Of a stretch of DNA of 64,000 bases, positions 1 to 64,000 are shown piece by piece. This stretch comes from Lysobacter gummosus (lineage in GTDB: Bacteria; Pseudomonadota; Gammaproteobacteria; Xanthomonadales; Xanthomonadaceae), in contig NZ_CP011131.1 of assembly GCF_001442805.1 (NCBI RefSeq), forward strand, positions 4,092,001-4,156,000. Reading direction: 5' to 3'. The stretch's first letter is position 1; every line of letters starts with the position of its first letter. The notes beneath the pieces are model-generated. The model ran no database searches, had not been told where the DNA came from, and was given only the letters and a program-made list of their open reading frames with translations. Position numbers and translations under genes: made by a program.

Positions 1-3000
1 CGACCGCCGGCATAGCTCTGCACCGGCGGGCGCGGCCGGTCGGTCGGCAATTCCAGCACCGCCGGAGCACCGCGCAGCTGCTCGCGCCAGTAGTTGCTCT
101 GACGATGCAAGGTTTCGCCCTGAAGCCAACCGCGTTGCCACGCGGCGTAGTCCGCGTACTGGATCGGCAGCGGCGGCAGCGGATCGGGTTGGCCTTGGCG
201 AAATGCGTCGTACAGCGCGCTGACTTCCTGCACCAGCACGCCGATCGACCAGCCGTCGGAGACGATGTGATGCTGGGTCACCAGCAGCACGTGTTCGCTC
301 TCGCTCAGTCGCAGCAAGCGACCGCGAATCAATGGCCCCAGAGTCAGATCGAACGGTGCCCGCGCCTCTTCGCGGCTTTGCGCGGCCACCGACGCCGCCA
401 ACTCATCGGCAGACATGCCGCTCAGATCGCATTCGCTCAACGCAAAGCCGATGTCAGGTGAGTCGACCACCTGTACCGCGGCGCCGGCCTCGGTGACGAA
501 GCGCGTGCGCAGGTTTTCATGCCGCGCCACGATGCGATCCAGGCTGCCACGCAACGCCGAGCGATCCAAATCGCCGCTCAACCGCAACGCCACCGGCATG
601 TGATACGCCGCGCCCGCCGAGTGGTCGAGCTGATCCAGGAACCACAGGCGCTGTTGCGCCCACGACAGCGGCAACGCCGCGCCGCGGTCGGCCAATCCGA
701 TCGGCGACTGCGATGCACCACTTCTGCCTTGCAGACCGGCGGCCAACGCGGCCGGCGTAGGCCGCGCGAACAAATCACGCAGCGGAACTTCCAGACCCAG
801 CGATTGCCGCAGGCGCGAAGCGACCTGCACGGCCAGCAACGAATGTCCGCCGAGCTCGAAGAAGTGATCGTGACGCCCGACCTGCTCCAGACCCAGCAGT
901 TCCTGCCACACCACCGCGATCGCGCTTTCGACCTCGCCTTGCGGCGCTTCGTACTCGCGGCTCAGCACAGCGCTCTGGTCCGGCGCCGGCATGGCCTTTC
1001 GATCCAGCTTGCCGTTCGGCGTCAACGGCAGCGACTCCAGTACCACAAACGCGCTCGGCACCATGTATTCGGCCAAGCGATGAGACAAGTGTTCGCGCAA
1101 CGCGGCGCCGGATAGAACCACGCCATCGTGGGCCAACAGGTACGCCACCAGCCGCTTGTCGCCGGGCGAATCCTCGCGCGCGATCACCACCGCTTCGCGC
1201 ACGCCTTCGCACGCGGCCAGCTGGGTTTCGATCTCGCCCAGCTCGATGCGGAATCCGCGGATCTTGACCTGCGCATCGTTGCGCCCGAGGTATTCGATCG
1301 TGCCGTCGGCCAGCCAACGGCCCAGATCGCCGGTCTTGTACATCCATGCCTGCGGATCGGCATTGAACGGATCGCGCACGAAGCGCTCGGCAGTCAGCTC
1401 CGGCCGATTCCAATAACCGCGCGCCACGCCCGCACCGCCGACATGAATCTCGCCGGCCACGCCGATCGGCACCGGCTGGAGATTTTCGTCCAGCAAATAC
1501 ACCCGCGTATTGGTCATGGGCCGGCCGATCGGTACTTCTCCCGCCGGCGCGGCCGCGCCGCCGTCGAAGGCGATGAAGGTCGAGTCCACGGTCGCTTCGG
1601 TCGGACCGTACAGATTGAGCCAGCGGCAACCGCGCGTGGACGGCGCCGCGAGCCATGCGCTCAGATAGCGTCGCTCGACTTTTTCGCCAGCCACCGCGAC
1701 CAGGCGCAGATCATTGCCGGGCAAGCTGCGTCCGGCGCCGATTTCCTGCACCCACTGATGCCAGAACGCGGTTGGAAGATCGATCACGCTCAAACGGCGA
1801 TCGCGCAGGAAATCGGCGAATTCCTTATCCGGCGCGACCATGTCGGCCGAACGCAGCACCACCGTCGCTCCCGCGCACAGCGCCGGGAACAGCTCGATCA
1901 CCGAACTGTCGAACGAGAAAGTGGCGAATTCGAGCGTGCGATCCTTGGGCGTCAGCGCGTAGGCGCGGATATGCGTCAGGGCCTGGGCGACGATGCTGGC
2001 GTGTTCGATCATCACGCCCTTGGGTTCGCCGGTCGAACCGGAGGTGTAGATCACATAGGCCAGATGCCGCGATTGCAGGCCCAGAGCGCCTGGATCGGGA
2101 TCGTCGGCGTTGCCCGCATCCGCGTCCTGTCCATCCAGATCCAACATCGGCACCGTGCAATTGCGCAGCAGCGGCAAGCTGTCGCGCAAAGCGCGCTGCG
2201 TGACCAACGCCACCGGCGCGCTGTCGGCGAGCATGTACGCCAATCGTTCGGGCGGATAGGCGGGATCCAGCGGCACGTATCCGCCGCCGGCTTTCAGGAT
2301 GCCGAGCAGACCGACCACAATGTCCAGACCGCGCTCGGCGCAAATGGCGACGCGGTCGTCGGGCTTCACGCCCGATGCGATCAGCCGATGCGCCATCCGG
2401 TTCGCACGGCGGTTCAGTTCGCCATAACTGAGCGATTGGCCTTCGAATTCCAGCGCAATCGCGTTCGGATTCGCATGCACCCGGGCCTGGATCAGTTCGT
2501 GCAACAACCGGCCGCTGCCGGTTTCGGCGCGGTCGCCGTTGAGTCCTTCGACGATGGCTTGGTGTTCTACTTGCGTCAGCAGCGGCAGGTGCGCGATGGA
2601 ACTCTGATCGTCCGCGCACATCGCCGCGAGCAGAGTCGCGAAATGGCCGACATAGCGCTCCACCGTGTCGCGATCGAGCAGGTCGGTGGAAAATTCGAGA
2701 TTACCCGCGATTCCGTCGCTGCCTTCGTTGAGCGACAGCGCCAGATCGAAATGAGTGGTCGGATGCGGCGATTCCAGCGCCGCTATCCGCAGGCCGGCCA
2801 ACGACAGGCCGCCACCGCCGCCCGGCGTGTTGTTCATCGTCAGCATCGCCTGGAACAGCGGGCTGTGGCTCATGCTGCGCACCGGCTGCACGGCTTCGAC
2901 CACTTGCTCGAACGGAAGGTCCTGATGTTCGTATGCGGCCAGCGTCGTCGCTTTCACTCGCGACAGCAGGTCGGCAACGCTCGGTGCGCCCTGCATGTCG

Positions 3001-4031
3001 ACGCGCAGCGCCAGCGTGTTGACGAAGAAACCGATCAGCGGCTCCAGTTCGCGCCGCTGGCGATTCGCGACCGGGCTACCCACCACCACTTCCGACTGAC
3101 CGCTCAGACGCGACAACAACAGCGACCAGCCGGCCAGCAGGGTCATGAAAATGGTCGTGCCGTGGCGTTGCGACAAGCTGCGCAGCTGCGCGCTCAAATC
3201 GCTCGACAGCCGAACCGGGACCCGGTCGCCTGCGTAACTTTGCACGGGCGGGCGCGGCCGATCGGTCGGCAACTCCAGCACCGCCGGAGCGCCGCGCAAC
3301 CGCTCGCGCCAATAGTTGCTCTGGCGTTGCAGGGTCTCGCCCTGCAGCCAGCCGCGCTGCCACGCCGCGTAATCCGCGTACTGGATCGGCAGCGGCGGCA
3401 ACGGATCGGATTTGCCCTGGCGGAAAGCTTCGTACAACGCGGTGACTTCCTGCACCAGCACGCCGATCGACCAGCCGTCGGAGACGATGTGGTGCTGGGT
3501 CACCAGCAGCACGTGTTCGTGTTCGCTCAGACGCAGCAAGCGACCGCGGATCAGCGGCCCCTGGGCCATATCGAACGGAGCGCGCGCCTCTTCGCGGCTT
3601 TGCGCTCTGATCGCCGCGGCTTGTCCATCGGCCGACAGGCCGCGCAGATCGGATTGATTCAAGGCGAAACCGGTGTCGGCCGGATCGATCATCTGCACCG
3701 GAGCGCCGGACTGGCTGACGAAGCGGGTGCGCAGGTTTTCGTGGCGCGCGACGATCCGGTCGAGGCTGCTCCGCAACGCGGACAGATCCAACTCGCCGCT
3801 CAGCTGCAAGGCCACCGGCATGTGATAGGCGGCGCCGGCGGAATGATCGAGCTGATCCAGGAACCACAGGCGTTGCTGCGCCCACGACAGCGGCAGCGAC
3901 TGGCTGCGATCGGCATGCGCGATCGCATCGCGCGCTTCGCGCTCCGCCGCGCCGGCGGCGGCGCGCTGCTTGAGCCGGTTCAGCAGGATGCTGCGCTTGA
4001 GCTCTTCCAGCGACTCGCTGCTCTTACTCAT
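1..4031 (-). CDS. NRPS4, non-ribosomal peptide synthetase, 3' part missing at the left edge (C-A-PCP-C...)
   Basis: About 1,343 codons are visible, reading without a stop to the window edge. Order: an N-terminal helical segment ([20 protein letters not shown]) that looks like a docking helix; an LCL-type condensation domain with HHIVSDGWS near residue 180; an adenylation domain with [10 protein letters not shown] near 662; a carrier domain with [10 protein letters not shown] near 1060; and a second LCL-type condensation domain (HHIVSDGWS near 1255) that runs off the window. The adenylation pocket residues, aligned by eye to GrsA, read D-S-I-D-A-A-L-V-D-K. I cannot match this to a known substrate. 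It shares the DSxD start with module 1. The start codon overlaps the end of NRPS3 by 8 bp, so translation is probably coupled. This protein would add residue 9 and at least one more. Any thioesterase must lie left of the window. Being an NRPS is certain; the substrate is not. Confidence 0.96.
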
Positions 4032-7000
4032 TGACCGACTCCCGCTTCAGGATTTCCAACAATTCCTCTTCCGAGAGACCGTCGAGTTCGTCTTCCATGT
4101 CCTGCAGCTCATCGCCGAGGAACTCCATCATCTGCTGGGCCCTGACCGCGTCGGCCAGCACGTGCAGAACCGGTTGTTCGAACAGACCGCGCAGTGGCAC
4201 GTCTACGTGGAATTTCTCGCGCACACGCACCATCAACTGCATTGCCAGCAGCGAATGGCCGCCGAGTTCGAAGAAGTGATCGTGGCGGCCGACTCGCTCA
4301 AGGCCCAGCAGGTCTTGCCAGATCTCGGCGATGGCGGTTTCGATCTCGCCTTGCGGGGCTTCGTATTCGCGGCTCAGCACCGCGCCCTGATCCGGTGTCG
4401 GCAGGGCTTTGCGGTCCAGCTTGCCGTTCGGAGTCAGCGGCAATGCGTCCAGCGCGACGAAAGCGCTCGGGACCATGTACTCGGCCAAGTCCTTCGATAG
4501 CGATTCGCGCAATGCGGCCACCGACAGTTCGAGACCGGGTTCCATGACCGCATAGGCCACCAGGCGCTTGTCGCCTTCGACGTCTTCACGCGCGATCACC
4601 ACTGCTTCGCGCACGCCATCGCAGGCGACCAATCGTGCTTCGATCTCGCCCAGCTCGATGCGGAACCCGCGAATTTTGACCTGGAAGTCGTTGCGGCCCA
4701 GGTACTCGATCGTGCCGTCGGCCAACCAGCGGCCCAGGTCGCCGGTCTTGTACATCCGCGCCTGCGGGTCGGCGCTGAACGGGTCGCGGACGAACCGCTC
4801 GGCCGTCAGCTCGGGGCGATTCCAGTAACCCCGCGCTACTTGGACGCCGCCCAGATGCAACTCGCCGACGACGCCGACCGGTACCGGTTCGCCGCGCGCA
4901 TCCAGCATGTACACCGGCGTATTCGCGATCGGCCGGCCAATGACCGGTCCGCCCGCCGCTTCGCGAATGCTGCCGATCGTCGCGTCCACCGTGCATTCGG
5001 TCGGACCGTACATGTTGTGGAAGTGGATGCGCTTCGAATCCCGCAACTGCGCCCACAGCTTCGGGCCGATAGGTTCGCCGCCCAGCAATACGCTGACCGG
5101 GCGATGGCCCTCGCCTTCCAACAGCCCTGCGGCCAACAAGCCTTCGAGTTGCGAAGGCGTGCTGTCCAGCGCGTCAATCTTCTGCGCTTCGATGAACTCC
5201 AGCATCGCCGGACCGCTGGCGCGGATCGACTGCGGGATCGGCAGCACGCAGTGGCCCGACAGCAGCTGCAGCAAGCCCTTGAGCGACATATCAAACGCGT
5301 AAGCCGCGTTCAAGCCGATCCGCGAACCCGGAGCCACTTCGCGATGCGTAGTCGCCTGCATCGCCCGCCAGAAGTTCACCGGCGAGCGATGCTCGATCAT
5401 CACGCCCTTGGGCTGACCGGTCGAACCGGACGTGTAGATCATGTAAGCCAAGTGCGTCGAATTCAGCGCCACCGAAGGCGCCTGCTCCGATTCCTGCGCC
5501 AGCGTCGCGTCTTCCAGCTCGATCACCGGTACCGACAACGAACCCAGCAACGGTCGCACCGACGCCTGCGTCACCAAAGCCATTGGCTGACTGTCTTGCA
5601 GCATGTAACTTAGGCGATCGAGCGGATAGCTCGGGTCCAGCGGAACGTAACCAGCCCCCGATTTCAGGATGCCGACTAGACCGACCACCATCTCCACGCT
5701 GCGCTCGACGCAGATCGCCACGCGATTATCGGGCTTCACGCCCAAACCGATCAGACGATGCGCGACTTGATTCGCCCGGCGATCCAGCTCGGCATAACTC
5801 AGCGTCACCCCTTCATACGACACCGCCGGTGCGTCCGGCGTCCGCGTGACCTGGGCCTCGAACAGCTCCACCAGCGTTTGATCGTGCGACTGCGCATCCA
5901 CCGAATTGAACTCGCGCAAGACCGTCTCGCGCTCGGCCGCGGGCAGAATCGGCAGTTCCTGCAGCGCTTGCTGCGACCCATCCTCCAGCGCCGACAACAA
6001 CGACGCCAACGCCTGCTCCATGTACCGCACCAGCCGTTGCGGATCGATTCCCGCCACCGCCAGCACCGTCAATCCGAACGCTTCGCCCAGATCCTCCACC
6101 GACATCGTCAGCGGATAGTTGTTGCGCGTATCGCCACCGATCAGCCGCATGCCGCTCCACGCCTGCATCGCCTGCGCGCTGTCTTCCGGCGTCGCCGCGT
6201 GACCGTGGCGGTAGTTCAGCAGCGACGTGAACAACGGCAGCGGCGCCTGCACGCCGCTGCAACGCTGCGCCAGCGCCAGCGACGCCTGTTCGTGCTCCAG
6301 CAGTTCGCTCAGCTGCGCATACACCTGCGCGATCGACGCCGGTACGTCATGGCTTAACCCGATCCGGATCGGCAAGGTGTTCAGGAACATGCCGACGACC
6401 TGGTCGGCGCCTTCCGATCCCTGCAGACGGCCCGACAGCACCGTACCGAACACGACATCGTCCTCGCGGCCGCTGCACTGACCCAGCACCCGCGCCCAGG
6501 CGACGTGGAACAGCACCGCCGGGGTTACGCCGCGGCGACGCGATGCGTCCCGGATCGCACGGGCCATCGCCATCGACAGCGACAATCGCGCTTCTTCGAC
6601 CTGCTCGCCGTCGTTCTGTACGTTCAGTATTCCGAACGGCGCCGTTGGCTCTTCTACCGATTCCAGTTGCGCGCGGAAATAAGCTTCGTGCTCGTCGTCG
6701 GCCACCGTCTGCATCTGAGCGATGAAATGACGGTACGCCCGTGCCGGCGGCAACACACCGCCGCTGAGCAGGGTCTGGATCTCCGACAGAATCAGGTCCA
6801 TCGCCACGTGGTCGCAGACCAAGTGGTGGCGCAGCAATGCCAGCAGCCATTCGCCGCTGGCGGCATCCTGGGCGATGTACCCGCGCAGGACCGGCGCCTG
6901 GCTCAGGTCCAGCCGCATGCGACGCGGATCTGTTCGCTCCAGCAGTTGCGGCAGTGCTTCTTGCCGCGGATCGACCGCGATCGACTCGATGGGCAGCGGC

Positions 7001-10000
7001 GCTTCGCGATGCACCACTTGCACTGGCCGCGGCAGGCCCTGCCAGCGCACCGAGCTGCGCAGGATGTCGTGACGCGCGATGACCTGTTGCAGCGCGGTCA
7101 GGAACAGGTCGAGGCGCTCGCGGCTATCGAACGCGACCACCGATCGCATCAGGTAGGCATCGCCTTCGCGGTCCTGTTCCAACAGGTGATGGAACAGGAT
7201 GCCTTCCTGCAACGGCGCCAGCGGGTAGATGTCCTGGATGTTGCTTACGCCACCGGGCACTGATTCGACGATCCCGTCGATCTCGTTCTGGTTCAGCGCG
7301 ACCAGCGGCAGCAGATCGGGGGTGAGGTGCGTCGTCTGTTCCGTGATCGGGTTCGCCGCCGCTTCGGCCGTAGCCGCCACCGGTTCGCAGGCCAGTTGTT
7401 CGGCCAGCGCTCGCAGCATCGGCGTGGTGAATACCGTGCGTACGTCGGTCGAATAACCCCGCTGGCGCAGGCGTTCGATCAGGCCGATCACCAACAAGGA
7501 GTGACCGCCCAGTTCGAAGAAGTGGTCGTGGCGGCCGACTCGCTCAAGGCCCAGCAGGTCTTGCCAGACGTCCGCGATGGCGGTTTCTATCGCGCCCTGT
7601 GGGGCTTCGAAGGCCCGACTCAGGACCGCACCTTGATCCGGAGCCGGCAGCGCCTTGCGATCCAGCTTGCCGTTCGGGGTCAGCGGCAGCGATTCCAGCG
7701 CGACGAACGCGCTCGGGATCATGTATTCGGCCAAGTCCTTCGATAGCGCGTCGCGCAAGGAAGCGACCGACAATTCGACGTCCGACGCCATGACCGCGTA
7801 GGCCACCAGGCGCTTGTCGCCTTCGACGTCTTCGCGTGCGATGACCACCGCTTCGCGTACGCCATCGCAAGCGACCAGCCGTGCTTCGATCTCGCCCAGT
7901 TCGATGCGGAAGCCACGAATCTTGACCTGGAAGTCGTTGCGGCCCAGGTATTCGATCGTGCCGTCGGCCAGCCAACGGCCCAGGTCGCCGGTCTTGTACA
8001 TCCGCGCTTGCGGGTCGGCGTTGAATGGGTCCCGGACGAACCGCTCGGCCGTCAGCTCGGGACGATTCCAGTAACCGCGCGCCACCTGCACGCCGCCCAG
8101 GTGCAACTCGCCCACGACGCCGACCGGCACCGGTTCGCCGCGCGCATCCAGCACGTACACCGGCGTATTCGCGATCGGCCGGCCAATCACCGGTCCGCCC
8201 ATCGCTTCGCGGATGCTGCCGATCGTCGCGTCCACCGTGCATTCGGTCGGGCCGTACATGTTGTGGAAGTGGATTCGCTTCGAATCCCGCAACTGCGCCC
8301 ACAGCTTCGGGCCGATGGGCTCGCCGCCCAGCAGCACGCTGACGGGGCGATGGCCCTCGCCTTCCAACAGCCCCGCGGCCAACAAACCTTCGAGCTGCGA
8401 AGGCGTGCTGTCCAATGCATCGATCTTCTGCGCTTCGATGAAGTCCAACATCGCCGGACCGCTCGCGCGGATCGACTGCGGGATCGGCAGCACGCAGTGG
8501 CCCGACAGCAGCTGCAACAAGCCCTTGAGCGACATGTCGAACGCGTAAGCCGCGTTCAAGCCGATCCGCGAACCTGGGGCCACTTCGCGATGCGTAGTCG
8601 CCTGCATCGCCTGCCAGAAGTTCACCGGCGAGCGGTGTTCGATCATTACGCCCTTGGGCTGACCGGTCGAGCCCGACGTGTAGATCATGTAGGCCAGATG
8701 CGTCGAATTCAGCGCCACCGAAGGCGGCTGTTCCGATTCCTGCGCCAGCGTCGCGTCTTCCAGCTCGATCACCGGCACCGACAACGAACCCAACAACGAC
8801 CGCACTGAAGCCTGCGTCACCAACGCCATCGGCGCGCTATCGGCCAGCATGTAGCTCAATCGATCCAGCGGATAGCTCGGGTCCAGCGGAACGTAACCAG
8901 CCCCCGATTTCAGGATGCCGACCAGACCGACCACCATCTCCACGCTGCGCTCGACGCAGATCGCTACCCGATCATCGGGCTTCACGCCCAAGCCGACCAG
9001 ACGATGCGCGATCTGATTCGCGCGGCGATCCAGCTCGGCATAACTCAGCGTCACGTCTTCGTACGATACCGCCGGTGCGTCCGGCGTCCGCGCGACCTGC
9101 GCGGCGAACAGTTCCACCAGTGTCTGATCATGCGGCGACGCATCTACCGAGTTGAACCCGCGTAGGATCCCCTCACGCTCCGGCGAAGGCAGAATCGAAA
9201 ACCCCTTCAGCGCTTGCGAATTCCCACTCTCCAACGCCGCTAACAACGACGTCAGCGCCTGTTCCATATACCGCACCAGGCGCTGCGCATCGATCCCCGC
9301 CACCGTCAGCGCGGTCAGGCCGAACGCCTCGCCCAGATCCTCCACCGACATCGTCAGCGGATAGTTGTTGCGCGCCTCCACGCTGATCGACCGCATTCCG
9401 TTCCAGGCTCGCGCCGCAGCCTCGATCTCTTCATCGCTGGTAAGTGCATTGCTGTGGCGGTAGTTCATTAGCGCGGTGAACAGTGGCAGCGGCGGCTGCA
9501 CAGCGCTGCAGCGCTGGGCCAAAGCCAGCGACGCTTGCTCGTATTGCAGCAACTCGACCAGGCGCTGATGCATCTGCCGCACGGCCTGAGCCGCATCGAT
9601 ATCTGCCAGCGACAGCCGCACCGGCAAGGTATTGATGAACATGCCGACGACTTGGTCGGCGCCTTCCGACCCCTGCAGGCGACCCGACAGAACGGTGCCG
9701 AACACGACATCCTCGCGGCCGCTGCATTGCGCAACCACCTGCGCCCAGGCGACATGGAACAATACCGCCGGCGAAACGCCGCATCGCCGCGACGTATCGC
9801 GTATTCCCAGCGCCAACGAAGGTGCCAAGCCGATACGCGCCTCGCTGACCAGATCGCCGTCGCCCTGCACGTTCAGGATTCCGAACGGTGCCGTCGGTTC
9901 GTCCACCGCGCCCAGTTGCTCGGTGAAATAAGCCTCGTGCCCGCTCATGTCCATCGCGTGCGTCCGCGCGATGAAGCTGCGGTACGGCATCGCGGGCGCG

Positions 10001-13000
10001 AGCCGGTCCTGCTCGCCGCGCAGCAACATCTGCACTTCCTTGAGCAGCAGCTGCAGCGAATAGTTGTCATCCACCATGTGGTGGTTAAGCAAGGCCAGCA
10101 GCCACTCGCCGTTATCGCGATCCTCGGCGATGTACGCACGCAGCAAAGGCGCGCGGCGCAGGTCGAAGCGAACGCGGCGCGGATCGGTTCGCTCAAGCAG
10201 CTGCGGCAGCGCGTCCCGGCTCTGATCCAGAGTCAACGCTTCGACCGGCAACGGCGCTTCGCGATGCACTACCTGCACCGGCCGCGGCAATCCTTCCCAA
10301 TGCACCGACGTGCGCAGAATGTCGTGACGCGCGATCACTTGCTGCAATGCCGCCAGGAACGTGTCCAGCCGTTCGCGGCCGTCGAATGCCACCACCGAAC
10401 GCATCAGGTAGGCATCGCCCTCGCTGCCGTGCTCCAGCAGATGGTGGAACAAGATGCCTTCCTGCAACGGCGCCAGCGGGTAGATGTCCTGCAGATTTCG
10501 CACACCGCCGGGAACCGAATCGACGATGCCGTCGATCTCGTCCTGGCTCAAGGCGACCAGCGGAAGAAGGTCGGGCGTGATGCGCGTGGTTTCCGGCGTG
10601 ATCGGATTGGCCGCGACCTCATCGGTTGCCGCGACCGGACCACCAGCCAGTTGCTCGGCCAACGCGCGCAGCACCGGCGCGGTGAACACGGTGCGTACGT
10701 CGGTCGAATAGCCGCGCTGGCGCAGCCGTTCGATCAATCCGATCACCAGCAGCGAATGCCCGCCCAGCTCGAAGAAATGATCGTTGCGGCCTACTTGCTC
10801 CAGACCCAACAGGTCCTGCCACACCGCCGCGATCGCGATTTCGATCTCGCCGACGGGTTCCTCGAAGACACGGCTCAACACCGAATCGCGATCCGGCGCC
10901 GGCAACGCCTTGCGATCCAGCTTTCCGTTCGGCGTCAGCGGCAGCGACTCCAACGCCACGAACGCGCTCGGCACCATGTACTCGGCCAGATCGCGCGACA
11001 ATGACTCGCGCAGCGCCGACACCGACAGTTCGACATCTGCGTCCATCACTGCGTACGCCACCAGACGCTTGTCGCCGGGCACGTCCTCGCGCGCGATCAC
11101 CACCGCTTCGCGCACGCCGTCGCAGGCCATCAGCTTGGCTTCGATCTCGCCCAGCTCGATGCGGAAGCCGCGAATCTTCACCTGGAAATCGTTGCGCCCC
11201 AGGTATTCGATCGTGCCGTCGGACAACCAGCGACCCAAGTCGCCGGTCTTGTACATCCGCGCCCGCGGATCGGCGCTGAACGGATCGCGCACGAAGCGCT
11301 CCGCGGTCAAATCCGGGCGATTGAGATAGCCGCGGCCGACTTGAACGCCGCCGATAAACAGCTCGCCCGCCACGCCCGCGGGCGCGGGTTCGCCTCGCGC
11401 ATCGAGCACATACATGCGCGTATTCGCGATCGGCCGGCCGATCGGAACGCGGCCGGCGTGCTGCTGCGGATCGCAGCGCCAATAGGTGACGTCCACGGCC
11501 GCTTCGGTGGGGCCATACAGATTATGCAGGCTCGCCGTCGGCAATTTCTGCAGGCAACGCTGTTGTAGCGCGTACGGCAGCGCCTCGCCGCTGCACAACA
11601 CTTGCCGCAGGCTGCCGCACTCGGCGGGGGCGATCTGTTCCAGGAACACTTGCAGCATCGACGGCACGAAATGAACGACGGTGATCGCCGCCGAATCGAT
11701 GATGTTCGCAAGGTAATCCGGCTCCTGATGTCCCAGCGGCCGCGCCATCACCAATCGCGCGCCCGCCAGCAGCGGCAGGAAGAATTCCCACACCGATACG
11801 TCGAATCCGAACGGCGTCTTCTGCAGCACGCGATCCGACGCGGTCAGCTGGAACTGCGATTGCGCCCACAGCAGGCGATTGACCACGCCCCGGTGTTCGT
11901 TCATCGCGCCCTTGGGCTGACCGGTCGAGCCGGAGGTGTAGATCACATAGGCCAGATGGCGCGAAGTCAGCTTCAGCGCAGCGGCATCGGGATTGGCATC
12001 GGACTGATCGGCCCACAAGCCGGCATCGCTGTCCAGACACCACACCGGGCGCGCACCCGACTCGGGCAAGCGGTCGCGCAGACTGTGTTGGGTCAGCAGC
12101 GCCACCGGCGCGCAATCGGCGAGCATGTAGTTCAACCGCTCGGGCGGATAGCTCGGATCCAGCGGCACGTAGGCGCCGCCGGATTTCAGAATGGCGAGCA
12201 GGCCGACCACCATCTCGATGCTGCGTTCGATATGGATAGCCACCCTGTCGTCGGGACGCACGCCGGCCTGGATCAGATGATGGGCCAGTCGATTGGCGCG
12301 ACGGTTGAGCTCGCCATAACTCAGTTGCTCGCCTTCGAACTCCAGCGCGACCGCATCCGCCCGTTGCGCAACTTGTACTTCGAATAGACGATGTACGGTC
12401 TGGTCGAGATCGAAATCGGTATCGGTGGCGTTGAACGTTTGAAGCAACCGCTGACGCTCGCTGTCCGGCATCGCCTTGAGGCGGCACACGGCGCGCTGCG
12501 GTTCTTCGCGCAGCGCTTGCAGCAGGGATTCGACCGCGGTCTCCAGATATCCCGCCATGCGGTCGGGATCGATACCCGCCGCGCATTGCGCGGTCAGGCC
12601 GAAACCATCGCCCCAATCCTCCACCGCCATCGTGATCGGATAATTGGTGCGCTCTTCGCCACCGATCAGGCGCACGCCGGACCACACGTCGCTAGCCGCG
12701 GCGTCCGAAGGCTGTTTCGGCGCGTGGCTGTGGCGATAGTTCAGCAGCGTCGTGAACAACGGCAACGGCGCCTGCACGCCGCTGTTGCGCTGGGCCAGCG
12801 CCAGCGATGCCTGTTCGTGCTGCAACAGTTCGGCCAGGCCGCGCTGAGTCGCCCGCACCGCTTCGATGGCCGGGGCTTGATTCAGATCGATCCGGATCGG
12901 CAGCGTGTTGATGAACATGCCGACCACTTGGCCGCTGTCGGTGGCCTGCAAGCGTCCGGACAGCACGGTGCCGAACACCACCGCTTCGCGCCCGCTGCAC

Positions 13001-14024
13001 TGCGCCAGCACCCGGCCCCAGGCCAGATGGAACAATGCCGCCGGCGAGACGCCGAGACGGCGGGCGCTGGCGCGCAGCTCCGTCGCCGTCGCTTCGCTGA
13101 AGACGCGCTTCGACTCTTCGACGGCATCGCCGCTTCCCTGCACGTCCAGCACATCGAAAGGCGCCGTCGGCGTATCGATATCGCCCAGGCGCTCGCGGAA
13201 ATAGGCTTCGTGGTGATCGGTCGAAACCGCCTGGGTGCGGGCGATGAAGTTGCGGTACGGCTGCGGTGCCGGCAGATCGCGCTCATCGCCGCGCAGCACG
13301 ACGGCCACTTCAGACAACAGCAACTCCATGGTTACGTGATCGCACACCATGTGATGGCGCAGCAGGCTCAGCAGCCATTCGCCGTTCGCAGGGTCGGCCA
13401 CGATGTACGCCTCCAACAGTGGAGCCCGGCGCAGATCCAATCGGGTCTGGCGCGGATCGGTCTGCGCCAGCAGATACTGCATGGCGTCTTCGCCCGCCTC
13501 GCACTCCAGCTCGTTGACCGGCAGCGCCGCTTGACGATGCACGACCTGCACCGGCTTGTTCACGCCTTGCCAGCGCACGGCGCTGCGCAGGATGTCGTGA
13601 CGCGCGATGACCTTCTGCATGGCGACGACGAAGGCATCGAGGCGCGCGCGGCTGTCGAAGGCGATCAGCGAGCGCAGCAGATACGCGTCGGCCTCGCCAT
13701 CGAGCAGGTGATGGAACAGGATGCCTTCCTGCAACGGCGCCAGCGGGTAGATGTCCTGGATATTCGCCACGCCGCCCGGGACGCTATCGACGATGCCGTC
13801 GATCTCTTCCTGCGACAACCGCACCAGCGGCAACATCTCCGGCGTGATCCGCGCTGCGGCCGCCTCGTCCGGCAGGACCGCCAACAGCGCGGCCTTGTGC
13901 TCCTTGAGCAAGGCCAGCAATTCGGCGGTCATGACGCCGCGCGCCGCGCGCACGACCAGTTCGCCGGCGCTGGCATGTACGGAAATGTTGTTCTCGCGCA
14001 GTCGGGCGAGCACATCCTGTGGCG

Positions 14025-14028
<4 letters not shown>
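4024..14028 (-). CDS. NRPS3, three-module non-ribosomal peptide synthetase (docking-C-A-PCP-C-A-PCP-C-A-PCP)
   Basis: 3,334 residues. Residues 1-60 look like a TubC-type N-terminal docking domain. Three C-A-PCP modules follow. All three condensation domains start with PLAPLQEGILFHHLL (near residues 98, 1188 and 2273), the look of dual epimerisation/condensation domains. Their second histidine motifs are HHMVCDH, HHMVDDN and HHLVCDH. Adenylation TSGSTG motifs lie near 698, 1783 and 2866, and carrier GGHSLL motifs near 1089, 2174 and 3256. Pocket codes read by eye are DVWHLSLVDK (matches Ser) and twice DMKDLGMVDK (closest to Glu/Gln codes as I recall them, 8 of 10). The C-terminus carries an acidic tail with DELDGLSEEEL, as in NRPS1. 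The start overlaps the NRPS2 stop as ATGA. Positions 5618-9066 are an exact copy of 18811-22259 in NRPS2. It should add residues 6 to 8 of the peptide. Confidence 0.98.
5618..9066 (-). repeat. Exact 3,449-bp duplicate, copy in NRPS3
   Basis: Every stretch that I compared is identical to 18811-22259 (offset 13,193). The first mismatches outside it are at 5617 and 9067. It covers, in coding direction, most of one adenylation domain, a carrier domain, a dual-type condensation domain and the start of the next adenylation domain. Confidence 0.93.
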
Positions 14029-23831
<9,803 letters not shown>

Positions 23832-23889
23832 GACATCCCTATCAGGTGATTCGTAAAAACGGAGGGGTGTTAACAGACTCGATCGCGGC

Positions 23890-30381
<6,492 letters not shown>

Positions 30382-30404
30382 CCCGAACGCCTCAGTTCGC
30401 CAAG

Positions 30405-30671
30405 TTATGCCGTCGTCGCAGCGGATTCTTCGGCGCGCTCGCCGAACTGGCTATCGAGATATCCGGCCAACTCGCGGATATTCGGATAATCGAACAACCA
30501 CTCCAGTTCGATCTCTACTCCAAGGTCGTCCTGCAAGGCGCGGGTCAACCGCAGCCCCATCAGCGAATCCACGCCCTGCTCGGCGAACGATTGTTCCACC
30601 GATATCTGCGCAGGCTCGATCTGCATCACGTCCGCCATCGCATTCCTGAGCCACTGCTCGCGATTACTCAT
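30405..30671 (-). CDS. Stand-alone acyl carrier protein
   Basis: 88 residues. The phosphopantetheine attachment site is GVDSLMGLRL, with the Ser in DSL near residue 36. It is followed by the ELEWLFDYPNIRELAGYL helix pattern typical of PKS/FAAL-type carriers rather than of the NRPS carrier domains here ([10 protein letters not shown]). It sits between the fatty acyl-AMP ligase (49 bp upstream) and NRPS1 (23 bp downstream) on the same strand. Its likely job is therefore to accept the activated fatty acid and pass it to the starter condensation domain of NRPS1. A G-rich run (GGGGG) 5 nt before ATG may serve as ribosome site. The call is firm; the partner relation is inferred from gene order. Confidence 0.93.
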   Translation of the reverse strand: MSNREQWLRNAMADVMQIEPAQISVEQSFAEQGVDSLMGLRLTRALQDDLGVEIELEWLFDYPNIRELAGYLDSQFGERAEESAATTA

Positions 30672-30720
30672 CCCTGCCCCCGAACTGTTCCAACACGCCC
30701 GCCGACACGCGGGCGAACCT

Positions 30721-32370
30721 TCAAACTTCTACCGCGGGCTCCCACACGCCCGCGAGGTAATCCATCCGGCATTGCGCGCGCCGGACCTTGCCGCTGGACG
30801 TGCGCGGCAGACTGCCCGGCGCGATCAGCACCACTTCCGACAGCGGCAAGCCGTACGCCGCACTGACGCTGGCGCGCATCGCGCGCGCGACCTCGTCCCA
30901 CTCGGACCGGCGGCGCAGCCATTCGCGCTTGAGTTCGAACACGACCACCACCGACTCGCGTCCACCGTCTTCGATCGAGAACGCCGCGCCGCCCGCCTGA
31001 CGCAACGCGCCGTGGCTGCGCTCGCATTCGTGCTCGATGTCCTGCGGCGCGTACTTGCGCCCGCTGACGATGATCAGATCCTTGAGTCGTCCAGCGATGT
31101 AGAGCTGATCGTCGCTGATGAAACCCAGATCGCCGGTGCGCAGATAAGCCTCGTCGCCGCCTTCGATGCGGGCGCCGAAAATCCGCGCACTGAGCTCCGG
31201 CCGTCGCCAATAACCTCGCGCAACGCTTGCGCTGCTGACCCAAATCTCGCCGACCTCGCCGGCGCGCACGCGCAGCTGCGTGTCTGGATCGACGATTTCG
31301 AGCCGAACGTCTCCGCGCACATGGCCGCAGCCGACCACCCGCGCGCCCTCGCGATGCGCGAACCGCGGCGCCTGCCCGACCGAGGTGCCGGTGATGAACA
31401 GCGTCGACTCGGCCATGCCGTAGCACGGATAGAACGCGCCCGCGTCGAAACCGTAAGCGCCGTAGCGATCGCCGAAGCGTTCGATCGTGCTCGCCTTGAT
31501 CGGTTCGGCGCCGCAGAACGCCACCCGCCAACACGACAGATCGACGCCCTGCAGTTGTTCATCGCTGACCGAGCCGGCGGCCAGTTCGTACATGAAATTC
31601 GGACCGCCGCTGACGGTCACGCGGTATCTGGAAATGATCTGCAGCCAGCGCTCGGGGTACTGGACGAACTCCGCCGGCGACATGAATCCGGCCGAACAAC
31701 CCGAGTACATCAGCTGCAGTACGCCGCCGACCAACCCCATGTCGTGGAACAGCGGCAAAGCGGTAAAAAGTACCGAATCGGCGCTGATTTCCATCGCTTC
31801 CCGGATCGACGCGCAGTTGTCGATCAGGTTGCCGTGGGTGACGATCACGCCCTTCGGATCGCCGGTCGATCCGGAGGTGTATTGAAGGAACGCCGGCGCA
31901 TCGGCTTCGGGCGAAACCGGGCGCCATGGCTCGGCCGAGCTCACGAACGCATCCGACGGTTCGCGCAAGTCGATCTTGATCAGCGCCTCGCCGCCTTCGT
32001 GCAATTCCGCCTGCAGCAATTCGTCGGCGTCGAACAATAGCGCGCGCGCCTGCGCGTCGCCGACGATCAACTGCAAGCGGCTCTGCAACACCTGCCGGCG
32101 CGGCGGCGCGGTCGGCACCGCGACCACGCCGGCCAGCAAACATGCATAGAACGCCTCGACGAATGTCGCCTGCGATTTGCACACCAGCACCGCGCGCTCA
32201 CCGCGCAAGCCCATCGCCTGCAACCGCTGCGCCAGCGCGGACGAACGCCGCCATAATTCGCCGAAGCTGAGGTCTTCCGGGATCAGCGAAGCGCCCTTGA
32301 AGAAGCGGCATGCGATTCGATCGGGCTGCGAAAGCCCTCGCTCGTGCACGATATTGGGAAAAGTCGACAT
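30721..32370 (-). CDS. Fatty acyl-AMP ligase (FAAL)
   Basis: 549 residues from the ATG at 32370. An upstream ATG at 32430 would add 20 residues, but the stretch MSTFPNIVHERG looks like the true family start. AMP-binding motifs seen: YTSGSTGDPKGVI, GMAESTLF, RTGDLGF and a C-terminal region with GRLKDLIIVSGRKYAPQDIE, a pattern usual for FAALs that load acyl carrier proteins. Enzymes of this family make acyl-adenylates from free fatty acids and transfer them to a carrier protein, without CoA. The candidate ribosome site (AAGGAG) is about 12 nt from ATG, slightly long. It is the first gene of the minus-strand operon and should supply the lipid tail of the peptide. Chain length and hydroxylation cannot be read from the sequence. 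Confidence 0.95.
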   Translation of the reverse strand: MSTFPNIVHERGLSQPDRIACRFFKGASLIPEDLSFGELWRRSSALAQRLQAMGLRGERAVLVCKSQATFVEAFYACLLAGVVAVPTAPPRRQVLQSRLQLIVGDAQARALLFDADELLQAELHEGGEALIKIDLREPSDAFVSSAEPWRPVSPEADAPAFLQYTSGSTGDPKGVIVTHGNLIDNCASIREAMEISADSVLFTALPLFHDMGLVGGVLQLMYSGCSAGFMSPAEFVQYPERWLQIISRYRVTVSGGPNFMYELAAGSVSDEQLQGVDLSCWRVAFCGAEPIKASTIERFGDRYGAYGFDAGAFYPCYGMAESTLFITGTSVGQAPRFAHREGARVVGCGHVRGDVRLEIVDPDTQLRVRAGEVGEIWVSSASVARGYWRRPELSARIFGARIEGGDEAYLRTGDLGFISDDQLYIAGRLKDLIIVSGRKYAPQDIEHECERSHGALRQAGGAAFSIEDGGRESVVVVFELKREWLRRRSEWDEVARAMRASVSAAYGLPLSEVVLIAPGSLPRTSSGKVRRAQCRMDYLAGVWEPAVEV

Positions 32371-33016
32371 GCCGTCTTCCCGCTCCTTCCTTGGTTGTGC
32401 GGTCGCACCTGTCAAGCCCGCCCGGCACATTCAGCTCGCGCTAAATGCGACACAGGTCGCTACTCGTTCAGGCTTAGCCCCCAGATCGGCGCGCTCGATA
32501 TATCACGCGCAAAACTTGCTAACCGCTTCGAGGTAAGTTATCCATATGTCGCACAGAAAGGAAGCACGCATGTACGGAAATGTGATTCATCGCAGTGTTC
32601 ATTGCCATGCACTATCACACACATATAGAGCATCGGATCGCAGTCAGTTGTTGATGTGTCACGCAGATGTTGCATTCGGCGAAATTTGAATCACGCTACG
32701 ATCACGTAGCATAGCGTCTCGGAAACCGTGCATCGTTGATGAGTGCCACAACGCCATCATGAATTTGCCACGCAGGCAGGGATATGCCGCTACTACATCT
32801 CCTCGCCGTCGCAAGAACTGATACCACCGGCACGCGACCGGATTGCGCAGGGGAGGCGCATCGCAACTCATGAATTCATTCCACTTCGACATGAGTCGTC
32901 GCCTCGCGCGCGCGTGCGGCGGCGTATGGCCGTCGCTTCGGCGCTGATCCGAACGCGTCCCGCGCGAACTTCGCCCACCTTTATTAATTGTCGTTACGCG
33001 ACACCGGTCCGACCTC
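32371..33016. promoter_or_regulatory. Divergent intergenic region between the NRPS operon and the acylase-exporter operon
   Basis: 646 bp with no convincing gene and visibly richer in A/T than its flanks between about 32490 and 32720. Promoters for both operons should lie here. On the minus strand a TGATATAT stretch around 32498-32506 could be an extended -10 for the lipopeptide operon, but no good -35 accompanies it. Plus-strand signals for the acylase are not clear. A short perfect inverted repeat is at 32695-32710. A small ORF can be drawn across 32743-33198, but it has no family features and overlaps the acylase start. Confidence 0.5.
32695..32710. repeat. Perfect inverted repeat GCTACG-ATCA-CGTAGC
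   Basis: Six-base arms separated by four bases, in the centre of the divergent intergenic region. It could be an operator or a small hairpin. There is no T-run next to it, so it is not an intrinsic terminator. The link to regulation is inference from position only. Confidence 0.4.
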
Positions 33017-35485
33017 ATGAGATTGCCGATGTACTTGCGCAGCCACCCACTGACCGCACGACTGATCGTGTTCGTGCTGTTGCCGCTGCTGGGTTGCGCG
33101 TTGTGGATGTGGAGCAACGTCAGGAACAGCCTTCCGTCCGAGGGCACGATCCAGATCACCGAAGGCGTCGGCGCGCCGGTCACGCTGTCGCGCGATGAGC
33201 ACGGCGTCGTGCACGTCAGTGCCGGCAATGACCGCGACGCGTTCTTCGCCATCGGCTATGCGCAGGCGCAAGACCGCTTGTGGCAACTGGAGTTGCAGCG
33301 GCGCATGGCGCGCGGCCGGCTCAGCGAGGTGCTCGGCAAGGACAGCATCGACGCCGACGTTCTGTTCCGCACGCTGGGTCTTTACGAATCGGCGCGATCG
33401 GCCTGGCCGGCCTTGAGCGCGCCGGCGCGGGCCTCGCTCACCGCCTACACCGCGGGCATCAACGCCAGGCTGGCGCACACCGCGCAACTGCCGGCGGAAT
33501 TCCGCATTCTCGGCGTGAAGCCCGAGCCGTGGACCGAGATCGATTCGCTCGCCTGGATCAAGGTGTTCGCGCTGGACCTGGGCGGCAACTATCGTCGCGA
33601 AATCGATCGCTTTGTTGCCCAGAGCGCGCTGACGCCGGAGCAGGTCGCGATCTTCTTTCCGGAGTATCCCGCGCAGGCGCCGACCACGGTCGCTTCGGTC
33701 GAACAAGCGCAAAGCCTGCTGGCGATGGCCGATTCGCAGCACGAGCTGCAAAGCAAGCTGCGCCTGGCCGCGCCCAACACCGGCAGCAACGCCTGGGCCG
33801 TCGCCGGCCGGCATACCGCCGACGGCGGCGCCCTGCTCGCCAACGATCCCCACCTGGGCCTACAGATTCCGTCGCTGTGGTATGCGATCAGCGTGGACAC
33901 GCCGACGCTCAAAGTCTCCGGCATGAGCCTGATCGGCCTGCCGGTGGTGGTGTTCGGCCGCAACGCACAGATCGCCTGGGGCGGCACCAACATGATGGCC
34001 GACACCCAGGACCTGTTCTTCGAACGCGCCGACGCGAGCGGAGCGAACTACGAGACCGACGGCGTCTGGCAACCGTTCCAGGTGCGCAGCGAAGTCTTCA
34101 ACGTCCGCGCCGACTTCCCGGAAAAGCTTCGTCGCCAGTACGCGCCGGTGACGCTGCAGGTGCGCAGCAGCCGCCACGGGCCGATCATCAGCGATCACTT
34201 CAAGGTGTTCGACCAACCCGTGGCGCTGCGCTGGACCAGCCTGGACGCGGCCGATACCAGTTACGAAGCCTTCTTCCGCATGAACTATGCGCGCGACTGG
34301 AACGAGTTCAAGCAGGCCTTGAGCCATCACGTCGCGCCAGCGATGAACATGCTCTACGCCGATCGCGCCGGCAACATCGGCTATCTCGGCGCAGGCCGCA
34401 TTCCGGTGCGCAGCCGCGGCGAAGGCACTATCCCCTCGCCCGGCTGGGATTCCAGCTACGGTTGGTCCGGCGAAGTGCCGCCCACGCAATGGCCGCAGGC
34501 GTACAACCCGCCGTCGGGTTACCTGGTCAGCGCGAACAACCGCGTGGTCGGCGAGGACTATCCCTATTTCGTCTCGCACGACTGGGCTTCGCCGGCGCGG
34601 GCGCAACGCATCGAACAACTGTTGCGGCAACGCATCGGCTCCGGCCGCAAACTTGTCGCCGAGGATATGCAACGCATCCAGGCCGACACCGTCGACCTGG
34701 ACGCCGCCGCGATGATGACGCGTCTTCGCGAGCGCTTGCCGCAAGGCGAGCACGGCGCTCAGGCTGCCACCTACCTGCGCGGCTGGAACGGCGACATGCG
34801 CGCCGACAGTCAGGCCGCGAGCATCTTCCACGTGTGGATGCAGCATTTCCGCAGCACCTTGTTCGCCGATCAGCTGCAGGGCACCTGGAACAACCCGCAA
34901 CGCACGCGCCTGCTGCGACGGCTCGGCGATAGCGTGCGCCTGGAGCGGCTCGGCCGCTTGATCCAGGACGACCCGACCGGCTGGTGCGACAACCGCGACA
35001 CGTCGCGACGCGAAACCTGCGAGCAGGCGCTGGCCAGTTCCCAGGCCAGCGCCCTGGATGAACTGCACAAACTGCGAGGCGGCTGGAGCATGCGCGACTG
35101 GCAGTGGGGGCAAGTGCAGAAGACCGTGTACACGCATATCCCGATGAGCGCCATGAAGCCTCTGGACAAGGTGTTCGAGCGCCGGATCGGCAACGGCGGG
35201 TCCAGCAATTCCATCAACGTGGCCTCGTCCAACTTCGCCTACGCCGACGGTTACCTGCAGGACTTCGGCGCGGGTTTTCGCCAGGTGATCGCACTCAGCC
35301 CCAGGCAGGTGACGCATTGGTACATGAATTCGACCGGGCAATCGGGTAATGCGATGAGTCCGCACTACGACGACATGGTCGAACCGTTCCGCGATGTCCG
35401 CTATTACCGTTTGCGCACCTCCGCCGACGGTGCCCTCCCCGCGCCGAACACCGCTTCGATGGCGGCGGCAGGAGCCAGCCGATGA
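33017..35485 (+). CDS. Penicillin acylase family protein (Ntn hydrolase), PvdQ/acyl-amide hydrolase type
   Basis: 822 residues. The N-terminus has a basic start and a hydrophobic segment (LIVFVLLPLLGCALWMW, about residues 16-32), so it is exported or membrane-anchored in the periplasm. The family's self-cleavage and catalytic site is visible as NTGSNAWAVAG. Ser257 would become the N-terminal nucleophile of the beta chain, leaving a beta chain of about 566 residues, usual for the family. Further family motifs: DRLWQLELQRR and ANDPHLGLQIP. Members hydrolyse amide bonds of acylated substrates (penicillins, acyl-homoserine lactones, the acyl chain of pyoverdine precursor). Its stop overlaps the next start as ATGA, coupling it to the exporter. 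Its place next to an acyl-initiated NRPS suggests deacylation or other trimming of the lipopeptide. No clear ribosome site precedes ATG 33017 or the in-frame ATG 33029. Confidence 0.92.
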   Translation: MRLPMYLRSHPLTARLIVFVLLPLLGCALWMWSNVRNSLPSEGTIQITEGVGAPVTLSRDEHGVVHVSAGNDRDAFFAIGYAQAQDRLWQLELQRRMARGRLSEVLGKDSIDADVLFRTLGLYESARSAWPALSAPARASLTAYTAGINARLAHTAQLPAEFRILGVKPEPWTEIDSLAWIKVFALDLGGNYRREIDRFVAQSALTPEQVAIFFPEYPAQAPTTVASVEQAQSLLAMADSQHELQSKLRLAAPNTGSNAWAVAGRHTADGGALLANDPHLGLQIPSLWYAISVDTPTLKVSGMSLIGLPVVVFGRNAQIAWGGTNMMADTQDLFFERADASGANYETDGVWQPFQVRSEVFNVRADFPEKLRRQYAPVTLQVRSSRHGPIISDHFKVFDQPVALRWTSLDAADTSYEAFFRMNYARDWNEFKQALSHHVAPAMNMLYADRAGNIGYLGAGRIPVRSRGEGTIPSPGWDSSYGWSGEVPPTQWPQAYNPPSGYLVSANNRVVGEDYPYFVSHDWASPARAQRIEQLLRQRIGSGRKLVAEDMQRIQADTVDLDAAAMMTRLRERLPQGEHGAQAATYLRGWNGDMRADSQAASIFHVWMQHFRSTLFADQLQGTWNNPQRTRLLRRLGDSVRLERLGRLIQDDPTGWCDNRDTSRRETCEQALASSQASALDELHKLRGGWSMRDWQWGQVQKTVYTHIPMSAMKPLDKVFERRIGNGGSSNSINVASSNFAYADGYLQDFGAGFRQVIALSPRQVTHWYMNSTGQSGNAMSPHYDDMVEPFRDVRYYRLRTSADGALPAPNTASMAAAGASR

Positions 35486-37329
35486 AATTGTTCAGCCAAT
35501 TCTCCGCACGCGCGCCCAACCGGGTGTTCGTCTCGATCCTGCTCGGCGGCCTGTCCGGCATCTGCTATTCGCTGCTGATTCCGCTGGTGCTCAGCGTGAT
35601 CAAGGACGGCGACCGCCGCTTCGACGAAGTCGCGGCGGCGCCGACGCACCTGTTCGGACTGGAGATCGCCAACGCGCCATTCGCCGCGGTGTTCGCGCTG
35701 GTGTGCGTGTTCATCCTGGTGGCGCGCACGCTATCGCAAATCATGCTGACCCGGGTCGCCATCGACGTGGCCTCGGACCTGCGCACGCGGATGTACGCGC
35801 GCATCGCCAACGCGCCCTTGCCGGCGCTGGAACGCATCGGCGCGGCGCGCATGATCGCCGCCCTGACCACCGACGTGCCGCGCATCGTGCTGGGCGCGCG
35901 GATGATGCCGGACCTGTTGATCAACATCGTCACCCTGATCGGCATGCTCGGCTTCCTGCTGGTGCTCAACTCGGATGTGTTCGTGTTCGTGCTGGGCTGC
36001 ATCGCCTTCGGCGTGGCCAGCTATCAGATCCCGATGCTGTTCGGCCGCCGCCATTTCATACGCGCGCGTCACGGTTTCGATGGATTGCAGGAGTCCATCC
36101 AGGGCCTGATCCACGGCATCAAGGAACTCAAGCTCAACGACAGCAAGCGCCAGGCGTTTTTCGACGATGTGCTGATGGCGCACGAGCATCAGGTCCGCTC
36201 CAGCGAGAAGGCCGGCCACACCCTGGTGCGCGCGGCGAGCAATTACGGCGACCTGCTCAGCTTCTTCGTGATCGGCTCGATCCTCTTCATTTTCGTCAAC
36301 TATCATCTGGTCAGCACGCCGGAGCTGATCGGCGTGATCATGGCCCTGCTCTACATCACCGGTCCGGTGGCGATGATCCTCAACTACATCCCGCAGTTGA
36401 CGGTCTCGCGCGTGTCGGTACAGCGGGTGGCGAAGCTGTTCGAGGAAATTCCCGCCGAGTCGATCGACACCGTGCAGGAGCCGGCCGCGCAATGGGACTG
36501 CGTGCGCTTCGAACAGGTCAGCTATCACCATCAGGCCGCCGAGGGCGCGGGCTTCCAGGTCGGGCCGCTGGATCTGCAGATCCGCAAAGGCCAGATCACT
36601 TTCATTGTCGGCGGCAACGGCTCGGGTAAATCGACGCTGAGCAAGCTGATCACCCTGCACTACCGCCCGACCGGCGGCAATATCCACTTCGGCGAACAGA
36701 CGCTCAGCGACGCCACCATCGGCTCGCTGCGCCAGTCGATCGGCGCGATCTATTCCGACTACTACCTGTTCGACCGCGTACTCGGCTCCGAGGAACGCGA
36801 ACGGTTGACCGAACTGGTCGAGCATTACCTCAAGGCGCTGCAACTCGACCACAAGGTGAAGTACCGCGACGGCAAGTTCTCCACCCTGTCGCTATCCGAC
36901 GGCCAGCGCCGCCGCATGGCGCTGCTGGCGGCGATTCTCGACGACAAGGACCTGTACCTGTTCGACGAATGGGCCGCCGACCAGGACCCGACCTTCAAGG
37001 CGGTGTTCTATTACGAAATCCTGCCGGCGCTGAAGCGGCGCAACAAGGCGATCGTCGCGATCAGCCACGACGATCGTTACTTCGACGTCGCCGATCAGGT
37101 GGTGACGCTGGAGGACGGCAAGCTGGCCAGCGTGACTGTGCGCGAGAGCGAATACGTCAACGAGTCGGGGGCGACGGGTGGGCCGAAGTTCGTGATGCGG
37201 GGCGGACAAGACCGGGACGTTGTGGCCACGCACGATGCGACCACGGATATCGAGGATTCGATCCCGCACAGCACCGAAGCGCTCGTGCGCAACGAACTGG
37301 CGCAATTGGCTTCGAACGATGGGGCTTGA
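35482..37329 (+). CDS. Cyclic-peptide export ABC transporter, SyrD/PvdE type
   Basis: 615 residues, a fused transmembrane and ATPase half-transporter. The first 310 residues hold about six hydrophobic segments. The ATPase domain has Walker A GGNGSGKST (near residue 378), a degenerate signature LSDGQRRR, Walker B LYLFDEWAADQDP and the H-loop AISHDD. The DEWAADQDP sequence and overall layout are typical of the cyclic peptide transporter family that includes SyrD (syringomycin) and PvdE (pyoverdine). It has a C-terminal tail of about 75 residues after the last motif. Translation is coupled to the acylase by a 4-bp overlap. It most likely moves the NRPS product from cytoplasm to periplasm, where the acylase would meet it. 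Confidence 0.94.
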   Translation: MKLFSQFSARAPNRVFVSILLGGLSGICYSLLIPLVLSVIKDGDRRFDEVAAAPTHLFGLEIANAPFAAVFALVCVFILVARTLSQIMLTRVAIDVASDLRTRMYARIANAPLPALERIGAARMIAALTTDVPRIVLGARMMPDLLINIVTLIGMLGFLLVLNSDVFVFVLGCIAFGVASYQIPMLFGRRHFIRARHGFDGLQESIQGLIHGIKELKLNDSKRQAFFDDVLMAHEHQVRSSEKAGHTLVRAASNYGDLLSFFVIGSILFIFVNYHLVSTPELIGVIMALLYITGPVAMILNYIPQLTVSRVSVQRVAKLFEEIPAESIDTVQEPAAQWDCVRFEQVSYHHQAAEGAGFQVGPLDLQIRKGQITFIVGGNGSGKSTLSKLITLHYRPTGGNIHFGEQTLSDATIGSLRQSIGAIYSDYYLFDRVLGSEERERLTELVEHYLKALQLDHKVKYRDGKFSTLSLSDGQRRRMALLAAILDDKDLYLFDEWAADQDPTFKAVFYYEILPALKRRNKAIVAISHDDRYFDVADQVVTLEDGKLASVTVRESEYVNESGATGGPKFVMRGGQDRDVVATHDATTDIEDSIPHSTEALVRNELAQLASNDGA

Positions 37330-37361
37330 TGCTGAGCCGATGCAGCCGGTGTCAGTCGAAG

Positions 37362-37387
37362 GTTCGAGTCGTACGAACTGGATTTTT
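37362..37387 (+). terminator. Possible weak intrinsic terminator after the exporter gene
   Basis: A five-base stem (GTTCG / CGAAC) with a seven-base loop is followed four bases later by five T residues. It lies in the 76 bp between the convergent exporter and TPR genes, where a terminator is expected. The stem is short, so the call is tentative. Confidence 0.35.
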
Positions 37388-37405
37388 CGCTATTTGCGTG
37401 AGCTC

Positions 37406-38551
37406 TTAGCGCCGGCCTTCGCCGGACTGCAAACGCAGCTTCAGCTGGCGGGCGAACTCGCGCGCCGGCACGGCTTTGTCTTGCAGCAGACCGTCGAGCA
37501 ATGCCTCGGCACCCGCCTCGTCCCCCCGCGCCTGCAGCAGCAACGACTGCGCGTAGCGCGCGGTCGGCGAGTTCGCATCCAATCGTTGAGCGCGCTTGAG
37601 TTCGAGTTCGGCTCCGGCGTGATCGCCTCGTAGCACCGAAATCAACGCCAACCCGCCGTGGGTATCGGCAAAGTTGCGATCGACCTCGTAGGCGCCGCGA
37701 TAACTCGCCAGCGCAGCGTCCTGATCGCCTTGCAATAGCTGCGCCCAGGCCAGCGCGTGCCAAGTGCCGATATGATCCGGCATCGCCCGCACGGCGTTCT
37801 CGACAGTGACCCGCGCCGCCGGCAGATCGCGTTGAAGCATTTGCAACTGCCCGTAGCCGGAAAGCGCGCGCCCCGAGTTCGGATGAAGCCGCAATGCCTC
37901 TTGCAAACGAGCATGAGCGAGATCCAGCTCAGCGCGCCACAACGACTGCGTGCCAGCGACCAACAAGGCTTCATGCTGGCCGGGATCGAGCGCCAAAGCG
38001 GTTGCGGCGGCGGTTTCGGCAAGATCCTGATGACCCGCGTCGAACAACGTCAGCGCCCGCACCCCATGAGCCGAAGCATCTTCAGGCGCCGCCGTCGTCG
38101 CTTCGTCCAACAGCGCGATCCCCGCGTCGTATTCTCCCGATATGGCGAAGGTGCGCGCCTTCAGTATCAGCAAGACCGGTTCGCGGCCGAACCGCAGCAG
38201 AGCCTGATCGATACTCGCGTGGGCGGCATCAAGACGCCGCAGGCACAGTTGGCTGAAGGCCAGATCGTGCAGAACCGCCAAACTATCGTCACCTGACGCC
38301 AGCAGTTGTCGATAGCCGGCTTCGGCCGCCTCGTACCTGCCGCTGATCAGAGCCAGCCTGGCGGCGCGAAACCGCACGCCCGAGTCAACAGCCGATTCGA
38401 CGGACAATCCGCCCAGGACCGCGTCGGCGGCGGCATAGTCCGCGCGCGCGCACAACGCGTCGGCCAGAGCGCACGCCAGATCGGCGTTGTCCGGATCGTG
38501 CCGGAAAAAATCGCGCAACTGCGCGATACGCGCATCCATATCTTCCGCCAT
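37406..38551 (-). CDS. TPR-repeat protein, function unknown
   Basis: 381 residues from the ATG at 38551. This start was chosen over one 32 codons upstream because a strong AAGGAGGT ribosome site lies 5 nt before it. Most of the protein is made of helical tetratricopeptide-like repeats with the usual small and aromatic positions (for example DPDNADLACALADAL, HPNSGRALSGYGQL and DRNFADTHGGLALI). No signal peptide or enzymatic motif is seen. TPR proteins act as protein-binding scaffolds. It is convergent with the exporter and divergent from the Rhs gene. Whether it serves either is not shown by the sequence. Confidence 0.85.
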   Translation of the reverse strand: MAEDMDARIAQLRDFFRHDPDNADLACALADALCARADYAAADAVLGGLSVESAVDSGVRFRAARLALISGRYEAAEAGYRQLLASGDDSLAVLHDLAFSQLCLRRLDAAHASIDQALLRFGREPVLLILKARTFAISGEYDAGIALLDEATTAAPEDASAHGVRALTLFDAGHQDLAETAAATALALDPGQHEALLVAGTQSLWRAELDLAHARLQEALRLHPNSGRALSGYGQLQMLQRDLPAARVTVENAVRAMPDHIGTWHALAWAQLLQGDQDAALASYRGAYEVDRNFADTHGGLALISVLRGDHAGAELELKRAQRLDANSPTARYAQSLLLQARGDEAGAEALLDGLLQDKAVPAREFARQLKLRLQSGEGRR

Positions 38552-38556
38552 CGGAA

Positions 38557-38564
38557 ACCTCCTT
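38557..38564 (-). promoter_or_regulatory. Strong ribosome binding site that fixes the TPR gene start
   Basis: AAGGAGGT on the minus strand, 5 nt before ATG 38551. This is the best Shine-Dalgarno match among the genes of the window. It argues against the longer upstream start at 38647. Confidence 0.8.
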
Positions 38565-38831
38565 GCGATATCGCGAGCCGTTCCGGCCGGGCCGGACGAT
38601 TCATCGCAGCGGATCATGGCCACGACGAAGGCTCGAAGGGCGGCCACGCTATCCCGTCAAAATCGCCGATGTCAATGAAAGCTCCGACCAATATCACAGG
38701 CCCGGTTTTACATGCCTCAAATACTGAATGCCGAATAAATCATAAAAATACAGTCCTAAATAAATTTTCGAAACCCCAGAGAAGTAGTTAGAGACCGCCA
38801 CTGGCGCGGTGCTGTATTTGGGGAATTCGCG
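38565..38831. promoter_or_regulatory. Divergent intergenic region between TPR and Rhs genes
   Basis: About 270 bp without a gene. The part from about 38690 to 38790 is strikingly A/T-rich against the GC-rich surroundings (TAAATCATAAAAATA, CTAAATAAATTTTCG). A plus-strand promoter for the Rhs gene is likely here. I could not fix a -35/-10 pair with normal spacing. A GGGGA ribosome site lies about 8 nt before the Rhs ATG. Confidence 0.45.
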
Positions 38832-41800
38832 ATGACGGGAATCGTTTCAGGAAGCGGTCTGGGCTTGTTCAACGGCTCGATGAGCCAGCTCGGGATGGGT
38901 TTGGGCGGCAACGCCCAGATCAATCAGGGGCGCAATACCCAGCACGTCAACATCGCCACCGGCAACCTGATATTGCGCAGTCAGGACGAGCAGCTCCTGT
39001 TCCGCGGCACGACCCTGGCCGCGGTGCGCACCTACAACAGCCTGGGCCAGTTGTCGCAGGTCGGCGGCGATGCCTGGATCACCGGCTTCGAGCGGCGCGT
39101 CGAACTGCTCTCGGGCAGCCTGAATGTGGCTGGCAGCGTCATGCGCCGCCACGTCGGCGACGGGTCCTATCAGGACTTCGTCTACGTGAGCGCCAATGTC
39201 TACCGCTCGGTGACCGGCGACGGCGCGCACGACACGCTTACCTGGAATGGGACCAGCAGCGTCTGGACCTGGGTCGAGGGCAGCTCCCGGCGCGAGGAAC
39301 TGTACGCCAACCACGCCGATGCGACATTGAAGGGCCGGCTGACGCGCATTCGCGAACTGAAGTCCGACGGCGCATCGCAGACCACCTGGAACGTTCTCTA
39401 CGACTCCGGCAACCGTGTCAGCGAAGTCCAGGCGGTCGAAGGCGGCCCGCAGGAAGCGTTGTTATTCGGTTATGACGCCAACGGCCGGCTGAGCACGCTG
39501 TCCACGCGCATCAACGGCGTCGTCAATGAGCAGGTTAGCTATGGCTACGATGCCGCCGGCCGATTGAGTTCGGTACTGGTCGATCTGACGCCTGCCGACG
39601 CGGCCGGCGATCGCGACAGTTGGGACGCCGGTACGGCTTCCAACAACGATGGCTACCGCTTCCAGACCGTCTATACCTATGTCGATGCGAGCAGCCTGCG
39701 TCTGAGTCAAGTTCGCCAGAGCGACGGCACTATCGTCAGCTATACCTACGACGCCCAGGGCCGCGTTAAGACGCTGACCCGCGGCGACACCAACACCAAC
39801 GATGCGGACGGACAGGGCCAGACCCTGACGTTCACCTACGACGACGCCAATCGCAGCACCGAGGTCGCCGATTCGACCGGTCGGTCCTACATCTATGTGT
39901 ACGACGCGGCCGGACAGATCACCGAGGTCCGCTCCCCGGCGAGTTCGGGCTTGCGCGACCTGACTCAATATTCCTACGACAGCGACGGCAATATCACCCG
40001 CGTCAAGACACTGCGCGGCGGCACGACGCTCAGCGAGAGCGTCTACCAGTACGACACCTCGGGCAATGTTCTGTGGCAGTGGCAGACGGTCGATCCTGCA
40101 ATCGGCACCGCGGCCACGGCGGTCCAACGGACTTACACCGCCAATAACCAGCTGGCCAGCGAAACCATTTACAGCGGCCTGGACGCGGACCGTGAACTCG
40201 GCGCGCAATCCCCAACCGCGGGTGCGACCACCTCTTATCTGTACGACGCGCAGGACCGCGTCCGCTTCGTCGTCGATGCGCTCGGTGCTGTGCGCGAATA
40301 CGAATACGAGACCGTTGGCGCCGGTGCCGGCCAGGTCGCGAAATCTAGGCAATATCTCGCCGCGAGCTATGCCGGCGCCATGACCCTGGCCGCGTTGGTC
40401 GCCTGGGCCACGCCGACACAGCGGGCACAAAGCACGCTGGTATCGTCGGTCTACAACAACAAGGGCCGGCTTTCGGGAACCACGGCGTACGCGCAAGTCG
40501 ACGCGTCCGGCAACGGTGTGGAAAACGACTCGGCCGAAATCGTCCAATATCTATACGACGCGCAAGGCCTGCTCACACAGCGCCGGGTGATGCGCAGTTC
40601 GACCACGGCGGCCAATGACGGTCGGGACGTCACCCAGACCACGACATATCTGTACGACGGCATGGACCGCGTCGTATCGGAGGTCGTCACGGAAAAAGTC
40701 GGTAATGGCACCGAAGAGCTGCGGCGCATCACCTCGAAATGGACCTACCAGGACTCCGGCGCCAGCGTAAGGACCGTCATGGAAGGCGGCATCGTCAACG
40801 ACGGTGCGATCGGCAACGATCTGCTCAGGATCGAAGTACGCAACGCTGCCGGGCAACTGGTCAGCGTCAGTGAATCGGCACTCAGCGGTGGCGGTACCCG
40901 CGCGATTTCGAAAAACTACTACGACACCGCCGGCCGTGTCCGTGCAAGCGAAAACGCCGGAGGCGCGCGGACCTATTTCTTCTACGACGAAGAAGGCCAA
41001 CTGGCCGCGCAGGTGGATGAGGTCGGCGCGGTCGTCGAATATGTCCGCGACAACCTGGGCCGGATCGTTCAAACCAAATCGTATGCAACGCTGGTGAATA
41101 CCAGCGCCTGGGTGGCATCAGGCGCGGTGGTACCGGCCACGGTCGCGGCGATACGGCCGGCCATTTCGGCGGACGATCGCGTGACGACCCGCAGCTACGA
41201 CGCCTTGGGCCGTTTGCTCAGCGAAAAATCCGGCACGGACGGTGCGACCACGCAATACAGCTACGACGGCGCCGGGCGCTTGTTGCAGGCCAAGGCCCAG
41301 GACGCGGCCGGGAATTCACGGGTCGTTCGTTACTTCTACGATATCGAAGGCCGCCAGACCGGCCAGCTCGATGCCGAAGGCTACCTGACCGAATACAGCT
41401 ACGACCTGCTCGGCCGCCGCATCGCCAGCAAGGCCTATGCGACCGCGACCGCGTCCGCACAACGAGCCGACGGCACGCTTGCGCAACTGCGCCCGGCCAC
41501 GGCAGCGGACGACCAGCTGACGCGCTGGTTCTACGACGGCCGCAACAACATCGTCGGCCAGCTCGATGCCGAAGGTTATCTTACCGAGTACGTCTTCGAC
41601 GAAGCGCGCAACGAACGCGGCGTGCTGGCCTACGCCAATCAGCTCACCGGTCTGACCGGCTCGGAAACGCTCACCAGCCTGCACAACACCGCCGTTGCCG
41701 GAGCCGTGCGCGAAACGCGTCGCAGCTACGACAGCCTCGGCCAGCTGACCACGCAGAAGAACGCCGAAGGCACCGTCACCCGCTATACCTACGATGCGCA

Positions 41801-44800
41801 GGGCCGCCTGCTTCGCACCGAAGCGGCCGCCGACACCAGCGAAGTACGGGAAAATCGCCTGCGCTACAACGTCTTCGGCGAACTGATCGGCGAGTTGAGC
41901 GGCGAAGGCGCGACCAACCTGACCGCCGGCATGACCGAAGCCCAGCTCGATGCCGTCTACAGCCAGTACGGCGTCACTCACAGCTATAACAGCCTCGGCG
42001 AGCGTATCGAAAGCATCGACGCCGCCGGCAACAAGACCTGGTACTTCTACGACACCGCCGGCCGGTCCACCTATGTGGTCAAGGGCGTAGCCAACGCCAG
42101 CGGTGTGGCCAACAGTCAGGGCGAGGTCCTGGAGACCCGTTACGACGCTTTCGGCGAAGTGCGCGACACCACCGCCTACACCGGCCGCATCGCCCTGGCC
42201 ACCGCCGGCAGCCGCGACAGCGCGGCCAGCGCGATCGCCGCCCTGACCTACCTCGCCGCCAGCGACAGCCGCCGCAGCTACACCTATACCCAGCGCGGCC
42301 AGCTCGCCACCGTCACCGAGGCCGAAGGGCAACTGCGCCAGTACACGTACAACGCGTTCGCCGAGCGCATCCGCGAAGCGATCCTCAACCCCGGTGCGGC
42401 CTCCACGGTGGAGACCGACTACGACCGTCGCGGCCTGGCCATCGCTCACCGCGAAGGCGTCGGCACCCCGCTGGCCCGCTCGACCAGCGCAACCTACGAC
42501 GCCTTCGGCCGGATCGTGCGAGCCACCGATGCGCGCGGCGTGCCCACGCTCTACAGCTACGACCGCCTCGGTCGCCAGTTGACCTCGCGCCAGACCGTGC
42601 TCAATCGCGAACAAGTCACGACCACGGCTTACGACGCCTACGGCCGCGTGCTCAGCGTCACCGACGCGTTAGGCCGCGCCACCACCAGCGTCTACGACAC
42701 CACCAATCGCACCACCACGGTCACCACACCGGAGGGCGTGGCGGTCAAGACCAGCTATGACCGCCACGGCCAGCGGATCAAGGTGACCGCGCCGCTACCA
42801 GGCGGTACGTTCGCCGAGACGACCTACGTCTACGATCGCGACGGTCACCTGATCTCCAGCACCGATCCGGTGGGTCGCACCGCTGGTAACGAGTACGACA
42901 CGCGCGGCTTGCTGGCCGCCACTGTCGACGGCAGCGGACGCCGGGTGGAACTGCGCTACGACGCCGCCGGCCGACTGCTGCAGCGAATCGAGGACCCCGC
43001 CGGACTGGCGCTGACCACGGCCTATCGCTACGACGGCCAGGGTCGCCAGACCGAAACCGTCGACGCCAGCGGTCGCGTCATCGCCTACACGTATGATCGC
43101 GAAGGCCGGCTGGTCCAGACCGCGCAGGATCCGACCGGGCTGAACCTGCGAACCACCTACAGCTACGACGCCCAGGGTCGGCAGATCCGCATGACCGAGG
43201 GCGCCGGCACCGCCGCAGCGCGCACCGTGCAGTACGACTACGACGCCCTCGGCCGGCGCGTCGCGGAGCGGGTGGACCCGGACGGGCTGAATCTGGTTAC
43301 CGCCTATGCCTACGACGCCGAAGACAATCTGATCCGGCATACCGACGGCACCGGCAATGTCACGCGGTTCTATTACGACCAAGCCGGGCAGTTGATGTAC
43401 ACGGTCGATCCGCTCGGGGTGATGAAGCGCAACTGGTACGACCAGGTTGGACGAGTGGTAGCCAGCCGCACTTTCATCGTCGCCACCAACGCCTCCACGT
43501 TGACCGACACCACCACCATCGTCGAGCTGGATGCGCGGATCAACTGGAATGCGCTCGATCCGGCGAACTACACGGTCTACGACCGCGACGGACGCATTGC
43601 ACTGGTGCTCACCGGGATGGGCACGGTGCAGGAATACGTGTACGACGCCGCCGGCCGGGTCTCGGCGATCCGCGATTACGCCGCGCTGTGGCCGGACTTC
43701 AGTCAGGCCCGGGTCGGCAAGATGTTCGCCGGCACGGCACTGCCGGGCGAATTCGATCTTGCGCCGCTGCGCAACGACGCCGCCGACCGGATCACCTATC
43801 AGGTCTACACCGCCGCCGGCGAACTGCGCACCACGGTCGACAATGCCGGCACCGTGATTTCCTACGTCTACGACCGCGCCGGGCGCATGGTCGTGCACAA
43901 GCGCTACACGCATGCGGCTCAGTTCAATCCGACGATCCGCGCCAAGCTGATCGCGGGCACCGCATCGCCGCAGGACGTCGTCGACGTCACCGTTGTCGAC
44001 AACGCCACCGACCAGGTGACCTATACCAGCTATGACGGTGCTGGCCGCGCCCGTTACGCGGTCGACGCCAACGGCAGCGTCGTGGAAACCTTGTACGACG
44101 CCGCCGGCCGCGTCGCCGGAACCCGCGCCTATGTCGTCCCCGTCGTTTTCGACGCGCCGTTCAAGCCACAGCTGATCGCCGGAGACACCGCCGCCTTCAT
44201 CACCCTCCGCGACCGTCTCGCCGCGACCGCCGATGACGCTCGAGACTTGCGTGAATACCGTGTCTACGACAGCGCTGGCCGCCTCGCGGCCGTCGTCGAC
44301 GCTGCCGGTTACGTCGCCGTGCGTACCTACGATGCCGCCGGGCATCTCGTCCAGGAACGTCATCGCAGCCAAACCGCAACGATCTCCGCCACGCTACGAG
44401 CCAAGCTGACCGCGGGGACGGCCAGCTATGCCGAGCTCGCCGCGGTCACACCGCAGAACGAGATTACCGACACGCTAACCCGGCGCGCCTACGATGCTGC
44501 AGGCCGCGAGCGCTTTACCCTGACCCAGACCGGCCTTGTCCAAAGCGGCGTAGGCCTTTACACGGTTGACGAGCGGCGCTACGACGGCGCGAACCGAGTT
44601 GTCCTGACCACGCGCTACGGCAGCCCGGTCGCCTTCGGCGCCGGCGCCACGGTCGACGACGTCAACGCCGCCTTGACCCTGGGCGGCCTGTTCGCGCCCG
44701 ACCGCAATCGCCAGACCCGCTACGTCTACGACTCCGCGGGCCGCCTGCGCTTCAGCGTCGACGATCTCGGCGCAGTCGCCGAACAGCGTTATGACGGTGC

Positions 44801-47800
44801 CGGACGCGTTGCCGAATCGCGCCAATACGGCGCCTACATTCCCGTCGACACCGTGATGACCGAAGCCGCGGTGGCGGCCGTTGTCGCTGGTATCGCCGAT
44901 GTGCGCAAGACCACCACCACCTACGACGCCATGGGCCGCACGCTCACCGTCACGGACTCGCTCAACCAGGTCCGCCGCTACAGCTACGACAATCTCGGCC
45001 AGTTGCGCAGCCATACCAACGCCAACGGCCACGTCTGGAACTACGACTACGATCTCGCTGGCCGCCGCGTCGCCGAGTTCAGCCCCGAAGTCAGCATTGG
45101 CAGCGCCGACGCCGCCGGCGCGCAGAGCGTGCGCACCGTCCGCATCGTCACCCGCACCGCCTACGACGCGCTCGGCAACGTGCTCAGCCGGACCGAGAAC
45201 GCCGACACCGCGCAGTCGCGCGTCACCCGTTACGTCTACGACAACCGCGGCCATCAGATTCGTACCATCTTTCCCGATGCCGGACGCATCGATCCGACCA
45301 CCGACCAGTTGGTCGCCACGGGCGCGCAGCCGACCCTGGAGGTGAGCTACGACGCGCTCGGCCGCGCCGTGGTGCAGAAGGACACCCGCGGTTATTACAG
45401 CTACAAGGTCTATGACGGCTTGGGCCAACTCGCGTTCGAGATCGACCAGGAAGGCTACGTCACCGGCTACACCCATGATGGCTTCGGCCAACAGACCCAA
45501 CTGCGCCGCTATGCGCAGCGCTTTAACGTCGCCGCGCTGTCGGGCTGGAGCGAGGGCCAACCGATCTCGCTGGCGCAGGCGCAGGCTGCGTCCGCCACGT
45601 CCGCGACCGACCGCATCCTGACCACTCGCTACGATCAGCGCGGCCTGACGATCCAGGTCGAGCAATCGCAAGTCGCGTATTACACCTCGGCCGGCGCCGC
45701 CGCCACCGGTACGCCGACCGTGCGCATGGCTTACGACGCTTACGGTCAGAAGGTGAGGGAATCGACCCTGCTGGAAGGCACCGCCGGCGGCTCCGACGCG
45801 CGCTGGGCCGATGCCTATCTCTACTACGACGCGGTCGGCCGCAAGACCATGAGCGTGGACGCGGAAGGCTACGTCACTCGGGTGAGTTACAACGCCAACG
45901 GCGAAGCCGTGGAGTGCATCGAATACGCCAAGGCGATTTTCACCGGCAACCTCACTACCGACGCCGCGCCTGCCGCGCCGATCGCCGGTGACGCGATCAG
46001 CGGCTATGACCGCCTCACCCGCTGGAGCTACGACGCCATCGGCCGCAAGACCAGCGAAACTTCGGTGCGCCACTTCCAGCGCATCGATGGCAGCAACGGT
46101 GTACGCGACGTCGCGCGTCAATTGCGCTACGACGGCGAAGACCGCGTCACCCAGATCATCGACGATACCGGCACACTCACCACGGCCTACGACGCGCTCG
46201 GCCGCGTCACCAGCGTCACCGAGCCGAACCGGCGCGTGATCAACGACGGCACGTTCGGCCTGCTGACCGATTCTGCCGGACGTGACCTCTTCCTCGATTA
46301 CATGTACGAAAGCGCCTCGCCCTACACCGAGATGCGCTACGACGCCTTCGGCAACCTGCTGCTGACCCGCAAGTACGCCACCGGCAAGCGCGCCGATGGC
46401 ACGGTGACCGCGCACGCCAAGGACCAACTTGAGTACGTCCGCTACGACTGGCAAGGCCGTGCGGTCGCGGTCGGCGCGGCCAACGGCGATACGCGCTACA
46501 GCGAGTACGACGCAGCCGATCACGTGGTGCGTCAGCGCAGCGCCTTCACCAGTACCCAGCCTGGGCTCAGCGGCACCACCTACACCGACTACGTCTACGA
46601 CAAGGCGGGACGGCAGACACAAACGCAAAAATACCGGGTACTGCAGGCCTGGTCCGCCATCGACCAACAACAGACGGTCGAGTACAACGCCTTCGGCGAG
46701 ATCGTGCGCAAGACTCACGGCTTGCTGCAAGGCAGCCTCGACTACGTCTACGACTCGGCCGGCCGCCTGATCCGCTCGAACGAGAATTTCGGCGCCCGCA
46801 ATTTCGGCTACAACCTCGCCGGCCACCAAGTCCGCGAGCAACATGTCGCGGCCACCAGCGACGGGCAACGCGTGGACGCGGTGACCTGGAACGCTACTGA
46901 TCGACTGGGCCGCATCACCCTCACCCGCCAACCCTCGCACACCACCGACCCCAACCTCAGTTCCGCGATCCAGCAGTATCGCGACCGCTGGGGCAACGTG
47001 ATCGAGGCGGTCGACGCACGTGGCTACCGCACCAACTATCGCTACAACGAACTCAACCAGGTCGTCCGCGACGAGCGTCCGCTGGTGGCCGTGGTCGGCG
47101 AAAACGGTACAATCACCTGGTTGCGTCCAGTCAACGAGTGGTATTACGACGCACTAGGCCGCCTGATCGGCACCCGCGACGCCAACGGCAACCTGCGCAT
47201 GCAGGAATACGATGCCGTGGGCCAGCAGGTGCGCAGCACCGACGGGCTCGGGTCCACCACGCTGTACGCCTACGACGCGCTCGGCCAGCAGCGCATCGTG
47301 CAAAATCCGGCAGGCTATCTCACCTACAACGACTACGATCAGCTCGGTCGGCTGATCGAAACCGGCGACCTGCTGCCCACCGCCAGCGGCACGCGCAGCC
47401 GCAATCGACTGCAGAGCTACGTATTGAACCAGAACGGCGACCGCATCAAGGTCACCGACGCGCTCGGCAATTCCACCTATTACGACTACAGCAGTACTCA
47501 TCAGATCGGACGTGTACGAACCGCAACCGGACTGGTAACCAATTACGGCTACGACGTCATGGGCCGCAAGATCGCCGAGAACTACGGTTCCGTCGGCGCC
47601 GCGGTCCAGGACCGCGACGGCGAGACCGTGCGTCTGGACGAACTGACCTGGGACTACGACGTCTATGGTCGCTTGCTCGACCATAACAATCTCGGCGGGC
47701 GCGACTGGAACTATGAATACGTCGACACCACCGGCCAACTCTCCGCGGAGACCCAGGTCGGTAATTCGATACCCGCCGGCGCGCGCTACTACACCTACTA

Positions 47801-50800
47801 TCCCAGCGGACGGATCAAGGCGATCTATGAAAACGGCCCGAATCCGACTTACCGCTACGAGTACGACGCCGCCGGCAACCGCACACTGGAAGAGGTCGAT
47901 ACCGTCGATGGCGGCGGCCAAGCGGTGCATACCATCACTCGTTCCTGGTACGACAGCAACAACCGTGTCTCGCGCGTCGTCCAGGACGATCTGGCCGTAA
48001 ACAAGCGCATCTTCGACCTGAGCTACACCTACGACGCGGTCGGCAACCGCCGCAGCGTCTCGGCCACGGCCAGCTACGGACCGGACGCGCCGGGCATTCC
48101 GAACTCGAACTCGGCGCCCCAGGCGCTGCTCACCCCGGCGGACCGCGCGGTCCGTCGCGGCATGAGCTCTCAATTCTCACTGCTCTTCAGCGACCTGTTC
48201 CGCGACGCCGAACAAGACCCGCTGACTCTGCAGATCTCACTCGAAAACGAGCAGCCGCTACCGTCATGGCTGAGCGTGCAGCGCGACCCGGCTACCGGCT
48301 GGATCTCGTTCACCGCCAATCCGCCGGCTAACGCCTCCGATCAGGATCTGCGGATCGAACTGATCGCGTCGGAGACCAATGCGTCCACACAGAGCGCATC
48401 CATCGTCTTCAACCTCTATCTGCGCGACAACGTCGCGCCACGTCGCTACAACGACAATGTCGAAACCCTGAAAGTCAAGACCGGCGACAGCTGGAACAAG
48501 GATCTGCTCGCAACCGACTTTTTCTACGACCTCGATGTCGGCGACCGCCTGCGCCTGAGCCTGGACAACCCCGCGCAACTGCCGTCGTGGCTGAACTGGG
48601 ACCAGAGCGCCCAGGCCGTCTTGCGCTTAAGCGGCACCGCACCGACCGGCACGTACACCTTCCAGGTCCGCGCTACCGACGATAAGGGACAATCGGAGGT
48701 CAAGACGATCCAGATCGTGGTGGCGCCGAATAATGCGCCGACCGGACCGGGAACCTTGCCGTCAGCGTATTTGCTGACCGATCGCGATCTGACTTGGTCG
48801 GTGCCGTTGTCGCAGGCCTTCGTCGACGCCGACGGCGACCGCCTCAGCCTGTCCGCGACCGGTCTGCCGGCCTGGATGGTTTTCCAGCGCACCACCGTGC
48901 TGGGCCAACCGTATCTGAGCCTGTCCGGCCGGCCACCGGAAGGCACGCCCGTCGGTCAGATCTACACCATCGTCTTCACTGCCACCGACACCAATGGCGC
49001 CAGTCGCAACACGACGCTGAGCCTGACTACGCGCCAAGTCAACCAGCGTCCGCAACCGCCCTCGGCGATGCCGGCATTGCCACCGGCGGTGATCGGCAGC
49101 AGTGGCTACTGGTACCAATTGCCCGCTTTCACCGACGCGGACGGGGATACGCTCAGCTATCGCCTGAGCCAGCTGCCGCCCGGCCTGAGCTTCAACTCCG
49201 CCACACGCGTGATTACCGGCAACCCGACCGTCGCCGGCACCTATCCTGTCACCTACTACGCCGACGACGGACTGGGCGGCGTCGGTCAGGTCAGCCTGCA
49301 GATCTGGGTGCGCCCCAACAGCGCACCGGAACCGACCGTCATTCCGAATCAGAACGCGATGGTTTCGGTCGGCTGGAGCTATCAGCTGCCGGAACGCTAC
49401 GATGCCGAATACGACGAGGTGAAGTACTCATTCACCGGCCTGCCGCCCGGCGTGACCTATGATCCCAACACCCGCGTGGTCAGCGGCGCACCTACTGTTG
49501 CGGGCAGTTACACCGTCACCCTGTATTCGAGCGATATCTACGGGGGCGTCTCCAGTTCCCAGTTCATCATCGACGTGGCTCCCCGTCCGACGCATAACCT
49601 TGCGCCGTACATCAATCGCCAGGCGCCCAACGCCCAGTGGAACGTCCTGATCGAATATCCCTACACTGTTCAGCGCTACATCGCCGCCGCCGATACTTTC
49701 CGCGATCCAGACGGGGATGCGCTTTCCTACCGACTGATCACTCCGACCGACTGGACCCACTACATCGACGGCAACGGCCAGCACATCATCGAAGCTAGGC
49801 CGGCGACCAGCAATGTCGGCTGGACCGACACATACACCGTCGTCATCCGTGCCACCGACAGCAAGGGCGCCTATGTCGACATGACGTTCTATGTCGACGT
49901 CACCACCATCACTAACAATCCAGGCGACCCAGGCAACCCGCAGGATCCGACCAGCCTTCCCGGTGATGGGGTGCTGCTGTTCGACATGGCTGCTGAGTCG
50001 TCCCCAGCGGCGGTCGCCTCAACAGCCAGCGTTCCCGCCCTTGGCCCAACCCAGCATAAGACCTACTGGTACACCTACGACGCCGAAAACCGCATCAAGA
50101 TCAACAACGGCACGCTCTCCGGTGGCGGCATCGCCCTGCAGCCGATGGGAGAGAATTCGTACGAAATCACTTACGACGCAGCCGGCAACGTCGTGGCGCG
50201 CGCCGGCCTGCAACCGGATCCGACGACCAGCAGCGACAGCGGCATCCTGCAAACGGTGATCGAACGCTCCAGTTACGACCTGCGCGGCAACCGCACCGAG
50301 GAGTTCTACGAGCAAATCATCCGTGGCGGTGAGATCGTATCGAACGGCGGCTTGCGCAAACGCATGACTTACGACGCCAACAACCGCCTCACCGATTCGC
50401 GCAGCTACTTCGGCAGCGATGCGGTGCATCAAGAGCGCCTGCCGGATGGCGAAGTTCGCTTCCACGAGTACGGCGGCTGGCTGTACGCCGCCGAGAACTA
50501 CAGCTACGACATCGATGGCCGCCTGCTCTTGCAGCACGCCTGGGAACGTGCCGGTTCCGCCGGCGACAGCAATTGGGTGATCGCAGCGGCCGCCGACAAC
50601 GCAGGCAACCGGCAAAGCAACGATATCGGTGTGCTGGGGTGGCGCGGCAGCACCCATTACGTCGCCACCCTTGGAGATGCCACTGCCACCGGCCACGACT
50701 CCCTCGGCCGCCTGACGACCTACAAGGTCTACGGCGTGGCACCCGACGGCCGCCAATACATTCACACCTACACCAACACCTACCAAGGCTGGGAGAACTA

Positions 50801-53573
50801 CCAACTCGCCTCCACCAGCGGTACCAGCGACCACAGCAGCTTCAAGCCCACCACCAACACCCTTAGCTACGACGCTCTCGGCCGCTTGCTCGCCCAGCGC
50901 GAGCACACCACCTTGCGCAGCGGCGGCACGGACGACCGCATGCGTTACTACGCCTATAATGCCGACGGCTCAGTGATGCAACGGCGCGAAGGCCGCATCA
51001 ACGACAGCGGCCAATTCGTCCAGGACGAACCCCTCGGCCCGGGTAACTACCGCCTGATCCATGCCGGCGGCGTGCAACAGGCCGAGCTGCGCCAAGGTAC
51101 CCGCATCCAAAAGTCCGACGGCAGCTTCGCCTACACCAACCAGTTTGTGAGCCTCAACGGCATCGGCGGCTACGAAGCCGGCAACGCCGGCAAGGTCATG
51201 CCCCTGGCCGGCGAAACCTTGCGCGGACTGGCGCAGCGGGTCTATGGCAGCGAACTGATGTGGTACCTGATCGCCGAGGCCAACGGCTTGAGCGATCCCA
51301 ATAAGGAACTGATTCCCGGGCTGGGGCTGACCGTACCGCGGGCAGTGGTCAGCCAGAACAATGCTTCGACGTTCAAGCCGTACGACCCTGGCGAAGCAAT
51401 CGGATCCACGACTCCGAACCTGCCCTATATCGCTCCGCCGCCGAAGGATGGGTGCGGTGGCTTCGCGATCGTCATGATGGTCATTGTCGCTGTCGCGGTG
51501 ACTGTGGCGACGTGGGGCACGATGACGGCCCAAACGGTCGGCGCCATGAGTGCCGCGACCAGCGCCACGGCCGCGAGCGCAGCCACATTGGGAGCAGTCG
51601 GAACGAGCGCGGCCATCACCGCGACAGCGGCGCTAGCCCCCAGTTTGGGCACCGCGGTGCTGGCCGGCGCAGCCGCAAGCGCCGCGGGAAGCATTGCGGG
51701 ACAGGCCGTCGGCAGCATGATGGGAGCCACTAGCTTCAGCTGGCGCAATGCCCTGTCTGCCGGCGTTGCGGGCGGCTTGACCGCTGGCGTGGGCAATCTG
51801 ATGGGAGTAGGCGGCGTGCAATCCGCTCTTGCGCAATCGCCAATGAAAGCGGCGGGGGTGGCTCTGGGAAATGCCGCGGCCGATTACATCGGTCAGAAAG
51901 TAGCCGGCATCGATCATGGCTTCAGCTGGCGCGCCATCGCCGCAAGTGCCGTGGCTCAATATGCTTCCGCAGGCATCAGCGCCGCGATCGGGCAGCCTGC
52001 GTCCCAATCGTTCGGCGGCACCGGCTCGCTGCTGGGAGATTTTTCCGACAGCATGATCGGCGGCATCGTTGGGCTTCATACTCGCCGAACTTTCGGGTTC
52101 AATGATGATATCGACTACAAGCGGATGGCGCTTGATGCATTTGGTAATGCGTTGGGCAACGCGGCAGTTGCCGGAATCCAGAGCCGGCAGGCGGATCGCG
52201 CGGCAGAGCGCCAGGCCGAGTTGGATGCTGGGCTGAAGCGGAGCATGGAGACCACGCAAGTCAAGCTGGATGCGCGCACTGCGGAGTTGATGGATGAGAT
52301 TGATGCCAAGCTTATGCGGGGCATGGAGAAGAAGACCGAGCAGATACTGGGTGCGGCGCTGGCTAGAGGCCAAGCGCGCATCGATCGAAGCTTCGATCGA
52401 AAGTTTGCCGCGGCACAGGCGCGAGCGCGTGCTATGGCAGAAGAAGCCAAGTTAGCAAAGTTGCTGGAAGGATCGCGCTACTCCGGATTGAGCGGCAGAG
52501 ACCTGGATGATGCACTCGCCGCAGGAAAACAGCATCGAACCGCGGTGGCTCAGTCTGCGGCATTGCGGGCAACATACGGGAAAACAAACGCGGCCGACAT
52601 CGGCAGCACCAAAGGCCTGACCGCGTGGGAGAGTTTCACCACATTCCCAGTGGAGAATATGAGCGAATGGCTGGCGACTGGCTCTCAATGGCTGTCAGAT
52701 GTCGCAAACACCATGCGCGGGAAGAATCCTGCCACCGACGCGCTATGGTCGAATAACGTGAATCAAAGAGCTCCGCTCGATTATGCGGATGCGAACGTCC
52801 TGTCGGGACATGCACTGGCTATCGTGGCCGATGCGGTGGCTGGAACGCTGTCCTTCGCCAGGACAACATTCGATGAGGACGCACGATATGAGTATGCCGG
52901 CAATCTATTCAGCTTCCCTGGAGAGGCGAAGCAGTGGTGGAACACATCGAGCGGCATGGAGAAGTTTGATGCAGTCTACAATGGGGTTGTTGGAGCGGCG
53001 ATGCCTGCGGGGGCGGCTGGTCGGCTGATACCTGATGTTGCAAACAGCGGAAACGCAGCGAGACTATCATTCGGCGAGTTAAGGGCTCTCAAGACAGCCG
53101 GTCTTTCTCGCGCCGAAATTGCGCGTCATATCGAACTGAATGGAGACGTCTATCTCTTCCGAGGCACATCGGAAGGATGGGTTGGTTCGCCGGGTGCCCA
53201 GGCGACGGCTGTCTCTGCTTCTGTAGATCCATACGTAGCCACGGTGTTCGGCTTGGAGGCGAGAGCTCAAGGTGGGCGAGCAGTTCTTCAGTTTGGCAGC
53301 AGGTCAGAAGTAGGCACGTTCACCAGAGGCAATTGGTTCGCGGTGCAAGAACGCGAGGTTGGTGTCCTGACCAATGCAGTGGGATTTGCTGAAAGAGCGC
53401 CGTACAATTTCCCTGTAGATCGTGCGAGGGCGATTTTGGATGATATGGGGCTGCCTTCTTTGCCCCGTGTTATTCGCACCCCAGATGATCGCAGAATGTT
53501 TCTTGATGCTGCGCCGAAAATGACACCAGAGCAGACTGCAGAGTTCTTGCGTCGAACCAGGAATGGGGGCTGA
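38832..53573 (+). CDS. Giant Rhs/YD-repeat polymorphic toxin with cadherin-like, LysM and C-terminal toxin domains
   Basis: 4,913 residues. There is no classical signal peptide and no PAAR domain; the start is a short Gly-rich segment. From about 40 to 3090 it is a dense run of YD/RHS repeats (YDAxGRL, YDALGR and similar). From about 3095 to 3700 six tandem cadherin/Ig-like domains interrupt the repeats (DADGDRLSLSATGLP, LPPGLSFNSATRVITG). YD repeats resume to about 4100. A LysM-like domain follows (about 4120-4170, AGETLRGLAQRVYG...LIAEANG). After it come a hydrophobic segment (FAIVMMVIVAVAVTVATWG, about 4210-4230), an Ala/Gly-rich stretch like the pre-toxin regions of contact-dependent toxins, and a charged helical segment (about 4446-4545). 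The last about 140 residues look like an ADP-ribosyltransferase: LFRGTS (R4777), SAS (4795-4797) and ERE (4840-4842). A likely immunity gene follows at once. It is expected to be a surface or secreted antibacterial toxin; the export route is unknown. Confidence 0.93.
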   Translation: MTGIVSGSGLGLFNGSMSQLGMGLGGNAQINQGRNTQHVNIATGNLILRSQDEQLLFRGTTLAAVRTYNSLGQLSQVGGDAWITGFERRVELLSGSLNVAGSVMRRHVGDGSYQDFVYVSANVYRSVTGDGAHDTLTWNGTSSVWTWVEGSSRREELYANHADATLKGRLTRIRELKSDGASQTTWNVLYDSGNRVSEVQAVEGGPQEALLFGYDANGRLSTLSTRINGVVNEQVSYGYDAAGRLSSVLVDLTPADAAGDRDSWDAGTASNNDGYRFQTVYTYVDASSLRLSQVRQSDGTIVSYTYDAQGRVKTLTRGDTNTNDADGQGQTLTFTYDDANRSTEVADSTGRSYIYVYDAAGQITEVRSPASSGLRDLTQYSYDSDGNITRVKTLRGGTTLSESVYQYDTSGNVLWQWQTVDPAIGTAATAVQRTYTANNQLASETIYSGLDADRELGAQSPTAGATTSYLYDAQDRVRFVVDALGAVREYEYETVGAGAGQVAKSRQYLAASYAGAMTLAALVAWATPTQRAQSTLVSSVYNNKGRLSGTTAYAQVDASGNGVENDSAEIVQYLYDAQGLLTQRRVMRSSTTAANDGRDVTQTTTYLYDGMDRVVSEVVTEKVGNGTEELRRITSKWTYQDSGASVRTVMEGGIVNDGAIGNDLLRIEVRNAAGQLVSVSESALSGGGTRAISKNYYDTAGRVRASENAGGARTYFFYDEEGQLAAQVDEVGAVVEYVRDNLGRIVQTKSYATLVNTSAWVASGAVVPATVAAIRPAISADDRVTTRSYDALGRLLSEKSGTDGATTQYSYDGAGRLLQAKAQDAAGNSRVVRYFYDIEGRQTGQLDAEGYLTEYSYDLLGRRIASKAYATATASAQRADGTLAQLRPATAADDQLTRWFYDGRNNIVGQLDAEGYLTEYVFDEARNERGVLAYANQLTGLTGSETLTSLHNTAVAGAVRETRRSYDSLGQLTTQKNAEGTVTRYTYDAQGRLLRTEAAADTSEVRENRLRYNVFGELIGELSGEGATNLTAGMTEAQLDAVYSQYGVTHSYNSLGERIESIDAAGNKTWYFYDTAGRSTYVVKGVANASGVANSQGEVLETRYDAFGEVRDTTAYTGRIALATAGSRDSAASAIAALTYLAASDSRRSYTYTQRGQLATVTEAEGQLRQYTYNAFAERIREAILNPGAASTVETDYDRRGLAIAHREGVGTPLARSTSATYDAFGRIVRATDARGVPTLYSYDRLGRQLTSRQTVLNREQVTTTAYDAYGRVLSVTDALGRATTSVYDTTNRTTTVTTPEGVAVKTSYDRHGQRIKVTAPLPGGTFAETTYVYDRDGHLISSTDPVGRTAGNEYDTRGLLAATVDGSGRRVELRYDAAGRLLQRIEDPAGLALTTAYRYDGQGRQTETVDASGRVIAYTYDREGRLVQTAQDPTGLNLRTTYSYDAQGRQIRMTEGAGTAAARTVQYDYDALGRRVAERVDPDGLNLVTAYAYDAEDNLIRHTDGTGNVTRFYYDQAGQLMYTVDPLGVMKRNWYDQVGRVVASRTFIVATNASTLTDTTTIVELDARINWNALDPANYTVYDRDGRIALVLTGMGTVQEYVYDAAGRVSAIRDYAALWPDFSQARVGKMFAGTALPGEFDLAPLRNDAADRITYQVYTAAGELRTTVDNAGTVISYVYDRAGRMVVHKRYTHAAQFNPTIRAKLIAGTASPQDVVDVTVVDNATDQVTYTSYDGAGRARYAVDANGSVVETLYDAAGRVAGTRAYVVPVVFDAPFKPQLIAGDTAAFITLRDRLAATADDARDLREYRVYDSAGRLAAVVDAAGYVAVRTYDAAGHLVQERHRSQTATISATLRAKLTAGTASYAELAAVTPQNEITDTLTRRAYDAAGRERFTLTQTGLVQSGVGLYTVDERRYDGANRVVLTTRYGSPVAFGAGATVDDVNAALTLGGLFAPDRNRQTRYVYDSAGRLRFSVDDLGAVAEQRYDGAGRVAESRQYGAYIPVDTVMTEAAVAAVVAGIADVRKTTTTYDAMGRTLTVTDSLNQVRRYSYDNLGQLRSHTNANGHVWNYDYDLAGRRVAEFSPEVSIGSADAAGAQSVRTVRIVTRTAYDALGNVLSRTENADTAQSRVTRYVYDNRGHQIRTIFPDAGRIDPTTDQLVATGAQPTLEVSYDALGRAVVQKDTRGYYSYKVYDGLGQLAFEIDQEGYVTGYTHDGFGQQTQLRRYAQRFNVAALSGWSEGQPISLAQAQAASATSATDRILTTRYDQRGLTIQVEQSQVAYYTSAGAAATGTPTVRMAYDAYGQKVRESTLLEGTAGGSDARWADAYLYYDAVGRKTMSVDAEGYVTRVSYNANGEAVECIEYAKAIFTGNLTTDAAPAAPIAGDAISGYDRLTRWSYDAIGRKTSETSVRHFQRIDGSNGVRDVARQLRYDGEDRVTQIIDDTGTLTTAYDALGRVTSVTEPNRRVINDGTFGLLTDSAGRDLFLDYMYESASPYTEMRYDAFGNLLLTRKYATGKRADGTVTAHAKDQLEYVRYDWQGRAVAVGAANGDTRYSEYDAADHVVRQRSAFTSTQPGLSGTTYTDYVYDKAGRQTQTQKYRVLQAWSAIDQQQTVEYNAFGEIVRKTHGLLQGSLDYVYDSAGRLIRSNENFGARNFGYNLAGHQVREQHVAATSDGQRVDAVTWNATDRLGRITLTRQPSHTTDPNLSSAIQQYRDRWGNVIEAVDARGYRTNYRYNELNQVVRDERPLVAVVGENGTITWLRPVNEWYYDALGRLIGTRDANGNLRMQEYDAVGQQVRSTDGLGSTTLYAYDALGQQRIVQNPAGYLTYNDYDQLGRLIETGDLLPTASGTRSRNRLQSYVLNQNGDRIKVTDALGNSTYYDYSSTHQIGRVRTATGLVTNYGYDVMGRKIAENYGSVGAAVQDRDGETVRLDELTWDYDVYGRLLDHNNLGGRDWNYEYVDTTGQLSAETQVGNSIPAGARYYTYYPSGRIKAIYENGPNPTYRYEYDAAGNRTLEEVDTVDGGGQAVHTITRSWYDSNNRVSRVVQDDLAVNKRIFDLSYTYDAVGNRRSVSATASYGPDAPGIPNSNSAPQALLTPADRAVRRGMSSQFSLLFSDLFRDAEQDPLTLQISLENEQPLPSWLSVQRDPATGWISFTANPPANASDQDLRIELIASETNASTQSASIVFNLYLRDNVAPRRYNDNVETLKVKTGDSWNKDLLATDFFYDLDVGDRLRLSLDNPAQLPSWLNWDQSAQAVLRLSGTAPTGTYTFQVRATDDKGQSEVKTIQIVVAPNNAPTGPGTLPSAYLLTDRDLTWSVPLSQAFVDADGDRLSLSATGLPAWMVFQRTTVLGQPYLSLSGRPPEGTPVGQIYTIVFTATDTNGASRNTTLSLTTRQVNQRPQPPSAMPALPPAVIGSSGYWYQLPAFTDADGDTLSYRLSQLPPGLSFNSATRVITGNPTVAGTYPVTYYADDGLGGVGQVSLQIWVRPNSAPEPTVIPNQNAMVSVGWSYQLPERYDAEYDEVKYSFTGLPPGVTYDPNTRVVSGAPTVAGSYTVTLYSSDIYGGVSSSQFIIDVAPRPTHNLAPYINRQAPNAQWNVLIEYPYTVQRYIAAADTFRDPDGDALSYRLITPTDWTHYIDGNGQHIIEARPATSNVGWTDTYTVVIRATDSKGAYVDMTFYVDVTTITNNPGDPGNPQDPTSLPGDGVLLFDMAAESSPAAVASTASVPALGPTQHKTYWYTYDAENRIKINNGTLSGGGIALQPMGENSYEITYDAAGNVVARAGLQPDPTTSSDSGILQTVIERSSYDLRGNRTEEFYEQIIRGGEIVSNGGLRKRMTYDANNRLTDSRSYFGSDAVHQERLPDGEVRFHEYGGWLYAAENYSYDIDGRLLLQHAWERAGSAGDSNWVIAAAADNAGNRQSNDIGVLGWRGSTHYVATLGDATATGHDSLGRLTTYKVYGVAPDGRQYIHTYTNTYQGWENYQLASTSGTSDHSSFKPTTNTLSYDALGRLLAQREHTTLRSGGTDDRMRYYAYNADGSVMQRREGRINDSGQFVQDEPLGPGNYRLIHAGGVQQAELRQGTRIQKSDGSFAYTNQFVSLNGIGGYEAGNAGKVMPLAGETLRGLAQRVYGSELMWYLIAEANGLSDPNKELIPGLGLTVPRAVVSQNNASTFKPYDPGEAIGSTTPNLPYIAPPPKDGCGGFAIVMMVIVAVAVTVATWGTMTAQTVGAMSAATSATAASAATLGAVGTSAAITATAALAPSLGTAVLAGAAASAAGSIAGQAVGSMMGATSFSWRNALSAGVAGGLTAGVGNLMGVGGVQSALAQSPMKAAGVALGNAAADYIGQKVAGIDHGFSWRAIAASAVAQYASAGISAAIGQPASQSFGGTGSLLGDFSDSMIGGIVGLHTRRTFGFNDDIDYKRMALDAFGNALGNAAVAGIQSRQADRAAERQAELDAGLKRSMETTQVKLDARTAELMDEIDAKLMRGMEKKTEQILGAALARGQARIDRSFDRKFAAAQARARAMAEEAKLAKLLEGSRYSGLSGRDLDDALAAGKQHRTAVAQSAALRATYGKTNAADIGSTKGLTAWESFTTFPVENMSEWLATGSQWLSDVANTMRGKNPATDALWSNNVNQRAPLDYADANVLSGHALAIVADAVAGTLSFARTTFDEDARYEYAGNLFSFPGEAKQWWNTSSGMEKFDAVYNGVVGAAMPAGAAGRLIPDVANSGNAARLSFGELRALKTAGLSRAEIARHIELNGDVYLFRGTSEGWVGSPGAQATAVSASVDPYVATVFGLEARAQGGRAVLQFGSRSEVGTFTRGNWFAVQEREVGVLTNAVGFAERAPYNFPVDRARAILDDMGLPSLPRVIRTPDDRRMFLDAAPKMTPEQTAEFLRRTRNGG

Positions 53574-53576
53574 TTT

Positions 53577-53921
53577 ATGAATTTAGAAGCAGAGTTTTTC
53601 GTCGAAGAGGTCATGAAAGATAGGTCAGGCCGGCCTGTCTATGTTGGAGTTCCTAATCAAGGGCGTGGCGTTCGTGTGGGAGATAAATTCATCCTGCGAT
53701 ATGAAGTGCCACGCACACTGGACGATGCGCTTAATGACCGCCCTAGAGCAGAACCCGTAAATCAGCGAAGTGTGGCGCTGACAGTTACGGCAATTGATTC
53801 GATGAGGAAGTTAATTCAAGAGTTGCCCTTGGGAGTGACTGGGGCTCTGTACCTTGAGGGTGACGGAATCGAGCATGTAGGCAAGAGAACTTTTCTGAAA
53901 ACATCAGACTCGATCTCATAA
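53577..53921 (+). CDS. Candidate immunity protein for the Rhs toxin
   Basis: 114 residues, no recognised family, no signal peptide and no membrane segment, so cytoplasmic. It starts 3 bp after the toxin stop, with GGGGG about 8 nt before ATG lying inside the toxin's last codons. This is the standard place for a cognate immunity gene. Base composition is lower in G/C than the Rhs core and similar to the toxin tip, which suggests that both travelled together. The C-terminal part (LPLGVTGALYLEGDGIEHVGK) is predicted beta-rich by eye. The role is inferred from position only. Confidence 0.7.
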   Translation: MNLEAEFFVEEVMKDRSGRPVYVGVPNQGRGVRVGDKFILRYEVPRTLDDALNDRPRAEPVNQRSVALTVTAIDSMRKLIQELPLGVTGALYLEGDGIEHVGKRTFLKTSDSIS

Positions 53922-54088
53922 CGAAGACCGGGATACCCACTTTCTTCTAGTGGCTAAAAAGCACCCCAACGCCCAGCACCGCCGGATGTTGTCGGTTGAG
54001 CGCGTCGATGTCAGTGTACTGTCCGCTGGCCGAATGGCCTTCCCCCTTCGAATTTCCGCTCTTTTTTTTTGCGCGAGCCCCCTCGGAT
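53922..54088. other. Non-coding gap between immunity gene and insertion sequence
   Basis: 167 bp. It holds a run of nine T residues (54062-54070) preceded by a short GGCC-GAAT-GGCC palindrome about 25 nt earlier, too far apart for a standard terminator. A 64-codon ORF can be drawn at 53950-54144, but it runs into the insertion sequence and shows no family features. It may be the remnant of a displaced toxin or immunity cassette. Confidence 0.4.
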
Positions 54089-54105
54089 TGTCACCTCCCC
54101 GTAAA
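54089..54105 (+). repeat. Left terminal inverted repeat of the IS3-family element
   Basis: TGTCACCTCCCCGTAAA; it matches the right end at 16 of 17 positions. The preceding GGAT is the left copy of the target duplication. Confidence 0.88.
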
Positions 54106-54160
54106 CTCACTCCAGCAATAACTAGAGGTCTCCAGGCAAAATAGCCCAAAGGAGACTGAA

Positions 54161-54427
54161 ATGCGCAAGAGCAAGTTCACTGAGAGCCAGATCGTCACGG
54201 CGCTGAAGCAGGTCGAAGGCGGGCGCCAAGTCAAGGATGTCTGCCGCGAGTTGGGCATTTCCGAAGCAACGTACTACGTGTGGAAGTCCAAGTACGGCGG
54301 GATGGAAGCGGCGGATGTGCAACGGCTGCGGGATCTGGAAGCCGAGCACAACAAGCTCAAACGTATGTACGCCGAGCTGGCGATGGAAAACCATGCCTTG
54401 AAGGATGTCATCGCAAAAAAGCTCTAG
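54161..54427 (+). CDS. IS3-family transposase OrfA
   Basis: 88 residues. An N-terminal helix-turn-helix ([17 protein letters not shown]...[21 protein letters not shown]) is followed by a leucine-zipper-like helix ([33 protein letters not shown]). It binds the element ends. It terminates at TAG just after the A6G slippery site. Most OrfA is made by normal termination, while the fusion OrfAB is the active transposase in this family. Confidence 0.93.
54415..54421 (+). promoter_or_regulatory. Programmed -1 ribosomal frameshift site (A AAA AAG)
   Basis: The heptamer A-AAA-AAG is in the correct phase with orfA, three codons before its stop. A -1 slip enters the orfB frame ([12 protein letters not shown]). 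This is the classical control element of IS3-family transposition. Confidence 0.85.
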
Positions 54428-55269
54428 CCTCGGGGCATAAGCGCCCGCTGGCCGCGTGGTTGATGGAGCACCACGGTTGGAGCGAGCGCCGGGCTTGTAC
54501 GGCGACTGGCCTGTCGCGATCGACGGTGCGTTATCGAAAGCGCCCGGATCGCGACGAGCAGGTCATTGCGTTGTTGGCGGAGTTGGCTGAGCGGTTCCCG
54601 GAGCGCGGATTCGACAAGCTGTTCCAGTTGATCCGGCGCCGAGGGCAGCCTTGGAACCACAAGCGGGTGTGGCGGGTGTATTGCCTGATGCAACTTAATC
54701 ACCGACGTAGCGGCAAGAAACGACTGCCTAACCGGCATCCTTTGCCGCTGGTAGCCGGCGAGCAGATCAACGGCAGTTGGTCGATCGACTTCATGTCCGA
54801 CGCACTGTGGGATGGCCGCCGCTTTCGCACCTTCAACGTCATCGACGATTTCAGTCGCGAAGCCTTGGCGATCGAAGTCGATCTGAATCTGCCGGCTACC
54901 CGAGTCATCCGCACCCTGGAACGCATTGGCGCCTGGCGCGGTTATCCCCGCAAGTTGCGCTTGGACAACGGCCCGGAGTTCATCGCGTTGGCGCTGGCCG
55001 AGTGGGCTGAACGCAAAGGCATCACCTTGGACTTCATCGAGCCGGGCCGCCCGATGCAGAACGGTTTTATCGAACGCTTCAACGGCAGCTACCGACGCGG
55101 TGTGCTGGACATGCACGTATTTCGAACCCTGAGCGAGGTTCGCGAACACACCGAACAGTGGCTTTGCGACTACAACGGCGAGATTCCCCATGACAGCCTG
55201 GGCGGCCTAACACCCGCCGAGTTCCGAGTTCACAACGACCCGGCGACCTCTAGTTTTGGGTGGCACTGA
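54418..55269 (+). CDS. IS3-family transposase OrfB (DDE integrase domain), made by frameshift from orfA
   Basis: About 283 residues after the frameshift point. It has an N-terminal HTH_21-like part ([20 protein letters not shown]...) and an rve integrase core with the catalytic triad: Asp in SWSIDFMSD, Asp in LRLDNGPEF and Glu in [11 protein letters not shown], with the usual C-terminal [18 protein letters not shown]. It has no good start codon of its own near the site, so expression depends on the -1 slip. The frame is intact and the enzyme is probably functional. The frame is open further upstream to an ATG at 54280, but that part only mirrors orfA. Confidence 0.92.
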
Positions 55270-55286
55270 TTTATGGGGAGGTGACA
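55270..55286 (-). repeat. Right terminal inverted repeat of the IS3-family element
   Basis: Read on the minus strand: TGTCACCTCCCCATAAA. It begins right after the orfB stop codon and is followed by GGAT, the right copy of the target duplication. Confidence 0.88.
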
Positions 55287-55351
55287 GGATCCAATATCAA
55301 CGACTGTCGAAAACGGCAGTCGCTCTCCGTCTTGGAAATATCAAAGGAGGT

Positions 55352-55540
55352 ATGACTCCGGGCTACAAGACAGAGGTCCGCACGGCCTTGATCAATCAAA
55401 AATGTACTCGTGGATATGAAAACAGGCTTTATCACCCAACATCCACAGCTGGCAGACTGATGAGAGTGATCGAGCCTCGCTTAGTCACCCTATCTATTAA
55501 TTTTGGCCACGAAATACTGATCTCACATGAAGACAAATAG
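55352..55540 (+). CDS. Small unrecognised ORF downstream of the insertion sequence
   Basis: 62 codons, lower in G/C than the genome core. AAAGGAGG lies only 1-2 nt before ATG, too close for an ideal ribosome site. The frame is open upstream into the insertion sequence. No family recognised. It may be a remnant of an older toxin tip or orphan immunity gene, which are common behind Rhs genes. It could also be chance. Confidence 0.3.
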   Translation: MTPGYKTEVRTALINQKCTRGYENRLYHPTSTAGRLMRVIEPRLVTLSINFGHEILISHEDK

Positions 55541-55589
55541 GTACTATCTAATTCGTCCAAAAGTCTCACTCTGACAATTGACATCTAGC

Positions 55590-55928
55590 ATGGATGAGTT
55601 GTCGAGCGACATTCTCAATGAAAGCAAACTTTGGGAAAGCCCGGAGGGAGGAAAATCTCCATGGACCTTAAAGGACTATACGGCGAGAGCAAAATTTGCA
55701 TTCCTCATGCATCTAAAGATTGAGTACCAAGGCGCCCCCGGCATCGATCTCGTGCTATCTACGCGAATTTCCGAAAGACTATTTGACTTATATTGGGATA
55801 TCGAACCCCTTGAACTAGCGGGCAATGTCAACGAAACGTCAGCCACATTGCGTCAGCGTGAGGATATCGAACTGACTGAAAATGCAAACCTCAATGACTG
55901 GCTCACCTCAAGGGTAAATATCCAATAA
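55590..55928 (+). CDS. Unrecognised small protein, possible orphan immunity gene
   Basis: 112 residues from ATG 55590, or 116 from TTG 55578. No clear ribosome site precedes either. The sequence is acidic, with no signal peptide or membrane segment (FAFLMHLKIEYQGAPGIDLV, SERLFDLYWDIEPLELAG). It ends right at a strong terminator, and its base composition is that of the toxin tip and immunity gene. Position and composition fit an orphan immunity or cargo gene of the Rhs locus. There is no sequence proof. Confidence 0.5.
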   Translation: MDELSSDILNESKLWESPEGGKSPWTLKDYTARAKFAFLMHLKIEYQGAPGIDLVLSTRISERLFDLYWDIEPLELAGNVNETSATLRQREDIELTENANLNDWLTSRVNIQ

Positions 55929-55954
55929 AAAAGGCGCCGCGAGGGCGCCTTTCT
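55927..55954. terminator. Bidirectional intrinsic terminator between convergent genes
   Basis: The stem GGCGCC-GCGA-GGGCGCC (extended by A/T pairs) has a T-rich tail on the plus strand and a run of A on the other side, which becomes a T-run on the minus strand. It sits between the end of the small plus-strand ORF and the stop of the outer-membrane barrel gene, so it can serve both. Confidence 0.85.
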
Positions 55955-55985
55955 CATTGGGTTGGCGATGTGCTCCGCCAGCCGA

Positions 55986-58900
55986 TCAGTAGTAACCCGC
56001 CAAATTCAAGAACCACCCCTTGTTGTCGTACTCCAGATCCGTCAAATCATCGCTGAAGTCGGTGAAGTTGTAGCCGATGCCGACCTTGAAGTTGTCGCCG
56101 ATCTGACGGTCCACGCCGACCAGCCAACCGCGCTTGTCGCCGCCGTCCTTCACCGCCAGCCAGCGGTATTCGGCCATGGCGTCCCATTTGGCGATCAGGT
56201 GGTATCGCACTTGCCCGGCGAGGAAGTCGGCGCGGCTGTCCAGCCACAGGCCGGTGCCGCGGCCGAGGCGGTAGTCGCCCCAGCGGCTGGCGGCCTTGCC
56301 GCCCACTTCCCACTTGTCGTCGATGCGGTAGATGCCTTCGAACGACAGCACCTGCGAGCGCTGGTCGTACTGGTTGCCGCCTTCCTGGCCGATGGTGGCC
56401 AGATCGTACAAGTAGATGTACTTGCCGAACGCGGCCCAGCGCGAGCTGTCGTGCGGTCGGTAGGCGAAGCCCAGGTTGCCTTCGACGGTCTTGGCGCCGC
56501 GGCTGGCGTCGATTTCGTCGTTGATGTCGGAGTAGACGAAGCGCGCGGCGATGCGCCAGTCCTCGTTGATCTTGTAGAACAGGCGGTTGGTGGTGACCCA
56601 CACTTCGCGACGCTCGGCGCCGCTGTCCTTGCGGTATTCGATCTTGCTCGACCAGTCGGTGCGCGGATCGACGCGGCCGCCGCTGAGGCTGTAGGCGCGG
56701 CGATCGACGTGGCCGGTGGACGCTTCCAGATCGCCGTCCATCAAGGTGAAGCCCAGGTTCCAGCCTTCGGCCGGATAGAAGTCCATGCCGAAGGTATGCA
56801 TGATGCCTTCGCTGGAATCGCGCGGGTCCTTGAGGAACTGGCTCTCGTTGTAGAGGTTGGTCTGGTTGTTCAAGCGCCAGCGCTGGCCGATGGTCCAACC
56901 GGTCTGCAGGGCGTTGTCGAACAGCGGATCGCGCTCGGTGTTGTCGGTGCTGAAGGTGTAGGCGCCGTACAGCGTGTGATCGGTGTTGAGGCGATACTCG
57001 GCGTCGAGCTTGCCGGCCTGACCGCGGCTGCCGCTGCTGACTTCCGCGCCGACGCTGGAGCGATCGCCGAACAGGTAGCGCGCGCCCAGGGTGAGCAGAT
57101 CGTTGCGGTCGTACTTGCCGCCGTCGTCATCGACCGTGTATTGCCCGGTCGCGTACAACTCAAGCGTCGAGCCGATGCGGTGACGGTAGCTGAGCGCGAA
57201 CAGCATCGCGTCGATGTCGGGCGCGGTCGAGGTCGAACTCGCGCCGCGCTCTTCGCGGATGCGGCGCAGTTCGGCGCCGAGCTGGTCGTCGTTGGTGATG
57301 CGCCAATCGGCGGTCAGCTGGCTTTGTTCGAGCGACTCGTCGCCGCGTTCGCGACGGGTGTGTCGGCCGAACAGGCTGAAGTTCTCCGTGAAATAGCCGA
57401 GGAACTCCGCGCCGTACTCCTGCACCGCTTCGCCGTTGTCGTAGCGCGAGATCGAGAAACCTTCGTCGATGTCGCGCCACCAGGCGCCGACGCTCCAGTC
57501 GAGCTCGGTCCAACCCAATTCCTTGAAGTTGGCGCGCGCTTCGACCTTGTCGGCGTCGCCCCTGCGCGCACCGGTGACCGGGTTGATGCGGGTGAAATCG
57601 ACGCCGCCGTTGGTCGAATACCAGATCGGCGCGGCGGTGGATTCGGTACGCGTCTTCTCCAGTTTCAGGTAGGTGCCGCGTCCGGCCTGCAGGGTCAGGT
57701 CCACGCCCTTGAGGCTGTAGTCGTCGCCGCTGCGGTTTTCGTCGATGTAGGTGCCGCCGACCGCGAAGTGATCGCCGAACCATTGCTTGCCGCGGAAACC
57801 GGCGCTGACGTCGTCGGTCTGGAAACCGGCCGGGACGTATTCGTAATCGACCAGCAGGCGCTGCGTGTAGCCGTCCAGCGGCGTGTCGCGGGTCAGGGTG
57901 CGCACGTTTTCGCGGGTGATCTGCGACAAGGCCCGGGTCAGGATGAGGCGACCCTGCATGTCGTTCATTTCGTAATCGGCGCCGCGCTTGAGGTCCACGC
58001 GCGACTCCACCCGGCCGGTGGTGACGTCGCGGATTTCCACCGTGACCTTTTCCGAGCCCGGCAGGACGTCGGTGTGGCGCAGCATGTACACGCTGTTGCC
58101 GGTGCCGAGGAACTCGGTGTGGCCGAGCGCGCTCTGCGCTTCGGAGCCGAACAGCTTGAGTTCGCTGCGCGGATCGCCGAGCACGGTGGTGTTGCGGCTG
58201 CGCCAGTTCAGCGCCGCGCCGTACAGCGAGCGGTTGTACTGGCCGTATTCGGTGCCGGTGATGCCGGTGTTGAAGTTGCCCCACATCGCCTGGTTCTGAT
58301 CCCAGTCCACGCGCAGGTACAACTTGCCCTGGGTGTCTACGTCGCGATAGGTGTTGGAATCGTCGCCGTAGACCGGGTAGTACAGGTTCGGATCGAGACG
58401 GCGGAAGATGTCCTGCGCATCTGCGTCGAAGAAGCCGTTGAACATGCGCTTGATTTCGTTCTCGCGCGTGTCGGCCTGGGCGGTGATCAGGTACTTGCCC
58501 TGCACCTTGCCCTTCAGATAGAACGCCAGACGGCCTTCGCTGATGAAGCTGTCGTCGTAGCGGCCCTGGTCGCCCGCGGCCAGCGGTTCGATGTTGCCGC
58601 TGACGTTGTTCTCCGACAGGGTCACGTCCGCCAGCGCTACCAGGAAGCTGTACTTGCCGGTCACGTTGACGTCGAGGTTCTTCTCGATGTCGCCGCCGCC
58701 GCGGTTCTTGATCTTCACCGCGTAGGTGTGCGGGCCGACCGGTTCCAGGAACTCGGCCGCGAACTTGCGTTCCAGGTCGATCGGGAAGGTCTGGTCGTTG
58801 ATCGTCAGCTGGCTGTCGCGCGGAATGTCGCGGCCGTAGATGCGCACGCGCGAGCCGTAGACCGGGATGTTCTGGATGCGGATCGCGTTGGAGCCGTAGA

Positions 58901-59813
58901 TCGAACTGGTGATCGCCACGTCCTGCGCACCGCGATCGTCGATCGGCTGGCCGAGCGTGCGCTGCACTTGTTCGCGCTGGATCTGCACGCCGCGGTCGTA
59001 CTCTTCCGGCTTCAGCAACTGGATGCGCTGCTGATTGATTTCGTCGAACACGCCGTCCTTGCCGTAGGCGCGGGCGATGTAGATCAGCTCGTCGCCGGCC
59101 AACAGGTTGATGTTGGACGGCAGCGTGCCGTCCCACTCCTGCTCGGAGACGTTCTCGACCGGCAGGTCGATCGTCGCCAGCGGCGTCACCAGATCGGTGT
59201 CGCTGCCGCGGTAGACGGTCACCGTCAGCTTGTCGATGAACGAGGCGTAGTTGGTATAGCCGTGGAAGCGCACCGGCTTGGTGATGCGGCCGTTCTCGAA
59301 CGGCGCGGTCGAACCGGCCTGCACGTTGAGCACCGGCGGGCCGAGCGTGGGATCTTCGGTCGCCCAGATCACGCCGCCGTTGGGCAGGTCGATCTGGAAC
59401 TTGCCGGCGATCTTCGCCGCACCCGGCGCGAGGTTCTCGTGCACCACATCGACGCGGCGATTGGCTTGCAGCGCCGCCGCATCGTCGCCCTGCGCCACCG
59501 GCTTCTCTTCGCCGCGGGTTCGCACTCGGAACAGCAGGCCTTCCTCGCTGCGGCATTCGCTGCCTTCGCACTTGGCGCGCGGCACCGGCTGCGTCGCTTC
59601 GGTCTGCGGCGCCGGCTTGTCGAGCGAGCTCAGGTCCACCGGGACCGGCGTGGTGCGCCGGCCCAGATCCTGCCTGGGCTGGGCCAGGGTGTCGGGCGCG
59701 CGGTTCTGGCTCGGATTATTGACGCCGGTCTTCTGCGCGAGCGCGGGCGTGGCCGCGCCGGCGGAGAGCAAGCCGATCAGGGTCATGTCCAGAAGCTTCA
59801 TCTTCATCTTCAT
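55986..59813 (-). CDS. Large outer-membrane beta-barrel protein with N-terminal periplasmic domain
   Basis: 1,275 residues from ATG 59813. This start was preferred because GAGGA lies 7 nt upstream; the ATG at 59819 lies only 1 nt from it. A signal peptide is clear (MKMKMKLLDMTLIGLLSAG...ALA). The N-terminal half has beta-rich Ig-like segments (YGSRVRIYGRDIPRDSQL, NVTGKYSFLVALADVTL). The second half shows many alternating amphipathic strands with aromatic ends typical of an outer-membrane barrel (YDRNDLLTLGARYLFG, LYGAYTFSTDN). The last strand ends GWFLNLAGYY, close to the C-terminal signature used by the BAM machinery. No TonB-box or plug motif seen. The upstream gene ends 4 bp before ATG 59819, so the two form an operon. 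It may anchor or export the repeat protein. Function unknown. Confidence 0.85.
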   Translation of the reverse strand: MKMKMKLLDMTLIGLLSAGAATPALAQKTGVNNPSQNRAPDTLAQPRQDLGRRTTPVPVDLSSLDKPAPQTEATQPVPRAKCEGSECRSEEGLLFRVRTRGEEKPVAQGDDAAALQANRRVDVVHENLAPGAAKIAGKFQIDLPNGGVIWATEDPTLGPPVLNVQAGSTAPFENGRITKPVRFHGYTNYASFIDKLTVTVYRGSDTDLVTPLATIDLPVENVSEQEWDGTLPSNINLLAGDELIYIARAYGKDGVFDEINQQRIQLLKPEEYDRGVQIQREQVQRTLGQPIDDRGAQDVAITSSIYGSNAIRIQNIPVYGSRVRIYGRDIPRDSQLTINDQTFPIDLERKFAAEFLEPVGPHTYAVKIKNRGGGDIEKNLDVNVTGKYSFLVALADVTLSENNVSGNIEPLAAGDQGRYDDSFISEGRLAFYLKGKVQGKYLITAQADTRENEIKRMFNGFFDADAQDIFRRLDPNLYYPVYGDDSNTYRDVDTQGKLYLRVDWDQNQAMWGNFNTGITGTEYGQYNRSLYGAALNWRSRNTTVLGDPRSELKLFGSEAQSALGHTEFLGTGNSVYMLRHTDVLPGSEKVTVEIRDVTTGRVESRVDLKRGADYEMNDMQGRLILTRALSQITRENVRTLTRDTPLDGYTQRLLVDYEYVPAGFQTDDVSAGFRGKQWFGDHFAVGGTYIDENRSGDDYSLKGVDLTLQAGRGTYLKLEKTRTESTAAPIWYSTNGGVDFTRINPVTGARRGDADKVEARANFKELGWTELDWSVGAWWRDIDEGFSISRYDNGEAVQEYGAEFLGYFTENFSLFGRHTRRERGDESLEQSQLTADWRITNDDQLGAELRRIREERGASSTSTAPDIDAMLFALSYRHRIGSTLELYATGQYTVDDDGGKYDRNDLLTLGARYLFGDRSSVGAEVSSGSRGQAGKLDAEYRLNTDHTLYGAYTFSTDNTERDPLFDNALQTGWTIGQRWRLNNQTNLYNESQFLKDPRDSSEGIMHTFGMDFYPAEGWNLGFTLMDGDLEASTGHVDRRAYSLSGGRVDPRTDWSSKIEYRKDSGAERREVWVTTNRLFYKINEDWRIAARFVYSDINDEIDASRGAKTVEGNLGFAYRPHDSSRWAAFGKYIYLYDLATIGQEGGNQYDQRSQVLSFEGIYRIDDKWEVGGKAASRWGDYRLGRGTGLWLDSRADFLAGQVRYHLIAKWDAMAEYRWLAVKDGGDKRGWLVGVDRQIGDNFKVGIGYNFTDFSDDLTDLEYDNKGWFLNLAGYY

Positions 59814-59823
59814 GGTCATGTCC

Positions 59824-62800
59824 TCAGCGGTTGCCCACGCCGACCGGCGCCTGGGTGTCGTCGGTGATATCCACTCTCACTTTCTGCCTCACCTCGGGCT
59901 TGAGCTCGGCCGAGATCGCTTCGAACACGGCCTTGGCGCGACGCAGTCCCAGTTGCACGTTGTAGGCGGCGGCGCCGCGTTTGTCGGCGCGGCCGATGAC
60001 GCCGACCGCTCCGCTGCCCTGCTGATTGAGCGCCTTGGCGATCTCGCTGATCAGCGCCTTGTACTTCGGTTTGATCGTGGCCTGGTCGGTGTCGAACAGC
60101 ACCTCGCCCAAGCGGATCGACGGATCCAGGCTCACCAACGCCTGGCTCGCATCGACGCCGGCCACCACATCCACCTGCACCTTGTGCGCGAGGTCCGGAT
60201 CGGACTCGAGCTGCTTGAGCAGCTCGGCCTGCACGGCGCGGGCGCGGGCGAAGGCCAATGCCTCCTCCTCGGCCTGCGCGGTGACGGTGACGCTGCCTCC
60301 GCCGGCTTCGCGCAGACGGCCGGCGATGTCCTCGAACATCGGCGTGTAGTCCGGCTTCACCTTGGCGCTGCCGGCTTCGAAGATCACCTCGCCCAGTTCG
60401 ACGTCGGTGTTCGACTTGCCGCTGCCGATTTCGCCCGGCGGCAGCTTGACGCCGAAGTCGAAGCGGGTCGGCACGCCCTGGGTGATGCGGCGCACGCGCG
60501 GGTTTTCGCTGGTGAACACCGAGCCCGGCGGCAATGTCGCCGGATCGACCTTGAGGATGAAGTTGCGTCCGCGCGCGGCGTCGCCGCCGTGGATGCCCTC
60601 GAGGTGGTAACGGCCGTACGCGTCGGTTTCCATGATCAGACCTTCCACCGATGCGATGCGCACGCCCGGAATGCCGCGCTCCTCGACCCCGTTGTTGCGG
60701 ATCGTGTAAGCGACCTGGTAACCGGCCGCGCTCTGGCTGACCTGACGGCTGATCTGCAGGTCCTGCGCGGTCAGACCCTTGGCGGCATCGCCGCGGCCGC
60801 GTTCGACCGTGGTCTTGCCGGCGGCGTCCATCCGCACCGTGGTGCCTTCGTCGGTGGTCAGCACGAAGTCGTCGGTGAACTCCAGCGAGCTCAGCGTCTG
60901 CCGCACGATCACCTGCCGCTGCGCGGCGGTGACCGCGTCGGAGCTGCGGCCTTCGATGCGACCCAGCGCGATGCCATGCAGCAGCGGCGCGCTCGCGTCG
61001 GGCTCGGCGACCGGACCGTCGCCGCGATCGACCGTGGTGGAACCGGCGACGTAGGCGTTTGGAGCGAAGCCTCCCTGCACGCGCACGCCGGTGGCCTTGG
61101 CCGGATCCTGCCAGCCGTCGCTGTCGCGGTCGTCGAACACGCTGCCGACGATCAGGCTGTCTTCCAGCAGCGGATCGCCCGCCATGGTGACTTCGGCGGT
61201 GGCGTCGTTACTGATCTTGATGCCGTTGTCGTCGTAGCCGGCGACCTGGTTCTTATGGCCGCCCTTGCCCACGCCGGCGCCCACTCGCAGGAAGTAGCTC
61301 ACCGAGCCCTTGCCGCCGACCGCGATGTCGATGCCGCCGATGCGCAGCGGATTGGCGCTCATCACCACGCCGTTGCGGTTGTCGTCGTCCACCGTCAGCG
61401 AGTTATCGACGAAGGTGAAGCCGGCCGGCGGGATATCGACCAGGGTCGCGTTGACCGCGGGCGAATCGCCGACGTTCTCGATCTGCACGGTGTAGCGGAC
61501 CAGATCGCCGATCTTGACCTCGCGCACCGCCGCGGTCTTGATCAGGCGCAACACCGGCGCGTTGGCCACCACGGTGATGCTTACCGTCGCGTTCGCGCAC
61601 ACCGGCGTCGGCGAAGAAACGTCGCAGACGCGATAGGTGAAGGTGTCGGTACCGGCGAACAGCGGGTTCGGCGTGTAGGTGCACGAACCGGCCGCGCAGG
61701 TCACGGTGCCGTTGCTCGGCTGGCCGACGATGGTCAGCGAGGCCGGATCCAGCGGCGCGCCGGTCACCGTGTCGTTGCCGACCACGTTGATCGTCACCGG
61801 CTTGCCCTGGTCGGTCTTGCCCACATCCGGATTGGCCGTGACCGTATTGGGCTGCACCGTCACGGTGACCGTCGCGGTCGCGCAGTTGGTCGGATTGAGC
61901 TTCTCGCAGATCGTGTAGACGTAGCTGTCGTTGCCGCTGAAGTTCGGACGCGGCGTGTAGGTGATGGTGCCGTCGCTGTTGACCACGACAGTGCCGTTGC
62001 TGGGATCGGTGCTGACGGTGATCACGACCAGGTTCGGATCGATCGGCGCGCCGTTGAGCGTGTCGTTGGCGATCACGTTGGTCGTCACCGGCGTGTTCTG
62101 CGGAGTCGTGCCCGTGCCGCCGGCGGGATCGTCGGTGGCGGTGATCGCGGGCGCGGTCACGGTGATGGTCACCGTGGCGGTATCGCAGTTGCTCGGGTTC
62201 AGCACTTCGCACAGCTGGTAGGTCACGGTGTAGTTGCCGGCCGGCGTACCGGGCGCGACATCCACGCCGCCATCGGCCTTGACCGTCAGCGGGCCGTTGG
62301 TGTTCGGGGTTACGGTGACGTCGGCGGGGTTGACGGTGCTGCCGCCGAGCGTGTCGTTGCCGAGCACGTTGACCACGTTGGTGCCGCCGGTGCCGCCGTT
62401 GACCGGCGTGGCGACGATGTCATCGACCGCGTCGATGACCGCGGCGCTCACCGTCACGGTCACATCGGCCTGGGTGCAATTGGTCGGATCGGCGATTTCG
62501 CAGATCTCGTAGCGCACCACGTAACTGCCCTGCGGCGTGCCCGGCGCGACGTTCACCGCGCCGGTGGCCGGATCGATGGTCACGTTCGGGCTGGTGGTCG
62601 AGATTTGGCGAATGGTGACATTCGAAGTCGTCGCCGGCTGGCCGTTTAGCGTGTCGTTGACCAGCACGTTCGGCACGGCTACACCACCGGTTGCGCCGTT
62701 GGCGACCGTACCCGAATCAGGGGCGGCCACGATCGGGCGCCGGGCAACCGGCGTGGTCACCTGCGAAGTGGACGGCGTCGGCGTTTCGGCCGAGGTCGCG

Positions 62801-64000
62801 CTGGCGTCGTTGACGATGTTGCCGGCGGTGGCGTCGCCGGCCGTCACCGTGTACGTACCGGTGACCACGCAGGTCGCGCTGCCGCCGGTCGGCGCCATCG
62901 CCGGGCAATTCCAGCTCGAAGGCGTGGTCTTGCTGTCGGTGATGACGACGTTGTTCAACGTCACGTTGCCGGTGTTGGTGGCGGTGATGGTGTAGGTCAG
63001 CACGTCGCCGATCGTCACCGTGCCGCTGCCGTCGTTGTCGGCGTTGGTGGGCTGGGACTTGAGCAGGGTCATCGCGGGGTTGCGCGTCGCGGTGATCGTG
63101 ACCGTATCGGTCGGCGAGGTCGTGGTGCCGTCGGTCGCGCTGGCGATGTTGGTAAGGCTGCCGGCATCCAGATCGGCCTGGGTCACGCTGTAGTTCGCCG
63201 TGCAGGTCAGGGTCTGGCTCGGGTTCAGGCCACCGGCCGGCAGCGCCGGACAGGTCACCGTGGTCTTGTCGTCGGTCACGCTGATCGGCGCGGTGATCGT
63301 AACGTTGCCGGTGTTGGTGACGATGTAGGTATACGGAATCACCTGGCCGACCGTCGCGTAGGTCGTCGCGGTCGAAGCCTTGTCGATCGTCATCGCACGC
63401 GTCTGCGTCGCGGTGATCGTGACCGTATCCGTCGGCGAGGTCGTGGTGCCGTCGGTCGCGCTGGCGATGTTGGTCAACGTGCCGGCGTTCAGATCGGCCT
63501 GGGTCACGCTGTAGTTCGCCGTGCAGGTCAGCGTCTGGGTCGGCGCCAGGCCGCCGGCCGGCAGCGCCGGACAGGTCACCGTGGTCTTGTCGTCGGTCAC
63601 GCTGATCGCGGCGGTGATCGTGACATTGCCGGTGTTGGTGACGATGTAGGTGTACGGGATCACCTGGCCGACCGTTGCGTAGGTCGTCGCGGTCGAAGCC
63701 TTGTCGATCGTCATCGCACGCGTCTGCGTCGCGGTGATCGTGACCGTATCCGTCGGCGAGGTCGTGGTGCCGTCGGTCGCGCTGGCGATGTTGGTCAACG
63801 TGCCGGCGTTCAGATCGGCCTGGGTCACGCTGTAGTTCGCCGTGCAGGTCAGCGTCTGGGTCGGCGCCAGGCCGCCGGCCGGCAGCGCCGGACAGGTCAC
63901 CGTGGTCTTGTCGTCGGTCACGCTGATCGCGGCGGTGATCGTGACATTGCCGGTGTTGGTGACGATGTAGGTGTACGGGATCACCTGGCCGACCGTTGCG
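59824..64000 (-). CDS. Repeat-rich surface protein with DUF11-like, cadherin-like and two OmpA-like domains (5' end missing at right edge)
   Basis: At least 1,391 codons, open to the window edge, so the N-terminus and signal peptide are not seen. From the edge inward: near-identical 107-residue repeats of DUF11 type (TYATVGQVIPYTYIVTNTGN...TDTVTITATQTRA), one diverged DUF11 repeat, and four cadherin-like domains with the V(L/I)xNDT signature (NVLVNDTLNG, NVLGNDTLGG). Next are another DUF11 domain (LIKTAAVREVKIGDLVRYTV), an SdrD-type FDDRDSDGWQDP site and a carboxypeptidase-regulatory-like domain. The end has two OmpA-like domains (LGEVIFEAGSAKVKPDY and LGEVLFDTDQATIKPKY...GRADKRG...RRAKAV). 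The last one keeps the peptidoglycan-binding pattern. Probably a cell-envelope adhesin or scaffold held to peptidoglycan, in operon with the barrel protein. Confidence 0.9.
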   Translation of the reverse strand, partial: ATVGQVIPYTYIVTNTGNVTITAAISVTDDKTTVTCPALPAGGLAPTQTLTCTANYSVTQADLNAGTLTNIASATDGTTTSPTDTVTITATQTRAMTIDKASTATTYATVGQVIPYTYIVTNTGNVTITAAISVTDDKTTVTCPALPAGGLAPTQTLTCTANYSVTQADLNAGTLTNIASATDGTTTSPTDTVTITATQTRAMTIDKASTATTYATVGQVIPYTYIVTNTGNVTITAPISVTDDKTTVTCPALPAGGLNPSQTLTCTANYSVTQADLDAGSLTNIASATDGTTTSPTDTVTITATRNPAMTLLKSQPTNADNDGSGTVTIGDVLTYTITATNTGNVTLNNVVITDSKTTPSSWNCPAMAPTGGSATCVVTGTYTVTAGDATAGNIVNDASATSAETPTPSTSQVTTPVARRPIVAAPDSGTVANGATGGVAVPNVLVNDTLNGQPATTSNVTIRQISTTSPNVTIDPATGAVNVAPGTPQGSYVVRYEICEIADPTNCTQADVTVTVSAAVIDAVDDIVATPVNGGTGGTNVVNVLGNDTLGGSTVNPADVTVTPNTNGPLTVKADGGVDVAPGTPAGNYTVTYQLCEVLNPSNCDTATVTITVTAPAITATDDPAGGTGTTPQNTPVTTNVIANDTLNGAPIDPNLVVITVSTDPSNGTVVVNSDGTITYTPRPNFSGNDSYVYTICEKLNPTNCATATVTVTVQPNTVTANPDVGKTDQGKPVTINVVGNDTVTGAPLDPASLTIVGQPSNGTVTCAAGSCTYTPNPLFAGTDTFTYRVCDVSSPTPVCANATVSITVVANAPVLRLIKTAAVREVKIGDLVRYTVQIENVGDSPAVNATLVDIPPAGFTFVDNSLTVDDDNRNGVVMSANPLRIGGIDIAVGGKGSVSYFLRVGAGVGKGGHKNQVAGYDDNGIKISNDATAEVTMAGDPLLEDSLIVGSVFDDRDSDGWQDPAKATGVRVQGGFAPNAYVAGSTTVDRGDGPVAEPDASAPLLHGIALGRIEGRSSDAVTAAQRQVIVRQTLSSLEFTDDFVLTTDEGTTVRMDAAGKTTVERGRGDAAKGLTAQDLQISRQVSQSAAGYQVAYTIRNNGVEERGIPGVRIASVEGLIMETDAYGRYHLEGIHGGDAARGRNFILKVDPATLPPGSVFTSENPRVRRITQGVPTRFDFGVKLPPGEIGSGKSNTDVELGEVIFEAGSAKVKPDYTPMFEDIAGRLREAGGGSVTVTAQAEEEALAFARARAVQAELLKQLESDPDLAHKVQVDVVAGVDASQALVSLDPSIRLGEVLFDTDQATIKPKYKALISEIAKALNQQGSGAVGVIGRADKRGAAAYNVQLGLRRAKAVFEAISAELKPEVRQKVRVDITDDTQAPVGVGNR
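63070..64000 (-). repeat. Tandem 321-bp coding repeats in the DUF11 region
   Basis: Units begin at 63070, 63391 and 63712, spacing 321 bp (107 codons). The last continues past the window edge. The second and third are almost identical at the DNA level over the part seen. The first differs at more positions. Confidence 0.93.

Follow-up and report, generated by a model that had tools for sequence, protein, structure and literature searches.

The closest described systems are the NRPS peptides that are likewise made by Lysobacter, namely WAP-8294A, WBP-29479A1, lysocin, lysobactin and tripropeptin, and the PAX peptides of Xenorhabdus, which excerpts of PMC12542672 describe as lysine-rich acyl heptapeptides. 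The residue orders of WAP-8294A2, WBP-29479A1 and lysocin E are printed in a review. According to a survey of the genus (Bierman and Walker 2024, PMC11451712), NRPS clusters of 5, 10, 12, 14 and 17 modules that are still uncharacterised occur in more than one Lysobacter genome. The window that we analysed, a stretch of 64,000 nucleotides of Lysobacter gummosus DNA, covers modules 1–9 of a 12-module NRPS and the beginning of module 10; the remainder lies left of base 1, so that modules 10–12 (Ser, Thr and an aromatic-clade residue) are mostly or wholly left of the window. The genes left of the window are given in L031 coordinates (window coordinate = L031 coordinate - 17000).

L031 3492-4181, - strand: HalD/BesD-family oxygenase (PF23169, 165.5 bits)
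L031 4250-5440, - strand: amidinotransferase (AGAT 1jdw, E 6.5e-119)
L031 5459-6418, - strand: TauD oxygenase (PF02668, 147 bits)
L031 6468-7331, - strand: thioesterase (PF00975, 170.8 bits)
1..4031 in the window, running on to the left as far as window -9768, - strand: NRPS N4, 4599 aa, modules 9-12 (X9 DSIDAALVDK, Ser DVWHFSLIEK, Thr DFWNVGMVHK, X12 DGFVMAFVAK), then TE (Pfam domains, pockets)
4024..14028, - strand: NRPS N3, 3334 aa, modules 6-8 (Ser DVWHLSLVDK, DMKDLGMVDK, DMKDLGMVDK; pockets, Pfam domains)
14025..23831, - strand: NRPS N2, 3268 aa, modules 3-5 (DMKDLGMVDK, DMKDLGMVDK, Thr DFWNVGMVHK; Pfam domains, pockets)
23890..30381, - strand: NRPS N1, 2163 aa, modules 1-2 (X1 DSVDVGTVYK, Ser DVWHFSLIEK; Pfam domains, pockets)
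30405..30671, - strand: free-standing ACP, 88 aa (PF00550, 70.4 bits)
30721..32430, - strand: FAAL-like fatty acyl-AMP ligase for starter activation (PF00501, 236.6 bits; PF23024, 27.7 bits)
33017..35485, + strand: penicillin-acylase-family Ntn hydrolase, 822 aa (PF01804, 719.7 bits)
35482..37329, + strand: cyclic-peptide-type ABC exporter, 615 aa (TIGR01194, 384.3 bits, cut-off 286.2)

Complete C-A-T modules and a terminal TE, as recognised from the Pfam domains and pockets, identify a modular NRPS, in which N3 begins with a TubC_N docking domain. The exporter gene overlaps the acylase gene and both are divergent from the NRPS line. A promoter and terminator scan of 32300-33100 found nothing, and Rfam over 81,100 bases gave no match at the gathering threshold. 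A DUF5916 gene and a sigma-70-like ORF to the left of the amidinotransferase/HalD-type cassette were treated as flank. The first-pass annotation had confined the assembly line to 1-32370; the NRPS line there is real, but that interval omits the acylase and exporter genes on one side (33017-37329) and, on the other, all sequence beyond base 1. It had made no mention of the FAAL/ACP starter, the divergent acylase and exporter, or the downstream TauD, amidinotransferase and HalD/BesD-family genes.

The pockets were read in all 12 modules, with Lys517 assumed as the tenth residue, and the predicted line is acyl-X1-Ser-D-Glx-Glx-D-Thr-D-Ser-D-Glx-Glx-X9-Ser-D-Thr-X12-TE, for which we infer the residue identities and every chemical step from sequence. 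The pockets of modules 1–9 bore out the order X1-Ser-Glx-Glx-Thr-Ser-Glx-Glx-X9 of the first-pass annotation, including DMKDLGMVDK at modules 3, 4, 7 and 8 and its likeness to DAKDLGVVDK at eight of ten positions. Its Glu/Gln assignment of this code also agrees with the A-domain tree, in which these domains group at 98/97 with DAKDLGVVDK, DSKDLGVVDK and DAQDLGVVDK domains in a clade that mixes Glu- and Gln-type codes. The count of two Ser and one Thr was wrong for the full line, which has three Ser and two Thr, the additional residues coming from modules 10–12, mostly or wholly outside the window. The four copies of the repeated code are real, but they are not independent, because modules 3-4 and 7-8 share a near-identical tract of 4,897 bp at 98.0% DNA identity, with an exact repeat of 3,449 bp.

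18811..22259: N2 copy of the repeat (A3 to A4)
5618..9066: N3 copy of the repeat (A7 to A8)

Judging from this tract, the recurring Glx code is in part a product of recent homogenisation. In the same tree, X1 and X9 group with Lys-type domains of Xenorhabdus (98/91) and X12 with Phe/Tyr-type domains (100/98); X1 and X9 are accordingly predicted to be Lys-like and X12 to belong to the aromatic clade. Position 239 in X1 and X9 is Val/Ile, whereas in a survey of codes this position is Glu in most Arg codes, which counts against the pathway proposed below.

A protein search with residues 440-1000 of N1 returned, among the best 120 of 7,986 matches, a 98% match labelled only NRPS [Lysobacter], followed mainly by Xenorhabdus proteins at about 50-53% and others at up to 60%. 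Among the matches listed, putative PAX synthetases (PaxB, PaxC) of Xenorhabdus were the top-scoring named relatives of A1, two of them under the name XpsB; that the Xenorhabdus matches are PaxB/PaxC we infer from size, module number and codes. Three residues, D278, G301 and V330, are common to X1 and the PAX-type code DTSDIG[ST]V[IT]K; however, PAX lines have seven modules, whereas the line described here has 12, of which only X1 and X9 are of the PAX type. The residue order differs from those of WAP-8294A2, WBP-29479A1, lysocin E and lysobactin, the last of which has a separate locus in the L. gummosus genome, and tripropeptin was rejected by module number alone (eight in the review versus 12). 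The earlier statement that the product is none of WAP-8294A, lysobactin, lysocin or tripropeptin was thus correct as far as these sources go. Its suggestion that the product may be new stands in that no characterised product was matched in the literature text and databases searched, although the cluster may be drawn in figures or supplements of the surveys; it is limited by the unknown NRPS clusters that surveys of the genus already count. The string DMKDLGMVDK had no matches in the literature search, and signals of m/z 1720-1840 are mentioned in PMC4657364 in a passage that gives no strain name. By module number only, our line and the 14-module line of a related genome (G001) fit the orphan clusters in the text of PMC11451712. 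The locus is probably an intact, uncharacterised 12-module acyl-peptide line with the residue pattern given above, and it is ordinary in kind.

A lipopeptide, as was first proposed, is supported: acyl priming is favoured by the FAAL-like ligase, the ACP and a divergent C1, which together make up the acyl starter machinery of a lipopeptide cluster. The Pfam match of the ligase was above the cut-off, and NCBIfam fatty-acid--AMP ligase models matched it with up to 391.6 bits, below their curated cut-offs. The starter class of C1 is read from its outlying place in the C-domain tree and from a motif. Domains C4, C6, C7, C8 and C12 grouped at 100/100 with SQ_4 and with C2 and C7 of the lysobactin locus, in a tree where mutual attraction between the dual-type group and the long row GL_C1 is possible. 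In lysobactin, C2 and C7 come after the first and the sixth residue, both of the D form (D-Leu1, D-Arg6). The grouping with C domains that follow D residues identifies these domains as dual C/E domains. An interpretation of low PF00668 scores as a mark of LCL domains was reversed by the C-domain tree and the lysobactin control. In the proposed pathway, the FAAL would activate a fatty acid and load the ACP, the first C domain would couple the fatty acid to the Lys-like X1, N1–N4 would assemble the chain as far as X12, and the TE would release it as a lactone or an acid. The TauD enzyme may hydroxylate a residue other than X9. For the deacylated linear peptide with Lys as X1, Phe as X12 and Glu at the repeated sites, the calculated [M+H]+ values are 1401.64 if X9 is Lys, 1417.63 for hydroxy-Lys, 1443.66 for homoarginine and 1459.66 for hydroxyhomoarginine; lactone formation would lower them by 18.01, and a C12:0 chain would add 182.17.

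The acylase matches the PF01804 profile, has a serine (Ser257) where the beta chain is expected to begin and carries a hydrophobic N-terminus; it can be placed among the penicillin-acylase Ntn hydrolases. Its nearest solved chain is D-succinylase; PvdQ is distant, with 76.1 bits against a curated cut-off of 950, and both points count against the proposed pathway. The exporter qualifies as a cyclic peptide exporter under TIGR01194. In all four genomes of the genus that have such a FAAL, relatives of the FAAL and the acylase (at least 64%) adjoin and are divergent. The ABC transporter would export the peptide, after which the acylase may strip the acyl chain. Another Ntn acylase, GdnD of the glidonin producer, is reported in PMC10587159 to deacylate finished lipopeptides. 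The gdnD gene lies far from its own cluster, whereas the acylase gene found here, only a distant relative of PvdQ, is located beside the FAAL gene. We consider deacylation of the peptide by this enzyme to have nearly an even chance.

Directly behind the NRPS, TE and TauD genes, the amidinotransferase and HalD-type genes look like a linked pair. When the hosts of the top 20 amidinotransferases were compared with those of the HalD-type proteins, four equal longest-contig sizes were found where 0.1 was expected; a Cystobacter MAG carries the pair under locus tags ABW123_23810 and ABW123_23815. A scan of genome contigs with the amidinotransferase gave two loci at 48-50%. The amidinotransferase aligns to the AGAT type over residues 43-395 and keeps the Cys, His and Asp motifs of the catalytic residues; AGAT, HsvA and SxtG are its closest described counterparts. 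Its amidino acceptor may be Lys, hydroxy-Lys or another compound. A homoarginine-forming gene is reportedly part of a microcystin pathway of Fischerella, going by a cited title. The HalD-type protein belongs to the same family (Pfam HalD, alignment) as the HalD/BesD halogenases and a related lysine hydroxylase (7jsd, 9oet). It carries H-x-D (HYD) rather than the halogenase H-x-G, and H-x-G-D was absent from all 56 HalD-type relatives listed; its PF23169 score, the H-x-D motif and the alignment with 9oet fit a lysine hydroxylase of the HalD/BesD type. Its pocket neighbours are AHYDDYPL, a variant found in 48 of the 56 relatives, compared with WHWGDYSF in the halogenases, and because of this change its substrate may differ. 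Together, the two enzymes may convert a Lys-type amino acid into a hydroxylated guanidino residue, e.g., hydroxyhomoarginine, which would be taken by module 9.

That the pair supplies X9 is a tentative proposal, to which we give distinctly less than an even chance. G001 has, at what is apparently the same locus, a 14-module line without the pair and with the exact X1 code, so that the X1 code is independent of the cassette, a guanidino residue at X1 was dropped and the link to X9 rests on elimination. The same observation, together with the nearness of both X1 and X9 to Lys-type domains and a literature search that found no paper linking such a pair to a lipopeptide, favours the alternative of plain Lys/Orn-type residues at both X1 and X9, with the pair either making a small molecule of its own or sitting as a passenger between TauD and DUF5916. 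The position of the pair and the lack of the X9 code DSIDAALVDK among the 14 domains read in G001 speak against this alternative, whose probability we put just short of one half.

At the repeated sites, Glu is more likely than Gln. A Gln reading, which would make the peptide neutral to cationic instead of acidic, gains from the occurrence of DAQ- and DAK-type domains in one clade and from a survey (PMC12283262) that has DAQDLGVVDK taking both Glu and Gln. It is weakened by the line of G001, which combines DAQ-type and DMK-type domains and thus suggests two different residues. Lys239, moreover, suits a side-chain carboxylate, and we regard Gln as rather unlikely. A siderophore with pyoverdine-type maturation, in which the acyl peptide is exported and deacylated in the periplasm, would account for the acylase, the TIGR01194 exporter and the TauD oxygenase occurring together, but no hydroxamate, catechol or Asp-type code is present among the 12, and the subset of flanking ORFs scanned contained no ligand enzyme or TonB receptor, which makes it very improbable. 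Decay of the cluster is slightly more improbable still: the literature search found no product, and a second related genome (G014) gave no match for the amidinotransferase, HalD-type, TauD or N4-tail sequences; however, the FAAL and N1–N4 reading frames are open, and N3, the one of the four NRPS genes tested, had dN 0.029, dS 0.369 and dN/dS ~0.08 against G014, which shows apparent purifying selection on N3. All nine readable codes are kept in G014, and its missing genes are likely an assembly gap, because both of its NRPS contigs terminate in one and the same repeat; a true loss is less likely. We consider unlikely the most far-reaching reading, in which an undescribed two-gene cassette would provide module 9 with a free hydroxylated guanidino amino acid, e.g., 4-hydroxyhomoarginine, in the assembly of a polyacidic lipododecapeptide. 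On this reading, the cluster's acylase would deacylate the peptide after export, leaving a mature non-lipidated product, and the cassette would have come or gone as one block, while the locus around it stayed conserved apart from reshuffling and homogenisation of its NRPS modules from one Lysobacter species to another.

A full predicted sequence, D pattern and mass range are now given for an uncharacterised acyl peptide of a biocontrol genus. The FAAL/acylase/exporter frame that is common to related species with differing module sets offers a natural series for the study of NRPS module duplication and homogenisation, and a rare HalD-type hydroxylase subfamily that is tied to amidinotransferases suggests how hydroxylated guanidino amino acids may be made, an idea that lends itself to testing.

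Bases 4092001-4156000 of one 6,056,618-bp contig make up the window, in which the machinery, the order, the domain classes and the conservation of a non-ribosomal peptide line were established at the level of sequence. The features are as follows (negative positions lie to the left of base 1):

Left half of the window, minus strand: FAAL-like ligase, ACP and four NRPS genes (N1-N4) of the same cluster
4031 to -9768, minus strand: N4, the last NRPS gene, which ends beyond the window
Downstream of N4: thioesterase, TauD oxygenase, amidinotransferase and HalD-family protein
33017-35485, plus strand: penicillin-acylase-family Ntn hydrolase (the acylase)
35482-37329, plus strand: ABC transporter (the exporter)
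38832-53573, plus strand: giant protein (4,913 aa) carrying RHS repeats as well as He_PIG Ig-like domains
54280-55269, plus strand: transposase whose integrase core domains are rve and rve_3, directly behind the Rhs gene
59824-63999, minus strand: giant protein of the surface type (domains DUF7507, Big_9, cadherin-like, OmpA), extending past the window end

The GC content drops to 0.554 in 52001-56000, at and past the end of the Rhs gene. The genome gave 31 condensation-domain matches, 12 of which fall in the 12-module cluster, and all 12 adenylation pockets were readable (the part outside the window from a fetched genome stretch) using a typed gramicidin synthetase fragment as the reference. 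This reading bore out the residue order that the first-pass annotation had proposed for modules 1-9, as well as the code DMKDLGMVDK at modules 3, 4, 7 and 8, and extended it with Ser, Thr and an aromatic-clade residue at modules 10-12, followed by the thioesterase. Among the matches listed for N1 was a 98% identical protein whose database name is only 'Lysobacter'. A further NRPS lies at 4.905-4.922 Mb of the genome (pockets DLYNNALTYK three times, DMENMGAVDK and DAGDMGHVCK).

Modules 3-4 and 7-8 have 4,897 bp in common at 98.0%, including a 3,449-bp tract without a mismatch; a second pair (3,995 bp at 94.3%) connects N4 with the Thr region in N2. The two tracts of a related genome, G014, are 92.3% identical to each other, and the tract of N3 matches that of its counterpart in another Lysobacter, P0159, at 1,082 of 1,149 residues; over the whole protein, P0159 shows 188 differences, the same number as the N3 of G014. 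It follows that homogenisation of the tracts in this lineage was recent, and the four occurrences of the code do not count as independent observations.

In the adenylation-domain tree (68 rows; its 126 columns are few and lack fine resolution), the four DMKDLGMVDK domains grouped with DAKDLGVVDK, DSKDLGVVDK and DAQDLGVVDK domains (98/97). Glutamate would be the favoured residue and glutamine a lesser though real possibility, because of Lys239 and because DAQ- and DMK-type domains are both used in one line of the related genome G001. The Ser domains grouped with the Ser domains of lysobactin (99/96), the Thr domains with its Thr domains (98/93), and the module 12 domain, on a long branch, with Phe/Tyr-type domains (100/98). 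The domains of modules 1 and 9 stood beside Xenorhabdus domains (98/91), which were read as Lys-type because their proteins were inferred to be PaxB/PaxC, whose products are mostly lysine according to the text of PMC12542672.

A search of 20 genomes of the genus, own included, showed FAAL relatives of at least 68% in four: own, G014 (95%), G001 and G002 (68% each). The same four carry the acylase (96% in G014, 65% and 64% in the others), which divergently adjoins the FAAL gene and has the exporter beside it in all of them. Three further genomes lack such a FAAL relative but contain acylases of 48-49%, and the remaining 13 have only paralogues of 30-34%. G014 is 90.8% identical in DNA over 18,110 bp and 90.4% over 14,355 bp, it keeps all nine readable codes, and its N3, the sole NRPS gene of the four measured, gave a dN of 0.029 and a dS of 0.369. 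The N4 tail and every tailoring gene sought were not found in G014; this speaks against the proposed working, but is likely an assembly gap, since both of its NRPS contigs terminate in the same repeat. The single-contig 5.77-Mb genome of G001 has 14 adenylation domains in an order unlike that of the 12-module line (DSVDVGTVYK once, DMKDLGMVDK three times), but its cluster looks to be at the same locus, as TauD and then DUF5916 come next in both genomes. The pocket of its domain at 1844890, on a long branch, was unreadable. Homoserine dehydrogenase and alpha/beta hydrolase genes lie between its ACP and NRPS (L075:341-2933), a hint at a homoserine-type residue in the 14-module product.

The amidinotransferase received no name from Pfam, nor from NCBIfam above the cut-off, and was identified by a PDB search (AGAT, HsvA, SxtG). 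It was found in one of the 20 genus genomes and in 14 of 369 class genomes including its own, the others at 52% or less. The HalD-family gene occurs in one of 297 family and one of 398 order genomes, and among 398 genomes of the phylum and 369 of the class, other matches reach at most 41% identity. Its protein carries HYD, in contrast to HWG in halogenases and HWD in the lysine hydroxylase 9oet. Among the 56 relatives listed, own included, the motif was GAH[YF]DDYP in 48, GGHFDDHP in five, GAHLDDYP in one, WHWDDYS in one and none in one; H-x-G-D occurred in none of the 56, some of which carry the database name 'HalD/BesD family halogenase'. Linkage of the pair outside this genome is suggested by equal longest-contig sizes, exact in six pairs among the 120 x 56 listed against about 0.4 expected (four against 0.1 for the top 20 amidinotransferases), and by locus tags that nearly follow one another in a single Cystobacter MAG; the two equal-size pairs at amidinotransferase ranks 71 and 75 may be due to chance. 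A further point against the proposed working is that the module 1 code does not need this cassette, as G001 has the code without it.

A second locus of the same genome reads as lysobactin, with 10 of 11 adenylation domains read (modules 2-11: Leu-Phe-Leu-Leu-Arg-Ile-Thr-Gly-Asn-Ser; the first lies beyond the fetched stretch). Residues 1 and 6 of lysobactin are D-Leu and D-Arg. Of the 11 C-type domains read in that locus, only those placed after these residues, LYS_2 and LYS_7, entered the group of C4, C6, C7, C8 and C12 (condensation domains of the respective modules), which also held the row SQ_4 (100/100), although the tree program warned of possible mutual attraction between this group and the long row GL_C1. 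The five share the start IYPL.PLQEGILFHHL, and from their grouping D residues are predicted at positions 3, 5, 6, 7 and 11. Among five strains, only L. gummosus was reported to have lysobactin in the text of PMC4657364, in keeping with this species as the probable host. The locus (2.71-2.75 Mb) also holds an extra, very divergent C-like domain at 2734516-2735844, directly behind the Thr-module C domain (LYS_9, branch length 2.52).

In the proposed working, the FAAL and ACP would prime the line with a fatty acid, the predicted residues would be added, and the thioesterase would release a peptide that would then be exported. Supply of the module 9 residue by the amidinotransferase/HalD cassette is a tentative suggestion. 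Deacylation of the finished peptide by the acylase, which is closer to D-succinylase than to PvdQ, has somewhat better prospects, falling just short of even; GdnD is a precedent in the text of PMC10587159.

In the text of PMC11451712, Bierman and Walker described uncharacterised Lysobacter NRPS clusters of 5, 10, 12, 14 and 17 modules, each in more than one genome, and De Bruijn and colleagues three unknown NRPS clusters in L. gummosus (text of PMC4657364). Section 20 of the review PMC9581180 has an 11-module L. entry termed 'novel'. Compared by text, the 12- and 14-module lines are plausibly among the surveyed clusters, so that the present cluster is probably an orphan already listed. What is added here is its anatomy: the cassette, the acylase/exporter linkage, the predicted D pattern, the homogenisation and the sister locus.
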